DNA from: a virus
Virus record (IMG/VR): IMGVR_UViG_3300045974_000156
Location: 19,892 to 83,891 of that record
Reading direction: 5' to 3' (one strand)
Length of the DNA: 64,000 nt
The translations under genes and the position numbers were made by a program. Shown here piece after piece: positions 1 to 64,000 of the stretch (the first letter of the stretch is position 1; each line of letters starts with the position of its first letter). The notes beneath the pieces were generated by a model. It made no database searches, had not been told where the DNA came from, and worked only from the letters and a program-made list of their open reading frames with translations.

Positions 1-1
1 T

Positions 2-3000
2 CAGACAGGCGATTTACTAATAATCCAAGCCAACAACATAGGCGCAGGTCAGACAACTCCGGTCCCTGTGGCTCCAGGTTGGACCCTTCTTAATAGCTAC
101 GCAGCGTGTCTGGATGCCTTCTGGTACAAGATAGCAGTTCTTCCAGAGCAGCCAGTAACACTACAGACAACAACGCCCAACTGCTCTTTCTCTGCCGTGA
201 TGGTCGCCTATAGGGGTGTAGACCAGAATAACCCCATAGATGTTTATCATGACTATGAAGCAGAATGTGGTGCTAATTCTCAAGTAAGCTCCACTGTTAC
301 CCCGAATTACGCCAATGATACCCTACTTTATTTTGCATACTACTGGACCTCCGGTACCGTTTCAGCTTTCGTTTCGCTTACCGGAGCCACACCTACCCAG
401 AGAGCTATCGCTAATATTCATGATACTTGGGGATATACAGGTACAGCAATATATGAAGGGGCTGGACCTACCAAGCCAGGTATAGCCTCCGGTACCACTA
501 CAGTAAATATAAACGGAACTGCGGCTAATAACTGTATAGCGGGTATGATGGTAGCCCTTAAGGGAGCCACGGTAGCCGATATACTAGTTGGCAACGTATC
601 TTTTGGTACCAAAGATGACGGTACCATGTATGCAACACCGATAGATGGTAATCAGTCAAAGAATCATGTTAGTGTTTCAGAGTCAGAAGATAATGATACT
701 TACGACTCCTTCGATGTCGGTGTTCGTGTTAAGGCACAAGAGATCGAAACTGAGAACATAAATCTAACTACTATCCCGACACTAGTTGGTTGGGGTGTGA
801 CAGCCTATTCAGAAGGTCCGACAATCACGGTACAGGTACCTACAGATCTTCAGGTCGGTGACTTGCTACTTCTCCCTTGGTTTAATTTTGGTCCACAACT
901 AGTGCCACCAACAGGGTGGACAGCAGCCGGTGCTAACCTATATTGGGACTTATACGATGGTACACAGACATCCGTAACCCTGACAGGCGGCTCACCAGGA
1001 GCATCAGGAGCGTCAGCAGCTAACATCATCGCATACAGAGGTGCAGACCAGAATAACCCCATAGATGTTCAGGCGACATCCTTTGGTACCAATGTTCTTT
1101 CACTGATCATACCTTCTGTAACCACAAGAAATGCAAACGAGAGAATACTAGACGTAGGCTTATTTTTTAATATTTATACTGATCCTGTATGGAACGGTGG
1201 TCCGATAACCTATTCCAGTAGTATCTACCCACTTACAGGTACTTTTGCAAATTGGTCAGAAGGCTTTGCTTTTTGTGACTCGACAAAGCCTGTCGCGGGT
1301 GCCACGGGTACCACAACCTTAACAACCGCAACAAATTCAGCTAATTTTTATGGTTGGAAGTATGCGATCAACCCAGCCACAGGGGACGACTACTCAGTAG
1401 GTTTCTGGTCAGCCAGAACAGAGTTAGATACATATACTTACGCACTAGATAGCGATGTACAAAGAGGCGGTATTAATCTAGGCAGAATGGGTATACTGGA
1501 GGCTTATACACCTGTAGATAATTGTGACAGTAAATTAAAGTCAGCAAATAGAGAAAATGACATAACTACGCCGAACAGTATTACCTATATCGGCAATAGC
1601 CCTCCGACTATTTGGCAAAGTAATGTAGCTACAATACAAGTTCCAGATAACGTCCAAGCGGGTGATGTTCTCATATTCGTAGCAAGCTGCATCGTTGTAA
1701 ACGGGTATCCTCCGACTATATCGGGAGCCTGGAACACCATCTATGGTGGACCGTACATAGGGGCTTATTGGAAGTATCACGATGGAATCGATACATCATT
1801 TACGGTAAATGGTGTTGGATACTACGGAACTGGAGTTATAGAAGCTTATAGGGGTTGTGATCCCATAAACCCAATCGGCGCAACACTTTCAGCCGGTAAT
1901 GCAGCCTTATCGACCTACACCATAGGATCCATTACACCCTATGATGGTCAATCTACCGTAATCGCAGTCGGAGTATCAGTTAGTCAAAGTCAAGCGATGT
2001 CGTGGTTACCTCCAACCGGATTAGCAACCAACCTAAGAGATCAGACCTTAGCAAACGTCTATGCTCAATACTGGGACAGTATAAGCATATGGGACGCACC
2101 TCAGTACATTCAGGGCGCGACAGGCACAGAGACCCTCTCATGGACCGCAGGGACTTATGACAACCTAGCTGGTCTATTATTCTCCCTATCACCAGTATCT
2201 TCATACCCAGATGAAGATGAAGACATGGGTCTATTTCTAGGTAAAAAAGCACTAGAGACCTACACCTTCGCTGCTCAAGATCTACCACTTAAGAATATAA
2301 GCTTCGGCACTGTTTATGGCGATGGGGTTCTTAATGCAACCCCTATTGATGGGCAGACACTTAAGTTAAAGTCTGGCGATGAATTTGTTGATTCTGTATC
2401 ACCTCAAGACGGAAACGAAGCTAAATATAAGTCAACCAATGCCGAGTTAGAATACGTTTCACCACAAGAATCTGCTACCTATGAGTACTACGGGGTCTCT
2501 GGTCATGACCTAGTAGCACGAGATATCATCGAGTCAGAGGCTATATTACAGGACTCGAATAACGCTAAGTTCAAAATAACAGCCGCAGAGATAGAATACC
2601 CAACACCTCAAGAAGACTGTGATTTTTCATACTCATCTGCTAACAAAGAGGCAGAGTCCACTCAATTAAGCATAAGCCCGTTACCATACTTTGTCGGGGC
2701 AGGACCTCTAGTATTCACCTACACTGCACTCGGAGGCGTTACACCGTCGATCCCCAGCGGAACACTAGCTGGCGACTTAATGCTGTTAGTTACATTCACA
2801 TCTAACTATAATGGTGCAGGATTAACAAAACCGTCTGCTGACTGGACTTTAGTCGATCCGTCTGGTTATAGGGAATGGACTCTATACTATAAGTTTGCTA
2901 CAGGGAGTGATACCTCTCCGACAGTATATGGTGTAAGTAACAACAATGGTGCCGCCTATATAGCTACATATAGAAATGTAGATAACACAACCCCGTTTGA

Positions 3001-6000
3001 TAGCTATGCTTCTGCCGGTGGAGCTTTTAACGCTTCCACAACATACACATCGGATCCTTATACTTTACCAGTATCTCTACTAAGTAATTACTTTTTTTCA
3101 ATATCGATAAGTGGATCAGCCACAACGCAACGCTTTGCACAGGGCGATCCAAACAGCTTCACACAATATGTACTAGACGGACCATTCGCCTACAGTACAA
3201 AAACAAATACAGAGACAGTGACGGTCGGAGGAAACGGTGCAATTAACATATTTTCGTTCTCACTGAATGCAAAAAACCCATTCACAGTAGATTCAAACAC
3301 TCTAGGTCTAATTACACAAAAAGAAGAGTCCGAGGCAGCAATACCTCAAGAAGTCCAGACCGGAAGATACGGTACCAATAACTCCCAGTCCGAGACTTAT
3401 GTCGTTGCACAGGATATTTATGCGACAGGCAACAGACCTCCAGGTACTTTTGCTGATTCTACCCAGCCACTAGATTCATTCGATGTCGGAATAGCCTTCG
3501 CAGGTAAAGAATCTGATTCTGGTCAACCTGCGGATACTTATGCAAAAAGTAACAATCCTAATCGCGATCTTCAGGACTATGTAACACCTCAAGACTCTAA
3601 TAATCTAAAATTCCGGGCAGGTATATCTTATGACGACGGACCTATACCCCAAGAAGATCTAGATCTTGGTCTAAAGGTAAATGGAAAAGAACTAGAGCCT
3701 GTAGCACCACTATTTTACTTCCAAGGCATAACTCCCACGGAGTTCCCGCCTGAGATAAATAATTTTTATACCTATACTTCTACACTGAGCGGACCATACG
3801 GGTCTCCACTGGCCCCAGACGGCACAGCTACAGCGTATAGCGTAGGTACTCCACTTGGAACCGGACCTAACGCATTCTACCTACTAGGACCATCTCCTAC
3901 TTATGTTACAGGTAATCAATATGAGATAGGGTTCTGGGCAAAATATGGCGGTGGGACTCAGCCTGTTGTATATACCTGTACAGATAAAGTAAACGTATTT
4001 TTCGATGTCTCTACCGGTCTAGTTAATAATACATACCAACCCTTGGTCCCGGGTGTAGATTACGACACCATAAGCATGACCCAACTAGGTTCTACCGGTT
4101 GGTACTACTGTTACTGTAAGTTCACAGCAAGACAGACGTATACAAACGCCACATTTGGTCAGTTGATTTGGGGACTTACCAATAACACAGGATATTCTAC
4201 ATCTGGCGATCTTATTTACATCTGGAAAGGCACTGTTGCGCTACCAGGTTCAAGTATAAATACACCGCAGGATGATGTTGACTACTTGTTGGTTAGCCCA
4301 AGAGAAGAACAGGACACACTAGTAGTTAGCGGTGATAATCAAACACTTAAACTTAATAGCGGTTCGCCAGAGCTAGAGGTTCTATTCCCACAAGAGGATG
4401 TTGATGCTGCGTTTAGCATACAAGCTCAAGAAGCAGATGCTGGAGATCCGGAAGATGCATACTCTTATGACTTCCTAGATAGCTCTGGAAGAGGTAATAG
4501 CTATAGCAAAGATCAATCTGAATCCGTCATGGCGTCAGATTCTAGCAAGTCCAGCTTCAGGATCAACTTATCTGAAGCAGAAGCAGTAGCGGCTCAAGAC
4601 CAAGAAATTATCGGAAGCGTAAAGCTTACACGCCAAGAAGTAGATCTAAGCAGCGGAATGATTAATCTAACCGCTACACAGGCTCTACCATCACAAATAG
4701 GTAGCTGGGTCACCAGCACGGCGACGTTATCAGGTCCACTAGGATCCCCAGGTGCGGCTGACGGTTCTCCAGATGCCTACAGCATCAGCACCCCGATAGC
4801 CGCTGGTCCCAATACCTATTACTTAACAGGAACCACACAGACATATGTAGTTGGAAACACCTACTCGTTCGGATTCTGGGCCCTAAAAGGACCTGGGTCG
4901 AGCAATTACGTTTGGTACAGCACAGATTCCGCCAAACTCTACTTCGATCTTTATAACGGGGTGTTCTACCCCAATGGCGCAGTACAGAATACAGACTACA
5001 GCACAGTAAGCATAATCGAATATGGCGACACTGGTTGGTACTACTGCTACGGTACATTCAAGGCTAGAGTCACTTCTAAGCAAGAGCAATGGGGTATATA
5101 TAACGGCACAGCATATTCGCAAGCTGGCGATACTATTTATGTCTGGAACGATACCGACCGCTCTCTAGCTCAGACTGGTAGTGGATTATTCGGACGAATA
5201 TACGGAAACTCTACCCCACTAGATGCTCAAGTTTCAATGTTTGGTATCAATGCGGAAGAGTCAGAAACCCTAACGCCTTCAGACAGCATACCTGCAACCA
5301 CCATATCATACACGGTAGCTTATCAAGATTCTGTAACAGCACAGGACTCTAGCAACTCAAGACTAAAGAGCGCAAATCAAGAGCTTGATTACTTAGAAGC
5401 AGGACAAGATAATGATGATCAAGACGCTAGATTCAAGGTAAGAGCAGCAGAGTCTGAATCCGAATCTCTAGGTAAGACTCCTCCTACGTTTGTAAACACA
5501 GGGGCATTTACAGCCACTCCATCTACACTTATACAGGTACCTATACCGGCAGAAACTCAGGCTGGTGATGCGCTAATATTCTACTTCTACGGTGGTTATT
5601 ATCCGCCAACACTATCTGGGTGGAATCAGTTTTGTGTAAATACTATAAATAATGGTAATAACAGCGCCATATACTGGAAGATTGCATTAGGTAGCGGGCT
5701 AGATATCTACCCGATCATAGGCGATGGTGTTAATTTTGCGACAGCAATGATAGTTGCATATCGTAATTGTAATCCAGTTAACCCTATAGATAGTTACGGA
5801 ATAGGTGGGAATACTAGTACAACATCAGCTTCGATTGCAGGCGTAAGAACGCTATCAAGCAACACACTTCCAATAGTTATTGCTACCAACAATACATCAG
5901 GTACCCCAGCAGGATTTAATACCCCGACAGGGGCATGCACTACCCAGAGGGCTTTCGGATCTGGATTGGCAGGAAATACTATTGGTCAGGTACTCTGGGA

Positions 6001-9000
6001 AGGCAGCGTGCAGCCCAGTGCCGGATTCACGAATGCTGGCGAAACAATTACAGCTACAGCACTCTCATATTCAGTAAGCGGAATATTAATAAACTTAGCA
6101 TCTTCCGGGGGCATAGATTCCGAAGATAGCGAATTAGTTACTATCGGACAGAAAATAGAGACTCAGATAGTTAGTGATGAATCACAAAAGTCTAACTTTA
6201 GTATTACCCAGTCAATTAAAGAAATCATATTAGGTGCCTCAGATACTGGTTCTTGGGACTACCTATCGGGCTCGCACACAGGGAATGTTTATAACAGAAA
6301 TCAGTCAGATTCTATACAGCTTATAGATGTAAATGGACAGTCACAATTCGTATTGACTGAGATATCAGAATCCATAATACCTCAAGACCTAGCAGCAGGT
6401 TCCCCTTCGTTTATCATGGACGAAGTAGAGTCTGTGGCTGGATTTGATGATATCTACACCGGACAAAGTATCACTGCAACGCAAGTCGAGACCGAGATAC
6501 CTCTAGACTTTGACCAGGGAGGTAGGGCGTATCTAGCATCAGAGCAGGATCTGGACGTTGTAGCTATAGAACTTGAGTCTGACGCCGAACAGGTTGGCAC
6601 AGCAGAGATCGAGACACAGGTCATCACTCCAGACGAAGAGTCTGATTCTTATCAGATTTCCACAAATCTAAGTGAACAAGTCGAAGCACTCGATAGCCAG
6701 TACGTCAGTATAATTAGCGGAGCAGACTACTCACAAGAAGACAGTTTATATCCTGACGACTCTCAAGACGTTGGACAAACATACAACGGCGAGCAGTTAG
6801 ACGGTGATTTACAAGCTAGCGATGAGGAAGATCTGCTATCTAGCAACGGTGTTGATCAGCTAGAAGGCGATACCACACCTGTTGACGACCAGATCGCTGG
6901 AGTCCTAAATGCATCAGATCTGTCCCAGGAAGATGACTTATACGCAGATGAATCACAGGACGGTGGTGTACTGAATGGATCTGATCAGTCCATAGAAGAC
7001 AACATAACATTAAGCGATGAACAGGATCTAGGTCTAGGTCTAGGATCTCAGATCGATGAAGAAGTATATCCTGATGAACTACATGACTCAAATATAGATA
7101 TTAACTGCGAGACTCTTGAGGGTGATCTATACGCCGACGACTCACAATATGCAGGCATAGCACAAGGGTCGGATAACTCCCAAGAAAATAGTCTATATAC
7201 TGATGACCAACAAGATTTGGGTCTAAATGTCGGAAGTGAGACACAAGAATCATCTATCTCCACTGATGATCAACAAGAGTTGGGTCTGGACCTAGGCTCT
7301 GAGATACAAGAGTGGGACCTGTACACTGTCGAATCGCAAGATAATGGAACCTTGATAGGTTATGGAATCTCTCAAGAGGAGATCGCACAGTCCGAAGACT
7401 CACAAGATTCAGGTGTAACACCTGGTTCTGATAACTCTCAAGAGGACACCCTATACGCTGACGACCAACAGGAGCTAGGTCTAGACCTTGGTTCCGATAC
7501 ACAAGAAGAAGCCCCTTACGCCAGTGACGCACAGGAATTAACCATAATAAGTAGCTCCGAGTACCAAGATTACGACATATACGCAGGCGAGTCGCAAGAG
7601 GCAGGACTAGCTCAAGGGTCTGATAACTCTCAAGAAGAGGTTCTATATACTGACGATCAGCACGATTTGGGTCTAGGGCTCGGCTCAGACATACAAGAGG
7701 TAGATGTTTACACCTCAGAGCAGCAAGATCTGATCTTATATATAGCTACTGAGGAATCCGAATCTGATCAGATTCTAGAATCGCAAGATTCTAACTACAC
7801 CATAACCGCCGACGAATCAAACTCCGTTGAGGGTGTAGACCTTGAGATAGAGTCAGAAGACTGTACAACAAATATTTCTGAAAAGCTGACAACATATGCT
7901 CAAGAAGAGGTAAGTGCGTCTATAAGTTCCGAGGAATCAGATGATCTAGAACCGGTTGATGGACAGGACTTTACATTAACAGTAATTGGAGAGCTATTTG
8001 AATCAGGGCAGGGGTCGGATCTAGAAGAAATTAATCAGATCCTAGCAGGCGAATTAGATGAATCTGCCACAGGAGAAACACAAGAGGGTGTAGCACTAGC
8101 ATTAACCAGAGCAGAACTAGAGTATGAGACTATATCTGATGAGCAAGAAGATGCTTATTTTGATATAACCGCCGAGTCCAGTGATTATGCTCAAGGTTCA
8201 GATCTTGAAGACTCTATACTGTCTGCAACAGTAGAAATATCCGAGCAGGCAGAGGCGTCCAGCGAAGAGACTACAAATAAAACATTGTGGGCATCAGAAT
8301 CTGATGATTGGCAGCCATCCGACGAAATAACTGTCGGTAACACAATAGGGTTAGACGATTCTGCATATACATCCGCTGACGAATCTGAAGACTCCATTTA
8401 CAGCATCCCGGCATCCCTGTACGAAACTGCCGAAGGCTCGGATGAGGGAACCGGCTCAGTGGTGGCTACATCTGATATCAACGAATCTACCTTGGGGTAT
8501 GGCGAAGAAGACACTGCATTAAATCTAGGCTCTGATAACTCACAAGAGGAGAGCCCATATCTGGATGACTCACAAGAGTCAGGCTTAATCCAAGGATCTG
8601 ATAACGCACAAAACGATGATCTACAGTCTAGCGAGTTACAAGACTCAATCCAAGTATCTAGTCTAGATACACAGGATCAGGTCCCCTACGCTGACGATGT
8701 TCAGGATTTTGCAACAATAATAGGGCTGGATTCTTCTCAAGAACTGTACGCAGATGAATCACAGATCGGGGCGATACCTCATGCTGTAGAACTGCCCGAG
8801 TCCACCGAAGCCCAGGATTCTCAAGATCTATTGGTATATGCTTCGGACGACGAATCAGAGTCCACAGAGGCTCAAGAGTCACAGGATGTCAGCTACGTCA
8901 TAACAGCCGAGCAGTCTGAATTTATCGTAGGCGTCGATGAAGAGGTAGATTCAGAATACTGCACTACGAACATATTAGAATACGTTATTACAAAAGATGA

Positions 9001-12000
9001 GCTAGAATCCGGATCATTTATAAACTCTGTGCTCTCGGATAGCCTAGAGGCTAGCGATGAAGTAGGGGCTAGTGTTGCCTTCGCAGAAGACTTATACGAC
9101 TCAGAAGAGGCTCAAGATTCAGAAACTCTTGAGCTTAACCTTGGATCTTCCGAACTTGATCTTAACGAAGTTTCTCCAGAAGATTACGAGGTCGAAGGAC
9201 TTGACTTAAGTGTATCAATATTAGATTACCAAGAGACCAATGATAGTTATGCATCGCTGCCTTCTCTAGAGTTAACAGAGTCAGAATCAGCAGAACCTTC
9301 AGACCTAGGGGAAGCCTCAGTCCAGACCACTTCAGCCCAAGCTGACGATACCCAAGGGGATGATTTTGAGCAAGCCGTAGGTGAATTCGCCGGGGAACTA
9401 TCTGAATCCGTAGAAGGGGTTGACCAGCAGGATGCTTATGAATCTCTCTCAGGAGAATTATCTGAATCAGGACAAGGATCTGACCCCCAAGATGCTTCTT
9501 ATCTATCAGCTAATGAGCTAAACGAACAAGCTCAGGTTGAGGATTCATGCTCTGCGTCAGTACTAGCTACTGCGGAATTATCAGAACAAGAGGAAGGATC
9601 CTCTCAGGAAACCACTGGGCTAACTATATCTGAGGTTGCAGAGGAGGCTATACAGCCTCTCGATGAACAGGAACTCCAGTTAGTACTAACATCTTCTGAG
9701 GCTGAGTTGTGGCAAGGTGAGTATTCTGAAGACTCTAGCTACGATATAACAGCAGAGGAATCCAACCATCTAATTTCAGCAGAGTTAGAAACAGAGTCTG
9801 AGGATGTAAACTCAAATATAAATGAATCATCGAAGCCTGAAGATGAACAGGACGCATCCCACTCAATCGCACTAGGCTTAGAGGAGCAGGCTCAGGGTCT
9901 GGATTTTAGTGATTCTGCAACCGAGATAACCCTAGATGTAGTTGAGTATGCGACATCATCTGATGACCAGGACTTATTACTTGAAATAAGGTCAGACCTA
10001 GAAGAATATGTATCAGGTCAGGATATCCAAGATCTAGGCAATGTATTACTAGCAGACGAGTCTGAATCAGTACAACCAGAAGATAACCAAGAGCAGTTAT
10101 ATAGCCTGTCGCTAGATCAGTCAGAGTCAGTGTCCGGACAGGACAACCAAGATCCAAGCATCACCATAGCTCAAGATATATCAGAATCGGTGTCAGGACA
10201 GGATAGTCAGGAAACCGTCGCCAGCCTGTCGCTGGACACATCTGACTCAGCCATGGGGGTTGATGAGCAGAACTCCTCAGAAACGGTCCACGGGGCACTA
10301 GAGGGATCGCAGGAGACATCCGCAGAACAAGACCAGACCCTAGCTCTCGGGTCAGAACAGTCAGAAAGCCCAGTACCCAGTGATGATCAGGAATACCTAC
10401 TACTTCAGATCTTCTACGATGAAGCCTCTGAAACTATCTCAGGCTCCGACGAGCAGAACTGCGCCCTTATTGCTCATGTTGAAGTATCAGAGTCTCAGGA
10501 ATCCGATGATCAACAGGACCTAGGTCTACAGCTATCCTCGGATATGCAAGAGGCTACTGAACCTGAAGATTACGAGTCAGCTTGCAACTTAATAGTCTCT
10601 ATCGAGTATGAGGATATAGGTGTAGTTGCCGACGAGGAGATTGAATCAGAGACATGCACCACAAACATGTCAGAGCGTCTGCATAGCAGCGAGTCTGAGG
10701 ATTCTCAATACAGCATCACAGCAGAGGAGTTTGAAGAATTAACATGGCTCGACCCACAAGATTCTGCAAACACCTTAGATCAGAGCATCGAAGAGTACTT
10801 CACAGGATCTGACGACCAGAATCTAGAAATCACACTACAGTCTAGCCTGGCAGATTATGTCGAACCCAGCGACGAGACCGACTGCACATTACATGTAGCT
10901 TCAGAGATAGCTGAAGTTCAGGTAGCTGACGATTCCCAAGACTATATATTGTCATCCCTGATAGAAGAAGAGGAGTTCGTATCAGGATATGAAAATCAAG
11001 ATAGCAACATAGGTGTCAGCACATACTCTTCAGAATCCCAAGGTACCTATGATAACGAAGACTCCTCAGGGATCGTACCTGTAGAGTTATACGAAGAAGA
11101 GGTGACCTTAGACGATCAATCCGTTACTAACTCCGTAACTGCTGATTACATAGATTCACAAATTTCGGAAGATTCCCTTGATTCGATAGAGTCCCTAAGC
11201 GCAAGCACCTCAGACCACGCTACATGTCATGATGACCAAGTAAGCGCCATAGTTACACCATCCGAAGAACTAGAGTCTCAAGAATTTAATGAATCTTCTG
11301 ACATAGCTATGTTGCTAGGTCTAGACCTTGAGGAATCTGAAGAAGCAACAGAATACAGCATAGAGACAACTAGTTTGATGTCGGAAGAGTACGAGGTCAT
11401 CGTAAATCCTGCCGATGATGAAGTTAACGCCGAAGATTGCACCACAAATATAAATGAGTTCTCCAACCCAGCAGAAGGGCAAGATTCTAGATTCCAGGTA
11501 CTAAATAGCCAAGAAGAATCACAGTTGGCTGATGATAATCAGGAAATAGGGCTAGGCGTAGGTACTGAGACACTAGAGTCCTCTGATCAAGCCTCAGATG
11601 AGTCAGTAATAGTTATAGGCTCAGGTGCCACAGACGTAGGCACTCCGCACGCAGCACCTTATGAGAGTGAAGCTACACAAATCGCCATTGGTTCCGAAGA
11701 TTACAACGATTCCGCAACAGCACTAGATTATCAGACCGATGGTATTCACTACGGTGCAAATTCAGGTAGTGATCAGATAGAAAACCCGATTACTCAAGAC
11801 ATCTACGATACTGCTATCAAGCTCGGTAGTGCTTCGGTTCTTGAGCAGTATACAGTCGTTAGTGATAATTTTGATCGCGGGCTAAATATATCTGCCTTTA
11901 TGGCTGATTATCAGGGCTCTGCTTCTTCTGGTGATGGATTCGGTACTGGTTTCCAGACAGATGCGTTCCAAGTGGGTATCGTATCAGTAGCAGGATCTCA

Positions 12001-15000
12001 GGTTCAACCTGCCGATGCAGAGATCAGCACAATCGATCTAGGTGCCCAGCCTGTAAATGGACACTATATCTATAGCAGGAACCTATCCGAGTACACTGCA
12101 CCAAGCGAAACAGAACAACTTAAGCTCTTAATTTCAGGGCTATACTCAGACAGCATATCTGACTTGGCTGACCTAGTATCCAATACCTACGTATTGTCTA
12201 CAAATAGCCTAGAGACCGCTCAACCTAAGGATGATGGAGATCATAAACTTAACATCGTTGCAGAAGAGTCAGACAGTGTGCAGCCTTCTGATGATCAAGA
12301 TATAGGTATATTATCAGGTTCTGATTACTCTCAGATGGAATTCGTACAAGCTCCTGACGAGTCCCTAGAGCTAGGATTAAACCTAAGTGCTTATAATCTA
12401 GATAGCACCCAGCCGCAAGATGACGAAGACATGTCGCTGGCTGTAGGATCTGACCAAACAGAAGGTGATCTACAGTCCAGTGACTCTCAAGAGTCTATTT
12501 TCCAGGTATATGTTCTCTCTGAATCAGTACAAGCCGCAGAGGATATCTCAGACTTATCATTAAACGTATTCTCCGAGGAAGAGGACTCTGACGCTCAAGG
12601 ATCTGATCAGGATAATGCTAACGTAATACTAACATCGGATATAGATGAGAATGTACAGGGCTCAGAGTCAGAGGATGCTCAAGCCGCCTATACTGCTGAT
12701 ACATCAGAATACGGGCAAGCTCTAGAATCAGAAGAAGTTAATAACATACTGTCTTCTGATCTATCAGAGGAAGCCTCTGGGTATGATAACCAAGATCTGG
12801 TCATTTACCTACTGGTAACTCAATCCGACGACATCCTGGGGTATGAGTCTGCTGATGCCCAGGTAGCCGTCTCACTAGATATATCAGAATCCGTATCAGG
12901 GTATGAAAACGAAACCCAGGCTATAGAAGGCGGGGCTCAGAGCGAGTACGCCCAAGGTTCTGACGAGCAGGATTGTATATTACTGATGGTATCCGTGGAT
13001 GAGTCAGAGTCTGCCGAGCCTTCCGATGCATTAGATATCACACTGCTGGTAGGTACCGAAGAATTAGAGCAGGCTCTCGCAGCCGATCAGGAAGTTGACT
13101 CGATTAATATAGAATCAGCAGAATCTTACGATATCTGGGAAGCCTCAGATCTTGAGCAAGCATCAGCTATCTACTCAGATTCTGTCTCTGAGTACGAATT
13201 AGGCTATGACGAAGATGATAGTGGTCTAGTACTAGGAACCGAACTTTCAGAATCCAGCATAGGATCTGACCTAAGTGACGTAACTTCAATAATAACCTCT
13301 GAGACTTCCGAATATGTATCTCCTGATGATCAGGGTGACTCCTCACTAGACTCAAATAATGACCAGATTGATAGTCTACAGGTTTCTGACCTAGAATCTG
13401 CCGCAGGATTACTACAACCTGCCGATTCTGAAGAAGACATCACCTCTGACGACAATTACGATACTGTTGAAAATCTGGCTGCGTCCGAAATAGAATCCCT
13501 AGAGAGCACCGACGAACAAGACAATATAGGGAACCTAGTAGCCGAGTCCCTAGAATACTTGGCAGGTTCTGACGACCAAGATGCTGATTTCAATATAACT
13601 GCATCACTAGATGAATCTGTAAACCCGAGTGACGAATCTGATTGTGCGTTAATCCTTGAGCTAGATATTACCGAAGATGCAGATCCTATGGATCTGGAGT
13701 CTGAGTCGGAAGATCTGACCACTAACCTCAAGGACTTCTCAACACCAAGCGACGAAAATGATTCTTCTCTAGATTCAAGCAACGAGGAAGTTGATGAACT
13801 GCTAGGATCTGATTTAGAAGCTGCCGGGTTAATGCAGCCTGCGCTAGATGAAGAGGATTACAACACTACTTATGACAATTCCGATCTAGGGCTCAACCCA
13901 GGTGTATCTGAAATAGACTCTCTAGAAGGCTCCGAGGCACAAGATAGTTCAGGTATCTTCGTAACACAGGCTGTAGACTATTCAGAAGGTTCTGATGAGC
14001 AGAATTCTAATTTCAGCATACAGGTATCCGTAGACGAGTCCTCAAGTCCAAGCGATGAGTCCGATTGTGCGCTAGGATTAGTACTAGAGCAATACGAAAA
14101 TATCTCTGCCGCTGAAGATGAGTCAGACAAGACAGAGAGCTTCTCTGCTGTTATAAGTGATTCCTCCGCTTCAAGCGAGGAGCAAGATTGCCTATACAGC
14201 ATATCAGCACAGACATCAGATGCCCCCGAAGGTGTAGATTACGAATACTCCGGTATTTCAAGAACCCACGACGAAGCCGAGTACACTGAAGCTGTCGATG
14301 AGCAGAATTGCACCATAAGAACACCTGTATATTATGTAGACTCCGGGTCATCGGCTGACGATTCAGACCTAGGTCTAAACGTATCTTGCTCTGATTCTGA
14401 AAGCCCCAGAGCCCTAGATGTCAACGAACTAGGACTAAACCTATCAGTAGAAGAACAAGAGCAAGCTCAAGGATCTGATACTGAAATCGGGGCAATACCT
14501 ATTGCGGAGAATATCAGCGAGTTCTCTGAGCCTAGCGATATATCAGACGCAGCACCTTCTATCACCAGTGTCGAGTCAGACGACCAGGTAGCCGACGATT
14601 CTTACCTGAGTGCTTACTCCGGAGTCCTGACCCACTCAGAGTCCCTTGACGCAGCAGACGACCAGACTTTATCTCTAGACAGCTTCAGCGAAGAATCTGA
14701 AACCTGCATAGGCTCTGATGATTGCACGATGTCGCTAGATCTTGGAACTGGTTATCAGGCTTCCCAGATATCGGTTGATTCTGAAGAAACAACCATGGTG
14801 TTCAGAAATGGTTACAAGACCGGAAGCATAACACTATCTCTATTCGATGCCGGGTCGATGTTTGATCGAGACATATCAGACCAAGTATTCTCTTACGACG
14901 ACTGCGACTCGATCCAGCCTCTCGGAGCCACAGAGCTTGAGTCCCTGACCCCCTCTGATTCACAGAATCAATCTAGCCAAAACGGAAATAACAGTACAGA

Positions 15001-16063
15001 AAGTGTCAACGCTTCGGACGGGTCTATAGCCGGTGTGGTCATAAACCCAAGAATTTCAGAATCCTGCATCTCAACTGATGGTAATGACGTAATAGAGCGT
15101 ATCGCTTCTCGTTTATCTGAATCCGCTGTCGCATCTGATAGGTATGTGGTTGGAATTGCGTTCGGTAGAACCTCAAGCGAGCGCAGCGTCCCGACTGACT
15201 TGATGACTCAACGCGCCCGCATGGTCGCAGGATATATCGACAGCCCAGTAGCTTACGAAGAGTCGGGTATATTCGGAATGGCACCTGGTACACAGGTCGA
15301 GTACATAACCCCGGATGACTCTCAGGGCTCAACAGTCTCTACGGTGAACCACTCTGTTGAAGTCCTCGACCCAAGCGAAGGTCAGCACAGCGGCGTATCT
15401 CACAATGTATTTGGGTCTGAATACTTTGACGGGTCTGACGAGAGCGAAGGCAAGCTTGGAGTAGCCCACATAGCTGTAAATATGCAATCATCTTCGATAT
15501 TCAGCGAGGACCTATCTGTCGTAGCTAGCATCTCTGGAAACGATATCTCTACTGGTAACGTAAACACACTTATGGGTACAGGTATTTTATTAAATATCGA
15601 CATGAGTTCAGTGTCTTCCATGACCAACAAGATAATAAGTCGTCAACGTCACGAGGATGATATAAGCTACATCTCCGATGCAACGCAAGATAACAATAAC
15701 TACACTTATTTCTATATATTCTGTGGCTTCGATGGAATCTCAACCCTACCGTCCAACAAGAGACTAATGTATAAGAAATACGATAGCTTAGGTCTAAGAT
15801 TTATGATAGATATAGATCAATATCTTGATATGGCTGGACTAGGTTCTGTAGTTGACGCTATCCTGACCACACCTTCAGGTCTAGTAAATATCACAGACTT
15901 GAATGTAAATGTCATCGACGCTGAACACCACTCCATGATGATTTCGATGCCTGCATACATACTTACAAATCTACAGAAGGGTGCCTATACACTAGACTTA
16001 GGCATAACAGACCCAACCGGAACTCGCAGGTCGCTATATAGAGGACCTGTTATAATTATCTAA
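2..16063 (+). CDS. Giant mosaic virion fibre/adhesin-like protein (5' end outside window)
   Basis: The reading frame is open from base 2, so the gene begins upstream; at least 5353 residues are visible. A GTG at 68 is in frame but lies inside a domain, so it is not the start. Five copies of a roughly 200-aa beta-sandwich domain (about 2-590, 777-1390, 1576-2200, 2681-3270 and 5482-6100) share a GDLLLL-type strand, a PxGW loop, a YWK-type strand and an AYRGxDxxNPID signature. Two further paralogous, carbohydrate-binding-like domains lie at about 3706-4240 and 4662-5150 (GFWA and GWYYCY motifs). Acidic repeats of about 21 residues link these domains and then fill 6115-15530. A distinct C-terminal domain of about 180 residues ends the protein. 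I infer a long surface fibre or adhesin; the receptor is unknown. Repetitive structure, position before the capsid gene and lack of enzyme motifs support a virion role. Confidence 0.85.
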   Translation, partial: QTGDLLIIQANNIGAGQTTPVPVAPGWTLLNSYAACLDAFWYKIAVLPEQPVTLQTTTPNCSFSAVMVAYRGVDQNNPIDVYHDYEAECGANSQVSSTVTPNYANDTLLYFAYYWTSGTVSAFVSLTGATPTQRAIANIHDTWGYTGTAIYEGAGPTKPGIASGTTTVNINGTAANNCIAGMMVALKGATVADILVGNVSFGTKDDGTMYATPIDGNQSKNHVSVSESEDNDTYDSFDVGVRVKAQEIETENINLTTIPTLVGWGVTAYSEGPTITVQVPTDLQVGDLLLLPWFNFGPQLVPPTGWTAAGANLYWDLYDGTQTSVTLTGGSPGASGASAANIIAYRGADQNNPIDVQATSFGTNVLSLIIPSVTTRNANERILDVGLFFNIYTDPVWNGGPITYSSSIYPLTGTFANWSEGFAFCDSTKPVAGATGTTTLTTATNSANFYGWKYAINPATGDDYSVGFWSARTELDTYTYALDSDVQRGGINLGRMGILEAYTPVDNCDSKLKSANRENDITTPNSITYIGNSPPTIWQSNVATIQVPDNVQAGDVLIFVASCIVVNGYPPTISGAWNTIYGGPYIGAYWKYHDGIDTSFTVNGVGYYGTGVIEAYRGCDPINPIGATLSAGNAALSTYTIGSITPYDGQSTVIAVGVSVSQSQAMSWLPPTGLATNLRDQTLANVYAQYWDSISIWDAPQYIQGATGTETLSWTAGTYDNLAGLLFSLSPVSSYPDEDEDMGLFLGKKALETYTFAAQDLPLKNISFGTVYGDGVLNATPIDGQTLKLKSGDEFVDSVSPQDGNEAKYKSTNAELEYVSPQESATYEYYGVSGHDLVARDIIESEAILQDSNNAKFKITAAEIEYPTPQEDCDFSYSSANKEAESTQLSISPLPYFVGAGPLVFTYTALGGVTPSIPSGTLAGDLMLLVTFTSNYNGAGLTKPSADWTLVDPSGYREWTLYYKFATGSDTSPTVYGVSNNNGAAYIATYRNVDNTTPFDSYASAGGAFNASTTYTSDPYTLPVSLLSNYFFSISISGSATTQRFAQGDPNSFTQYVLDGPFAYSTKTNTETVTVGGNGAINIFSFSLNAKNPFTVDSNTLGLITQKEESEAAIPQEVQTGRYGTNNSQSETYVVAQDIYATGNRPPGTFADSTQPLDSFDVGIAFAGKESDSGQPADTYAKSNNPNRDLQDYVTPQDSNNLKFRAGISYDDGPIPQEDLDLGLKVNGKELEPVAPLFYFQGITPTEFPPEINNFYTYTSTLSGPYGSPLAPDGTATAYSVGTPLGTGPNAFYLLGPSPTYVTGNQYEIGFWAKYGGGTQPVVYTCTDKVNVFFDVSTGLVNNTYQPLVPGVDYDTISMTQLGSTGWYYCYCKFTARQTYTNATFGQLIWGLTNNTGYSTSGDLIYIWKGTVALPGSSINTPQDDVDYLLVSPREEQDTLVVSGDNQTLKLNSGSPELEVLFPQEDVDAAFSIQAQEADAGDPEDAYSYDFLDSSGRGNSYSKDQSESVMASDSSKSSFRINLSEAEAVAAQDQEIIGSVKLTRQEVDLSSGMINLTATQALPSQIGSWVTSTATLSGPLGSPGAADGSPDAYSISTPIAAGPNTYYLTGTTQTYVVGNTYSFGFWALKGPGSSNYVWYSTDSAKLYFDLYNGVFYPNGAVQNTDYSTVSIIEYGDTGWYYCYGTFKARVTSKQEQWGIYNGTAYSQAGDTIYVWNDTDRSLAQTGSGLFGRIYGNSTPLDAQVSMFGINAEESETLTPSDSIPATTISYTVAYQDSVTAQDSSNSRLKSANQELDYLEAGQDNDDQDARFKVRAAESESESLGKTPPTFVNTGAFTATPSTLIQVPIPAETQAGDALIFYFYGGYYPPTLSGWNQFCVNTINNGNNSAIYWKIALGSGLDIYPIIGDGVNFATAMIVAYRNCNPVNPIDSYGIGGNTSTTSASIAGVRTLSSNTLPIVIATNNTSGTPAGFNTPTGACTTQRAFGSGLAGNTIGQVLWEGSVQPSAGFTNAGETITATALSYSVSGILINLASSGGIDSEDSELVTIGQKIETQIVSDESQKSNFSITQSIKEIILGASDTGSWDYLSGSHTGNVYNRNQSDSIQLIDVNGQSQFVLTEISESIIPQDLAAGSPSFIMDEVESVAGFDDIYTGQSITATQVETEIPLDFDQGGRAYLASEQDLDVVAIELESDAEQVGTAEIETQVITPDEESDSYQISTNLSEQVEALDSQYVSIISGADYSQEDSLYPDDSQDVGQTYNGEQLDGDLQASDEEDLLSSNGVDQLEGDTTPVDDQIAGVLNASDLSQEDDLYADESQDGGVLNGSDQSIEDNITLSDEQDLGLGLGSQIDEEVYPDELHDSNIDINCETLEGDLYADDSQYAGIAQGSDNSQENSLYTDDQQDLGLNVGSETQESSISTDDQQELGLDLGSEIQEWDLYTVESQDNGTLIGYGISQEEIAQSEDSQDSGVTPGSDNSQEDTLYADDQQELGLDLGSDTQEEAPYASDAQELTIISSSEYQDYDIYAGESQEAGLAQGSDNSQEEVLYTDDQHDLGLGLGSDIQEVDVYTSEQQDLILYIATEESESDQILESQDSNYTITADESNSVEGVDLEIESEDCTTNISEKLTTYAQEEVSASISSEESDDLEPVDGQDFTLTVIGELFESGQGSDLEEINQILAGELDESATGETQEGVALALTRAELEYETISDEQEDAYFDITAESSDYAQGSDLEDSILSATVEISEQAEASSEETTNKTLWASESDDWQPSDEITVGNTIGLDDSAYTSADESEDSIYSIPASLYETAEGSDEGTGSVVATSDINESTLGYGEEDTALNLGSDNSQEESPYLDDSQESGLIQGSDNAQNDDLQSSELQDSIQVSSLDTQDQVPYADDVQDFATIIGLDSSQELYADESQIGAIPHAVELPESTEAQDSQDLLVYASDDESESTEAQESQDVSYVITAEQSEFIVGVDEEVDSEYCTTNILEYVITKDELESGSFINSVLSDSLEASDEVGASVAFAEDLYDSEEAQDSETLELNLGSSELDLNEVSPEDYEVEGLDLSVSILDYQETNDSYASLPSLELTESESAEPSDLGEASVQTTSAQADDTQGDDFEQAVGEFAGELSESVEGVDQQDAYESLSGELSESGQGSDPQDASYLSANELNEQAQVEDSCSASVLATAELSEQEEGSSQETTGLTISEVAEEAIQPLDEQELQLVLTSSEAELWQGEYSEDSSYDITAEESNHLISAELETESEDVNSNINESSKPEDEQDASHSIALGLEEQAQGLDFSDSATEITLDVVEYATSSDDQDLLLEIRSDLEEYVSGQDIQDLGNVLLADESESVQPEDNQEQLYSLSLDQSESVSGQDNQDPSITIAQDISESVSGQDSQETVASLSLDTSDSAMGVDEQNSSETVHGALEGSQETSAEQDQTLALGSEQSESPVPSDDQEYLLLQIFYDEASETISGSDEQNCALIAHVEVSESQESDDQQDLGLQLSSDMQEATEPEDYESACNLIVSIEYEDIGVVADEEIESETCTTNMSERLHSSESEDSQYSITAEEFEELTWLDPQDSANTLDQSIEEYFTGSDDQNLEITLQSSLADYVEPSDETDCTLHVASEIAEVQVADDSQDYILSSLIEEEEFVSGYENQDSNIGVSTYSSESQGTYDNEDSSGIVPVELYEEEVTLDDQSVTNSVTADYIDSQISEDSLDSIESLSASTSDHATCHDDQVSAIVTPSEELESQEFNESSDIAMLLGLDLEESEEATEYSIETTSLMSEEYEVIVNPADDEVNAEDCTTNINEFSNPAEGQDSRFQVLNSQEESQLADDNQEIGLGVGTETLESSDQASDESVIVIGSGATDVGTPHAAPYESEATQIAIGSEDYNDSATALDYQTDGIHYGANSGSDQIENPITQDIYDTAIKLGSASVLEQYTVVSDNFDRGLNISAFMADYQGSASSGDGFGTGFQTDAFQVGIVSVAGSQVQPADAEISTIDLGAQPVNGHYIYSRNLSEYTAPSETEQLKLLISGLYSDSISDLADLVSNTYVLSTNSLETAQPKDDGDHKLNIVAEESDSVQPSDDQDIGILSGSDYSQMEFVQAPDESLELGLNLSAYNLDSTQPQDDEDMSLAVGSDQTEGDLQSSDSQESIFQVYVLSESVQAAEDISDLSLNVFSEEEDSDAQGSDQDNANVILTSDIDENVQGSESEDAQAAYTADTSEYGQALESEEVNNILSSDLSEEASGYDNQDLVIYLLVTQSDDILGYESADAQVAVSLDISESVSGYENETQAIEGGAQSEYAQGSDEQDCILLMVSVDESESAEPSDALDITLLVGTEELEQALAADQEVDSINIESAESYDIWEASDLEQASAIYSDSVSEYELGYDEDDSGLVLGTELSESSIGSDLSDVTSIITSETSEYVSPDDQGDSSLDSNNDQIDSLQVSDLESAAGLLQPADSEEDITSDDNYDTVENLAASEIESLESTDEQDNIGNLVAESLEYLAGSDDQDADFNITASLDESVNPSDESDCALILELDITEDADPMDLESESEDLTTNLKDFSTPSDENDSSLDSSNEEVDELLGSDLEAAGLMQPALDEEDYNTTYDNSDLGLNPGVSEIDSLEGSEAQDSSGIFVTQAVDYSEGSDEQNSNFSIQVSVDESSSPSDESDCALGLVLEQYENISAAEDESDKTESFSAVISDSSASSEEQDCLYSISAQTSDAPEGVDYEYSGISRTHDEAEYTEAVDEQNCTIRTPVYYVDSGSSADDSDLGLNVSCSDSESPRALDVNELGLNLSVEEQEQAQGSDTEIGAIPIAENISEFSEPSDISDAAPSITSVESDDQVADDSYLSAYSGVLTHSESLDAADDQTLSLDSFSEESETCIGSDDCTMSLDLGTGYQASQISVDSEETTMVFRNGYKTGSITLSLFDAGSMFDRDISDQVFSYDDCDSIQPLGATELESLTPSDSQNQSSQNGNNSTESVNASDGSIAGVVINPRISESCISTDGNDVIERIASRLSESAVASDRYVVGIAFGRTSSERSVPTDLMTQRARMVAGYIDSPVAYEESGIFGMAPGTQVEYITPDDSQGSTVSTVNHSVEVLDPSEGQHSGVSHNVFGSEYFDGSDESEGKLGVAHIAVNMQSSSIFSEDLSVVASISGNDISTGNVNTLMGTGILLNIDMSSVSSMTNKIISRQRHEDDISYISDATQDNNNYTYFYIFCGFDGISTLPSNKRLMYKKYDSLGLRFMIDIDQYLDMAGLGSVVDAILTTPSGLVNITDLNVNVIDAEHHSMMISMPAYILTNLQKGAYTLDLGITDPTGTRRSLYRGPVIII
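6115..15530 (+). repeat. Degenerate acidic repeat array, about 21 residues (63 nt) per unit
   Basis: About 3100 residues of the giant protein consist of units such as DQQELGLDLGSDTQEE followed by a short Tyr/Ser/Asp segment. The pattern is an Asp/Glu/Gln turn, a short alternating hydrophobic strand, a Ser-Glu/Asp turn and a second strand. Spacing between successive DxQ/D-D/E cores is 20-22 residues. Lys and Arg are nearly absent over long stretches, so the segment is very strongly anionic. Synonymous codons differ from unit to unit, so the repeats are conserved as protein and not as recent DNA duplications. The same unit appears as linkers earlier in this gene and in the next giant gene. A beta-solenoid or cation-binding stalk is inferred. 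Confidence 0.85.
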
Positions 16064-16095
16064 GGTATACTAGACCAGATTTTATAGGAACTAAC

Positions 16096-16185
16096 GTGAA
16101 AAAGACTTTTACAATTATCCCTAATATGACTGACGGGTGGGACTATATCCTACAGATAACTAACGTCAATAAGGTTCGGAGATAA
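16096..16185 (+). CDS. Possible 29-aa peptide between the two giant genes
   Basis: A GTG at 16096 is preceded by AGGA at 16086-16089 (six-base spacer) and opens a 29-codon frame beginning MKKTFTIIPN and ending NKVRR. It stops one base before the ATG of the next gene, and its end carries that gene's GGAG ribosome-binding site, so it could act by translational coupling. No family is recognised. It may equally be chance coding in a 123-base intergenic space. Confidence 0.3.
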   Translation: MKKTFTIIPNMTDGWDYILQITNVNKVRR

Positions 16186-16186
16186 T

Positions 16187-19100
16187 ATGACAGTCGTTAC
16201 TAGCGCGAGCGCCTCTGTGTCAGGTACCAACATAACAGTTAGCTGGTCGTGCCCATATTATCCTTATAGTTGGACGATCAGTGGAAGTATTTACAATTCA
16301 GTTCCTGGAGGCAGTAGAAGTTATACATTTACAGGGGTAGGGGCTGGCACTTATTCATTTCAGGTAGGTCCAACGCCTGGTGGTGGTATAGCTGATACAT
16401 CTACAAGGGCAACCAACTCAGTAACAGTATTTACACCGCCTAGCGCGCCAAGAACCATAGTAGCCTCACTGGGTACTATAGATGCAAATGGCAATTACCC
16501 CATAAACCTGTCTTGGCTAGCACCCTCCAGTACAGGAGGATCGGCTATCACCGGATATACAGTCACACCCTCTCCTGCTGCACCTGGTTCTACTATATCA
16601 ATAACAGGTACTACAGCGGTAGTCAGTAAATTAGCTAGAGGGCAAACATACATATTTACGGTACGGGCTGGTAATGCATATGGTACAGGACTTGGGGCGA
16701 ATTCAAACTCTATCCAGGATGGTATTCAGACAGTACCGGGAGCCTCAACTGGTGTAGTAGCCTCAACATCCGGAATAGGTGCAGGGGTAACGATAAATCT
16801 AAGCTGGACTGCCCCTGTGGATACCGGAGGTGTGGCGATCACTGGCTACAACGTAGCACCTTCACCAGCCATACCGGGCAGTACTACCGTGGTGAACCTG
16901 GCTGCCAAGACTGCTGTTATTTCAAATATTCCATACTCTGCACCTCCCACTCTGTATACAAATACGTTCACTGTAAGTGCTAGCAATATAGTAGGCACAG
17001 GTCCGGATAGCGACCCTTCCAACAGCATATATCTGTTATACGGTACTCTACACAACAATGGGTATCTGGATTACCAAACAACATCACAAGATCCGTTCGA
17101 TTCTGGTAATAATCTAAGACCCAAATTAGAGGTAGACACCCTAACACTAACAGGACCGACAGTAGATAAATATGCCAAGAGTAATAATCCATTTGGCGAA
17201 AGAGAAGAATACGTAACACCATATGATAATTACAAAGGTGGTTTCAAGCTTGGAAATAACACCTACATAGACGACCAATTAGCAGTACCTGAAGATGCCT
17301 GTGATGGAATAAAGTCACTAAAGGTAAAACAAGAAGAGTACTCGACACCAAAAGATAACCTATTCGATGCAGCTAAGATCGTCAATAAAGAGATACAGGA
17401 AAGTCCCACAACATTTGATAAGGTCAACGCCGGTCTTCATGTGTTTTCAGAACAGGAGGACGACCTACTCTCACCTTTAGAATATAACGATCTCAAGTTA
17501 AAAATCAGTGTTTCATTCTTAGAGCAAATGCCAGAACCCCAGGATGGGATAGAGTGGGAGTATATCTCCGGGCTTCACTACGGTATTTATCGTCGCAACC
17601 AAGAAGAATACCCACACCCAGACGATGCATGTGATTGTAGGTATAGTATCGGGGCTAAGGCTAAGGGGGCTGAAGCCCCAACCCTTAGCGATGGTTGCCT
17701 TACAGCTCTACCTTACAACGATAAGATAAAAGAATACGTATCAGGCCCTGCGGATGGTTATATAGGTGGGCATCATGTGATGGCTGAGTATATAGACTCT
17801 GAGACACAACCTATATTGCAAGATGGTAATGATGCTGGTTTTGGGTATTTTGCAGAACAACATGATGATAACGATACAATATTTACAGACTCTGAAACGT
17901 CCTTTAGATACTATGGCACTACAGGATTTGAAAAAAATCTAGAAGGACCCCTGGACAAATGGGCTAATAATATAAGTTATGTAATAGGCTTCAAGGATGA
18001 CGGACCTATATGCTATGAGGACCAAAAAGCAGGCATTATTTGGGGTGTAAATCAAGAAGATTATGCCACTGCATCGGCTGAAGGGACCAGTGAGAAGATC
18101 GGTTCTCTCGTGTATGGCGAGGAGCTTGATTATAATTCTGCCTGGCAGGACACCAAAGATCCTATTCAGTTCTGGGTACCTGCCTCACAACCATGGCTTG
18201 CTAGCTCAGGTATAAGTTCTGTAAATAGAACGACAGTAACACTTCCACCAGAAATGTTAAAGGGTGATGTACTGATCCTTGTATTTATTCATTATAACAG
18301 CAGCATAGATGCTGCCGGGTATACAAAACTGGGTACTAGACAACTATTAGATTGGGGCGACGGTGCCTTCAGTTATGCAGATATTTATTGGAAACGTGCA
18401 ACTGGGCTAGAGTCACCACTCCCCATAGAAGTTAACGATGTAGGCACATTTGCCCAGATATATGCTTTCCGAGATTGTAATCCTGAAAACCCGCCAATCG
18501 AGCAGTTCCAGATGGGCGATGGCAGTACACTATCATTTACGTCCAGTATAGATAGCACAGAACCAATATACATCGGTATTACTTCTACCTTGGGAGATTA
18601 TGGTCCACTCATTTCCGTAGCCGATCCTTTGTACTTCCCAGTCTCAGGTGTCAATCTTTTTAATCTCGGAGTCGGCGTAAACGTAGAAATATGGGAGGGT
18701 TACCAACCACAGGCTGGTTCCATCTTGTCAGGTACCTCTTCTCCGACTGGTGGTGGTTGTGTAAATGCGTTATTTAATTTCATTGCCATACCTGGGTACT
18801 GGACCAATGTTTCGACCGCAGCAATTATCACTACTGGTGAGATAAATGAAGAAAAAAATGTCATAGCTTTTGATGACTATACCTTCGATTATAAGAGCGG
18901 TCATGGTGGCTATGTATATAATAGAGCCCTAGAAGAGACAATAACCCTACAGGATCAGCCGTTATTCCATGACGAAATGTTCTTGATAGATCCCTATAAA
19001 TATGCGGAAGAGTCTGATATGTGTGATGTGACCCCATCAGACGACTCTAGGGCTGGTAAGTATGTACTGGTTGAGTCAGATCAGGGTGATGTCATAGACC

Positions 19101-22100
19101 TGGATTACAAATTCACTACCGTACAGTTCCTACTATTAGGTCAAAAAGAAGATAAGATATCCGCCCCGAAGGATAAATGCGACTGTCATATTTCAGTTAA
19201 TAGTGATAAATCAGAGTCCATAACAACCAACGTGGCTCCATTCTTCGTCGGAAATGGACCCCCAGCAGTCATATCAAAGCCTGCATTAAATAACGGAAGA
19301 ACACCCAATCTAAGCATTACACCATGGGCAGCAATACTACCGAGAGATTTTCTATTAGCCACAGTTCATGCCTCAGACGTTCCTCCTGCATCAGCATATG
19401 CCGCTAATGCCGCAGTAGCCGTAGCAGCAGCTACCGCAGCAAATGATGTTGCTGTCGCCGCAGCCGCAGCCGCAGCCGCAGCCCCTAGTGACGTAAACCT
19501 TGCAGCAATTGCTGTATCCACCGCTGCTGCCGCATCCAAGGCTGCAACGACTTCTGCCATAGCATCATCTGTAGCCACAGATGCAGCCGATCCTGCTGGT
19601 GCTGCAATGCGGGCTGCCACCAACGCTGCCGCAACTGCCGCAACTGCCGCCAGAACAGCAGCTAATGCAGCTACTGCTGCCGCTAATGCCGCCGCCGCCA
19701 TCGTGGCTGCCGCCGCCGCCTTAGAGGCTGTAGATCCTGGCGCTGCCTTACGAGCCGCAGAGGCTACTGCCGCCGCAGCCTCCGCATATGTACTTGACAC
19801 CATAGCTGCTGCAATTTCAGCCACCAGTGACGCAGCCATTGCAATCTCTAACGCCCGTAATGCCGCTGCAACTGCCGCTAATGCCGCCGCCGCCGCAGCC
19901 AACATAGCCACGATTGCTGCCACCTCGGCATCAAACGCATCAAACTCTTTAATCAATGCCGCCGCTGCAATGGTAGCTGCTGCCTTGGGTAATGCAAATC
20001 TCATTGCCGCAAACTCTGCTGCCCGAACTGCTGCAACCTCAACCTCAACCGCCGCAGTGGCTGCCAATACCAGAAGTCTCGCAGCAGCAAATGCATTAAC
20101 TGCCGCCGGGGCTGCTGAAGCCGCAGCTTCGATAGCCACCATAGCCATAAACGACGCTGCGGCTTCTCCTTATGATCAGGATCTAGCTAACGCTGCCGCA
20201 TCCGCTGCTAGTGCTGCTGCTAGTGCCACCGTCGTCGCCGCAACTGCCGCAGCACAAAATCATGCAGCCTTTGTAACTGCCATTATCCCTGCATCGAGCC
20301 GCGCAGACGCAGCCACTACAATTGCCAATAATGCCTCTAGTGCTTCAGATGCTGTTGCTTCCATAGCAGTAGCTTCTCCATTAAATATTCACATAGTCGC
20401 AGCCTCTAATGCAGTAAACGCCGCAGCGATTGCTGCATCCACTTACGCTTCTGACGCCGCAGATGATGCTGTTGCGATTACCAATGCTTCTCTGGCTGCC
20501 GATGCTGCCGAAATAGCAACTTCCGATGCTGCTAGCGTGACTACGCCAATCGCAACCGCTGGGTTTATTAATAGCCAAGCAGTCCTGAATGCTATATCTA
20601 CAGCCGCAGCCGCAGATCCTGCTGCTGTTATCGCTCATGCCTCCAGAGCCTCCACAGCCGCCGACATAGCTCTCGCCGCTGCCGCTGCCGCAACAACTGC
20701 TGCTGATGCCGCTGATGCTGCTGCAATTGCAACTGCCGCAGCCACGACACCAACTGCCGCTGCAACTGCCGCCGACGCTACAGCTACAGCCACCGCAACT
20801 GCCGCCGACGCTACAGCTACAGCCTCGGGTAATGCAGGACTTGTGGTTTTCACAACGGAAGACTCAAACCTCGTTACAACCGCAAAAACTTCTGCTGGGT
20901 ATGCAGACTCTGCCGCAACTGCTGCATTCCGAGCAGCAGATAGGGCTACTGCCACAGCCTTAGATCCTTCCGTTATTGCCGCAGCCAGAGCAACAACAGC
21001 CATTGCCGCAGCCGCAGCCGCTCCAGATGACCAGAATCTAGCTCATGCCGCAACTGTTGCTATTGCTAATGCAGCCGCAAACCCACCCAAGGGTATAGTA
21101 TTCCATAGTGATTGGACCGTCTTACCAGTCTGCGGTCCAATGCACGCCTTCTGGAAGATAACGACAGGCGCAGAGCCACCTGTCATAATACCTTCAGTCC
21201 AGAACCATGTAGTTATGGGATCCATTACTGCTTATAGAGGTGTCGATGTAGCTTATGCTGATCCTATTACTGATATAGGACCAAGCATGTCTGATACGAA
21301 GAAGGGTCCCACTTCTGGTTATGGTGGTCAAACTTACGACGGATCTACACCTTATGTCCCGGGTGAACAGCAATACCCTATATACATATATTATCCAAAG
21401 CTTGTACCCCTCCAAACACTGAGTTATCAATTACCATCACCCTCACCAAAGGGACCTCATGAGAGGATGATTGCAATCACAGGGTACAATCTAAACGGCG
21501 GCGGTTCCGGCTTTTATCCATCTACTACTAAAGATCCAGATCCTAAGACACACATCTTGCCTGGGCTCATGCCTTATACAAGAAATGTACTGAGCGGGAA
21601 TGGACCTACGATACCCTATACATACAATGATGTCCTTCAAGTAATTAATGGATCCGGGTCAACGATCTCTAAAACAAATCAAGTTGGAACCGGATGGGGA
21701 ACTTATATATTCGACGGTGACACTATTAATGAAGGTCCATCCGAAGCACCTCTCCCAGTTTTACAGGTGTACGCACCGACTAGGACCACATTCTATGGAT
21801 TTGTGATATCTCTACGGGGTTCGTTTATCTCAAATACAGAGAATGCTGGCGTTAATATGAATCGGGTGTCAGATGACCCTAATTATGTAACATCTCTGGA
21901 TAATTACGAAGTAGAAGTTAGACCTACTAGGGCTGCACAAAAAGGACCTATAGATCCACCAGATGTTGAAAGTGAACGTCTTTGGATGCCAGGTGGTCCG
22001 TGTAAAGAGAGAGATGTCAAAGGTCCTATAGATTATTGTGATTATGAATACGTACCTGCAAACATGTTAGTATCCTATGATGATCGCCTATTAACAGCTA

Positions 22101-22600
22101 AACCTTCGGATGCCTGCAAGTCATTACTTCGCAGTGCAAATAAGTACTCCGATTCCGAGTACTCTGCCAAACCAATGGACGAAGGTATCGGCGGTACATC
22201 ACTTTACGGTATAGATTCTTCTACAGATGAGTACACCGCACCTTCGGACGAATACGGAGCCCCGCAAGAAGGTGAACAAAAATATGATATAGGGGTACCT
22301 GTAGATGATTGTGGTGGTGGTGTTCAAGGTCCAAAGGGTCCTAGAAATATCGTAGAGTACCTCGGTGGAATGGAAGCAGAAGAACCAGGTATAAAGAGCA
22401 ATAACTACCAAGAAGAAGATCTATATCCAAGCGAAGAATCGGACGTAGATGTTAAGTGGGGTTATCGTGCTGTTAATGTTGGCGAGAGGGCGCGTCCGTT
22501 AGATTATTACCTCGAAGCTAACAAAATAGGACGGGATATACCTACCGACTCTGTAGAGGTCTTGGGGTGGGAAGATGCCGTTGTTATCAAGTCTCCATGA
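16187..22600 (+). CDS. Second giant mosaic fibre-like protein (FN3-like domains, acidic repeats, Ala-rich insert)
   Basis: This 2137-aa gene starts at ATG 16187 behind GGAG (16178-16181). The N-terminus (16187-17040) looks like three fibronectin-III/Ig-like domains, two with LSWxAP and GYxVxPSPAxPGS strands. Acidic repeats like those of the upstream giant gene follow (17060-18160). Next come two copies of the shared GD/AYRG beta-sandwich, at about 18187-18800 and 19235-21830. The second is split by a 560-residue alanine-rich insert. More acidic repeats (21860-22590) end the protein. It shares modules with the preceding gene and lies in the same direction, so both probably form the same or neighbouring virion appendages. 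The role as a fibre or adhesin is inferred; no enzymatic motif was seen. Confidence 0.85.
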   Translation: MTVVTSASASVSGTNITVSWSCPYYPYSWTISGSIYNSVPGGSRSYTFTGVGAGTYSFQVGPTPGGGIADTSTRATNSVTVFTPPSAPRTIVASLGTIDANGNYPINLSWLAPSSTGGSAITGYTVTPSPAAPGSTISITGTTAVVSKLARGQTYIFTVRAGNAYGTGLGANSNSIQDGIQTVPGASTGVVASTSGIGAGVTINLSWTAPVDTGGVAITGYNVAPSPAIPGSTTVVNLAAKTAVISNIPYSAPPTLYTNTFTVSASNIVGTGPDSDPSNSIYLLYGTLHNNGYLDYQTTSQDPFDSGNNLRPKLEVDTLTLTGPTVDKYAKSNNPFGEREEYVTPYDNYKGGFKLGNNTYIDDQLAVPEDACDGIKSLKVKQEEYSTPKDNLFDAAKIVNKEIQESPTTFDKVNAGLHVFSEQEDDLLSPLEYNDLKLKISVSFLEQMPEPQDGIEWEYISGLHYGIYRRNQEEYPHPDDACDCRYSIGAKAKGAEAPTLSDGCLTALPYNDKIKEYVSGPADGYIGGHHVMAEYIDSETQPILQDGNDAGFGYFAEQHDDNDTIFTDSETSFRYYGTTGFEKNLEGPLDKWANNISYVIGFKDDGPICYEDQKAGIIWGVNQEDYATASAEGTSEKIGSLVYGEELDYNSAWQDTKDPIQFWVPASQPWLASSGISSVNRTTVTLPPEMLKGDVLILVFIHYNSSIDAAGYTKLGTRQLLDWGDGAFSYADIYWKRATGLESPLPIEVNDVGTFAQIYAFRDCNPENPPIEQFQMGDGSTLSFTSSIDSTEPIYIGITSTLGDYGPLISVADPLYFPVSGVNLFNLGVGVNVEIWEGYQPQAGSILSGTSSPTGGGCVNALFNFIAIPGYWTNVSTAAIITTGEINEEKNVIAFDDYTFDYKSGHGGYVYNRALEETITLQDQPLFHDEMFLIDPYKYAEESDMCDVTPSDDSRAGKYVLVESDQGDVIDLDYKFTTVQFLLLGQKEDKISAPKDKCDCHISVNSDKSESITTNVAPFFVGNGPPAVISKPALNNGRTPNLSITPWAAILPRDFLLATVHASDVPPASAYAANAAVAVAAATAANDVAVAAAAAAAAAPSDVNLAAIAVSTAAAASKAATTSAIASSVATDAADPAGAAMRAATNAAATAATAARTAANAATAAANAAAAIVAAAAALEAVDPGAALRAAEATAAAASAYVLDTIAAAISATSDAAIAISNARNAAATAANAAAAAANIATIAATSASNASNSLINAAAAMVAAALGNANLIAANSAARTAATSTSTAAVAANTRSLAAANALTAAGAAEAAASIATIAINDAAASPYDQDLANAAASAASAAASATVVAATAAAQNHAAFVTAIIPASSRADAATTIANNASSASDAVASIAVASPLNIHIVAASNAVNAAAIAASTYASDAADDAVAITNASLAADAAEIATSDAASVTTPIATAGFINSQAVLNAISTAAAADPAAVIAHASRASTAADIALAAAAAATTAADAADAAAIATAAATTPTAAATAADATATATATAADATATASGNAGLVVFTTEDSNLVTTAKTSAGYADSAATAAFRAADRATATALDPSVIAAARATTAIAAAAAAPDDQNLAHAATVAIANAAANPPKGIVFHSDWTVLPVCGPMHAFWKITTGAEPPVIIPSVQNHVVMGSITAYRGVDVAYADPITDIGPSMSDTKKGPTSGYGGQTYDGSTPYVPGEQQYPIYIYYPKLVPLQTLSYQLPSPSPKGPHERMIAITGYNLNGGGSGFYPSTTKDPDPKTHILPGLMPYTRNVLSGNGPTIPYTYNDVLQVINGSGSTISKTNQVGTGWGTYIFDGDTINEGPSEAPLPVLQVYAPTRTTFYGFVISLRGSFISNTENAGVNMNRVSDDPNYVTSLDNYEVEVRPTRAAQKGPIDPPDVESERLWMPGGPCKERDVKGPIDYCDYEYVPANMLVSYDDRLLTAKPSDACKSLLRSANKYSDSEYSAKPMDEGIGGTSLYGIDSSTDEYTAPSDEYGAPQEGEQKYDIGVPVDDCGGGVQGPKGPRNIVEYLGGMEAEEPGIKSNNYQEEDLYPSEESDVDVKWGYRAVNVGERARPLDYYLEANKIGRDIPTDSVEVLGWEDAVVIKSP
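19388..21080 (+). repeat. Alanine-rich, about 560-residue insert inside a beta-sandwich domain
   Basis: Roughly half of the residues are alanine, with Ser, Thr, Asn, Asp, Val and Ile filling the rest. A longer internal periodicity is suggested by recurring breakpoints such as PSDVNLA, PYDQDLA, PDDQNLA, DPSVIAA and DPAAVIA, each followed by a run rich in AAxxAA. Lambda Stf-type side-tail fibres have comparable Ala/Ser/Thr/Lys-rich segments, but this one almost lacks Lys. A helical or coiled stalk is the natural inference. Domain sequence resumes directly on the far side (GIVFHSDWTVLPVCG then a FWK-type strand and ITAYRGVD). The long open frames on the other strand here are composition artefacts. 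Confidence 0.85.
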
Positions 22601-22617
22601 GTAATTTCCAAAATAAT

Positions 22618-22646
22618 TTGACAAAAACCAACAAATACTCCAAAAT
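22618..22646 (+). promoter_or_regulatory. Candidate sigma70-like promoter for the major capsid gene
   Basis: A perfect TTGACA at 22618-22623 is followed after 17 bases by CAAAAT at 22641-22646 (four of six matches). It lies just after the stop of the giant fibre gene, in a 154-base gap before the capsid start. The -10 box is weak, so this is suggestive only. Confidence 0.4.
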
Positions 22647-22754
22647 CCGCATTGTTATCGAGTTACCCCGATGGACCCCGGGAGGGGCACCCAGAGGGCA
22701 GCAAGTAAATCCCCAGACCCGTATTTTACGGACAACAAAAGGACAATAAAGATT

Positions 22755-24350
22755 ATGGCACCTTCAGCAAGAATGCTAGCCGAAAAGGCTGGAATAGAAT
22801 CCCGCAAGACAATCATGGACGAGTCCTACATGGGCGCGCTCTCCTCAAAGTGGGGAGAGTTCCTAGAGGGCGTTCCTGGTCGCAGCGAGTCAGACCGTTA
22901 TCTACGCGGCTGCACCGCAATCCTGATGGAGAATCAGTCAGAGTGGCTACAGAGCATGGACGAGGACACCCGTCAGGCTAACGTAGGTACTTTCACCAAG
23001 TTCATCTTCCCAATCCTCCGCAGGGTATTCCCAAACCTCATCGCTAACGAGATCGTATCCGTTCAGCCGATGACTGCCCCAACTGGCGCTGTATTCTTCC
23101 TAGACTACGTTTACGCTAGCTCCAAGGGTCAGACCGGTTATACCCCGGGCGCAAATGGCGCAGCAGTAGGCGCAACTCCTGGTTATAACTCCTCTGGAAC
23201 TAACCCTAACGCAACCTTCCCTGACCAGTTTGACCAGAATTACTCAGCCGAGTTCATCAACGGCGAGCCTCTAGTCACAGGCGGCAGCGGCAAGTACGGC
23301 GGCGTCGGCGCAGCAATCAGCACCGTTAAGCTAGCTTGGGCTCCAGTTCGTGACGTAGACTCCGTTAACAGCTACTCCGTAGTTATCTCCGAAGTAGCCC
23401 AGAGCACTGGCGCAGTAGTTCAGAGCGCCACTATGAACGCTGGCGGCGGATCCTTCACCTTCAGCACTGGTGCAATCACCAATGCAGCCGGATCACTGAG
23501 CCTCAACGACGGAACCCTAACCGGTTTCAAGTTTGAGAACGCAGTTGGCGCAGGTAATCAGGTTTTGGCTTACTACTTCTACAACGGTGAAGCCAATAGC
23601 TCGATCCCACAGATCAGCCTAAACGTTCGCCAGCTACCTGTTCAGGCAATTCCTCGCCGCCTCAAGGCGCTATGGTCCAGCGAAGCTGCTGAAGATCTAC
23701 GCGCTCTACACGGCGTAGACGCCGAAGCAGAAATGGTCGCCACTATCGCCCAGGAAATCGCGCTAGAGATCGACCGTGAAATCATCCAGGACCTCTTCAA
23801 GAACAGCACCGGAACCACCGCTTCTTGGGACAGGACCCCTCCTGCCGCAATCTCTGAGCACGATCACATCCGCTCACTGATTACCCAGATCAGCACCGTA
23901 TCAAACCTCATTCACAAGAAGACCCTCCGTAGCCCTGCAAACTTCATCGTTACTTCTCCGGAAGTCAGCGCCCTGTTTGCTCAGTTAACTACTCATGGTG
24001 ATTTCAATACCATCTTTAGCTCTGACACTGGCACCCCATACGGAAGCCGCGACGTTCCCCGCCCCCTAAGCCGTCAGGGACAGTTCGGCGTATACAAGGT
24101 CGGAACCCTCATGGGCAAGTGGACCGTATATGAGGATCCATACTTCACCCGTAACCAGATGCTAGTCGGTCTAAAGGGCGATGGATATCTGAACGCCGGA
24201 TATGCATGGGCTCCTTATGTCCCGCTTCAGGTCACTCCTACGTTCCTCGATCCAGCTGATATGACAATGAGGAAGGGTCTCCGTACTCGCTATGCCAAGA
24301 AACTTCTCCGTTCAGAATTCTACGGAAGCATTGCGGTCTCGAATCTTTAA
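22755..24350 (+). CDS. Major capsid protein (T4 gp23-like)
   Basis: The protein is 531 aa from ATG 22755, with GGA at 22741-22743 upstream. An in-frame ATG at 22671 would add 28 atypical residues through the leader and is less likely. Residues shortly after the N-terminus (FPILRRVFPNLIANEIV, then VQPMTAPTG) match the conserved gp23 signature seen in T4-like capsid proteins. The C-terminal part has the expected FIVTSPEV and GYxWAPYVPL segments. The length is close to T4 gp23 (521 aa). Codon choice is visibly more GC-rich and uniform than in neighbouring genes, as expected for the most abundant virion protein. It has its own candidate promoter and a strong terminator behind it. Confidence 0.93.
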   Translation: MAPSARMLAEKAGIESRKTIMDESYMGALSSKWGEFLEGVPGRSESDRYLRGCTAILMENQSEWLQSMDEDTRQANVGTFTKFIFPILRRVFPNLIANEIVSVQPMTAPTGAVFFLDYVYASSKGQTGYTPGANGAAVGATPGYNSSGTNPNATFPDQFDQNYSAEFINGEPLVTGGSGKYGGVGAAISTVKLAWAPVRDVDSVNSYSVVISEVAQSTGAVVQSATMNAGGGSFTFSTGAITNAAGSLSLNDGTLTGFKFENAVGAGNQVLAYYFYNGEANSSIPQISLNVRQLPVQAIPRRLKALWSSEAAEDLRALHGVDAEAEMVATIAQEIALEIDREIIQDLFKNSTGTTASWDRTPPAAISEHDHIRSLITQISTVSNLIHKKTLRSPANFIVTSPEVSALFAQLTTHGDFNTIFSSDTGTPYGSRDVPRPLSRQGQFGVYKVGTLMGKWTVYEDPYFTRNQMLVGLKGDGYLNAGYAWAPYVPLQVTPTFLDPADMTMRKGLRTRYAKKLLRSEFYGSIAVSNL

Positions 24351-24375
24351 CAACTAGCCAGAAACCCAGTATTTC

Positions 24376-24412
24376 AGAGGGGCTGTCCGAAAGGGCAGCC
24401 CCTCTGTCTTTT
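24376..24412 (+). terminator. Strong intrinsic terminator after the capsid gene
   Basis: Arms AGAGGGGCTGTCC (24376-24388) and GGGCAGCCCCTCT (24393-24405) form a 13-bp stem with one G.T pair and a GAAA tetraloop, followed by GTCTTTT. This is a textbook rho-independent terminator, 26 bases after the capsid stop codon. Confidence 0.9.
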
Positions 24413-24485
24413 GTGTGTACTCGTAGCGCATGACAAACTGAGAAATTTATAGAATTAAAAATGTAGCTACGTCTACCCGTGCAGC

Positions 24486-24504
24486 ATGACGCTTTTGGCG
24501 TCAT
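24486..24504. repeat. Short inverted repeat upstream of the endonuclease-methyltransferase gene
   Basis: ATGACGC (24486-24492) and GCGTCAT (24498-24504) are perfect complements around a five-base spacer. The repeat lies just upstream of the TTGACA box at 24520. It could be an operator or a small hairpin; no T-run follows it. Confidence 0.4.
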
Positions 24505-24519
24505 ATGACAAGGGTATAC

Positions 24520-24548
24520 TTGACAACTAGTATGCTCTGTTGTACTCT
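24520..24548 (+). promoter_or_regulatory. Candidate promoter for the endonuclease-methyltransferase gene
   Basis: A perfect TTGACA (24520-24525) is followed 17 bases later by TACTCT (24543-24548), a poor -10 with three matches. The upstream terminator isolates this gene from capsid transcription, so it needs a start of its own. The evidence rests mainly on the -35 box and context. Confidence 0.4.
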
Positions 24549-24584
24549 TCTTTTATGACACTCTCGTGTGTCCGGAAAAGAGTA
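24543..24584 (+). promoter_or_regulatory. Two-stem leader hairpin covering the ribosome-binding site
   Basis: An outer stem pairs TACTCTT (24543-24549) with AAGAGTA (24578-24584). An inner stem pairs GACAC (24557-24561) with GTGTC (24568-24572). The only purine-rich stretch suited to ribosome binding (GAAAAGAG, 24575-24582, eight bases before ATG 24591) lies in and next to the outer 3' arm. Folding could therefore hold down translation. Confidence 0.45.
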
Positions 24585-24590
24585 TATTGA

Positions 24591-26417
24591 ATGGATTTAA
24601 ATACATGGTCCCCTGAACTAGCTTGGTGGCTGGGTGTAACTTTTGGCGACGGCTACTCCAGGCACAATGATACTCACATATCTACTACCCTAACTAGTGG
24701 TGACTATGATCTGGTCGCTAAGTGGATTATTCTCGGTGGGGGCTCGGTAGACAAAATAACCAAGAGGTATTCTGGAAAATGCTGGGACGCTAATATTTAC
24801 GATCCCAGATATGCCAAATGGCTCTCAGATAAATACGGAATGAACGGTAGGAAGGATGACAAACTTGAGTGGCCCTCCGACCTTCCAGCAGATCTGTACT
24901 CTCATTTTGTTAGGGGACTATGGGACACTGATGGTAATTTAACGCATATCCGGCCAACTGATACCCGAGCAGGAAAACTAGCCGTAACTTTTTTCAATAA
25001 AGGATATAAACTAGTTGAAGGATTGGTGTCCAACTTTCCAGAACTTAAGCTTAAAGACGGAACCATGACTTCAGGACCATACAAAGGCTACAAGTACATG
25101 AAGGCTACAATTACTGGACCTGGAGCAGTTATATTTGGAGAGAAGGTATACAAAGATGCACCACAGCATATTAGGTGCGACAGAAAGTACAATATTTTCA
25201 ATACGTTTTATTCTTGGTTTCAGAGTAGTAATAATTCTTGTAAGACTTGTGGGGCATTATGTAAGCGTGGGGAAGATTTTTGTGCATATCATCGCAAGTT
25301 CAACGGATCCAATCCACCTCCGTGTGAATGCGGTGTAGAGCTTATTTACGCCTTTAATAAATGTCAAAAGTGCTACAGGAGAGACTACAGAGGGGGGGTT
25401 CGCGATTGGAGTCCTGCAATTTTACAACAGTTGGCAGATTTTCCAGTAGAGTGCTGGCATGATTATTCGGACTCTTATAAATCAGAAGCCTTGGATGTAC
25501 TAGAGGGTATATTCTCTACTCGCAAGTTTCCAGAGTACATATTTGAAAACCCACCATCAGATCTATCCTCGGTAACACAAGGTAAACTTACCTTTAACCA
25601 AATTACTCATACTATTTCTAATGTAGGTTGGTCAGGACAACCACTGTGTACTTCTTTTTATAGGCATAGATTTGATGCTAAATATTTAGAGGGTATGTCG
25701 ATAAGAGAAGCCTACGCAGATCCAAAATCACTAAGATCCGCACTCAAATACCAACTAGATCACCGCGATCCTATCAGACCCAAGAGAGTTATAAAGGCAC
25801 TATCAGCAAAACACAAGACCCCAACCAACTTCGCCCCTGTGCTAGCCCGATGGCTGGTAGACCGGTATTGCCCTCAGGGTGGCACCGTATTTGACCCCTG
25901 TTCTGGCTATGGTGGTAGATTACTAGGAAGTCTAGCCAGTAATAAGAATGTTCATTATATAGGTCACGATATAGAGCCGCTCACGATAGAGGCTGGTAAG
26001 AAAATGTGCGCTAACCTAGGTACAGATCGCGCCACGCTGGAGATCAAAGCCCTAGAGTCAGATGACCCATTTCCAAAAAGCGACTTACTGATGACATGCC
26101 CACCTTATTATAATAGAGAGGTCTATGGTGAAGCTTCCGAAGCTTCTGCCAAGTCTTATGAAACCTACGGAGCCTGGCTTCAAGGTTGGATGGGCAAGCT
26201 GCTGGATAAAGCCCAAGCCTCTACAAAGACTCTAGCTATCTGCGTTAGTACTTTTAGGTTAAATAACGACAAGGTAGAGTTTCCAAACGATCTAAGATCC
26301 TTAATCCAAAATAAAGGCATGAAGATCCGAGAGGAGCTATTTTGGGAAACATCTACTTTTGGTAAAAAAGCCAGTGGCAAGGGGCGTCAAGAACATATTT
26401 TCGTGGTGGACTTCTGA
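24591..26417 (+). CDS. LAGLIDADG endonuclease / zinc-ribbon / DNA methyltransferase fusion
   Basis: This 608-aa protein joins three parts. Residues 9-22 (ELAWWLGVTFGDGY) and about 105-116 (HFVRGLWDTDGN) are a pair of LAGLIDADG motifs with acidic residues D20 and D112/D114, so one chain could form a complete homing-endonuclease fold. Residues 217-261 hold Cys pairs (217/220, 224/231, 245/247, 258/261) like zinc ribbons. Residues about 270-608 look like a phage DNA methylase, with AdoMet motif I around 433-442 (VFDPCSGYGG) and a catalytic TCPPYY motif at 502-507. It starts with Met and lacks intein splice residues, so it is not an intein. It may cut and methylate related sites, or an endonuclease may have joined a resident methylase. 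The base modified is unknown. Confidence 0.8.
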   Translation: MDLNTWSPELAWWLGVTFGDGYSRHNDTHISTTLTSGDYDLVAKWIILGGGSVDKITKRYSGKCWDANIYDPRYAKWLSDKYGMNGRKDDKLEWPSDLPADLYSHFVRGLWDTDGNLTHIRPTDTRAGKLAVTFFNKGYKLVEGLVSNFPELKLKDGTMTSGPYKGYKYMKATITGPGAVIFGEKVYKDAPQHIRCDRKYNIFNTFYSWFQSSNNSCKTCGALCKRGEDFCAYHRKFNGSNPPPCECGVELIYAFNKCQKCYRRDYRGGVRDWSPAILQQLADFPVECWHDYSDSYKSEALDVLEGIFSTRKFPEYIFENPPSDLSSVTQGKLTFNQITHTISNVGWSGQPLCTSFYRHRFDAKYLEGMSIREAYADPKSLRSALKYQLDHRDPIRPKRVIKALSAKHKTPTNFAPVLARWLVDRYCPQGGTVFDPCSGYGGRLLGSLASNKNVHYIGHDIEPLTIEAGKKMCANLGTDRATLEIKALESDDPFPKSDLLMTCPPYYNREVYGEASEASAKSYETYGAWLQGWMGKLLDKAQASTKTLAICVSTFRLNNDKVEFPNDLRSLIQNKGMKIREELFWETSTFGKKASGKGRQEHIFVVDF

Positions 26418-26623
26418 TGCACCCACCCTGTAGCGAGTCAGCCCAGTATCTCTATATGGAGTTTCTGGAGGAACAAAGAATGATTAATCTTGGGCTCAAT
26501 AGTGAAATTATGAGTTATGACCACGAGTTCCCAGAGGATCCCATGGTGGGCGATTGGCTTGATTATTTATGGGAAAAACTACCCCGTGGGACCCAGATAG
26601 GTAACGAGGTAATGGCTGGCTAA
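26417..26623 (+). CDS. Small acidic protein coupled to the methyltransferase fusion
   Basis: The 68-aa frame starts with an ATG overlapping the TGA of the fusion gene (TGATG), so translation is probably coupled. The protein is acidic (EFPEDPMVGDWLDYLWEK segment) with no transmembrane helix. No family is recognised. It ends one base before the convergent minus-strand gene. A partner or regulator of the fusion protein is possible but unproven. Confidence 0.55.
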   Translation: MHPPCSESAQYLYMEFLEEQRMINLGLNSEIMSYDHEFPEDPMVGDWLDYLWEKLPRGTQIGNEVMAG

Positions 26624-26624
26624 T

Positions 26625-27071
26625 TTACTTCTTAGCCACCGCTTTCTTAGCTGCACGCCTAGCAAGAACCATTTTTAATCTCTCAGGAGTGACCTTCTGG
26701 TCTACCCACCAGTCTGCCCAATCTTGGGACATATTGTTTAGGTGGCGGCTTCTGCGCGGGGTCATCATACTACCCGGGACACGCCCAGTCTTATTTCCAG
26801 CGATGACAAGATCTTCATCACTTTCAACTATTCTGTATTTATTTATTGGGTGCTTCTCGCTTTCTTGTGCTACCAATTCTCGCCAAGGCTTGCGAATCCC
26901 GGTAGATCTCAAGGCAGCCGATTTCATGATAGCCCTTCGTTCTTTGTCTTTTTGATCCACAGGTACTTGGTCTATCGCTCTAGGTTTATTCAGACGTTGC
27001 GATCCCTGAGGCATAATCGGAACATCAGAGTGCATAGTCTCATTTAACATATAAGCATCAATCCAGGACAT
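26625..27071 (-). CDS. Hypothetical basic protein on the minus strand
   Basis: This 148-aa protein has an N-terminus MSWIDAYMLNETMHSD, a charged middle, a segment with SQDWADWWVDQKVTPERLKM, and a very basic tail (ARRAAKKAVAKK). It could bind nucleic acid, but no fold is recognised. Only a weak GGGG lies before the start. It is convergent with the 68-aa gene and reads in the same direction as the next minus-strand gene. A terminator separates the two minus-strand genes, so it needs its own promoter; TATGAT near 27105 on the minus strand is a weak candidate -10. Confidence 0.6.
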   Translation of the reverse strand: MSWIDAYMLNETMHSDVPIMPQGSQRLNKPRAIDQVPVDQKDKERRAIMKSAALRSTGIRKPWRELVAQESEKHPINKYRIVESDEDLVIAGNKTGRVPGSMMTPRRSRHLNNMSQDWADWWVDQKVTPERLKMVLARRAAKKAVAKK

Positions 27072-27112
27072 AAATACCCCGTCAGCAGTTTCAATTATTT
27101 TATCATAAAACT

Positions 27113-27137
27113 AAAAAACCACCCCTGAGGGTGGTTT
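27113..27137 (-). terminator. Intrinsic terminator for the minus-strand gene at 27163-27477
   Basis: On the + strand, AACCACCC (27117-27124) pairs with GGGTGGTT (27129-27136) around CTGA. The A-run at 27113-27118 becomes a T-run on the minus strand. The structure therefore reads as a rho-independent terminator in the minus direction, just beyond the stop of the 104-aa gene. Confidence 0.8.
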
Positions 27138-27162
27138 CTCGTCCCGCCGATGCTGTCTAGCT

Positions 27163-27477
27163 CTAGCAACCAGTGCCGAGATCAGGGGTCTGATCGACCT
27201 GAAAGATGCTCAGGAGAAACTTATCCCAAGTGGTCTGGTCTTCCTTCGGTGACTTCTCAGGTGCGCCGCTGCTGACCACAAGCCGGTGACGAATTCCGGG
27301 CTTCTGGCAGCCAAGTCGATTCTGGGCAATCAGCCGCCCACGGGCTCGGCTCCACTGATCGTGAGGATTAGCCCTAGAGTAAGCCACAATCACCTTCTGC
27401 CCCTCAAGCTTATATGCAAAAGTAAGACGCTGCTCAGGGAAGTGCCGGATCTCGATCTTCTGGTTCTCGTTTGTCAT
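27163..27477 (-). CDS. Hypothetical 104-aa protein on the minus strand
   Basis: The chosen start (MTNENQKIEIRHF) is preceded on the minus strand by a perfect AAAGGAG six bases before the ATG; a longer frame starting at 27513 would run through that site. The protein is polar, with an N-terminal beta-like part (RLTFAYKLEGQKVIVAYSR) and a WSRARGRLIAQNRLG segment. No family is recognised. It is divergent from the + strand operon at 27609, and a minus-strand TTGACT near 27531-27536 may be its -35 box. A small early or regulatory protein is one possibility. Confidence 0.65.
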   Translation of the reverse strand: MTNENQKIEIRHFPEQRLTFAYKLEGQKVIVAYSRANPHDQWSRARGRLIAQNRLGCQKPGIRHRLVVSSGAPEKSPKEDQTTWDKFLLSIFQVDQTPDLGTGC

Positions 27478-27546
27478 CTCTTTCTCCTTTGTGTACTTCG
27501 CAGGAAGAACCATAGACCAGATAGCAAGCCAGAGTCAAGATCTTTG

Positions 27547-27574
27547 TTGACCCCACCAGCAACCATGCTACAAT
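27547..27574 (+). promoter_or_regulatory. Sigma70-like promoter with extended -10
   Basis: TTGACC (27547-27552), a 16-base spacer and TACAAT (27569-27574), preceded by TGC as an extended -10, lie 35 bases before the ATG at 27609. This is one of the best consensus promoters in the window. It is divergent from the minus-strand gene ending at 27477 and would start the operon 27609-28664. Confidence 0.7.
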
Positions 27575-27608
27575 CAGCTTTAGATTTTATCCTACGGAGA
27601 TTTCAAAA

Positions 27609-27887
27609 ATGAAAAAGACAGTCTATACTTTACGTCCCGGTATTTCGATTCTTGCCTATAAGGGTCGCCGCGTAATGCCTGGCGAGTGGATCGATGACAA
27701 TACTCTAGTCAATAATCCTTCTTTCATGCCAATGGTTGCCGACTTTCCGGAACCTCAGATTAGGGAGCAGATGCCTGTCCCGGTAGCCCCGCTACTAACT
27801 GAACAGATGCCCGTCAGCAAGCCCACAGTGGTTCAGGAAGCCCCCGTAGAGAAGCTTGAGAAGCCTCACAAGGGTAAGAGGGGCTAG
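27609..27887 (+). CDS. Hypothetical 92-aa protein, Pro/Val-rich C-terminus
   Basis: Starts at ATG 27609 behind GGAG (27596-27599) and a good promoter. The first half (YTLRPGISILAYKGRRVMPGEW) looks beta-rich. The second half is an extended Pro/Val/Glu-rich tail with a repeated EQMPV element, ending in a basic KPHKGKRG. It is the first gene of a small operon whose next member begins two bases after its stop. Similar N-terminus-plus-Pro-rich-tail proteins occur near neck genes (compare 48176-48514), so a virion role is plausible but not shown. Confidence 0.65.
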   Translation: MKKTVYTLRPGISILAYKGRRVMPGEWIDDNTLVNNPSFMPMVADFPEPQIREQMPVPVAPLLTEQMPVSKPTVVQEAPVEKLEKPHKGKRG

Positions 27888-27888
27888 T

Positions 27889-28422
27889 ATGTCAGAAATA
27901 GACATAGGGGCTTTGAAATCTATTGTTGATAAACAGAGGGCTGATTTCATTGAGAGGTTAGAAAAAGAAATCGGACCTGTTACCGGTGCAAAATTGGAAG
28001 ATCTGCGGGAGCAGTATTGGATTGATACAAAAAACGCAGAAGCACTCCATAACCTGTATACAAAATCCGCCATAGTAGCCATTGCCACCGATAATTATAT
28101 GGGGCAGTTCGGAATAACAGAGGAGATCCGTAATCAAGCCAACGATTTGATGCAAAAAATAGATGCGCTAGTTAGGGCTCAGAATATCAGAAAAAATGAA
28201 TCAGATGATAGGCTTATGGTAGCCAATAAGGCTATGTTCGATCAACTAAGTACGGAAAATAAAACAATCGGACTAGATTTCTTAGATTCACGATATCTAA
28301 AAAAGGAAGAATCAGAGGAGGCGATGAAGGCTCCACTTCCAGAAGCGTATGGTGTTAATTTGAAAAGATTTAAGGAGTTGGCTTACAAGGACACTACTCA
28401 TACTGTTGGAGGTAAGATCTAA
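27889..28422 (+). CDS. Hypothetical 177-aa helical protein
   Basis: The start is taken at ATG 27889 (MSEIDIGALKSIV), one base after the previous stop and with AGAGGGG (27877-27883) upstream. An in-frame ATG at 27856 would overlap the previous gene and lacks a better site. The protein is charged and predominantly helical (IVDKQRADFIERLEKEI, then NQANDLMQKIDALVRAQN). No family is recognised. Its stop overlaps the next start (TAATG), so it is probably co-translated with it. A role in head or scaffold assembly would fit the position but is only a guess. Confidence 0.65.
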   Translation: MSEIDIGALKSIVDKQRADFIERLEKEIGPVTGAKLEDLREQYWIDTKNAEALHNLYTKSAIVAIATDNYMGQFGITEEIRNQANDLMQKIDALVRAQNIRKNESDDRLMVANKAMFDQLSTENKTIGLDFLDSRYLKKEESEEAMKAPLPEAYGVNLKRFKELAYKDTTHTVGGKI

Positions 28423-28664
28423 TGACTGCCACATTACCTGATGGTACCAAGTTAGAAGGTACACCAGAAGAAATTAGTAAAGCTCTGAGCCTCATGGGAA
28501 CATCAAAACAGGCTGTGCCTTATTATGTACCTTATCAACCTATTTGGGTCATTCCACCATATACACAACCATATAATCCGCAGCCGTGGTACACGATATC
28601 TTCAAATACTATCGGGACATCGGTAGCCGAGAATCCGAAGATAACGTATAGTGTTATAAACTAG
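28422..28664 (+). CDS. Hypothetical 80-aa protein, Pro/Tyr-rich
   Basis: The ATG overlaps the preceding TAA. The first 25 residues (MTATLPDGTKLEGTPEEISK) resemble a short beta-hairpin plus helix, as in small phage proteins with an LPDGTxLEGTPEEI motif. The remainder is rich in Pro and Tyr (VPYYVPYQP, PPYTQPYNPQP). It is the last gene of the operon beginning at 27609. Function unknown. Confidence 0.6.
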   Translation: MTATLPDGTKLEGTPEEISKALSLMGTSKQAVPYYVPYQPIWVIPPYTQPYNPQPWYTISSNTIGTSVAENPKITYSVIN

Positions 28665-28743
28665 CCCGGCTTGGTAGTCCCGTAGGATATATAGCCTCGT
28701 GGCTGGTATCATGGTAGTACCTGAATTTTGTCTAGACTGGTAA

Positions 28744-28772
28744 AAACTCCAGCCTGTACAACCATGTATAAT
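28744..28772 (+). promoter_or_regulatory. Candidate promoter with perfect TATAAT
   Basis: TATAAT at 28767-28772 lies in a 164-base gap before the collagen-like gene. The hexamer 17 bases upstream (AAACTC) is a poor -35. A/T richness continues to 28780. No other clear element was seen in this gap apart from small imperfect inverted repeats around 28690-28720. Confidence 0.4.
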
Positions 28773-28828
28773 TATATTATCCTAAGAGGGCTTACCTAAC
28801 TGGAACATAGATTCGATTAGAGGGCCCG

Positions 28829-29338
28829 TTGATCCTTCAACCCATCATATCGCGTCCAGGTCCACAAGGTCCAGCAGGAGCTACAGGTCCACAAGGACCC
28901 CAAGGTCCCGAAGGACCGCAAGGACCACAAGGACATACAGGACCCGCCGGACCTCAAAGTAATGGTGGGGCGGTTATTCTTGGGGCAACGTGTACATCAC
29001 TGGATAATGTTGGGGATCTGGTGTATATTGCAGGGTCAGGGATGATCGTATCTAGAGCAGATCCTACTAATAACTCGAAAATGCCAGCAGTCGGTTGTAT
29101 TATTTCCAAATCATCAGATACGGATTGTGAAGTGCAAGTAGGCTCTGTTGTTACAAACGTGTATTCAGGATTAGTACCTGGAAAGATTTACTTTGTAGGT
29201 ACAGATGGTAGTATTACAGTATCTAGACCGACACCGCAAATAGGAAGGTCGCTCTTGGTACAACCCGTGGGAGTAGCATTAGATATTTCAAAGTTTCTGA
29301 TCAATCCGAGCCCCACCATAACCCGATTAATAGGATAA
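28829..29338 (+). CDS. Collagen-like virion fibre protein
   Basis: This 169-aa protein begins at TTG 28829 behind GAGGG (28820-28824); no in-frame ATG occurs before the conserved region. Residues about 9-42 are Gly-X-Y triplets rich in GPQ ([15 protein letters not shown]), a trimeric collagen-like stalk. The C-terminal domain (about 45-169) has a [16 protein letters not shown] strand pair and [10 protein letters not shown]. It resembles the end domain of the 430-aa protein at 29776, so both may cap short trimeric fibres. Collagen-like stalks are common in phage head and tail fibres. Its place among capsid-proximal genes favours a head decoration. Confidence 0.75.
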
Positions 29339-29341
29339 TTT

Positions 29342-29710
29342 ATGACAAAAAAGATCAATAATAACAAGCATCTGAAGCCAAAGCAGAAGAAAGCCGAGAA
29401 GGTTCAGAAAGAACTTCAGCTTGATAGCGACACTAGACTTAATTTCTGTAGATTAGAGGCTGAAGTTAGGGCTTCTAAGAATCAGCTAACCATGGAACAG
29501 ATGAAACTAACTCAGCTTATCAAGGATCTGGATAAAGAGGGGGTTATTGCCAAGTCCCAAGTAGCCGTTTATGAGTCTGCCAAGCAATTGCACCTAATGG
29601 AAGCTAAATATTTCGAGCTTAAAAAGGACATAGAGAAAAAGCTCAACATAGAATTGAAAGATTATGGATTCGATGATGAGACCGGGATTTTGCATAAAAT
29701 AGAATCGTAG
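29342..29710 (+). CDS. Hypothetical 122-aa coiled-coil protein
   Basis: Starts three bases after the previous stop. The protein is Lys/Glu-rich and almost entirely helical. A Lys/Asn-rich N-terminus (KKINNNKHLKPKQKKAEK) is followed by probable coiled coil from about residue 30 to 105 (LEAEVRASKNQLTMEQMKL). No family is recognised. It lies between two fibre-like genes and could be an assembly chaperone or linker; that is inference from position only. Confidence 0.65.
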   Translation: MTKKINNNKHLKPKQKKAEKVQKELQLDSDTRLNFCRLEAEVRASKNQLTMEQMKLTQLIKDLDKEGVIAKSQVAVYESAKQLHLMEAKYFELKKDIEKKLNIELKDYGFDDETGILHKIES

Positions 29711-29775
29711 GCTACACTTTAATTAACGATTCCCCCCACCCAGCAGACTCCATTGTCTGCCCAAAAGGATAGATT

Positions 29776-31068
29776 ATGGCCCTACGTAAATTTCTTTTCA
29801 TGAGTTCTGAAGGCTATTACCAAGAAGCACAGCCGACTGACTCGCTAGACCTCGGTGGACTAACGATGAGCGGTGCCATCGACATGTCCCCCGATGGCGG
29901 AACTACAACCTACAAAGTTACCAATGTAGCTGCTGCTACTGTTGCCGGTGACGCGCTAATCTTCGGACAGAGCGGCGTAACCCTAGGCGATAGCATCATC
30001 CTAGGTGGAACTTCACTCGCCAGCGGAAAGAGCTTGACTCTATCCGGCGGTGGAACAATCACCGGTCTACCCCTAACCCCTGCTGGCGCAACCGAAGCCG
30101 CTTCCAAGTCATACGTTGACTCGGTAGCTCAGGGTCTAAACATCCACACCCCAGTAGACGCCCTAGCAGCCTCTAACATCACCACCCTATCTGGTCTAAC
30201 CACCACCGTAGACGGCATCGCCCTAGACACTGACGGTCAGCGCGTTCTATTGAACGGTCAGACCAACCCAGTAGACAACGGCATCTACGTTGTACACTCT
30301 GGATCCTGGACCCGCGCTGCCGACATGGCAGTTGGTTATCATGCAGCCGGTACCTTCGTATTCGTCCACGCTGGTGGAACTACTTACGGATCCACTGGTT
30401 GGGTTGCCAACGTTGACAATCCTAACGACGTAGTTGGCACCAATGCAGATACCTTCATCCAGTTCTCAGGCGCAGGCACCTACCTAGGATCTGGTGGTAT
30501 TCAGCTAGTCGGTAATACCTTCTCTGTAAACCTAAACACCAATCCCGGTCTACAGATCACCGCTAACAAGCTAGAAGCCAAGCCAGACAACACCCGTGGT
30601 ATGGCTAAGGACTCAAGCGGCTTGTTCGTAGAGGTAGATAACACCACCATTACCTTCAACGGTTCTGGTCAGCTAGCCGCAACCAACGCTCAGTCAGCTA
30701 TCTATGCCAACAGGGTAGAGAACTCCGTCACCGCAGGAACTGGCGGCGTATCCGCTGGCGATCCTGTATACGTATCAGCCAACAGCACTGTCGCCAAGGC
30801 AGATACCGATTCCGACGCTCACTCACGCTGCATCGGTCTAGCACTCGCCAACGTAGCAGCCACCAACCCAGTAGAGATCGTATCCAGCGGACCTCTCGCT
30901 GGCGTTCTCTCTGGCGCTACCGCAGGTCAGCCTTACTACCTAGCCACTGGCGGTGGTATCGCTACCTCTCCCCCGGGCGCAGGCAAGCGCGTAATCCGCG
31001 TAGGCGTTGCTGTCAGCGCAACCGACTTGTTCGTACAGATCCTAGACTATGGCAAAAAGGCTGCTTAA
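29776..31068 (+). CDS. Head-fibre/decoration-type structural protein
   Basis: This 430-aa protein starts at ATG 29776 behind AAAAGGA. Its N-terminus (MALRKFLFMSSEGYY) leads into a tail-fibre-like segment with EAASKSYVDSVAQGLNIHTP. A widespread phage fibre domain follows (DGQRVLLNGQTNPVDNGIYVV, then GSWTRAADM and TFIQFSGAG). A C-terminal beta domain (AGQPYYLATGGGI and RVGVAVSATDLFVQIL) resembles that of the collagen-like protein. GC-rich, uniform codon choice like that of the capsid gene suggests very high expression, fitting a multicopy head fibre or decoration protein. It is directly upstream of the GIY-YIG endonuclease. Confidence 0.8.
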   Translation: MALRKFLFMSSEGYYQEAQPTDSLDLGGLTMSGAIDMSPDGGTTTYKVTNVAAATVAGDALIFGQSGVTLGDSIILGGTSLASGKSLTLSGGGTITGLPLTPAGATEAASKSYVDSVAQGLNIHTPVDALAASNITTLSGLTTTVDGIALDTDGQRVLLNGQTNPVDNGIYVVHSGSWTRAADMAVGYHAAGTFVFVHAGGTTYGSTGWVANVDNPNDVVGTNADTFIQFSGAGTYLGSGGIQLVGNTFSVNLNTNPGLQITANKLEAKPDNTRGMAKDSSGLFVEVDNTTITFNGSGQLAATNAQSAIYANRVENSVTAGTGGVSAGDPVYVSANSTVAKADTDSDAHSRCIGLALANVAATNPVEIVSSGPLAGVLSGATAGQPYYLATGGGIATSPPGAGKRVIRVGVAVSATDLFVQILDYGKKAA

Positions 31069-31080
31069 GGCAAATTCTAT

Positions 31081-31109
31081 TTGACATAATCCGCACACTG
31101 TGGCATGGT
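31081..31109 (+). promoter_or_regulatory. Candidate promoter before the GIY-YIG gene
   Basis: TTGACA at 31081-31086 with CATGGT 17 bases later (31104-31109, weak) would start RNA around 31116, inside the hairpin that covers the endonuclease start. Alternatively CATAAT (31085-31090) could act as a -10 and start RNA around 31097, upstream of the hairpin. The sequence alone does not decide between them. Confidence 0.35.
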
Positions 31110-31137
31110 AGTCCTCTAACCGGAGGCTACCATGCCA
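31101..31137 (+). promoter_or_regulatory. Hairpin enclosing the start codon of the GIY-YIG endonuclease
   Basis: TGGCATGGTAG (31101-31111) pairs perfectly over 11 bp with CTACCATGCCA (31127-31137), extended by a T.G and a C-G pair. The ATG (31132-31134) is fully inside the 3' arm, and the GGAGG ribosome-binding site (31122-31126) lies at the loop junction. Such a stem should block ribosome loading on read-through RNA. T4 I-TevI is known to be controlled by a comparable start-masking hairpin. Confidence 0.75.
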
Positions 31138-31704
31138 TTTGTGTATAGTTTGCTTGAACCCCTGACCCACGAAGTACGCTACATAGGCTGTACAAAAGGC
31201 TCCTTGAGTCAGAGACTCTCTACTCATATTTCTAGGGCAAAACAAGGGTTGACCAATGTCAGTTGTTTTGACTGGATTCGTGAATTGTCAGAGCAAGGGC
31301 TAAGACCTAAGATCCTACTAGAATCTGAGCACCTAGATTCGGATGCAGCTTATGCCGAGGAAACTAGGCTGATAGATATGTATCGAAGCAAAGGTGCCAG
31401 AATATTGAATAAAGCTAGTGGTGGTCCGGGCTGTTCTGGAGCCATCAGAAGTGCAGAAACCAGACTCAAGATGGGTTTAGCTAAGAAAGACATTCCAAAG
31501 ACACAAGAGCACAGGCTGAATCTAGCAATTGCAAACGGCGGCAAAGATTTCATAGACAACACTGGTGCTGTCTATAAGAATATTCATGAGGCTGGAGAAA
31601 AACTCGGCATCGCGTACCAAAATATATGGAAAGTATTAGCCGGTAAACGCAAGTCAGCCGGTGGCAGAACCTTTAAGTATATTGAGCAGTCCAGTAATTT
31701 GTAG
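31132..31704 (+). CDS. GIY-YIG homing endonuclease with NUMOD-type DNA-binding tail
   Basis: This 190-aa protein has the GIY-YIG catalytic core at the N-terminus: VYSLL (4-8), RYIG (16-19), R28 and H32 in SQRLSTH, E77 in EETRLIDMY, and N93 in ILNKASGG. A NUMOD3-like segment follows (SAETRLKMGLAKKD, about 107-120). The C-terminus (VYKNIHEAGEKLGIAYQNI, about 148-166) resembles a NUMOD1/helix-turn-helix repeat that reads DNA. Length and layout match free-standing phage homing endonucleases. It sits directly behind the highly expressed 430-aa structural gene, and its start is hidden in a hairpin. Key residues look intact, so activity is likely. Confidence 0.88.
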   Translation: MPFVYSLLEPLTHEVRYIGCTKGSLSQRLSTHISRAKQGLTNVSCFDWIRELSEQGLRPKILLESEHLDSDAAYAEETRLIDMYRSKGARILNKASGGPGCSGAIRSAETRLKMGLAKKDIPKTQEHRLNLAIANGGKDFIDNTGAVYKNIHEAGEKLGIAYQNIWKVLAGKRKSAGGRTFKYIEQSSNL

Positions 31705-31762
31705 TTACTGATCTTACCTGTTATTCTTATTTTGGACTTACACTTTATCCCAAGAGGCTATC

Positions 31763-31993
31763 ATGGCTATTATGAAATGGATTTTCAACCAAGGCGTAAA
31801 TACTGCTAGGATGCCGTTGCCCGCAGGCACCAGGAATCTAGCTATTTACAAGCACTCTCCTCTACAGGGCGAGATTCACCAGCTTACCTTTGCCCCAAAT
31901 GCCACTAGTGCCTCAGTTGCTATCGGCACAGGATCCATCGCTCAGGTACGAGCCCTAGCAGCAGAGCACTATCGTTACCAGAACGCAGACTAG
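31763..31993 (+). CDS. Hypothetical 76-aa protein
   Basis: Starts at ATG 31763 behind AGAGG. The sequence (MAIMKWIFNQGVNTARMPLP, then GEIHQLTFAPNATS) suggests a small beta-rich protein without signal peptide or membrane helix. It is flanked by the GIY-YIG gene and a structural gene. A 68-base gap containing a T-run (about 32019-32025) and GATAAT (32030-32035) separates it from the next gene. No family is recognised. Confidence 0.6.
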   Translation: MAIMKWIFNQGVNTARMPLPAGTRNLAIYKHSPLQGEIHQLTFAPNATSASVAIGTGSIAQVRALAAEHYRYQNAD

Positions 31994-32061
31994 ATGTAAC
32001 TCAGGCTGGTTCTGGCTGATTTTTTGTGGGATAATGCTATGGATCCTACCGGAGCCAGAAC

Positions 32062-32574
32062 ATGCCTGCAATTAATCTCATCATACCCACCAAAGATTCG
32101 GTTGAGGGGTATGAAGAAGAAATAGAGACACATACAGACGGTCTCGCGGCAGCAGGGTTCTACCCACAAATAGGTAGTGTTAATAATTTACTTGCTGGAA
32201 TGGAACGAGATACCTCCGGTAACCTGACATTCAAGGATCAGGTTGCCGGAGGTCCTTATACCCTTACTCAATTACTAGCATCCGGTGGAAGCGGGACTAC
32301 TAACGTAGTTTCGACTTTCTCTATTTCACTAAATCCCCCTACAAGCGAGATATTTGGAACTGTCACGGGGCTTGCTGGCGCACCTGTGAGGGTCGCTGGC
32401 TTTTCTGTAATGGAGCAAGGTGTTTCCGTTACCACTGGTTTAGTTTATGATGTACAGGTAATAAGTTTGACCGCTGATGGTTTTAACTATAGATTATCTA
32501 TCGGACGAGATGAATGGTGGCCCGGACCCGGAACCATGACTCTTAATGTCCAGTACCTCTGGAGCGCCACATGA
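32062..32574 (+). CDS. Hypothetical structural protein, 170 aa
   Basis: Starts at ATG 32062 behind CCGGAG. The N-terminal half (VEGYEEEIETHTDGLAAAG and NLLAGMERDTSGNLTFKDQ) resembles the attachment part of phage fibre proteins. The C-terminal half is beta-rich with Ser/Thr strands. The stop overlaps the ATG of the 1984-aa repeat protein (ATGA), so the two are translationally coupled and probably act together, perhaps as base and shaft of one appendage. That pairing is an inference. Confidence 0.65.
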   Translation: MPAINLIIPTKDSVEGYEEEIETHTDGLAAAGFYPQIGSVNNLLAGMERDTSGNLTFKDQVAGGPYTLTQLLASGGSGTTNVVSTFSISLNPPTSEIFGTVTGLAGAPVRVAGFSVMEQGVSVTTGLVYDVQVISLTADGFNYRLSIGRDEWWPGPGTMTLNVQYLWSAT

Positions 32575-35500
32575 GTATTATTCAGGATCCGGCAGGAGCA
32601 GGAGCAGCGAACGTAGTAGACGCTGAGTCTCCTGACTTCACAAGTAAAAAGGCATTAGTTGTCGCCATTAGTGCCGATTATAGCAAGTCAAACCAAACAG
32701 TTTCTAACTCCCTGACCGGAACAGCCAATATATCCATAAGTACGGCTGCCGCCAGTACTTGTGGTATTCAGGTGGCAGGAACATGGACAGGCACCCTTCT
32801 ATTTGAGTCTACTCTAGACGGGTCCACATGGGTCTCTGTGTTGGGCGCATCGGTACCTGGAAATATAACATCAACAAGTACAACCTCTAATGGCGTGTGG
32901 TTAGTAGCCACTTCAGGTATAAATGCCTTAAGGGTCAGGGGTAGCACAGTCGGATCAGGCACAGCTATTGTAACGCTATCAGCATCACTAGTTGCACAAG
33001 AGGTGTCGATTACATCCACTACTGGGTTAACAGACGCACAGCTTAGGGCTTCTCCCATATCAGTAACTTCATCATTACCGAGTGGAGCCTCCACGGCAGC
33101 GTTACAGAATTCGATCAATACTACCCTGACCGAGATATCCGGTCAGTTACCTACCACTCTGGGTGCAAAGACAACCGCAAATTCAGTAGCTGTTAATGTA
33201 GCTTCGGATCAGACAGTGGTGGTATCTGCATCTTCATTACCTCTGCCGACAGGCGCTGCACAAGACTCTACTTTGACAAGTGGAAGCCAGAAAACACAAG
33301 TAACAGCACTCCCATCAATCCCGGCAGGCACAAATACCATAGGTGCCGTTAACCAAGGTACTGGAGGGGTTAGTGCGTGGAAGATAGATGGCTCAGGATT
33401 TACACAGCCTGTTTCAGCCGCATCTTTGCCCCTACCCAGCGGCGCAGCCACTAGTGCGCTACAAACGAGCGGTAATAGCACCCTAAGCACCATATCAGGG
33501 CAGTTACCAGCATCACTCGGGGCAAAGACTACCTCGGCGTCGGTTGCCGTTAATATAGCATCTGATCAGACCGTACCGGTTTCCGGAACGGTTGTGGCTA
33601 CTCAGTCCACAGCAGCAAATCTAAATGCAACCGTAGTAGGCGCAGGCATAGGCGGAACTCCCGCTGGTGGTGTATTATCTGTTCAGGGCGTAGCTAGCAT
33701 GACAGCCCTGAAGGTCGATGGGTCGGGTGTTACCCAACCCGTATCTGCCACCGCCCTACCTCTCCCTACCGGTGCCTCGACAGCAGCACTCCAGACAACT
33801 GGAAACTCCACACTGACAGCTATCTCAGGGCAGATTCCTTCAACTCTGGGGGCTAAGACAACAGCAGCGTCCCTGGCAGTAAATATAGCGTCTGATCAGA
33901 CAGTTCCTGTATCGGTAGCTACATTCCCGTTACCAACCGGAGCAGCTACTTCGGCAAATCAGACCGGAGGCGGTCAGAAGACACAAATAGTAGATGCATC
34001 CGGAAATGTACAACCGGCAGGAGATACCGTAGCTAGATCTTCGTTTCAAAAGATAACAGACGGATTCAACGGTCCTGTGGCTGTTAAGGCTGCATCTACC
34101 GCACCAGCCGCAACAGACCCCTCCCTGGTAGTTTCTATTTCACCTAATACACCGACCCTACCAGTATCGGCGTCAGCCCTACCGCTACCAACCGGCGCTG
34201 CAACAGCAGTACTACAGTCAACTATCTCCGGTCAGCTACCAGGAACTCTAGGATCCAAGATAACCTCTGCATCGTTGGCGGTTAACATTGCCAGCGATCA
34301 GACCGTTCCAGTTAGTGCGTCTGCTCTACCCCTACCAAGCGGAGCAGCTACTTCAGCAAAACAGCCTGCACTTGGAGTAGCAGGCACCCCGTCAGCAGAT
34401 GTTTTGACTATTCAGGGTAACGCCTCAGGAACGCCGATCCCAGTTTCCGGATCAGTAGCCCTAACCGCCGGATCCAGCACTATCGGTAAAGTAGACCAAG
34501 GCGTAGCAGGAGCCTCGGCTTGGAAAGTTGATGGATCTGCTGTAACTCAGCCTATCTCGGCAGCCTCCTTGCCGTTGCCGACAGGTGCAGCAACATCCGC
34601 AAATCTAACGACACTGGGCGCTCAGACTACAAAAATTAACGATGGGACAAACACTGTTACCGTAAAAGCAGCCAGTACTGCTGCCGTAGCAACAGACACC
34701 GCGATAGTCGTAGCCATCAGTCCGAATAATCCGATCACTACCTCTGGAACTTCCACTGTTACACAGTCTACCGCTGCCAACCTGAACGCAACCGTGACAC
34801 AGGGTCCCGCTGGCGCAGCGGCTTGGAAGGTAGATGGGTCTGCTGTTACTCAGCCTATCTCTGGAACCATTACAGCAAACCAAGGTTCCGCTAGTGTCAC
34901 AGCTTGGAAGGTTGACGGATCTGCTGTAACTCAGCCGGTTTCTGGAACCATAACAGCATCCCAGGCAACTGCTGGAAATCTAAACGCAACCGTAGCCCAA
35001 GGCGCAGCGGGGGCTACAGCTTGGAAAGTAGACGGTTCTGCCGTCACTCAGCCGGTCAGCGCCTCCGCGCTTCCGTTACCTGCCGGTGCAGCCACCAGCG
35101 CATTACAGACAACCGGTAATACATCCCTATCAGCCATAGCAGGGCAGCTACCCTCATCCTTGGGTGCAAAGACTACCGCCAATTCAATGGCTGTTAATAT
35201 CGCATCCGATCAGACTGTACCGGTCAGCGCCCTGATCCTACCTCTTCCATCTGGTGCCTCGACCGCTGCAAAACAGCCAGCACTGGGCGTAGCCGGTACC
35301 CCATCTACAGATGTCCTGACAATTCAGGGTATCACCAGCATGACCGCTCTAAAAGTCGATGGTTCCGGAATTACACAGCCTGTTAGTGGGACATTCTGGC
35401 AGACAACCCAGCCAGTATCGGCAGCCTCGTTACCTCTGCCTATTGGCGCAGCTACATCGGCAAACTTAACTACTATTGGAAGCCAGACTACTAAGATAAA

Positions 35501-38500
35501 CGACGGAACCAACACGGCAGCAGTTAAGGCAGCCTCTACCGCCCCGGTAGCTGCTGATCCTTCACTAGTTGTAGCTATCTCTCCAAATACAGCAACCCTA
35601 CCTGTATCTGCCGCCTCCCTGCCTCTTCCTACCGGAGCCGCAACCTCCGCGCTTCAGACAACAGGAAACTCGTCGCTATCTGCAATATCAGGTCAGTTAC
35701 CAGCCTCGCTTGGAGCCAAGACCACCGCAGCATCTATGGCTGTAAATATTGCCTCAGATCAGAACGTACCTGTGACCGGCACCATAACAGCGGCGCAGGC
35801 AACTGCTGGAAATCTAAACGCAACCGTTGTTCAGGGTGCAGCCGGTGCGTCAGCATGGAAAGTAGACGGGTCGGCTGTTACTCAGCCCGTGAGCGCCGCA
35901 GCACTCCCACTCCCTACCGGCGCAGCCACTTCCGCAAATCAGACTACCTTGGGAAGCCAGACTAGTAAGATTAACGACGGCACATATACAGCAACAATTA
36001 AGACTGCCGGTACCGCAGCAGTTACTGGCGACACCGCTTTGGTTGTCGCTCTATCTCCCAACTCATCAACCCCGAACACCCTAGATCTAAATAACACAGG
36101 AACATTAGGATCCCTTAATGCCACTATAGTATTTAATTGTTCTGGAATGTCCACAGCTACCTTTAGTGTAACAGGGACTTGGGTAGGAACAACCCAGTTC
36201 CAAGGTAGTGTCGATGGTACAAACTGGTTTGCGGCAGACGCATGGAATATGTCTACCGGATTGTTTATAACTAGTATAACCGCTAACGGTAACTTTCTAG
36301 TCGGCATTGCAGGTCTCAAGCAGTTCCGACTAATAATGTCATCTTATACCTCAGGAACAGCCTCTATTGCTTATAATATAAGCGTAAGAGAAAGCGGACA
36401 GCAGACCGGAAACCTGATCGTAGACGCAAATAACAATGGTCCCGTGACCGTGAAGCAAGCCAATACGGCACCTGTAGCTACGGACATGGCTTTGGTCGTA
36501 GCTATCTCGCCAAACTCTCCAACTCTGGCTACTTCCGTATCTTCTCTACCTCTTCCAACCGGGGCATCTACTGCTGCTCTCCAGACTACCGGAAACGCGA
36601 CCCTGACAACCATCTCTGGACAGCTACCGGCTACCCTCGGTGCGAAGACCGTAGCAAACTCAACGTCGGTCAACATAGCTTCTGACCAGACTGTTCCAGT
36701 CAGCGCCGCAGCCCTGCCCCTCCCGAGTGGTGCAGCCACAAGTGCATTACAGACTAGCGGCAACTCAACGCTGACCACAATATCCGGACAGCTTCCTACA
36801 ACCCTAGGAACAAAGACAACTGCAAACTCCGTTGCGGTTAATATCGCATCAGACCAAATAGTACCGGTATCTGGAACCATAACAGCCGCTCAGTCTACTG
36901 CTGCAAACCTTGCCGCAACCGTTACTCAGGGTCCTGCCGGGGCTAGCGCCTGGAAAGTAGATGGAAGCGCAGTTACACAACCCATTAGTGCTACCGCGCT
37001 ACCCCTACCGACAGGGGCAGCAACATCCGCCAACTTGACTACAGTAGGGTCACAGACAACTAAAATAAATGATGGGACTAATACAGCCACAGTTAAGGCT
37101 GCATCGACATCCCCTGTAATCACAGATACATCCTTGGTTGTAGCCATTTCTCCCAATACAGCAACCCTGCCTATCTCAGCAGCATCATTACCTTTACCAT
37201 CAGGCGCAGCAACAGCCGCAAATCTAACAACAATCGGTAGCCAGACATCAAAAATAAATGACGGTACAAATACTGCGGCAGTAAAAGCTGCCAGTACCGC
37301 AGCAGTAGCAGCAGATCCTGCTCTGGTCGTAGCAATTAGCCCGAATAATACACTCAACATAAATGCCTCTGCTTTGCCTCTACCATCTGGCGCATCTACT
37401 GCGGCTCTACAGACTAGTGGTAACTCAACCCTAACCACTATATCTAGCCAATTACCAACTACTCTAGGCACAAAAACCACTGCTAACTCCATAGCAATTA
37501 ATATTGCGTCAGATCAGACAGTCCCTGTTAGCGCCATAGCCCTGCCTCTACCTACTGGTGCTGCAACATCCGCAAATCTAACAACCCTTGGTGCCCAGAC
37601 AACAAAAATTAATGACGGGACCAATACTGCGGCTGTTAAGGCAGCCTCGACAGCAGCCCTGGCTACCGACTCTGCCCTTGTGGTAGCAATATCTCCAAAC
37701 TCTCCATTTACATTACCGTCCGGTGCCTCAACTTCAGCAAACCAGACTACCTTGGGATCGCAGACCACTAAGCTAAATGACGGTACAAATACCGTTACAG
37801 TAAAGGCAGCCTCAACCGCCGCACTAGCTACTGATACAGCCTTGGTCGTGGCGATGTCTCCAAATTCTCCATTTGCTTTGCCCTCCGGAGCCTCGACATC
37901 CAGTAATCAGATTACTCTCGGGGCACAGACTACAACCATAAACGATGGCACCAATACCGCTGCTGTTACGGCAGCCTCTACCGCCCCTACTGCAACAGAT
38001 GCTGCGTTGGTAGTAGCTATATCTCCGAATTCACATATAAATGGAATCCTGAAGCCTTTATATGGTGCATCAGGTCAGGCTATGACCATAACCCTAGCAA
38101 GCCTAACGTCAACATCCGCCCGAGCAAGTACCGCTGTAGATAATACAACAAACTTATTCGAGGATGTACTGTTCTTTGTAAAGACTACATCAGCAGCAGC
38201 CGCCACCAGCGCCACAGGGTATGTAAATATTTACGGCTATGGCTCTGTGGATGGCGGTACAACATACCCAGAAGGCATTACAGGGGCAGACGCAGCAGTT
38301 ACCCTATCAAATCCTCCAAACTTGGTATTACTAGCCCAGATAACGCTAAACGCAAACAGCAAGACAGCTACCGCAGGACCGTTCTCCTTCTGTCGCCAGT
38401 ATGGCATCGACAGACTCCCGGCTAGGTGGGGTCTTGTATTTGTAAATCTAAGTGGTGCAACACTTAACGCAACTGCCGGTAATCATGCTATTACATGGCA

Positions 38501-38525
38501 GGGCATAAACGGACAACTAATATAA
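32571..38525 (+). CDS. 1984-aa repeat-rich fibre-like structural protein
   Basis: After a short N-terminus, a beta-sandwich domain (about residues 40-140, with VAGTWTGTLLFESTLDGSTW) precedes a long array of LPLPTGAATSALQ-type repeats. A second copy of the same sandwich lies near 36080-36410 (VTGTWVGTTQFQGSVDGTNW). The C-terminal 160 residues (38040-38525) form a separate beta-rich domain. LPLPTGA-type repeats are common in phage virion proteins. No hydrolase motif is visible. Overlaps with both neighbouring genes (ATGA at the start, TAATG at the end) indicate a coupled structural operon. A long shaft carrying terminal domains is the inferred shape. Confidence 0.82.
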   Translation: MSIIQDPAGAGAANVVDAESPDFTSKKALVVAISADYSKSNQTVSNSLTGTANISISTAAASTCGIQVAGTWTGTLLFESTLDGSTWVSVLGASVPGNITSTSTTSNGVWLVATSGINALRVRGSTVGSGTAIVTLSASLVAQEVSITSTTGLTDAQLRASPISVTSSLPSGASTAALQNSINTTLTEISGQLPTTLGAKTTANSVAVNVASDQTVVVSASSLPLPTGAAQDSTLTSGSQKTQVTALPSIPAGTNTIGAVNQGTGGVSAWKIDGSGFTQPVSAASLPLPSGAATSALQTSGNSTLSTISGQLPASLGAKTTSASVAVNIASDQTVPVSGTVVATQSTAANLNATVVGAGIGGTPAGGVLSVQGVASMTALKVDGSGVTQPVSATALPLPTGASTAALQTTGNSTLTAISGQIPSTLGAKTTAASLAVNIASDQTVPVSVATFPLPTGAATSANQTGGGQKTQIVDASGNVQPAGDTVARSSFQKITDGFNGPVAVKAASTAPAATDPSLVVSISPNTPTLPVSASALPLPTGAATAVLQSTISGQLPGTLGSKITSASLAVNIASDQTVPVSASALPLPSGAATSAKQPALGVAGTPSADVLTIQGNASGTPIPVSGSVALTAGSSTIGKVDQGVAGASAWKVDGSAVTQPISAASLPLPTGAATSANLTTLGAQTTKINDGTNTVTVKAASTAAVATDTAIVVAISPNNPITTSGTSTVTQSTAANLNATVTQGPAGAAAWKVDGSAVTQPISGTITANQGSASVTAWKVDGSAVTQPVSGTITASQATAGNLNATVAQGAAGATAWKVDGSAVTQPVSASALPLPAGAATSALQTTGNTSLSAIAGQLPSSLGAKTTANSMAVNIASDQTVPVSALILPLPSGASTAAKQPALGVAGTPSTDVLTIQGITSMTALKVDGSGITQPVSGTFWQTTQPVSAASLPLPIGAATSANLTTIGSQTTKINDGTNTAAVKAASTAPVAADPSLVVAISPNTATLPVSAASLPLPTGAATSALQTTGNSSLSAISGQLPASLGAKTTAASMAVNIASDQNVPVTGTITAAQATAGNLNATVVQGAAGASAWKVDGSAVTQPVSAAALPLPTGAATSANQTTLGSQTSKINDGTYTATIKTAGTAAVTGDTALVVALSPNSSTPNTLDLNNTGTLGSLNATIVFNCSGMSTATFSVTGTWVGTTQFQGSVDGTNWFAADAWNMSTGLFITSITANGNFLVGIAGLKQFRLIMSSYTSGTASIAYNISVRESGQQTGNLIVDANNNGPVTVKQANTAPVATDMALVVAISPNSPTLATSVSSLPLPTGASTAALQTTGNATLTTISGQLPATLGAKTVANSTSVNIASDQTVPVSAAALPLPSGAATSALQTSGNSTLTTISGQLPTTLGTKTTANSVAVNIASDQIVPVSGTITAAQSTAANLAATVTQGPAGASAWKVDGSAVTQPISATALPLPTGAATSANLTTVGSQTTKINDGTNTATVKAASTSPVITDTSLVVAISPNTATLPISAASLPLPSGAATAANLTTIGSQTSKINDGTNTAAVKAASTAAVAADPALVVAISPNNTLNINASALPLPSGASTAALQTSGNSTLTTISSQLPTTLGTKTTANSIAINIASDQTVPVSAIALPLPTGAATSANLTTLGAQTTKINDGTNTAAVKAASTAALATDSALVVAISPNSPFTLPSGASTSANQTTLGSQTTKLNDGTNTVTVKAASTAALATDTALVVAMSPNSPFALPSGASTSSNQITLGAQTTTINDGTNTAAVTAASTAPTATDAALVVAISPNSHINGILKPLYGASGQAMTITLASLTSTSARASTAVDNTTNLFEDVLFFVKTTSAAAATSATGYVNIYGYGSVDGGTTYPEGITGADAAVTLSNPPNLVLLAQITLNANSKTATAGPFSFCRQYGIDRLPARWGLVFVNLSGATLNATAGNHAITWQGINGQLI
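33061..38040 (+). repeat. Three interchangeable protein repeat modules
   Basis: Three module types alternate: LPLPTGAATSALQTTGNS continuing to LGAKTTANSVAVNIASDQTVPVS (about 20 copies of the LPLP-GA core); QTTKINDGTNTATVKAAST continuing to DTALVVAISPN; and QGPAGASAWKVDGSAVTQPV. The modules occur in varied order and number. Codons differ between copies, so most duplications are old, although some copies are close to identical as protein. Confidence 0.85.
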
Positions 38526-39175
38526 TGTCAGCCTTCATAAATGCAGCAAACGCTTATATAAGCGCCACTTATGTCACTACTGCCACCCAACCCTTGACCA
38601 TCATGTGTAGGTTTAATCTACCTAGCATTGTGGTTAGGTACCGAGATATCATATCATTGGATCCAAACATAACTCTGCAAACATTCACTGACGGGATCAC
38701 TCTAAATTTCGGAACCGGTAACTCAGATAATCTAGGACCACTGCTGGCTATCAATACTTGGTATCACGCAGCATATGTATGCGTACCTACATCGACAACA
38801 TCTAGACAGATATATGGGTACCTGAACGGGGACTTGGTGGTAAACGTAACCGACACAGCGTCTACATTTGCAGCAACTACAAGGCTAGTTGTAGGTAATA
38901 ATAGAGTATCTACAAACGCTGGTCTACAGGGGCAAATTAGAGATGTTCGCGTTTGGAACCGAGCCCTTACAGCAACAAATATACTGGAAGAAAAGAATTC
39001 AGTAGTCCCTTTTAATGACGAGGGTCTAATTTCATTTCTTCCCTTGGACACTAGTCTAGTGAGGGATCAAGGTAGTTCTCGGTTTGTATGGACTAATACC
39101 GCAGGAGTAACTTTGCAGCATGGTGGTATGCGAGGCTCTTATCCTTCCCGCAATCCCCGTACATTAAGATTTTAG
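38525..39175 (+). CDS. LamG/concanavalin-A-like structural protein
   Basis: The protein is 216 aa from ATG 38525, which overlaps the previous TAA (TAATG); an upstream in-frame start at 38495 would lie inside the preceding gene. A LamG-like fold is suggested by SAFINAANAYISATYVTTA, NTWYHAAYVC, GYLNGDLVV and the hallmark LQGQIRDVRVWNRALT. Such domains bind sugars or proteins in phage fibres. It follows the long repeat protein in a coupled operon and may be its tip or receptor-binding partner. The ligand is unknown. Confidence 0.75.
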   Translation: MSAFINAANAYISATYVTTATQPLTIMCRFNLPSIVVRYRDIISLDPNITLQTFTDGITLNFGTGNSDNLGPLLAINTWYHAAYVCVPTSTTSRQIYGYLNGDLVVNVTDTASTFAATTRLVVGNNRVSTNAGLQGQIRDVRVWNRALTATNILEEKNSVVPFNDEGLISFLPLDTSLVRDQGSSRFVWTNTAGVTLQHGGMRGSYPSRNPRTLRF

Positions 39176-39184
39176 GAGACCAAG

Positions 39185-40237
39185 ATGGCAAACCAAATCG
39201 TAACACTCAGGACCAGCACCAGTAGCGACGGTAGCTTTACTGTATCTGGCGTATTTTGGCTACCAGCCCCCACTGGCAACGTAGTTCCACAACCCACGTT
39301 CACCAGCCATGTTCCTTTTATAGATTCCGATACGCTATTGGCACTACAACTAGGCACCTTCGTGGAGGTCCCTTTCACTTCAGGACAATATCCACAGGGA
39401 ACAAGCGCCACTGATATACAGTCAGATCTTGTCAGCAGGTATGACGCCGCCCAGACACAACTAATGAATGCGTCCGTAGGTAGTTCTGCTGCAAGTGTAT
39501 TCGATAAGACTAGTTGGAAATCATGGACCCCGGCTTGCCCATCAGTTCCAGTAAAAGGCTCACCGGTCAGCGTAGGAGCACCCTCTCAGGCAGACGGTAG
39601 CCCTTATTTTAGCCCCTGCATGTTCCCATCAGGAGTATTTTTGTATGTAACAGGTGCCGATGATACCGGGGCACCCTTTTCTGATATAAGTGATGTAGCC
39701 GGGGATGAGATATCTACATTTTCATTTAATGACTGGATCCTGATAGCTGGCGGCGGTATTATTTTCCAAGGTGCCCAGGTTGGTGATTATTTGACCTTCC
39801 AAGTGTATTGCCCAGCGACACCGGTTACACCTAACTTAACTAATACAGGAAACTGTAATGTAGTGAGTGGCGTAATAGTCCCGGCTGCCGGGAATGGTTC
39901 TTATAACGTAGACCTAACCCTAGCCAATCCAATTCTGACACCCTCTAAGAACGGCTACTGGGAGTGGGATTTCCCCAATACAGGCAGAGGTAATGTCGCG
40001 GCTGGTGTTCCTGGTGAAGCAGGGGCTCAATTAGTAGCCGCCGATGTACCCTTGGCTCAGTTCGCAAACAGGTATCAGCTATTAGGCTCAGGAATAGTTG
40101 ATTTTACAATCCCGGCAATTCAGCCCAAGATTTGCTTACCACACTGGAAAATAAAGACGACGCTGCATAATTCAGGACATACTGGGCTCAAGGCAGTATG
40201 GCATATGACTACCGCAAGAGTACAGACTATACACTAA
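39185..40237 (+). CDS. Hypothetical virion structural protein, 350 aa
   Basis: Starts at ATG 39185 behind AGGAGACC. The protein is beta-rich, with an N-terminal part (IVTLRTSTSSDGSFTVSGVFWL), a middle domain (residues about 115-260) and a C-terminal part ending HWKIKTTLHNSGHTGLKAVWH. No enzyme motif or membrane helix is seen. It lies between the LamG-like gene and the membrane protein, so it is grouped with the fibre genes by context. Confidence 0.65.
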   Translation: MANQIVTLRTSTSSDGSFTVSGVFWLPAPTGNVVPQPTFTSHVPFIDSDTLLALQLGTFVEVPFTSGQYPQGTSATDIQSDLVSRYDAAQTQLMNASVGSSAASVFDKTSWKSWTPACPSVPVKGSPVSVGAPSQADGSPYFSPCMFPSGVFLYVTGADDTGAPFSDISDVAGDEISTFSFNDWILIAGGGIIFQGAQVGDYLTFQVYCPATPVTPNLTNTGNCNVVSGVIVPAAGNGSYNVDLTLANPILTPSKNGYWEWDFPNTGRGNVAAGVPGEAGAQLVAADVPLAQFANRYQLLGSGIVDFTIPAIQPKICLPHWKIKTTLHNSGHTGLKAVWHMTTARVQTIH

Positions 40238-40246
40238 GAGGTGTTT

Positions 40247-40552
40247 ATGGACTGGTTATGGCCAATCAAAACAGGTAAGACGTTCTTCGATTACTGGTCC
40301 CTTATTCATTTTTTCTTCTGGGCGGTGGTGGGATCTACGTTCGCCCACACAGCAATGGGGCGCACTAAGGTCTTCGGCATATGTATGGCACTAGCCTACT
40401 TGTGGGAATTTATGGAGCGTTATCTGGAAGTTAAGTACCCTAATGTGTTTCTGACTCCAGAGAGTTGGGTAAACTCTTATGTCAGTGATCCTCTGATGTG
40501 TGTAATTGGACTCCTGGTAGCTTGGTACGGGTTTGATAACTGGAGACCGTAG
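40247..40552 (+). CDS. Small membrane protein (VanZ/DUF2585-like pattern)
   Basis: The start is taken at ATG 40247, five bases after AGAGG; a GTG at 40241 would overlap that site. The 101-aa protein has about three hydrophobic helices: SLIHFFFWAVVGSTFAH, KVFGICMALAYLWEFM and DPLMCVIGLLVAWYGF. The arrangement of a His in the first helix, WEFMER in the second and an SWVNSYVSDPL loop resembles VanZ/DUF2585-like phage and bacterial proteins. It directly precedes the receiver gene. A holin or membrane-anchor role is possible; neither is shown. Confidence 0.65.
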   Translation: MDWLWPIKTGKTFFDYWSLIHFFFWAVVGSTFAHTAMGRTKVFGICMALAYLWEFMERYLEVKYPNVFLTPESWVNSYVSDPLMCVIGLLVAWYGFDNWRP

Positions 40553-40553
40553 T

Positions 40554-40907
40554 ATGACCCACCGCATATTAGTGGTAGACGACGATCTAGTTAATAGGAA
40601 GATACTAAAACATCTCGTTGAGCGTAGAGGTCACAGGGTAGACCTAGCCATCGACGGTCTTAGAGCCTTGACTATGGCTAACGTGGAAAACTACTCACTA
40701 ATACTTTTAGATATCAGTATGCCTGACATGGATGGTATAGAGGTCGCAACTATTCTACGAGAGACAGGGCTAAAAATCCCGATCATTGCTGTCACAGCCA
40801 CCTCTAATCTAAAATCCCAATGTTTAGAGGTGGGCATGAACGGGTTTATAGATAAACCTATAAATACTGTTGAATTAGATGAGATTTTAAATAAATGGTG
40901 TTCTTAA
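40554..40907 (+). CDS. Stand-alone CheY-like response-regulator receiver domain
   Basis: The protein is 117 aa from ATG 40554, eight bases after GGAG and one base after the previous stop. All receiver-domain signature residues are present: acidic pocket D9-D10 (ILVVDDD), phospho-acceptor D53 (LILLDISMPDMDG), T81 (IIAVTATS) and K101 (GFIDKP). The pattern is closest to receiver domains of hybrid histidine kinases (DDDxVNR, MDGIEV, GMNGFIDKPI). There is no output domain. Such a gene inside a virion operon is unusual. It may intercept host phosphorelay signalling or act on a protein partner. The family assignment is firm; the role is unknown. Confidence 0.9.
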   Translation: MTHRILVVDDDLVNRKILKHLVERRGHRVDLAIDGLRALTMANVENYSLILLDISMPDMDGIEVATILRETGLKIPIIAVTATSNLKSQCLEVGMNGFIDKPINTVELDEILNKWCS

Positions 40908-40933
40908 AGTTACCGTAGAAAGTGGGTCCATAA

Positions 40934-41428
40934 ATGACAACCAAGATAGGATTCTCCACCCCTAACTGGTTTAACCCAGTATCTTGGGTGATCAGAAAGA
41001 TAACGAAATCCAAGTGCAGCCACGCCTGGTTCCTGTATCACGATCAGGATTGGGACGCCGATATGGTCATGGAGGCTCACGAGTTAGGTTTTCGCCTTAT
41101 ACCCTATGAGCATTTCAAGATGAACAACATAGTGGTAGGTGTATTTACACCGCAGCACTCGATAGATGAAGGCATGAAGAGAGTTGCCCTAGAGTATCTT
41201 GGTACTCACTATAATTATCTAGGGTTATTTGGCATGACTGTGGTAAAGTTAGGTCAGTGGCTGAAGCGAAAATGGAATAACCCTTATAGGACATCCGGTA
41301 GCGTTTTTTGTTCCGAGGCTGTATGCTTGGCTATGCAGTGGTCTAAGGGTTATGAATATTTCGCAGAAGACTCAGAGTCCATGGATCCTGAAACATTGAT
41401 GGAGCTAATGGAGAAAGGTGCCGTCTAG
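40934..41428 (+). CDS. Permuted NlpC/P60-type (YiiX/C92-like) cysteine amidase
   Basis: The 164-aa protein shows the circularly permuted papain-like order. Histidine H30 comes first in KCSHAWFLYH, then E47 in MVMEAHELG, and the nucleophile C126 in SVFCSEAVCLAMQW near the end. This matches YiiX/YebB-like C92 enzymes, which hydrolyse amide or lipid bonds. No signal peptide is visible. It follows the membrane protein and receiver and may serve in lysis, envelope penetration or lipid modification. Homologues occur in phage structural regions. The substrate cannot be told from sequence. Confidence 0.75.
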   Translation: MTTKIGFSTPNWFNPVSWVIRKITKSKCSHAWFLYHDQDWDADMVMEAHELGFRLIPYEHFKMNNIVVGVFTPQHSIDEGMKRVALEYLGTHYNYLGLFGMTVVKLGQWLKRKWNNPYRTSGSVFCSEAVCLAMQWSKGYEYFAEDSESMDPETLMELMEKGAV

Positions 41429-42085
41429 ATGTCTGATCGTATCCAGACAGGTCAATCCGAAACCGTCGAGTTCTTGGCGGTAGATAATAATGCTGCGTTC
41501 ATAACAGGCGCAACAGATATAGTCATAATGGTTAGGCGCGAGTCAGACCAGTTTATACTGGATTGGTCAGACGATACTTTTAAGCATTCAGGGTGGACTA
41601 GCCCAAACTGGACACTGACCGAAGTAGATAGCGTTAACTGCCCTGGACAGTACAGACTAACCAAAACAGGGCATCTGAATGGATTTAACCCGAGTTCTAT
41701 TACCAATCTGACGCCGAATGATGACTATTATTTTGTAGTTTTTCAAAAACCAGGTGTATCTACCCGAGCCAGTAATCTACCAGCCACAGGCGAACTCAAG
41801 GTTGGTCAATATCTAGATATGTTGACACCGTTAGCTATAGCCAGTGCAATATGGAATGCTCAGGAAAACAGCCATCAGCTAGCGGGAAGCCTAGGGCGAG
41901 CACTTTCTATGGTTAGGAAGTCAAGGACAAATAGAGAAATTGTCTCAGTAGGTAAACATTCCAATTTCGTTCTCTACGACGACGATTCTATTACCCCTAT
42001 ACTGGTATCTGATGTAACTGGTCCCAGCGGGGAGGCTATCAGTATCCCAAGTGGAACACCGTCTAATAGAACCAAAGGAGCCTAA
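41429..42085 (+). CDS. Hypothetical structural protein, 218 aa
   Basis: The ATG directly follows the previous TAG. The N-terminal 120 residues (TGQSETVEFLAVDNNAAF, then GQYRLTKTGHLNG) look like a beta-sandwich of the kind found at the base of phage fibres. The middle is helical (AIASAIWNAQENSHQLAGS). The C-terminus ends IPSGTPSNRTKGA. No enzymatic residues are recognised. It lies in a tight run with the amidase and the next structural gene. Confidence 0.6.
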   Translation: MSDRIQTGQSETVEFLAVDNNAAFITGATDIVIMVRRESDQFILDWSDDTFKHSGWTSPNWTLTEVDSVNCPGQYRLTKTGHLNGFNPSSITNLTPNDDYYFVVFQKPGVSTRASNLPATGELKVGQYLDMLTPLAIASAIWNAQENSHQLAGSLGRALSMVRKSRTNREIVSVGKHSNFVLYDDDSITPILVSDVTGPSGEAISIPSGTPSNRTKGA

Positions 42086-42087
42086 TC

Positions 42088-42714
42088 ATGGTTACCAATG
42101 GTCTAGGGGTCGGTGGGTTAGTAACCGAGGTCCTTGCGTTCCACAGGTATCCTTTTAGGAAGGTTTGTCCGCAGCCACTACAGATACCAATGTCAAACTA
42201 CCCATCGGCAGTACCGATGGGGATGCCCTCTCAGCCAAGCCCCGCCGCGTTTATTGACTCTGGACGTAGCAAAGTCTTTGTATTGCAATCTAGCAGCGTG
42301 AATATACAGCCGATGTCTCAAGCGGGAGCATCACAGCCCCTTGTTTACTTTGCTCAGGCACCAAAGACATTTACACTAGTTCCCGGGACCCTGAATTCTA
42401 TGAAATTCGACGGATCCAAGCCTCTTGGAGTGCCCACCATCGCTCTCCAGGCTGCACAGGCTAATACACCGATGCCTATGGGCTCACCTCCAGAGGTCAG
42501 GACAATGCCCAGCGGCATACCCGCCGATCAAGGTATTACTATGTTGGCTAAGGGTGAAGCCGCCGGGGTATATAAATTGGAATTAACTCCCCCGGCTTCC
42601 CCTACACACCCAGAGCCAGACCCAAGCGAGATACAAAACCAAGATGTTTACGGATTATTGAAGCTGCCTACCGTGATTATACCTGAGGTAGACTGTGGAT
42701 GCGATGATTGTTAA
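42088..42714 (+). CDS. Hypothetical Pro/Met-rich virion protein, 208 aa
   Basis: Starts at ATG 42088, with AGGAG in the end of the preceding gene. It is rich in Pro, Met, Ser and Gln (PMSNYPSAVPMGMPSQPSP). A central beta-like part is SKVFVLQSSSVNIQPM, and the C-terminus is a Cys cluster, VDCGCDDC, that could bind a metal. No family is recognised. It closes the operon; a promoter candidate and a neck gene follow. Confidence 0.6.
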   Translation: MVTNGLGVGGLVTEVLAFHRYPFRKVCPQPLQIPMSNYPSAVPMGMPSQPSPAAFIDSGRSKVFVLQSSSVNIQPMSQAGASQPLVYFAQAPKTFTLVPGTLNSMKFDGSKPLGVPTIALQAAQANTPMPMGSPPEVRTMPSGIPADQGITMLAKGEAAGVYKLELTPPASPTHPEPDPSEIQNQDVYGLLKLPTVIIPEVDCGCDDC

Positions 42715-42715
42715 G

Positions 42716-42743
42716 TGAACAACCCCTTGTTTTATGGTATTAT
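42716..42743 (+). promoter_or_regulatory. Extended -10 promoter before the neck module
   Basis: TGGTATTAT (-10 TATTAT at 42738-42743 with TGG in front) is preceded at 16 bases by TGAACA (42716-42721), a four-of-six -35. It lies 33 bases before the ATG at 42776, with a CCGGAG ribosome-binding site between. It would start the neck/tail operon. Confidence 0.5.
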
Positions 42744-42775
42744 TGCCAGTAGTTTATCTTTGATCCGGAGCCATC

Positions 42776-43534
42776 ATGCAGAATGAAAGAATGACCAAGG
42801 AGGAGATTCAGACTTGGTGTCTTCATAAACTTGGTGCGCCTTTTACCAAAGTTGAGATTGGTCAAGAAAATCTAGATTATTGTGTAGAAGAGGCTTGTCG
42901 TTGGTTTAGTGCCAAAAAAGGTTATAAAGAGACAATAACAGTTGCTGTTGGTGGCGGTGTAGCCCTATATGATCTGCCAGATCAGGTAGATACAGTTCTG
43001 GATTGCACCTTTTCATCAAGCACACTCGATTATTCTTATCTTGTGGACCCAATGAGCCTAATCGGTGGGCAGATCCCTACTGCAATGTTTGGTTACGGTG
43101 GTAGTGGTAATATGGGCGGAATGGGTGGTGGGGATTCTGGTGGGTTCTTATCTTCTTATGCTCAATTTACACAATATCTAGGCATGGCGAAGAGAATCCT
43201 CAATGCAGAATCTGATTGGGTTCAGGTAAATAGGCAACTCCTGGTTCTCCCACCCCCAAGACAGTCAGGTCTTATCGTGATGGAGTACAAGACACACGCC
43301 TTCACAGTAGAGAAGCTTAATGAACGTGATCATGACCTAGTTAAGAGAAAGGTCCTGTGCCTAGTAAAAGAATTCGTAGGGCGTGTACGCTCTAAGTTTG
43401 GAAATTATCCTACAGCACAAGGGCAGGAAGCTGTAGATGGTGGTGCGTTATTACAAGAATCCGAAAAAGAATTCCAGCTACTCGAAGAAGAGATTTTCAA
43501 CTCAGGCTTCCCAATGGGAATTCTCGTCGGCTAA
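42776..43534 (+). CDS. Neck/head-completion protein (T4 gp13-like)
   Basis: The 252-aa protein starts at ATG 42776 behind CCGGAG. The N-terminus (MTKEEIQTWCLHKLGAPFTK, then NLDYCVEEACRWFSAKKG) matches the conserved opening of phage neck proteins found ahead of gp14- and gp15-like genes. A Gly/Met-rich loop lies near residues 105-125 (GGSGNMGGMGGGDSGG). A strand pair LLVLPPPRQSGLIVMEY and a helical C-terminus follow. Gene order (this gene, 44272, 47381, sheath, tube) parallels T4 13-14-15-18-19, which supports the call. Confidence 0.65.
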   Translation: MQNERMTKEEIQTWCLHKLGAPFTKVEIGQENLDYCVEEACRWFSAKKGYKETITVAVGGGVALYDLPDQVDTVLDCTFSSSTLDYSYLVDPMSLIGGQIPTAMFGYGGSGNMGGMGGGDSGGFLSSYAQFTQYLGMAKRILNAESDWVQVNRQLLVLPPPRQSGLIVMEYKTHAFTVEKLNERDHDLVKRKVLCLVKEFVGRVRSKFGNYPTAQGQEAVDGGALLQESEKEFQLLEEEIFNSGFPMGILVG

Positions 43535-43535
43535 A

Positions 43536-43564
43536 TTGACCTCATTGAGAAACCACTGTATATT
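43536..43564 (+). promoter_or_regulatory. Sigma70-like promoter placing the start codon at +1
   Basis: TTGACC (43536-43541), a 17-base spacer and TATATT (43559-43564) are close to consensus. The A of the HNH start codon (43571) is seven bases after the -10, where transcription normally begins. No Shine-Dalgarno sequence is seen in between, so the transcript would be leaderless. Confidence 0.65.
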
Positions 43565-43570
43565 ACTTAT

Positions 43571-44263
43571 ATGCCAAGATCAAAAGAACAACTAAAGGCG
43601 TATCAGAGAGAATATGCCGAGAAAAACAGAGAGAAGATCCGCAAGTACAGCCGAGAGTGGTTAGCTAAGAAGCGTGCTGAGAATCCTGAAAAATATAAAA
43701 AACGCAGTAAGGAGTACAGAGAGGCTAATGCAGAAAAAATCAGGGAGTATGAGAGGCTCAGGTCTATAAAAAGACGGGACTCTGACCCTGAGGGTCATAG
43801 AACTTATATGAGAAAATACAAGGAGGAGAATCGAGAAAAACTAAACGAGCAGAGTAGGCTTTGGGCTGCCGAACAGCGGGCTACCAATCCGGAATTTAAG
43901 TCTAGAGAGTTAGCCAACAGTAGGAAATTTGAGAAAAGGAATTTCATGAAGCGACGAGAGACTAAACTTTTAGAGAAATACGGTATAACTAATGATGATT
44001 ATGACCGTATGCTAGAACTACAGGACGGTAAGTGCGCCATATGTGGGACAACAGAGCCAGGAGCTAAAAAGAAATACTTTTGCGTCGATCATTGCCATAC
44101 CACTAAAAAAGTAAGACAGCTCTTATGTACAACTTGTAATGTTGGATTATCTAGATTCTACGATAACCCAGACTTTCTTCGTGAGGCTGCTTTATATTTA
44201 GAGCGACATAAGACTATCTCAGATTCTGAACAAATTACCCATAAACCTTCGCTGGTAGGGTAG
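43571..44263 (+). CDS. Endonuclease VII-type HNH endonuclease
   Basis: The 230-aa protein has a long Lys/Arg/Glu-rich helical N-terminus (residues 5-130) with repeated motifs such as YREANAEKIREYERL, probably a DNA-binding coiled region. The C-terminal domain (137-213) is the recombination endonuclease VII family: C155-x2-C158 (CAICG), D173-H174-x-H176 (VDHCH) and C186-x2-C189-N190 (CTTCN). All catalytic and zinc residues look intact. It interrupts the neck genes between gp13- and gp14-like members, the usual behaviour of a homing endonuclease. No ribosome-binding site precedes it; it may be translated from a leaderless RNA. Confidence 0.88.
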   Translation: MPRSKEQLKAYQREYAEKNREKIRKYSREWLAKKRAENPEKYKKRSKEYREANAEKIREYERLRSIKRRDSDPEGHRTYMRKYKEENREKLNEQSRLWAAEQRATNPEFKSRELANSRKFEKRNFMKRRETKLLEKYGITNDDYDRMLELQDGKCAICGTTEPGAKKKYFCVDHCHTTKKVRQLLCTTCNVGLSRFYDNPDFLREAALYLERHKTISDSEQITHKPSLVG

Positions 44264-44271
44264 AGGATAAT

Positions 44272-45465
44272 ATGGGCAAGATCCGTCCAATGGAAATTCC
44301 GGGTAGTCGCAAGATCCTACCGATTACACCGGAACAAGCCCGCTTTGAAAACAGCACCATCGGTGAGAAGGCTGTTTTCGATAGCGTTGCCTCAGAGAAA
44401 ACCATAAAACACGGTACGTCATTCGACTATTATCACATGGATAGGATGGCTACCGAGGTAGACCCTCTCTATGGTGAAGCTACCGAGAAGATATGGGTCG
44501 GTCCTTACAAGCTAATAGGTCATCTAGAGTGGCCAACGCCAAAGCCAGAAACTCGCGAAGAGGGTTTTCGTGTCACACATGTAGCTAGCGCCTGGATAGC
44601 CAGAACTCAATTCGAGGAGGCGGGTCTTAAATTGCCAGATCGCGGCGATGTAGTGAGAGTCTGGAATATTCCATATTTTGATGAGTTAGCCGTGACCAAT
44701 GAAGATGAGTCTCACAAGGGTTACTTCTTTAACGTAGTCAATATAGTTAACGATGGTCACATGCTTGATAATCCAGATTTTTCTGGGTATAAGTTAGAAA
44801 TTAGACGCTACAGTGAGTTTAACCCGGAGCGTCGTGTCTTCAGCCCCGAAGATGCTTATCTGGCCAAGAGCCAGATTGTAGATGGGGCTCAACCGATGCT
44901 AAAGAACTGGGCACTTCCTGTCGATCAGGTACACCCTGTAGGACCTGCCGGTGGAGATCTGACAGGAAACTACCCCAATCCGACCTTAGCTACACCTAGG
45001 ATCCTATCATCCACCTTGAGAAACAAGGGTGATATTCTTATAGGTCTTGGCGCATCAACCCCCGGAGTACACCCTATAGGTCCAGATGGGTATACTATAA
45101 TTTGTGATTCTACTACCAGTACCGGATTAAGATGGGTGCAGATGGAGTCTAGTACTTGGCAGGTAATTGCTACATTTACTAATTCTTGGCAGGACGTTGG
45201 TGGCGGTTACGGAAGCGTAGCCTACCTCCAAGACTTGAGTGGGTTTATTCATTTACGAGGTGTAGTGACAGGAGGTACATTAAATACAACGATCTTTACT
45301 CTCCCAGTGGGCTTTAGACCGCAGAATACCCTAGTGTTCCCTTCTATATCTGGCAGCTTTTTTTGCAGCATACAAATAACCAGCGATGGTCAAGTTACAC
45401 AAATTAATAGCTTCTCCAATAGCGCACTATCTCTAGCTAATATTATATTCGATACTCGGAGCTAA
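44272..45465 (+). CDS. Neck protein (T4 gp14-like) fused to a GGDLTGNYPNP fibre module
   Basis: This 397-aa protein starts behind AGAGGATAAT. Residues 1 to about 210 (HGTSFDYYHMDRMATEVDPL, then WVGPYKLIGHLEWP and DRGDVVRVWNIPYFDE) fit a gp14-like neck protein. From residue about 222, PVGPAGGDLTGNYPNPTL begins a fibre-like module ending in a beta domain (FIHLRGVVTGGTLNTTIFTL). The same module makes up the next gene. Neck proteins normally end before such a module, so a fusion that brings an appendage to the neck is inferred. Confidence 0.65.
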   Translation: MGKIRPMEIPGSRKILPITPEQARFENSTIGEKAVFDSVASEKTIKHGTSFDYYHMDRMATEVDPLYGEATEKIWVGPYKLIGHLEWPTPKPETREEGFRVTHVASAWIARTQFEEAGLKLPDRGDVVRVWNIPYFDELAVTNEDESHKGYFFNVVNIVNDGHMLDNPDFSGYKLEIRRYSEFNPERRVFSPEDAYLAKSQIVDGAQPMLKNWALPVDQVHPVGPAGGDLTGNYPNPTLATPRILSSTLRNKGDILIGLGASTPGVHPIGPDGYTIICDSTTSTGLRWVQMESSTWQVIATFTNSWQDVGGGYGSVAYLQDLSGFIHLRGVVTGGTLNTTIFTLPVGFRPQNTLVFPSISGSFFCSIQITSDGQVTQINSFSNSALSLANIIFDTRS

Positions 45466-45466
45466 C

Positions 45467-46009
45467 ATGCATGAGCCTTCAAGACCATGTTATCCCGCAG
45501 GGGGGGACCTGATAGGTCTATATCCGAATCCCAGCCTAAGAAATAACCCTCTAAAGAATGATTTACTTAACAAGGGTACGATAGTGGTCGCTCCGGGTAA
45601 TAACCTAGGGGTAGGGCTATCTGTCGGGTCTGATGGTTCCCGATTACTATCCAATAGTACATTACCAAACAATATGTCTTGGGGTAATTTATTATCTGGA
45701 TCCTGGACCAACCTAGTTCTACAGAACCTCTGGGCACCAATGGGGTCGCCAAGACCAGCACCTTCTTTCTTTATAGATATTAAGGGCAGAGTTTATCTTC
45801 GCGGAGGGCTGACAGGTGGTGTCACAAACTCCCTAATTTTCACTCTTCCCTCAAACGCACTACCAGGTCAAGACCTGATAGTCGTAGCCGCGTGCAACGG
45901 AAGCTCTTGCATGTTGCAGGTATATAAATCGGGTCAGGTAGTCCAGAGTAACGCATCATCTAATCAGAACTTGTCTCTGGACGGTATCTGTTTCTTGAGG
46001 AATGCTTAA
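45467..46009 (+). CDS. Paralogous fibre-like protein with GGDLIGLYPNP module
   Basis: The 180-aa protein starts one base after the previous stop. It begins almost directly with the module (PAGGDLIGLYPNPSLRN). Its C-terminus (GRVYLRGGLTGGVTNSLIFTL, split here for clarity as GRVYLRGG and LTGGVTNSLIFTL) is homologous to the C-terminus of the upstream neck fusion. This looks like a tandem duplication of the appendage part. A role as a neck or collar fibre subunit is inferred. Confidence 0.65.
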   Translation: MHEPSRPCYPAGGDLIGLYPNPSLRNNPLKNDLLNKGTIVVAPGNNLGVGLSVGSDGSRLLSNSTLPNNMSWGNLLSGSWTNLVLQNLWAPMGSPRPAPSFFIDIKGRVYLRGGLTGGVTNSLIFTLPSNALPGQDLIVVAACNGSSCMLQVYKSGQVVQSNASSNQNLSLDGICFLRNA

Positions 46010-46012
46010 TAT

Positions 46013-46555
46013 ATGTCAATCCCAAAGGTCCTACGGGTTAACCCACAGCCAAACCCTCCGATACACCCCACTGGTCCTGCCGGTGGTGCCTTGACCGGAA
46101 ACTATCCTAATCCATCTCTGGTTGTTCAGCCTATACCGACGAGAGTTATTACTAGGAAGGGGGATATTCCAGCAGGACTAAGCCCACTTGTCGCTGGTAC
46201 TTTGTCTGCTGGTGCCAACGGTCTAGTTCTGAGTCCAGACAGTACTCAGACTACAGGGCTGGCATGGGTAAACGCCCTATCTACTCTAAAGATAACTCAG
46301 GTTACACTTACCCCCTACACAGTGGCTTCCGCTGACGACATACTGATTTGTAATCTTTCTTTATCTTCCATCGTGAACCTACCAGCAGTGACAGCACGCA
46401 ATAGACCTTTATGGGTCAAGAATCTATCAACTTATACGATTACGATAAGTACTAATGGTTCCGATCTTATAGACGGTCAGAATAACGTACCCGTCGCATC
46501 ACAATATGGACACTTGATGTTAGTACCTACAGTAGCGGGGTGGATCATTTTATGA
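46013..46555 (+). CDS. Third GGALTGNYPNP-module protein
   Basis: The 180-aa protein starts three bases after the previous stop. After a short leader (VNPQPNPPIHPTGPAGGALT) it has the NYPNPSL motif, then a different C-terminal domain with a DILICNLSLSSIVNLPAV strand and GSDLIDGQN. That domain resembles the common phage fibre end domain that handles zero-value or missing monomers. Its stop overlaps the next start (ATGA). It shares only the N-terminal module with its two neighbours. Confidence 0.65.
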   Translation: MSIPKVLRVNPQPNPPIHPTGPAGGALTGNYPNPSLVVQPIPTRVITRKGDIPAGLSPLVAGTLSAGANGLVLSPDSTQTTGLAWVNALSTLKITQVTLTPYTVASADDILICNLSLSSIVNLPAVTARNRPLWVKNLSTYTITISTNGSDLIDGQNNVPVASQYGHLMLVPTVAGWIIL

Positions 46556-47373
46556 GTGTGTCGGTAGAGCTACAGGACGAAGAACTTATAAATAAATTTC
46601 ATGAGCAGCACCAAGATAGGGCTGCCATGGCAAATAGAATGCTACTATATCAGTCAGCATTTCGTTACTGTAATCTTATAAAAGATAACATACCTAATGG
46701 GCAGGATTTTAACGCATACGCAAAGGCTATAGATATCTTTAGAGTGACAGATGACGCCTACGGTGTCAGACTGAAACAAACAAAAAGTAATACACAGGCT
46801 ATAAACCCAAAAAGTTCGATAATATATGTACGCCCTAACAAGAAAAACAGAAAAGGCTCCAAGAGAGATATAGTTAAAATTTTGGAAATTCTTGTCAAAC
46901 ACGGTCCTTGGCTGCTTGAAACTATACCTTATATGCCAGCCAAGAATGAGGCTAGTCTTTTTACAAAAACAGTAAATAAAAATGCTGTTAAGGCTATTTT
47001 GACTAAAAATACTAAAGATTCTGAAGTAGTAGCTAGGATGCTGAGAAGACTTGGTGTTCAGAAGTCTACAAAACCATCTAAGGACGAAAAACCCACTGAA
47101 GTGACCTCAGATATGTCTCAGTTTGGGTTTGGTGTAGAATTCGGAATGTATGGTCACAAATCTGAATCTCACTGGAGACCCGCCTTACGAACCCTACTGA
47201 CAGTCGAAATGGATAAATTACAACAAGATCCTAAGATCCAAGCCACCCTATCTAATCCAAGATTCATGGGCTGGAATAATTGGCAGCCTCCAGGCATGGA
47301 TACCGTAGGTACTAACGAATTAGAAGGTGCTAAGGATTTCATGAATCGACTGGCTGGCGCAGCTAGGATATAA
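46552..47373 (+). CDS. Hypothetical protein in the neck/tail-completion cluster, 273 aa
   Basis: The start ATG 46552 overlaps the previous TGA; an in-frame GTG at 46540 is less favoured. The protein is mixed and basic in the middle (NKKNRKGSKRDIVKILEIL). It has a helical N-terminus (NKFHEQHQDRAAMANRMLL) and a C-terminal segment MGWNNWQPPGMDTVG. No family is recognised. Its place between neck and tail-terminator genes suggests a connector or completion role. A TATAAT lies in its last codons. Confidence 0.6.
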   Translation: MSVSVELQDEELINKFHEQHQDRAAMANRMLLYQSAFRYCNLIKDNIPNGQDFNAYAKAIDIFRVTDDAYGVRLKQTKSNTQAINPKSSIIYVRPNKKNRKGSKRDIVKILEILVKHGPWLLETIPYMPAKNEASLFTKTVNKNAVKAILTKNTKDSEVVARMLRRLGVQKSTKPSKDEKPTEVTSDMSQFGFGVEFGMYGHKSESHWRPALRTLLTVEMDKLQQDPKIQATLSNPRFMGWNNWQPPGMDTVGTNELEGAKDFMNRLAGAARI

Positions 47374-47374
47374 T
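47346..47374 (+). promoter_or_regulatory. Candidate promoter inside the end of the preceding gene
   Basis: TCGACT (47346-47351), 17 bases, then a perfect TATAAT (47369-47374) lies seven bases before ATG 47381. An AGGA at 47365-47368 is 12 bases from the ATG, too far for a usual ribosome-binding site. This repeats the layout seen before the HNH gene. Confidence 0.4.
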
Positions 47375-47380
47375 AGTCTT

Positions 47381-48160
47381 ATGGCACTCACCGAAAGTCA
47401 ACATTCTTATATAGATAGAAGCTTGGGGAAACGCCCAAACGGAACAGTTACGCTTAGAGACTTTGATCAGGGTGTGATAGAGACCCTTGGGGCTCGTGTA
47501 GTCGAAGATAATAAAAATATGACAGGTTATTACTTATTTGATGTAAATGGGCTGGATAATAGGACTGGAGGTGTAGATGCTCCGGATGGTTTTGCAGGTA
47601 TACCTGTTGTGTTTAGCTATCCAGAAGATACGTTTCAGAAATATAAGCTTCCAATGCTAATGGTACGTCGAGACTCCATGGATCCTGCCATGAATCGATG
47701 GCACCCATTCAGTCAGCAATACAGTTCATTCTCTACCAGAGGTAGACCGGCAGCGGTAAACTTATCCCAACCCGGGGTAACTCCGAAATGGATTTACGGG
47801 TACGATAAGAGCGAAAATATGCAGCAGGCGGTACCTTTTGATCTTTCATATACGATTCGTCTTATCTCTAAATTCAGAGGGGACACCTGTAAGGCAAATT
47901 ATACGAATGCACTCTTGATGCACGTATTGCGAATATACCAGCCTTACTGTAGAGTACTAGTCAGGGACTGTATAGGGGATATTAGATCTTACGAGGCTTT
48001 TCAGGACAATATTTCTTCTTCAGAGGATACCTCAGAAGTATCGGATAGAATTATGGGTTTTGATATAACCTTAAGAATAGAGGCAGAACTAGACTTAAAC
48101 GTTCCAGCAGTTTATGATACTGTCATAAGCTTGCCACAAGTAACTTTAGAGCCCGCGTAA
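47381..48160 (+). CDS. Tail-completion/sheath-terminator protein (T4 gp15-like, tentative)
   Basis: The 259-aa protein precedes the sheath gene. Features are GIPVVFSYPEDTFQKYKLPM, RRDSMDPAMNRWHPFSQQY, VPFDLSYTIRLISKFRGD and a late IMGFDITLRIEAELDL strand. This pattern (a beta-rich domain processing force and pressure at the tail end) is seen in phage tail-terminator or sheath-stabiliser proteins encoded just before sheath genes. No closer family could be assigned by eye; gene order is the main evidence. Confidence 0.6.
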   Translation: MALTESQHSYIDRSLGKRPNGTVTLRDFDQGVIETLGARVVEDNKNMTGYYLFDVNGLDNRTGGVDAPDGFAGIPVVFSYPEDTFQKYKLPMLMVRRDSMDPAMNRWHPFSQQYSSFSTRGRPAAVNLSQPGVTPKWIYGYDKSENMQQAVPFDLSYTIRLISKFRGDTCKANYTNALLMHVLRIYQPYCRVLVRDCIGDIRSYEAFQDNISSSEDTSEVSDRIMGFDITLRIEAELDLNVPAVYDTVISLPQVTLEPA

Positions 48161-48175
48161 AAAGGACGAAGAAAA

Positions 48176-48514
48176 ATGCGATACTACAACGTAACCAGAG
48201 GTCCTGTGTCCGCTTCCTTAACCAACGGGAAGACATGCATGTTCAAATCGACATCGTGGACTGAGGTACCGGATGGTCTAGATAACTCTTCTAGCTTGGT
48301 AGAGTATGTGAATAAGGGCATCCTAGTTAAAAATACCCAAGATGTTGAAGCTCTAAAGAATAAGGCTCTCCAAGCATCTAAAGTAACCGCACCATCAGCG
48401 CCCGTAGCCCCAAAGGTTGTACCGGTAGCTCCAAAGGTTGTCCCTGTAGTTGTAGAGGCACCCAAGCCCACTACCACCACTCCTCCGGTCGCTGTAAGCC
48501 CTACTAACAAATAA
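48176..48514 (+). CDS. Small protein with Pro/Val-rich repeat tail, 112 aa
   Basis: Starts at ATG 48176 behind AAAGGACG. The first 70 residues (MRYYNVTRGPVSASLTNGKT, then SSLVEYVNKGILVKNTQDVE) form a compact beta/alpha part. The tail is a tandem APKVVPV repeat followed by a PTTTTPPVAV stretch. Small proteins of this type commonly lie directly ahead of phage sheath genes, but the function is unknown. It resembles in layout the 92-aa protein at 27609. Confidence 0.6.
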   Translation: MRYYNVTRGPVSASLTNGKTCMFKSTSWTEVPDGLDNSSSLVEYVNKGILVKNTQDVEALKNKALQASKVTAPSAPVAPKVVPVAPKVVPVVVEAPKPTTTTPPVAVSPTNK

Positions 48515-48527
48515 TTAGGAGTCATAG

Positions 48528-51128
48528 ATGCCCGTCCCAACTTTATCAGCAGGCGTATATACAGAAGAGGTTAGCTCTCCTACCGGAATAACCACTAGCG
48601 TTAGCCCTAGCACCCTGGGCATAGTTGGTTATACATCGATGGGACCCTCTAATGTAGCCACATTAGTAACCAGCTACGGAGGGTTTGTAAACACGTTCGG
48701 AGATGTAACTGAACTTAGCTACACCGCTTATGCAATGAAGTCATTTTTCGATAACGGTGGTCAGCGCGCTTATGTGGTCCGAGTAACTTCCTCAGACGCT
48801 GCAAGCGGAAAATGCTTCGTACAGAGCCAAATAACTAACAAGGCTCACTCTACACCCGGCGTAACTGGAACTTACATTCTAGTTTCTACCACTCCTCCGA
48901 CCCCAAATATTACAACTGCTGTAGCAACCAAACTCTTCACCGCAAGCGGTGGGGCTTCCGTAGTTCCAGGTAGCGTCAGCCTAAGCTGGAGAAGCCCCGT
49001 GGCTTCGATAAACCCTATAGCTCCCAAGGCTCGTGATGGTGTAGCAGCCCTCACCCTAGCTCTAAATTGTGAGTTTGCGCTTGCTAGTACAAACATTCCA
49101 GCCTACGACCCAAATTTTATGGCTGTCATCCCTGGGACGGTTGTTCTATCTTATGTCGTTGCTAGCGGAACCCCAGCCACCCATACAGTACCCGCACCCC
49201 CATTCGGTAGCACGATCAGCACAGTAGTGACAGAAACCGTAGCAGGATTCGGCACCTACTCCTTCGACTACGCCTCAGGCAAGGGTTCGATCCAGTTCTC
49301 TGGTGCTACTATACCAGACCCGGGTACCTTCACTATCGGGTTCACACCAACCTCTGAGACTAACACTGTTATGGATGACGGTACTGGTAGCCTAACAGGA
49401 GCCGCTATAACCGGTGGAACCATCAACTACGTCACAGGTGATTTCAATTTCGGATTAACCGACACAAGCTACTCAGTTCATGATCAGGGATTGGTACTTG
49501 CCTCTTACAAGGTTAACGCCTTCCAGCTAGCCCCCTCCGGTGCAGGATCGTGGAACCAGAATATCAGGGTATCTATTCAGAATTCAGATCCCCTTCTTTC
49601 CCCACTAAATGACCCATCGTCATTTACATTCACGATACAGCTAGCTGACTCTAATGGTAATTATCACGACCGTGAAACCTACGATAGTCTATCCTTTACG
49701 GACTCAACAGCTAGCAACTTCTTCCCGAGCGTCATAAACTCACTATCTAGCCTAGTATCCGTAACTCTACCTGCCGGTGATATAGTTCCTTGGCAGCTAG
49801 TAGGCACCAAGCGCACTGTAGTGCTTGGCGGCGGCGACCAGAGCGCAGGCAATAAGACCTTTGGCACTACCTTGACCGGGCTGCCGATATTGCCAGGCTC
49901 TGTACAGGCTTCATATACCCCTGTCGGATCCACCAAAGCTGTAACCTTCACTGATAATTCACAGGGATCATTTGCAGGAAGTGCTGTATCGTCAGGATCC
50001 GTAGCTTACGACACCGGGGTGTTATCATTCGTCACCGCCTCGGCAATCAAGGCGGGAACACTGGTTAGCCTGTCCTACAGAACCTCTCCAGTCGAGACAA
50101 TACACTACGAGGTTTTTGGAGATCAGACCAAGCAGTATTGGAATATACACGCCACCCCATCACCAGCAGCAGCTTATTACGATCTAGGAACTGACGGAAC
50201 CTTCGGTACCAACTACGGAGAAGCTCAACTAACCTCATCTAGTCTACAAGCCTCTTTCTCAGGTCTGTACGCTCTAGACAAGGTTCAGGAAATCATGCAG
50301 GTATGCGTGCCCGACTCTGGCGGCGACCCGATAATGACCGGCGATCTTATCGCCTACGTTGAGAAGCGCCCCCTGACTCAAGCCAACGGTGGTGACAGGT
50401 TCGCAATCCTCTGCCCTCCAAAGGGAACCACCAAGGCAAGTGCGGTAGTTTCTTGGCTACAGAACTTGGGTCAGCGTAGCATGTTTAGCGCGATATACTG
50501 GCCATGGATTGCTGTTCCGGATCCTATTGCTGCTAACGTAGGAACTGGAGCCAGAACAAAGATCATACCCCCGACTGCCGCAGTAGCCGGTGTATTCGCT
50601 CGCACTGACGTTAACAGGAACGTGTCGAAGGCTCCAGCCGGAACCACCGATGGCGCTCTCCGTGGCGTAGTTGGTCTGGAGTATAACGTTACCGTAGACG
50701 ATGCGAATTACATATATCCTCGTTATATAAACCCACTAGTAAACTGGACCCAGACTGGTCTAGTTGTCTGGGGTGCCCGTACTTTCGCAGCGGACCAGAA
50801 ATGGCGTTACATACAGGCTCGCCGCTTGTTCATGTTCGTAGAGTCCAGTGTTTGGAGTTCAATGTTCTGGACAGTATTCGAGAATAACGGACCAGAACTA
50901 TGGATCCGTATCAAGTCACAGCTAAATGGGTTCTTGGGAGACCTATTCAGACAAGGCTATTTCGCAGGAACATCAGCAAACTCAGCCTTCTATGTAATCT
51001 GTGACGAGAGTAATAATACTCCACAGACTATTGCCCAGGGTAAAGTAATTGTCGATGTAGGTATCGCTCCAACAACCCCCGCTGAGTTTATCACCATCAG
51101 GTACGCTCAGATAACCAATGCCTCGTAG
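48528..51128 (+). CDS. Tail sheath protein
   Basis: This 866-aa protein opens with PTLSAGVYTEEVSSPTGI and VGYTSMGPSN, followed by FFDNGGQRAYVVRV: the classic contractile-sheath N-terminus. The C-terminal half has NPLVNWTQTGLVVWGARTFA, RRLFMFVESSVWSSMFWTVF and GIAPTTPAEFITIRY, the strongly conserved sheath core. T4 gp18 is 659 aa; the extra length here lies in beta-rich domains between about residues 100 and 520, likely surface-exposed. It follows tail-completion genes and precedes tube genes. The codon bias is moderately strong. Confidence 0.93.
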   Translation: MPVPTLSAGVYTEEVSSPTGITTSVSPSTLGIVGYTSMGPSNVATLVTSYGGFVNTFGDVTELSYTAYAMKSFFDNGGQRAYVVRVTSSDAASGKCFVQSQITNKAHSTPGVTGTYILVSTTPPTPNITTAVATKLFTASGGASVVPGSVSLSWRSPVASINPIAPKARDGVAALTLALNCEFALASTNIPAYDPNFMAVIPGTVVLSYVVASGTPATHTVPAPPFGSTISTVVTETVAGFGTYSFDYASGKGSIQFSGATIPDPGTFTIGFTPTSETNTVMDDGTGSLTGAAITGGTINYVTGDFNFGLTDTSYSVHDQGLVLASYKVNAFQLAPSGAGSWNQNIRVSIQNSDPLLSPLNDPSSFTFTIQLADSNGNYHDRETYDSLSFTDSTASNFFPSVINSLSSLVSVTLPAGDIVPWQLVGTKRTVVLGGGDQSAGNKTFGTTLTGLPILPGSVQASYTPVGSTKAVTFTDNSQGSFAGSAVSSGSVAYDTGVLSFVTASAIKAGTLVSLSYRTSPVETIHYEVFGDQTKQYWNIHATPSPAAAYYDLGTDGTFGTNYGEAQLTSSSLQASFSGLYALDKVQEIMQVCVPDSGGDPIMTGDLIAYVEKRPLTQANGGDRFAILCPPKGTTKASAVVSWLQNLGQRSMFSAIYWPWIAVPDPIAANVGTGARTKIIPPTAAVAGVFARTDVNRNVSKAPAGTTDGALRGVVGLEYNVTVDDANYIYPRYINPLVNWTQTGLVVWGARTFAADQKWRYIQARRLFMFVESSVWSSMFWTVFENNGPELWIRIKSQLNGFLGDLFRQGYFAGTSANSAFYVICDESNNTPQTIAQGKVIVDVGIAPTTPAEFITIRYAQITNAS

Positions 51129-51139
51129 TACACGAAAGA

Positions 51140-51168
51140 TTGCGTAAGCAAAGAATTTAACTTATCAT
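51140..51168 (+). promoter_or_regulatory. Candidate promoter before the 215-aa structural gene
   Basis: TTGCGT (51140-51145) and TATCAT (51163-51168) are 17 bases apart. The -10 matches five of six positions, the -35 three. It lies in the 71-base gap after the sheath gene, and a perfect palindrome covers the predicted +1. Confidence 0.45.
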
Positions 51169-51185
51169 AGGTCCTAGGGACCTAT
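51167..51185. repeat. Perfect inverted repeat at the predicted +1
   Basis: ATAGGTCC (51167-51174) and GGACCTAT (51178-51185) are perfect complements around TAG. The repeat overlaps the -10 edge and the expected transcription start. It could be an operator or a 5' stabilising hairpin of the transcript. Confidence 0.55.
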
Positions 51186-51199
51186 CAAGGAGATTTAAA

Positions 51200-51847
51200 A
51201 TGGCCACAATAGTTATATCAAACCTCTCTAGCTCGCCCGTATTCCTCAGGGAATTTTATGCTAATCTCGGACCAGCGGGGCAGAAGAATGTTAAAGTAGG
51301 ACCGACCGATACTCTGACTACAGTTAAGCCAGCAGGAACTCTCGGCAATATGGACGGACTCATGCAGCTTCTGGCTGCCGGGACTGTCTCTGTTTCCGTC
51401 ACTCCTGACGCTGGAGAAGCAGGATCCGCTCTCTTGGTTCCTCCTCAGTCAGTTGGACAGGAAGATCTAGTTAAGACTGCTGACACTACAGCCTCAAATA
51501 CATTCTCATCTGCCGTACCCTTCATTATCAAGGTGCCGCTCGTAGCCGCTGATACTTCTGAGACTGTATACGCAGCCGATGCCCTACCGTACAAGATGCG
51601 CGTCATCGACGCAGTTGCTTTCCTGAGCACCGCTGGTTCCGGCAGCATAGCGGTAAACAGCAAGGCTGACGGCTCTGGTACCGCACTAGCCGCCCCCATT
51701 ACTTGCGCCGCAGGACTTGTTCGCCCCTCAAGCTCCTCATGGACAGCATCAGTAGTAACCCCCCTGACCACTGGCAGCGGCTTCTTCGTAACCAAGCCAG
51801 CCGCAACAGTTGGCGAACTCTGGATCACAGTTCGTAAAGAAGTTTAA
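51200..51847 (+). CDS. Virion structural protein between sheath and tube, 215 aa
   Basis: Starts at ATG 51200 behind AAGGAG. The N-terminal 90 residues (TIVISNLSSSPVFLREFYAN) and the C-terminal beta domain (PFIIKVPLVAADTSETVYAA, then VIDAVAFLSTAGSGSIAV) have no catalytic motif. Codon choice is GC-rich, like the capsid gene, which suggests a high copy number. Such a domain is found in phage decoration-type proteins. It may coat the tail tube, sheath or capsid; which one is open. Confidence 0.65.
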   Translation: MATIVISNLSSSPVFLREFYANLGPAGQKNVKVGPTDTLTTVKPAGTLGNMDGLMQLLAAGTVSVSVTPDAGEAGSALLVPPQSVGQEDLVKTADTTASNTFSSAVPFIIKVPLVAADTSETVYAADALPYKMRVIDAVAFLSTAGSGSIAVNSKADGSGTALAAPITCAAGLVRPSSSSWTASVVTPLTTGSGFFVTKPAATVGELWITVRKEV

Positions 51848-51865
51848 TAGTTAGTGCTCTGTAAT

Positions 51866-51889
51866 GGGGGAGGGGTAATTCTCTCCCCC
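51866..51889 (+). repeat. Hairpin between structural gene and tail-tube gene
   Basis: GGGGGAG (51866-51872) pairs with CTCCCCC (51883-51889) around a ten-base loop. It follows a stop codon by 18 bases. No T-run follows, so it is more likely an RNA-stability or attenuation hairpin than a full terminator. Confidence 0.5.
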
Positions 51890-51927
51890 TGTAGAAAAGA
51901 AATCAAGCCAGTAACATTGGAGATCAT

Positions 51928-52530
51928 ATGGCCCGCTCAGTAACTTCAGATTATCTACATAACATGAGGTTCCATGTTACAGTTGATGACACACTCACGA
52001 CCGATAAGGATTATCTCGGGGTCACAAGTGCAAAAAATGGTGCGCCACAGGCTGGGTTCAAGACCTGTTCTCTTCCGGATTTATCTGTGGACGTAAAGAC
52101 ATACAAAGAGGGTATTTGGATATACGACAGGAAATTCCCAGGCGTCCCGACAGTGAGCGATGTAACAATGTCTCGCGGGGTTACCCGTAACGATACTGCA
52201 TTTTACAGATGGCTTCTAAAGACAGCAGAAGGTACAGGGGAGTACAGAGCGAAGATATCTATAAAGATTTATCACCGCGATACAAACCTGACCCTTAGGG
52301 ACCCTGCTAGTACCATAAATGACGCTACTGAACCAGGACTGAACAATTTAACACTACCTGCCCGTACTATAACATTATATGAAGCTTTCCCCACCAAAGT
52401 GACATTAGGATCAGCACTAGATTCTGCCAACTCAGAAATATCAGTAGCAGAACTAACACTATCGTGTGAGCGTTTCACCATAACTGACGGTAACGCTAAC
52501 GCAGCCCCGAATACAGTAACTAAGACTTAA
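51928..52530 (+). CDS. Tail tube protein (T4 gp19-like)
   Basis: The 200-aa protein has the gp19 layout: NMRFHVTVDD near the start, GFKTCSLPDLSVDVKTYKEG, then KFPGVPTVSDVTMSRGVTRN and a C-terminal ITLYEAFPTKVTLGSALDS with SVAELTLSCERF. These mark the tube-forming beta-barrel of contractile tails, which stacks in hexameric rings inside the sheath. T4 gp19 is 163 aa, so the length is near normal. A paralogue follows directly. Confidence 0.88.
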   Translation: MARSVTSDYLHNMRFHVTVDDTLTTDKDYLGVTSAKNGAPQAGFKTCSLPDLSVDVKTYKEGIWIYDRKFPGVPTVSDVTMSRGVTRNDTAFYRWLLKTAEGTGEYRAKISIKIYHRDTNLTLRDPASTINDATEPGLNNLTLPARTITLYEAFPTKVTLGSALDSANSEISVAELTLSCERFTITDGNANAAPNTVTKT

Positions 52531-52556
52531 TTGAATATAAATAGGATCGGTAAGCA

Positions 52557-53306
52557 ATGGCTAGACATGCGATCCTTGATTATTTACAAAATCATGCTTT
52601 CTTTCTAATGGATCTCGCCCCCATAGGGGCGGCTAGTATGCCATTATTCATGCCCCTCTCGGGGTTTAGCTCCATAACAGCCCCTGAGATCAAAGTAGAG
52701 ACAGAGACTGTTAAAGAGTCTAATTGGTTTTATCCTACCTATGTAGTCAAGAGCGCCTCAGTAGGACCTATCAGGCTTCAGCGTGGTAGTACTCTTGCCA
52801 ATAGTGACTTTGAGAGGTGGATAAATAATGCGATCAAGGGTGATACCAGGGCATTTACTACCCCATCATTGGGTGGATTATTACCCACCATATCTATTAC
52901 CTCTGGGGGTCCTACTTTCAGACGTAAACTTATGCTTATTCAGTTTTTTCCTAGATGGCCACTGCCTGGTGGCATAGATGGTTTAGATCCTAGTGCTAGG
53001 GCTTTACTGGGAGAGGGCGTCCTAGCAGCCGCAGCCGTAGCGGGGGCAGCCACTGGTGGCGGGGGACTTGGTGGCGCTGTCATAGCTGGCGCTGCCGCAG
53101 TAGTGGGCGGTGGCTTAGAAATGTTGTTATCTGGCGAAGTTCCAGACTACGCCCTAAGATTACCCGCTAAGGCTTGGATCTTATACGATTGTATACCTAC
53201 TAGATACAAGGTCAGTGGGGAATTTAACGCAGGCTCAGCAGAGATATCTATTCAGGAACTTGAGCTTCAGCCTAGTTATATAGAAGAAATAAGTTTAATG
53301 GGGTAA
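52557..53306 (+). CDS. Second tube-like (gp19 family) protein with hydrophobic Gly/Ala insert
   Basis: This 249-aa paralogue keeps the gp19-like ends: FSSITAPEIKVETETVKESN, VGPIRLQRGSTLANSDFERW and KAWILYDCIPTRYKVSGEFN with SAEISIQELELQ. Residues about 158-198 are a Gly/Ala/Val-rich, uncharged insert (LAAAAVAGAATGGGGLGGAV) absent from the main tube protein. Two tube paralogues are known in some myoviruses, where one serves as the initiator or baseplate-end ring. The insert could line the lumen or touch a membrane; that is inference. Confidence 0.8.
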   Translation: MARHAILDYLQNHAFFLMDLAPIGAASMPLFMPLSGFSSITAPEIKVETETVKESNWFYPTYVVKSASVGPIRLQRGSTLANSDFERWINNAIKGDTRAFTTPSLGGLLPTISITSGGPTFRRKLMLIQFFPRWPLPGGIDGLDPSARALLGEGVLAAAAVAGAATGGGGLGGAVIAGAAAVVGGGLEMLLSGEVPDYALRLPAKAWILYDCIPTRYKVSGEFNAGSAEISIQELELQPSYIEEISLMG

Positions 53307-53308
53307 CT

Positions 53309-53542
53309 ATGTCAAACTACTTGTACTTTGTTGATGTGAAGAAATTACTCGATGAGACTATGACAGGTATGACCGGAGGAATCACGACTTCAGGATCTTT
53401 GGGTGGTCAGGTGCCTGGGAAGGGCATTTATTATCCAGCCCCAATGTTATTTACGACCAAGTACCCGATGGCTTGGGATGAAGAAGATCCCGCCAAAAAA
53501 GACCCTAGGAAAAAAAGCCTTAAGCAATACGAAAATCCGTAA
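53309..53542 (+). CDS. Hypothetical 77-aa protein
   Basis: Starts two bases after the previous stop. Sequence runs MSNYLYFVDVKKLLDETMTG, then a Gly/Ser-rich middle and a Lys/Asp-rich end (EEDPAKKDPRKKSLKQYENP). No family is recognised. It lies between the second tube gene and the HNH-like gene, so it is probably a small tail protein. Confidence 0.55.
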   Translation: MSNYLYFVDVKKLLDETMTGMTGGITTSGSLGGQVPGKGIYYPAPMLFTTKYPMAWDEEDPAKKDPRKKSLKQYENP

Positions 53543-53566
53543 GACCTTTACATAACAGTTTAAGTA

Positions 53567-54070
53567 ATGTATCCTCTTCTCATGGTCCCATGGGAAGAAA
53601 TCCGTAGAAATATATCTGGGCGTAAGTGCCAGAACTGCGGGAATACCCAAAATTTATTGATTATACCTATTATTCCTTTTGATAAGGGAGGATTACCTGT
53701 GGAAACAAACTCCGCTGTGGTATGCCGTACCTGTAACGACCGGACTATTATGCAAAGTTCGGTATCTAGTGACAAGCAGCTTATTAATTTCTGGCTAAGC
53801 CAGGAATTATATACTTGGCTAAGAGAACAAAGCCTCCAAGGGGGCATGGGAGCCGTTCTGAGGCAGCTTATGAGTGCCTATACCCAGAACCCTGATGCTT
53901 ATCAGGACATCGCTCTGTGGCAGGATACGGAGGCTAGAACACGGGTCAGCGTCTGGGTCCCTATGATGGACTACCAAGAGTTTAAGAAAACACTCCAAAA
54001 GAACGGTCTGTCTGTCACAGACGCCCTCAAGGGTATGCTACTCAGTCTAAAGAACCTAAAGGAGAATTAA
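53567..54070 (+). CDS. Histidine-free HNH-like zinc domain with two ribbon-helix-helix-like segments
   Basis: The 167-aa protein begins with an HNH-type zinc scaffold: C21-x2-C24, then PFDKGG, then C53-x2-C56-N57 (CRTCND). The catalytic His expected just before the GG is missing and the whole protein contains no histidine, so nuclease activity is unlikely. Two stretches look like ribbon-helix-helix DNA-binding motifs: 70-101 (KQLINFWLSQELYTWLREQS) and 126-160 (RVSVWVPMMDYQEFKKTL). It lacks a clear ribosome-binding site. It sits inside the tail operon, where a homing nuclease might once have inserted. A DNA-binding regulator is the inferred present role. Confidence 0.7.
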   Translation: MYPLLMVPWEEIRRNISGRKCQNCGNTQNLLIIPIIPFDKGGLPVETNSAVVCRTCNDRTIMQSSVSSDKQLINFWLSQELYTWLREQSLQGGMGAVLRQLMSAYTQNPDAYQDIALWQDTEARTRVSVWVPMMDYQEFKKTLQKNGLSVTDALKGMLLSLKNLKEN

Positions 54071-54071
54071 A

Positions 54072-54848
54072 ATGTCTAATGCTCTAGAGAAGAATATAAG
54101 AACCCTTGGGGATCCCAAAGCCAGCACTGGTATTTTTAAGTTACCCAGCGGATATCTAGCCCCAGACAGTACACTACATGACGAAATTCAACTTAGAGAG
54201 ATGACCGGAGCAGAGGAGGATATTCTCTCAGGACCCGGTTCAGTTATGTCCAAGCTTAATACCATAATCGGTAACTGTGTAATAAAAGTAGGGACCATAA
54301 CGGATAAGAAGCTGATGCACGACATAGTGATGAATATACCGGCGGTAGACAGGGTGTGTATATTGCTAATGTTGAGAGCCATCACAATAAATGATGAGTA
54401 CTCCTTCGACGCAAACTGCCCCGGATGTAAAACAGAAGGATCTTATACTGTAGTTCTTAGTTCATTAAAAGTAAAAGACATGGAGGATAAGAAAAAGAGG
54501 GTATTTGACCTCAAATTACCATCAGGTAAGACAGTACAGATCAAGACTCTCTTAGGCAAAGACGAGCATGATGCAGCAGAGATAGCTAAGAAGTTCCCTA
54601 ATGACTTGGCTTCCGCAGCTATGATGACCAGAATAGCCGCCATAGAAGGTACGCCAGCTACGCTAGAGACAATAAAAACACTAAGCTGGAAGGATACTAG
54701 GTTTATTAGGACAGAGCTTAAGAAGATAGATCCGACCATAGACACTCTTATAGAAAATACGTGCCAGACATGTAAAAGAGATTTTAGTGTCGAGCTTGAT
54801 ATAGGATCTGCAAGTTTTTTCTTCCCTTCGGAAATCGGGAACTCCTAG
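54072..54848 (+). CDS. Tail assembly chaperone (T4 gp26-like), zero-frame product
   Basis: The 258-aa protein starts behind GGAG in the end of the preceding gene. It has LPSGYLAPDSTLHDEIQLRE, EEDILSGPGS, a DRVCILLMLRAITIN helix and two Cys pairs (CPGC near residue 115 and CQTC near 235) that may bind zinc. This matches the gp26/baseplate-chaperone family encoded just before tape-measure genes. A slippery T TTT TTC at 54815-54821 lets a fraction of ribosomes shift to make a longer form. The zero-frame form ends with FFFPSEIGNS. Confidence 0.8.
   Translation: MSNALEKNIRTLGDPKASTGIFKLPSGYLAPDSTLHDEIQLREMTGAEEDILSGPGSVMSKLNTIIGNCVIKVGTITDKKLMHDIVMNIPAVDRVCILLMLRAITINDEYSFDANCPGCKTEGSYTVVLSSLKVKDMEDKKKRVFDLKLPSGKTVQIKTLLGKDEHDAAEIAKKFPNDLASAAMMTRIAAIEGTPATLETIKTLSWKDTRFIRTELKKIDPTIDTLIENTCQTCKRDFSVELDIGSASFFFPSEIGNS
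54815..54821 (+). other. Programmed -1 frameshift site, T TTT TTC
   Basis: In the zero frame, TTT (54816-54818) and TTC (54819-54821) are preceded by T at 54815. This gives the canonical X XXY YYZ slippery heptamer, 25 bases before the zero-frame stop. The -1 frame is open beyond the stop to 54982. Frameshifting between two tail-chaperone frames before a tape-measure gene is a conserved feature of tailed phages. Confidence 0.75.
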
Positions 54849-54982
54849 AGGTCCAGATTTTCCAATTGATGGAGCTATGGCATATTAGTTATAGTGACTT
54901 GATGGAAATGCCTTCATCCATAAGGTGGCGTTTTCTAGAGAAAAAGTTAGATATGGAAAAACGTCATAGATCTAAAAAATAA
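54821..54982 (+). CDS. -1 frameshift extension of the tail assembly chaperone
   Basis: After slippage at T TTT TTC the new frame reads LPFGNRELLEVQIFQLMELW, then HISYSDLMEMPSSIRWRFLE and ends HRSKK at 54982. The fused product would be about 303 aa. The ELLEVQIF and YSDLMEMP segments have the look of the short C-terminal extensions found in gpG-T-type fusion chaperones. A stand-alone start at ATG 54869 is possible, but no ribosome-binding site precedes it. The extension ends 18 bases before the tape-measure gene. Confidence 0.75.
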   Translation, partial: LPFGNRELLEVQIFQLMELWHISYSDLMEMPSSIRWRFLEKKLDMEKRHRSKK

Positions 54983-55000
54983 AAGAACTAGGAAAACAAG

Positions 55001-57490
55001 ATGCTGCCACAACTTGGACTAGCTTACATATTCAGAGGACAAGATGCTGGATTAGGTGAAAGCCAAAAAGGCTTCCTAGCCGGATTCCAGAGAATGGGTG
55101 CGGCTGTAGGCGAGGTTGTTGATCGTCTAACGAGCATGGGTGATTCCAGTAAACGTGTGCTCCAGGAGCAGCTTGAGCAGGACGCTGCCGACGCAAGAAA
55201 ATCCATACAAAGCATCTCTGAGGGATGGAATGATGACCTAAAATCCCACGTTGGTGAACTAGTATCTATTTCACAGGATCTCAAAATACCTGCGATGGAA
55301 GTAGCAAAGACGTTCCAGAATCTAACAAACTCAGGTCTGGATATTAATAAACTCGGAGGTACTAGGGGGTTTCTAGAGTTTGCCAGAGTCTCAGGTGTAG
55401 GTGCAGCACAGTTATCCGAGAAGCTAGCACTACTGGCTCATCGTAATAACATGAGTTCTGAGCAAATACGCGAGATGATGGAAAACATGATGGCTAGCGG
55501 TAAGCAATTCAACGTCGGAAATGCAGGTATTCAGAGATTACCAGAGATGATTGATCGCATCACGAAGTCAACTTCCGCACTTAAGGATGTAAATATAAGT
55601 GACTGGATCAAGTCAGAGTCTTCTCTAGGATCTGCCCTAAGTGGTATTTTCGGTGGTGCGGATGAGGGCTTCAGGGAAGCCGCTGGCGTGACAGGTCGAA
55701 TAACAGACATGAGACAGAAGATACAAGACTTGAAGACAGGGATGGGCACAAATTTAAGTGCCACCACGGAAGAGATGGCTATATTTTCTCATAGTGTAGA
55801 CGCTGCATTTGAGGCAGGAGCTAAAAGCCCGAGAGAGTTTGTAAGGTCACTACTAGAGATGTCTAAACAAGCAGACAAGTTCGGAAGCGTGTATAAAGAA
55901 AGATTCGTGAATGCATTAAGGGCTGGAAATCCTCAACTTGCTGCTGTGATTCTAGATTCCGAAAAAGCAGCAAAGCTTACAGAGGCATTGGCGGATCAAG
56001 AAGCTAGTATGGATAAAAATCGCACAGATATGCGAGATAGGATGAAGAGAGACGTAGCTAGGACTAGCTTTGAGGATATCATAAAGTACGAAGGCGAGAA
56101 GTTCATGGCAGAAATGTCCAAGCTAGCCCCCAATGTCAGTCAAAATCTGACAGCAAATATAAAAGGCGAACTTAAGCATTTTACAACAATGATGAAAGAG
56201 GCAGGAAAAGATCCCCATAGCTTGCTGGGTATGCTGGGTAAAGGTATGGCTACTGTTAGGAAAGAAGGTGCTCTGGCATTTTTACCGCAAGAGCTAAAAG
56301 GCACTGTCGGGGCATTGTCGGCTATCAAGCAACAGCTTGGACCCACTCTCGGTATGTTAAATGAGATGGGCATAAATTTTGAAAACTTATTTAACCCTAT
56401 GGGTTGGATTAAGATGCTGACTGGTGGGGTCATAATAGAATTTTTCAAGAACCTAAAGCAAAGTGGTGGCGATGTTACCGAGGCTTTCGATAAGACAGGC
56501 GAGACTATAGCTGCGTGGATAGATAAAGCTACTAATTTCTTTAGTGGCATGGGCGAAGGAATGTCCAAGTTTCTCGGTGAGCACAGTGTTGTTATAAATA
56601 AGCTCAAGACATCTCTTAAGAAATTCTGGAATGAGACCGCTATACCTCTGGCAGAAAAAGCCTTCGATAAGATGATTGACATTGGATCTTGGGCTGTAGA
56701 TAAACTCATGAGTAAAATGGTAGATGCTGCGCTAAATAATAAAGCAGGGGTTGCGGCGGTAAGTATCGCAGCCTTGGCAGGAGGCATACTAGGATTTGCG
56801 TTGCTTGGTCCGGCAGGAATTATTCCTGGTATGAAGATCGGTGCTTTGGGTTCTCTGACTGTACAGGGGCTAATGAATTGGTTTAATAATAGGGAATCAG
56901 AGAAAGAGTATAACGATACCCTAGCAGGCAGGGCTGCACTTAGGAAGCAGTTAAGTGGGGTATCTATTCAGGATCTACTGGCTATGAGAGATGAAAAAAA
57001 GAAGGAAGCGGATGAGGGTGATAAGAGGCGGACTAACTATTTAGAGGACGGTACAGCTTATACAGAGACTGATGAAGAATACAATGCTCGTAGAAAGAAA
57101 AATAAGTTACACGAAAAATCCAATTTTATATCTAAACTTTTGGTGGAAAGATTAAATTCTGAAGAGCAGTCTGAATTATCTAAAGCCAGCGAGGCTGTGG
57201 GCGATAACAGATGGGCTGATAAAAAAATAGCCGCCACCGCACAAGTGCAACAACAAATAATAGATAAAATAAAAAGTGACTTTAGTGTAGAGAATGAGCA
57301 AGAACAAGCTAAGATGGTTCTTCAGCTACGAGCAGCCGTAGAGGTTCTAAAAAGTCTTAAACACGCAGCAGACGCTCAGGTACATGTAGCTAAAAAAGCC
57401 CTCAAGGAGCATGAAAAGGCTAACGGAACGGCGGCAGGACCCGAACATACAGAGTCAGGACCTGTAGCCCCTGTAGAATTAATTGAATAA
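55001..57490 (+). CDS. Tail tape measure protein
   Basis: The 829-aa protein starts behind AGGAAAAC. It is almost wholly helical, with many amphipathic segments (GVGAAQLSEKLALLAHRNNM, EEMAIFSHSVDAAFEAGAKS). A hydrophobic segment near residues 584-628 (AGVAAVSIAALAGGILGFAL) probably meets the host membrane during DNA delivery. It follows the frameshifted chaperone and precedes baseplate genes, the standard position. Using the usual 0.15 nm per residue, the tail would be roughly 120 nm long. Confidence 0.88.
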   Translation: MLPQLGLAYIFRGQDAGLGESQKGFLAGFQRMGAAVGEVVDRLTSMGDSSKRVLQEQLEQDAADARKSIQSISEGWNDDLKSHVGELVSISQDLKIPAMEVAKTFQNLTNSGLDINKLGGTRGFLEFARVSGVGAAQLSEKLALLAHRNNMSSEQIREMMENMMASGKQFNVGNAGIQRLPEMIDRITKSTSALKDVNISDWIKSESSLGSALSGIFGGADEGFREAAGVTGRITDMRQKIQDLKTGMGTNLSATTEEMAIFSHSVDAAFEAGAKSPREFVRSLLEMSKQADKFGSVYKERFVNALRAGNPQLAAVILDSEKAAKLTEALADQEASMDKNRTDMRDRMKRDVARTSFEDIIKYEGEKFMAEMSKLAPNVSQNLTANIKGELKHFTTMMKEAGKDPHSLLGMLGKGMATVRKEGALAFLPQELKGTVGALSAIKQQLGPTLGMLNEMGINFENLFNPMGWIKMLTGGVIIEFFKNLKQSGGDVTEAFDKTGETIAAWIDKATNFFSGMGEGMSKFLGEHSVVINKLKTSLKKFWNETAIPLAEKAFDKMIDIGSWAVDKLMSKMVDAALNNKAGVAAVSIAALAGGILGFALLGPAGIIPGMKIGALGSLTVQGLMNWFNNRESEKEYNDTLAGRAALRKQLSGVSIQDLLAMRDEKKKEADEGDKRRTNYLEDGTAYTETDEEYNARRKKNKLHEKSNFISKLLVERLNSEEQSELSKASEAVGDNRWADKKIAATAQVQQQIIDKIKSDFSVENEQEQAKMVLQLRAAVEVLKSLKHAADAQVHVAKKALKEHEKANGTAAGPEHTESGPVAPVELIE

Positions 57491-57505
57491 CACTAGAGGT
57501 ATCTC

Positions 57506-57817
57506 ATGTCTGTAGCAATCACCAAAGGTAGTAGGTTAAATAATAGTACTTTGATTCTAGTCGATGGTGTAGAATTTTGGCAGACGCCTAATCTCGTAAC
57601 AATACCTCAATCCACAGGGGACCTGAGATATACAGTTAAACAAACAGACCGCATAGATTCTATAGCTAACAATTTCTATGGGGATCCTGATATGTGGTGG
57701 GTCATAGCTAGAGCTAACAATATCGAACTAATACCTACAGATCTTTACGAGGGGCGGGTACTCATAATACCATCCCCTAATTTTATAAAATCCACACTAG
57801 GGGCATCTGTAATCTAA
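57506..57817 (+). CDS. LysM-type baseplate protein (gp53-like)
   Basis: The 103-aa protein starts behind AGAGG. Residues 38-95 are a LysM-like domain: LRYTVKQTDRIDSIANNFYG, then DPDMWWVIARANNI and YEGRVLIIPS. Small LysM proteins lie next to the hub gene in many contractile phages (P2 gpX, T4 gp53 C-terminal part) and hold the hub or peptidoglycan-facing baseplate parts together. The position right after the tape measure fits. Confidence 0.8.
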   Translation: MSVAITKGSRLNNSTLILVDGVEFWQTPNLVTIPQSTGDLRYTVKQTDRIDSIANNFYGDPDMWWVIARANNIELIPTDLYEGRVLIIPSPNFIKSTLGASVI

Positions 57818-57824
57818 GTATAAT

Positions 57825-59264
57825 ATGGAAAACGATAGCGCCAGCACTAGTGCCAAGCACATGGACTTCAGCGGTCCATTCATGCAATGTTCTCTGGTCA
57901 CTCCAGATAACATACAGATACCCCTATGGACCAATACAACCATAGACGGAAAGTCTACAGAGCAAGGTAAAGAGGCTCTAAAGTATACCGGATTGACTTC
58001 TTTACCCTATGTCAGCGATCTAGTCATAAATAGCCCTCTCTCCAGAATACCGAGAATAACTGTATCCCTAACACCGCCATATAGAGAAGCTGTAATATTA
58101 ATGAATAAAAGCTTTCTTAACTGGGGTAGTGTATCCCTGAAGGCAAGAGTTGGTTATTGGGGATCCTTCAGAGGATCACCCGTATGGTCTCCTGTTTTTA
58201 CCGGTTTGCTACTGGCACCTTCTGCTACTTTCGGGGAGAACGTTACAATCACTATGACCTCGCAAGGTCCATCGTCTTTGTTTATTAACGCTGTACCGCA
58301 TCCATATCCGAAGACAGAAACACGAATTAGCATATTAAATCAACTACTAAAAGGCAAAGGGTCTAATGTAAGACATGGGCTAGGTGCTGACGGTATAAAT
58401 AAACCCTTAGTAGTTATGCCTCATCTAAAAAATGCAAGTCAGGCTATACAGGATTACTGGACTAAACCAGGTGGTGGGGTTAATAGGGAGTCTTTAGACT
58501 ACGGTCAAAAATCTGATTTCGCGGTACTTAAAGAGATACTGGACCATTCTCAGTGTAGATGGCTTATGCTTAATAATGAATTACATATATACCCGATAAA
58601 AGATCTTAATGCCGCCGCACCTAAGAGGGTGTTTACTGTAATGGATTATCCGGGCGGATCTATGAAGAAAGGTTATTATCCAATATTGTCTGTCTCTACA
58701 CCAAATACAGGCATGTTTTTACCTGGAGTCATAGACTCACTAACAGAATCATACATAGATCCTGCCACAAAACAAGAGACTACCGCAGTTATTACTGAAA
58801 CATCTTTGGATATAACTAGAGTAGGTGATGGATCTAAGAATTACGCCCCATCCAACCAGATGCCGGGTACACCCGTTATCCCAGGAGAGATTGTAAATTT
58901 TAGACCGTCGCCCCGTCCAGGAGAGTCGCACAGGACCAAAGCCCAACTACAAAAGTACATAACTGATGTACAGTCAGTTAAACTAAATATAGAGACACTA
59001 GGTATACCGGACATCCTACCAGGAGAGGTAGTTAAGGTTGTGGGTTGCAGTGATAGGATAGATGGTAATTATGCTGTTTGGGATATAACTCATAGATTCA
59101 ACTCGTCTGGATTATCCACCTCACTTGTGTTACAAAGTACAGAGCTTAAAATATCGAAAGATATAGGCGTGCAGGGTAACCCAAACAAACAAAAAGAAGA
59201 TACAGGCGCTGGTAGGTCGATAATCGTAGAGCCTAGGCACGCCGGACTTATTGCCCCTATGTAA
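57825..59264 (+). CDS. Baseplate hub protein (gp27/gpD-like)
   Basis: The 479-aa protein begins at ATG 57825 with no strong ribosome-binding site. It has hub-type features: an N-terminal barrel with IPRITVSLTPPYREAVILMN and SPVFTGLLLAPSATFGENVT, a helical segment TRISILNQLLKGKG, and a second barrel with CRWLMLNNELHIYP and VKLNIETLGIPDILPGEVVK near the C-terminus. It lies between the LysM protein and the spike, as hub genes do. The hub would form a trimer that seats the spike and joins the tube. Confidence 0.75.
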   Translation: MENDSASTSAKHMDFSGPFMQCSLVTPDNIQIPLWTNTTIDGKSTEQGKEALKYTGLTSLPYVSDLVINSPLSRIPRITVSLTPPYREAVILMNKSFLNWGSVSLKARVGYWGSFRGSPVWSPVFTGLLLAPSATFGENVTITMTSQGPSSLFINAVPHPYPKTETRISILNQLLKGKGSNVRHGLGADGINKPLVVMPHLKNASQAIQDYWTKPGGGVNRESLDYGQKSDFAVLKEILDHSQCRWLMLNNELHIYPIKDLNAAAPKRVFTVMDYPGGSMKKGYYPILSVSTPNTGMFLPGVIDSLTESYIDPATKQETTAVITETSLDITRVGDGSKNYAPSNQMPGTPVIPGEIVNFRPSPRPGESHRTKAQLQKYITDVQSVKLNIETLGIPDILPGEVVKVVGCSDRIDGNYAVWDITHRFNSSGLSTSLVLQSTELKISKDIGVQGNPNKQKEDTGAGRSIIVEPRHAGLIAPM

Positions 59265-59278
59265 ACGAGAGTAAATTT

Positions 59279-60253
59279 ATGGCAACTATGACTCTAAATG
59301 ATATGAGGTCCAGAATTGCCTCGATGGACCTGCGTATCAAGAACCTGAAAGAAGAAGATATTAACTTTATTGAAACATTATGCTATCAAGGTTTGGAGCG
59401 TTATCATAAATTTTATAGCATATACGACGCTATAGTGGTAGATAATAAAGATCCGGATGGTCTAGGCAGAATACAGATACGAAGTCCAGGCGCATCTCAC
59501 TCACCAAAAGCTTACCCACTAGAGTGGGTTGGACCAGCCGCACCCATGGCTGGAAACGGCAGCGGGCATTTTTTTGTACCAAACATAGGCGACATAGTGT
59601 ACGTTATGTTCAGCCATGGCGATCCTTCTCTACCCATAGCTTATCTAGGTTCTTATTATATACAGGGGTCTGTACCTATCCAGTTTCAATACAGCGGTGG
59701 AACTACACCTACCAAACAAGGGGTGGTAACCCAATCAGGTCACTCGCTGGTATTCGATAATACACAAGGGTCCGAGTCGGTAACACTGGGGTGGAATAAT
59801 CACACAGATCCAGGGCAGCTAGACGGCAAGAGCCAAGCTAGTCTTGTACTGGATAACGGAGGGGATGTCACTGTCATGGCAGCGGACGGTTCCAATGTCC
59901 ACATAGACCACGCTGGGCAGTCAATCACCGTCACAGACTCCAATAAAAATGTAGTGCTGTTAGACAACACAGGCATCACCATAACCGACGCGAACGGTAA
60001 CAAGATATTTCTAGGGGGTGGAGATAACAACATAACATTGACAGGTACCTTTAATGTCAAGAGTAATTCCAGTGTGCTGGATTCAGGGACAGTCAGTCTC
60101 GGCTCTAGCCCCAACGAAGTAGCTATCCTCGGCAAAGCATTCTTACAAGCATTCAATAGCCATGTACATCCGCACCCAATGGGTCCTACTTCAGCGCCAC
60201 TACCTCCAGTACCCTCGACAGTTTTGTCTCAGACCATCAAAATTTCTCCCTAG
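59279..60253 (+). CDS. Baseplate central spike (gp5/gpV-like)
   Basis: The 324-aa protein has an OB-fold at about residues 45-120 (DPDGLGRIQIRSPGASHSPK, then FFVPNIGDIVYVMFSHGDPS). A beta-helical needle follows with repeats such as VTVMAADGSNVHIDHAGQSI and GITITDANGNKIFLGG. The tip has SHVHPHPMGPTSAP, an HxH motif that binds a metal ion in P2-type spikes. No lysozyme domain is inserted, unlike T4 gp5. It punctures the outer membrane during contraction. Confidence 0.88.
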   Translation: MATMTLNDMRSRIASMDLRIKNLKEEDINFIETLCYQGLERYHKFYSIYDAIVVDNKDPDGLGRIQIRSPGASHSPKAYPLEWVGPAAPMAGNGSGHFFVPNIGDIVYVMFSHGDPSLPIAYLGSYYIQGSVPIQFQYSGGTTPTKQGVVTQSGHSLVFDNTQGSESVTLGWNNHTDPGQLDGKSQASLVLDNGGDVTVMAADGSNVHIDHAGQSITVTDSNKNVVLLDNTGITITDANGNKIFLGGGDNNITLTGTFNVKSNSSVLDSGTVSLGSSPNEVAILGKAFLQAFNSHVHPHPMGPTSAPLPPVPSTVLSQTIKISP

Positions 60254-60304
60254 TTCGGTGGCGAATACATAGAAAGTGATGTAGAGTAAACATAGGAGCA
60301 AGCC

Positions 60305-60679
60305 TTGGCAATCTACAACGGATTACTATTTCCTTTTACTAAATCAGGCACGGCGTTGCCAGCGCCTGCTACAGATGATGATCTTGTAGCAGCATCCCTG
60401 ATGCAAATAATAGGCACAACTCAAGGCGAAAGGGTTATGCGTGATGATTTTGGGTGTGGGATTATAAATAACGTATTCGATAATAACGACAGCATCCTCC
60501 AAGAGCTTCTAAAACTCAATATTATGACAGCTATTGCCAAATACGAGCCTCGTGTAATAGTCCACGGTGTAAAATTCGTAAAAAACTCCGAAGGTAACGG
60601 AATTACGGCTACCATATCTTATGTAGTTACAGCCACCGGAAATAAGTCCCAGTTGACCCAGAAAATAGGGGGAGTGTAA
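60305..60679 (+). CDS. Baseplate wedge protein (gp25/GPW-like)
   Basis: The 124-aa protein starts at TTG 60305, six bases after AGGAG (60294-60298); no upstream ATG is in frame. The family signature is clear: LMQIIGTTQGERVMRDDFGC, then an EPRVIVHGVKF strand. gp25-like proteins form part of the baseplate wedge and seed the sheath. The length is close to T4 gp25 (132 aa). The stop overlaps the baseplate J start (TAATG), so the two are co-translated. Confidence 0.88.
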   Translation: MAIYNGLLFPFTKSGTALPAPATDDDLVAASLMQIIGTTQGERVMRDDFGCGIINNVFDNNDSILQELLKLNIMTAIAKYEPRVIVHGVKFVKNSEGNGITATISYVVTATGNKSQLTQKIGGV

Positions 60680-63006
60680 TGGCTGATAGTCTACTTACTC
60701 GCGCCAAGTATGCCGGTTATGATTTTAATACCCTGGCAGACGAGCTTAAAGCCCGGATGCAGGTCCAGTTTGCGTCCGACTTTAACGACTTCGTATCTAG
60801 TTCGCAGACCATGGTCATCATGGATTATTTTGCTTATGGTCTTGATAATCTAGCTTTCTATCTTGATCAGAGAGCTACTGACGCCTTCTTATCTACCGCC
60901 AGAACCCAAGATGCAGTAACAAAGCTAACCAGACAACTTGGTTATAAGATGCGCCCCGCGACAGCAGCTTCTGTGGATTTAAGTATTAGTCTAGCCAAGG
61001 CTTACCCTTTCCAGATAACAATTCCTAAAGGATTTCAATTTAAGGGGCCTAATAATATAATTTATGAGGCAGCACACGATCAGATTCTTAACGATGTACC
61101 AAATAACGCAGTATCACTCTCATGCTCCCAATCCGTATCATATACAGAATCTTTTGTAAGCGATGGTACACCCAATCAGAAATTTAATCTCAGGTTACTA
61201 TCTGATGGGCAACTACTAGTATCAGGATCAGTACAAGTATTAGTTAATAACGTATCATACACCGAGCAGAACTTTCTAGTATTCCCCGTAGATCCAAAAA
61301 ATACCGCAGGGCAGAACCAGTTTGAGGTTAGCTACACGACCAACCCACCATATATCACTTTTGGAGATGGTCTGGCTGGAGGAATCCCGACCCCCAACGC
61401 ATCCATCACGGTACAGTACAGCGCGACAAAAGGGGCTAGCGGTAGGGCTAATCAGAATACGATAACTAGTTCAGCATTACCACTGGTTATTAACTCTCAG
61501 ACCATAAAACTGAATATAAATAATACGCGAAGTACAGTAGGTGGGGATAATGCTGAGACATTATCAGAGGCTCAAGCTAACGCCCCCAGCGTATTTGCCA
61601 CCAGGCAAGTGGCTGTCACTCAGAGTGATTATATTTCCCTTAGCACATCTTACGCCAGCCCCCAGTCAGGACGAGTAGCCGTAGCCAGAGCATTTATAAC
61701 ATCAACGGCTATGGAAGATCTTGTTCTATTGGCAATCCTGAAGTCAGTATATAAAGCGGGGCACACGACTCAAACAGGTATAGCGGCGAGTACGAACAGT
61801 ACGACATCAAACGCTGCCGCAGCCATCGCATCCTTAGGCAGTATAGACACTCAGTTAGCAAATATAGCAGCAGTCTCTGGACCCCTAGCTGTAATTAATA
61901 CAAATCTGACAGCAGTAATTAACAATATAAATGCAGCGTCTACTAATTCTAGTAAAATAGCTACTGGGGTATCTTTAGTTAGCACTGAGTCTACTACCAA
62001 TATACCCAGCTACAAATCAACGATATCGTCCAACGTAGCCTCAATAAGTACATTGATCCATGATATAGTTACCTCTGTTCAATCAACGTACACTGTAACA
62101 GCAAGGCAGATGTCCGACCTAGCTACCTATGTTGGTGCAATAAAAGATGCGAACACATTACTGGCTACTACTGTAACAAATCTAAACGTAGCTCTGACTA
62201 ACCTAGGTTTGACAGATGCACTTACCACATCCATAAATAATATAGCCAATAATCAAGTACCGGCTATCAAGAGCGCCCTAGCCACCCTAGGTTCAGTATC
62301 CCCATCAAGTGGATACTTGGGAAGTTTAAATACCGATGTTGGTATACTAAATACCAATATACCGACCATAACTGATAATAATAACGCGATAATAGCTCTG
62401 AATACAGGAACCGGTAATTTTGTAGATTCTCTTGGTGACCCCCTGTCTAATGTAGTAGGTTCTCTAAATAGCGTAATGGATCACGTTACCTCGTTGTTCT
62501 TGTCTGATTGCGGATCTAACGTTGTGACAGTGCCGATCTTATCCAAGAATTCAGATGGTTTCTACGCAGCCCCAACACAAAACCTAGTAGCAGATCTTCA
62601 ACATTTCTTAGATAATGTTAAGGATGTAGCCCATACTGTATTGGTAACCGATGGGTCTGGTTATCTAGTCCCAGCAGTACTGACAGTGCAGCTTGGTGTT
62701 TCCAGTAAGTACAACCTTGCGGCAGTAACAGCGTCTGTATCATCAGCCATAGACAGTCTTTTGAGAAATCGGGCGTTCGGTCAAACGTTATATAACTCTG
62801 ACGTTTACACATCTTGCATGTCCCAATCTGGCGTCGTCTATGCCACTGTTACTATCAACGGCTACCTAAAGAACGGTGTCTTATTTACAGACAAAATCTC
62901 TGAATCAAACCTAGTAGCCACAGATCAAGATATTATAACTAAGGGTATTAATCTGGACGGAAGTAGTGCAATAACGATTAAACCCTTAAGCGTGAAGGTA
63001 TCCTAA
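60679..63006 (+). CDS. Baseplate J-like wedge protein (gp6-like) with large helical insert
   Basis: The 775-aa protein opens with YDFNTLADELKARMQVQFAS and AFLSTARTQDAVTKLTRQLG, the usual baseplate J start. A middle beta region follows (PKGFQFKGPNNIIYEA, YITFGDGLAGGIPT, GGDNAETLSEAQANAP) with the DYISL/AVARAF segment. Between about residues 360 and 615 an insert rich in Ser, Thr, Asn, Ala and Leu looks helical. The family's C-terminal part resumes at about 665 (VSSAIDSLLRNRAFGQTLYN). It forms the wedge arms around the hub. Confidence 0.85.
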   Translation: MADSLLTRAKYAGYDFNTLADELKARMQVQFASDFNDFVSSSQTMVIMDYFAYGLDNLAFYLDQRATDAFLSTARTQDAVTKLTRQLGYKMRPATAASVDLSISLAKAYPFQITIPKGFQFKGPNNIIYEAAHDQILNDVPNNAVSLSCSQSVSYTESFVSDGTPNQKFNLRLLSDGQLLVSGSVQVLVNNVSYTEQNFLVFPVDPKNTAGQNQFEVSYTTNPPYITFGDGLAGGIPTPNASITVQYSATKGASGRANQNTITSSALPLVINSQTIKLNINNTRSTVGGDNAETLSEAQANAPSVFATRQVAVTQSDYISLSTSYASPQSGRVAVARAFITSTAMEDLVLLAILKSVYKAGHTTQTGIAASTNSTTSNAAAAIASLGSIDTQLANIAAVSGPLAVINTNLTAVINNINAASTNSSKIATGVSLVSTESTTNIPSYKSTISSNVASISTLIHDIVTSVQSTYTVTARQMSDLATYVGAIKDANTLLATTVTNLNVALTNLGLTDALTTSINNIANNQVPAIKSALATLGSVSPSSGYLGSLNTDVGILNTNIPTITDNNNAIIALNTGTGNFVDSLGDPLSNVVGSLNSVMDHVTSLFLSDCGSNVVTVPILSKNSDGFYAAPTQNLVADLQHFLDNVKDVAHTVLVTDGSGYLVPAVLTVQLGVSSKYNLAAVTASVSSAIDSLLRNRAFGQTLYNSDVYTSCMSQSGVVYATVTINGYLKNGVLFTDKISESNLVATDQDIITKGINLDGSSAITIKPLSVKVS

Positions 63007-63200
63007 TGTCTAAGCCAAAAGCTATCTATACCATGCAGGCTAAAGTAATCAGAACTGGCGAAATACATGAGTGGGTAGCCCACGACGAGCCGGATTACAT
63101 ATGTTTTCAGCAAGACAGATATAAAGCTAGCGACCTACACGATGTACATATCAAGGGTACCTCAAGAACCAGACGAGCCGCTCTTGAGGAGGGTGAGTAA
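63006..63200 (+). CDS. Hypothetical 64-aa baseplate-associated protein
   Basis: The ATG overlaps the stop of baseplate J (TAATG), and its own stop overlaps the next start. The small protein is charged and beta-rich (IYTMQAKVIRTGEIHEWVAH, then YICFQQDRYKASDLHDVHI). No family is recognised. Tight coupling on both sides suggests a small baseplate or assembly factor. Confidence 0.6.
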   Translation: MSKPKAIYTMQAKVIRTGEIHEWVAHDEPDYICFQQDRYKASDLHDVHIKGTSRTRRAALEEGE

Positions 63201-63562
63201 TGTTACAACCAACTAACTCCATAAACCTGTACGCAGGCGAGACTCGGACCATAGAATTCAGTGTAGCTGACTTGGCTGGACGTATCCAGGATCTGACAGG
63301 GTGTAGGCTGGTCTTGACTGTCAGGGAAGACCTGCGGGACCCAACCCCTCTATTTATGAAGTCAACCTCAGATCCGACACAGGGGTTAATAACAAACTAC
63401 GCCAATGGTCTAGTGACATTTTTCTTTGTACCGCAAGATACCCAGAGTCTTAGGGCTGCCCAATACTTTTATGATATCTGGGTGCTATTACCGAACGGAG
63501 AGAGATACATCGTGGTTCAACCTGCGGTATTTGAAGTAAAAGGCACTGCTACCAGATTCTAG
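63200..63562 (+). CDS. BppU-like fibre/baseplate adaptor domain protein, 120 aa
   Basis: The ATG overlaps the previous TAA. The protein looks like a single Ig-like beta-sandwich: NLYAGETRTIEFSVADLAGR, LTGCRLVLTVREDL, AQYFYDIWVLLPNGERYIVV. This arrangement resembles N-terminal domains of BppU-type receptor-binding adaptors. The same kind of fold may end the giant gene at the left of the window. It likely connects fibres to the baseplate; the call is by pattern only. Confidence 0.6.
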   Translation: MLQPTNSINLYAGETRTIEFSVADLAGRIQDLTGCRLVLTVREDLRDPTPLFMKSTSDPTQGLITNYANGLVTFFFVPQDTQSLRAAQYFYDIWVLLPNGERYIVVQPAVFEVKGTATRF

Positions 63563-63571
63563 GAGACTAAA

Positions 63572-64000
63572 ATGTCCACACCTTCACCCAGACTACAATG
63601 GCCGATACCAGACCTTAACGCCAATCCTTGGTATGATCAGTTCACAGGACTTGTGAATGGGATCGACTCTACAACGTATTCTCTCGTTGAAGATCGTAAT
63701 CTAACCGTAACCGGCGGCGGAATAATCAGTTACCTGAATTCAACAGTGACCTGGACAAATCCATTACAGATCTTCCCGACAGCTAACGGCTACATCTTAA
63801 CTATAAATGCAGGCTCTCTAACTGGAGTCACCGCCGGAACCCTCTGGATGGTGGATCTAGTCAGGGCTCCAATACAGAATCTCACACTGACTAGCTATAT
63901 AGGCACCAAGGTAAATAATCTAAATAATACTCTGGTTCTTGGATTCTGCGACGGTGTTTCTATGCATATGCGTAGTATGACCCCCAGCTTCGCGTCATAT
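63572..64000 (+). CDS. Structural protein, 3' end outside window
   Basis: The frame starts at ATG 63572 behind AGGAG (63561-63565) and stays open to the window edge (143 codons). It begins MSTPSPRLQWPIPDLNANPW and continues with beta-rich strands (NLTVTGGGIISYL, WMVDLVRAPIQNLTLTSYIG). No domain is recognised with confidence. It directly follows the adaptor gene, so a fibre or baseplate appendage is likely. Confidence 0.7.
   Translation, partial: MSTPSPRLQWPIPDLNANPWYDQFTGLVNGIDSTTYSLVEDRNLTVTGGGIISYLNSTVTWTNPLQIFPTANGYILTINAGSLTGVTAGTLWMVDLVRAPIQNLTLTSYIGTKVNNLNNTLVLGFCDGVSMHMRSMTPSFASY

What the first reader, a model, noticed from the sequence alone, without database searches (positions are those of the whole stretch)
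40554..40907. Free-standing CheY-like receiver domain in a virion operon
All phosphorylation-site residues are intact and there is no output domain. Phages rarely carry two-component parts, least of all among tail and fibre genes. It could sequester phosphate from a host hybrid kinase, tune host chemotaxis or lysis timing, or control the adjacent membrane protein or amidase.
Basis: partly seen in the sequence, partly recalled or inferred. Interest (0 to 1): 0.8.

Follow-up and report, generated by a model that had tools for sequence, protein, structure and literature searches.

The report
Orphan phage receiver beside membrane protein
A large tailed phage carries an intact single-domain bacterial signalling switch (a CheY-like receiver) directly behind its only small membrane protein. 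Comparable pairs turn up next to cell-lysis genes in unrelated phages, which suggests phages use host phosphorylation signals to control a late, membrane-linked step such as lysis.

Summary
Window 40554-40907 encodes a complete 117-aa receiver (PF00072, 96 bits) with D9/D10, D53, T81 and K101 intact and no output domain. It lies in a tight co-directional late operon: fibre genes, a ~103-aa multi-TM protein, the receiver (1-nt gap), a C92 permuted papain-like amidase, then neck and tail genes. Codon usage is phage-like and no close cellular homologue was found, so it is not a recent host fragment. By sequence, tree and fold it is a hybrid-kinase-type receiver. The phage record holds no other receiver, histidine-kinase ATPase or Hpt domain.

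The claim that such genes are least expected among fibre genes does not hold. Alteromonas phages V22 and A5 carry CheY-like genes in fibre modules (published as 'auxiliary metabolic genes'), and V22 has a C92 amidase there too. Further phage receivers found here sit in late, lysis or packaging clusters: T7-like R8W and H4/4 (holin–1-TM–REC–TM–TerS), siphovirus R9Y1 (TM+coil–REC–lysozyme) and environmental phages with REC–PG hydrolase–spanin. One group fuses REC to two TM segments. These receivers are polyphyletic.

Best reading: a host-phosphorylated orphan receiver that controls a membrane or lysis step through its neighbour. The gene is shown; the pairing is inferred; function is untested.

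The parts
40554..40907 (+). Single-domain receiver (CheY-like, hybrid-kinase class), 117 aa; D9/D10, D53, T81, K101
   Evidence: Pfam PF00072 96 bits; PDB sequence and fold matches to hybrid-kinase receivers; AlphaFold pLDDT 96; codon usage phage-like
40241..40552 (+). 103-aa multi-TM membrane protein (or 101 aa from ATG 40247), 1 nt upstream of the receiver; orphan, no homologue found; holin-like size
   Evidence: Hydropathy: 2 clear and 1 marginal TM segments; three long helices in a low-confidence model; the only non-structural small membrane protein in the record by inspection; no Pfam match over cut-off and no PHROG match
40934..41428 (+). Permuted papain-like amidase, YaeF/YiiX C92 type, 164 aa; His (SHAW) and Cys (FCSE) conserved
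   Evidence: PHROG 1128, shared with V22 gp28; 49% identical to the G001 protein, which matches PF05708 below its cut-off; alignment with V22 gp28
38495..39175 (+). LamG/ConA-like lectin fibre protein upstream
   Evidence: Pfam PF13385 54.8 bits
39185..40237 (+). Fibre-region protein of 350 aa, directly upstream of the membrane protein
   Evidence: Position; no family match
41429..42085 (+). Probable fibre or virion protein downstream (abuts the amidase gene)
   Evidence: Position and sequence character; no family match
42776..43534 (+). Head-tail adaptor (neck), first gene shared with relative G002 after the receiver block
   Evidence: PHROG 211 Ad2; 56% identical to L006, where it follows the small gene homologous to 27609-27887 directly

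Best explanation
A bona fide phage gene for an orphan single-domain receiver of the hybrid-kinase class, expressed late with the virion genes. SHOWN: intact active site, phage-like codon usage, tight operon position, a multi-TM protein 1 nt upstream, a C92 amidase downstream, and no histidine-kinase ATPase or Hpt domain in the record. INFERRED: the host (hybrid kinase/Hpt relay or acetyl phosphate) phosphorylates D53, and the phospho-state switches binding to the neighbouring membrane protein. This tunes a late membrane-linked step, most likely lysis timing. The phage would thus read the host's physiological state through borrowed two-component chemistry.
For: Window: the membrane gene and receiver are 1 nt apart, and that gene is the only small non-structural membrane protein in 83.9 kb. 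Convergent examples, found by receiver similarity and not by context: V22/A5 families, TM/coil-REC-Rz spanin-2-TM holin-like; R9Y1, fibre-TM+coil-REC-GH108 lysozyme; L177, fibre-TM+coil-REC-Hydrolase_2-spanin; L183/L184, TM+coil-REC-Amidase_3 behind fibre genes; T7-like R8W and H4/4, holin-1-TM-REC-2-TM-TerS; L147 and L189, TM+coil-REC-TerS/TerL; L140/L142, tail operons of distant relatives of this phage, TM+coil-REC-tail gene-tape measure. L185/L186/L190 fuse REC to two TM segments, a Rosetta-stone link. A strict 'small N-TM + charged tail' gene is upstream of 4 of 12 receiver clusters against 18/1435 background ORFs (p about 1e-5; 3e-4 with sister clusters merged). HATPase_c and Hpt absent over cut-off in 9 records.
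Against: The window's membrane protein is multi-TM with no coiled coil, so it is not a homologue of the TM+coil partners, and it has no known relatives. The strict neighbour class was defined after seeing examples, and with a loose TM criterion the enrichment is not significant (6/12, p 0.09). The window's receiver is flanked by fibre genes and an amidase, not by a recognised holin, endolysin or spanin. The phage receivers are polyphyletic, so transfer of function between them is inference. The nearest relative G002 lacks it, so it is accessory. No biochemical data exist.
Confidence: 0.42

Rival explanations
1. Phosphoryl sink or decoy: the late-expressed hybrid-type receiver draws phosphate from a host hybrid kinase or Hpt relay (for example a Gac/Rcs-like stress pathway), blunting the host response during infection. 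The adjacent membrane protein and amidase are unrelated passengers.
For: Single domain without output; hybrid-kinase-class receiver by sequence, tree and fold; no phage kinase. A phage protein that targets host histidine kinases is published (PIT4, PMC10714779), though it is not a receiver.
Against: A sink would be expected among early genes, but this lies in the virion operon. It does not explain the recurrent membrane-protein neighbours or the REC-TM-TM fusions.
Confidence: 0.25
2. Host-behaviour auxiliary gene (the published reading for V22 and A5): a CheY-like signalling protein that modulates host motility or chemotaxis or general signalling, carried in a mobile host-recognition module.
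For: Co-location with fibre genes in Alteromonas phages of three morphotypes (PMC10579305, PMC7289586); the block lies in a fibre region absent from relative G002.
Against: The receiver groups with hybrid-kinase receivers rather than with CheY (tree holds no CheY). In V22, A5, R9Y1, R8W and L177 the immediate neighbours are lysis genes, which the 'AMG' reading leaves unexplained.
Confidence: 0.15
3. Virion component or assembly factor: a folded domain used structurally or as a fibre-assembly partner, with phosphorylation irrelevant.
For: Operon position between fibre genes; L140/L142 receivers sit between tube and tape-measure genes.
Against: All phospho-transfer residues are kept in the window protein, which a structural role would not require. 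Small cytoplasmic fold with no fibre features.
Confidence: 0.08
4. Neutral passenger recently captured from a host hybrid kinase.
For: Absent from the nearest syntenic relative; no orthologue found in phages.
Against: Codon usage is indistinguishable from the phage's (simulation fraction 0.38); catalytic residues intact; best cellular match 42%; complete, well-spaced ORF with a Shine-Dalgarno sequence.
Confidence: 0.1

Closest known systems
CheY-like gp30 of Alteromonas phage V22 (MN877442) and gp11 of A5 (OP481051), published as class II AMG in a host-recognition module
   Same: Free-standing receiver downstream of fibre genes, with a small membrane-associated protein directly upstream; V22 also has a C92 permuted papain-like amidase of the same PHROG (1128) in the cluster
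   Different: Only 24% identical to the window's receiver; V22/A5 have ~30 extra C-terminal residues and Ser instead of Thr; spanin and holin-like genes follow; different receiver clade
[quoted passage not shown]
   Same: Free-standing receiver (153 aa, no DNA-binding domain seen) right behind a small TM protein in the late region after the long tail fibre
   Different: Lies between class II holin and TerS in a T7-type cassette; closer to the R9Y1/L184 receivers (42-43% to L184) than to the window's; no amidase next door
Receivers of hybrid histidine kinases (Sln1, GacS D1, RcsC, PA1611)
   Same: Closest by sequence, fold and tree; N in the DDDxxN motif and the GMNGFIDKPI motif
   Different: The phage protein has no kinase core and is a separate 117-aa gene
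Single-domain response regulators CheY, DivK, Spo0F
   Same: Stand-alone receiver without output domain, acting by protein-protein contact or phosphotransfer
   Different: Lower sequence similarity than to hybrid-kinase receivers; no partner kinase in the phage
cRec (cyclic-phosphate-processing receivers of jumbo phages, PMC7824862)
   Same: Receiver-like fold in large phages
   Different: The window protein is a canonical PF00072 member with no NAD/ADP-ribose genes beside it; cRec proteins give only weak fold matches

Membership tests
Response-regulator receiver domain (PF00072) | Profile match over the curated cut-off along the full domain | tested here: met
   96.1 bits against cut-off 30.2, positions 1-110 of 111
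Response-regulator receiver domain (PF00072) | Acid pair, phospho-Asp, Thr/Ser, Lys | tested here: met
   D9/D10, D53, T81, K101 aligned with E. coli CheY; D10, D53, K101 invariant in A1
Response-regulator receiver domain (PF00072) | Phosphorylation at the conserved Asp | not testable with these tools
   Needs in vitro or BeF3 assay
Hybrid-histidine-kinase receiver (as part of a kinase) | Receiver class by sequence, fold and tree | tested here: met
   Top PDB hits SLN1, PA1611, ShkA, RcsC; Foldseek top hits Sln1, GacS; tree clade 92/90
Hybrid-histidine-kinase receiver (as part of a kinase) | HATPase/HisKA core in the same protein or genome | tested here: not met
   117-aa ORF; no HATPase_c or Hpt in the record; HisKA not searched
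CheY (chemotaxis) | Closest to CheY rather than to other receivers | tested here: not met
   CheY hits score about 19 bits below the best hybrid-kinase receivers
CheY (chemotaxis) | FliM/CheZ/CheA binding | not testable with these tools
   Binding assay needed
Alteromonas-phage CheY-like (V22 gp30/A5 gp11) family | Orthologous sequence with the C-terminal extension | tested here: not met
   24% identity, no extension, separate clade
Phage 'small membrane protein + receiver' late module (proposed here) | TM protein immediately upstream of a free-standing receiver in a late, lysis or virion cluster | tested here: met
   40241-40552 with 2-3 TM, 1 nt before the receiver, in the virion operon
Phage 'small membrane protein + receiver' late module (proposed here) | Partner is N-terminal TM plus charged or coiled tail | tested here: not met
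   Window partner is multi-TM, tail not charged
Phage 'small membrane protein + receiver' late module (proposed here) | Recognised holin, endolysin or spanin next door | tested here: inconclusive
   C92 amidase adjacent; membrane protein is holin-sized but unclassified
cRec of jumbo phages | Divergent receiver outside canonical PF00072, next to NAD/ADPr-processing genes | tested here: not met
   Canonical PF00072 is the only Pfam hit; cRec proteins rank far down in the fold search; neighbours are fibre, membrane and amidase genes
Permuted papain-like C92 (neighbour gene) | His-Cys order and family profile | tested here: inconclusive
   PHROG 1128 with V22 gp28 and His and Cys conserved, but the window protein itself gave no Pfam match at E 0.001 and its 49% homologue matches PF05708 only below the cut-off

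The most novel reading that the evidence does not exclude
Tailed phages of unrelated families have repeatedly recruited free-standing receivers and paired them with small membrane proteins in their late or lysis cassettes. This would be a phosphorylation-gated control of lysis (or another membrane event) that reads host kinases, and the window's gene is a further, independently acquired example built on a hybrid-kinase receiver and a multi-TM partner.
Probability: 0.33. Interest if true: 0.82.

Novelty: new variant of a known kind. Interest (0 to 1): 0.6.

Why it matters
How phages without T4-type or N4-type sensors decide when to lyse is open. A receiver wired to a membrane protein would let a phage sense host physiology through the host's own histidine kinases or acetyl phosphate, a control layer not described in the papers found here. 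It also recasts published 'CheY-like AMG' and 'PhoB' annotations in Alteromonas phages as probable lysis-module parts. That can be tested at once in cultured phages: V22, A5, R9Y1, R8W, H4/4.

Tried and rejected
Single-protein scans of viral contigs with the receiver, the membrane protein, the sheath and the capsid found no relatives. Most 'phage' records hit by tblastn are unannotated, probably host-contaminated contigs (Listeria LM, S.Kent and similar) and were not counted as phage receivers. The 'Receiver domain' of N4 gp63 is a pinholin region, not a PF00072 domain. cRec was considered and rejected. Promoter and terminator scans were at the chance level, and repeats gave nothing meaningful. 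An own binomial test miscounted clusters (7/13); the corrected loose test is 6/12, p 0.09, not significant. The membrane-protein model is low confidence (pLDDT 61) and was not fold-searched. The tree of ~110-residue domains resolves few deep forks. No published phage receiver linked to lysis was found in the searched library.

Full report
OBSERVATION. The window is bases 19892-83891 of an 83,891-base linear IMG/VR record. At 40554-40907 (+) lies an ATG ORF of 117 codons with a GGAG eight bases upstream. It matches PF00072 at 96 bits across the whole domain, leaving no room for an output domain. D9/D10, D53, T81 and K101 align with CheY's catalytic residues. AlphaFold predicts a complete receiver fold (pLDDT 96). 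It is the only receiver in the record.

WHAT THE PHAGE IS. A contractile-tailed phage with a gp23-type capsid, a terminase ~36% identical to that of Vibrio phages such as SIO-2 and VA-RY-4, sheath, tube, gpV-like and wedge proteins, and very large fibre or adhesin genes. The closest relative found, G002 (99.4 kb, L006), is syntenic from capsid to tail, mostly at 40-70% identity. It joins the gene homologous to 27609-27887 directly to the neck gene, so the ~15-kb fibre block containing the receiver is absent there, and G002 has no receiver anywhere in its record. The receiver is therefore an accessory gene in a variable fibre block.

IMMEDIATE SURROUNDINGS. Upstream by 1 nt is a 103-aa protein with two clear and one marginal TM segment and no homologue in Pfam, PHROGs, 50,697 phage records or the viral contigs at the sensitivity used. 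It is the only small non-structural membrane protein in the record. Downstream by 26 nt is a permuted papain-like protein of the same PHROG (1128) as V22 gp28, with conserved His and Cys. The close spacing of co-directional genes argues for one late operon.

NOT A RECENT HOST FRAGMENT. Codon usage equals that of the phage's other genes (observed log-likelihood within simulation, fraction 0.38). The best cellular match among 84,980 genomes was 42% over 98 residues (this scan requires a shared 8-residue stretch). Sequence search, Foldseek and a tree all place the protein with receivers of hybrid histidine kinases.

RECEIVERS IN OTHER PHAGES. Literature: V22 (myovirus), A5 (schitovirus) and P24 (siphovirus) share a host-recognition module with a CheY-like gene, called a class II AMG; V22 has a permuted papain-like amidase in it (PMC10579305, PMC7289586). 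P24 was not inspected here. Reading the V22 and A5 records, the receiver sits between a protein with hydrophobic N-terminus plus coil and an Rz-like spanin, followed by a 2-TM holin-like gene and, in A5, an annotated endolysin. The family recurs in other viral contigs at 46-68% identity with the same order. A second receiver clade (R9Y1, L177, L178, L180, L181, L183, L184) sits behind a one-TM plus charged-tail protein and before GH108, Hydrolase_2 or Amidase_3 cell-wall hydrolases, mostly downstream of fibre genes. In T7-like R8W and H4/4 the order is long tail fibre, class II holin, one-TM protein, receiver, two-TM protein, TerS, TerL; the receiver is annotated as a DNA-binding PhoB although no DNA-binding domain is seen in its 153 residues. 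L147 and L189 have TM+coil, receiver, then packaging genes. L140 and L142, 160-kb phages whose tail proteins are mostly 30-39% identical to the window's, carry TM+coil and receiver just before a tail gene and the tape measure. L185, L186 and L190 encode a receiver fused to two C-terminal TM segments.

HOW STRONG IS THE PATTERN? These receivers were found by receiver similarity alone. Under a strict definition (80-150 aa, single N-terminal TM, charged tail) such genes are 18 of 1435 ORFs in the same viral loci but lie immediately upstream of 4 of 12 receiver clusters (p about 1e-5; 3e-4 if two sister clusters are merged). The definition was framed after seeing cases, and a loose 'any TM' criterion is not significant (6/12, p 0.09). 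Several hits without a TM partner come from short contigs or contigs that look chromosomal. The phage receivers are polyphyletic in the best tree (9 label changes; a single origin is not formally excluded), so the arrangement looks convergent. The window's case fits the broad pattern (membrane protein plus receiver in a late operon) but not the strict one.

NO KINASE. None of nine phage records examined has an HATPase_c or Hpt domain over the cut-off (two sub-threshold HATPase matches were not followed), and each of those records has a single PF00072 domain. HisKA was not searched, and several records are fragments. The receiver probably depends on host kinases or small phosphodonors.

MECHANISM. 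Most likely the host sets D53's phosphorylation and the phospho-state changes contact with the co-encoded membrane protein, tuning a late membrane event, most plausibly lysis (0.42). Phosphate sink for a host hybrid kinase: 0.25. Host-behaviour AMG: 0.15. Neutral passenger: 0.10. Virion part: 0.08.

NOVELTY. Free-standing receivers in phage fibre modules are already known. What is new is a hybrid-kinase-class receiver in this phage type, with a multi-TM partner and C92 amidase, and the recurring link of phage receivers to membrane proteins and lysis cassettes, which the papers found do not mention.

Noticed in passing
L185:7986-8672; L186:7545-8237; L190:7986-8687: Phage receivers fused to two C-terminal transmembrane segments (228-233 aa), in contigs of 123, 166 and 40 kb; sequence alone suggests membrane-anchored receivers.
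   Followed up: partly
L193:4995-5456 (R8W gp48), L194:3998-4459 (H4/4 gp44): Annotated as DNA-binding PhoB, but the protein is a 153-aa free-standing receiver with no DNA-binding domain seen, between a class II holin / 1-TM protein and TerS.
   Followed up: yes
window 68-16063 and 16187-22600: Giant proteins of 5331 and 2137 aa between prohead and capsid genes, absent from that place in G002; no Pfam match except one fn3 domain in the second.
   Followed up: partly
L005:13509-16606: Three tandem ~340-aa paralogues with repeated CFDGxxIWxxN motifs (propeller-like repeats), probably receptor-binding variants.
   Followed up: no
window 32571-38525: 1984-aa protein built of many degenerate repeats (PLPTGAATSA / KVDGSAVTQPVS), with long antisense open frames produced by the repeats.
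   Followed up: no
window 43571-44263: Endonuclease VII-like HNH gene inside the neck operon, conserved at 52% in G002 (L006:10750-11232).
   Followed up: partly
L003:1486-1944 (G001, 179 kb): A second large phage sharing the C92 amidase (49%) also has one free-standing receiver, far away on the contig, tail-to-tail with a TM + coiled-coil gene.
   Followed up: partly
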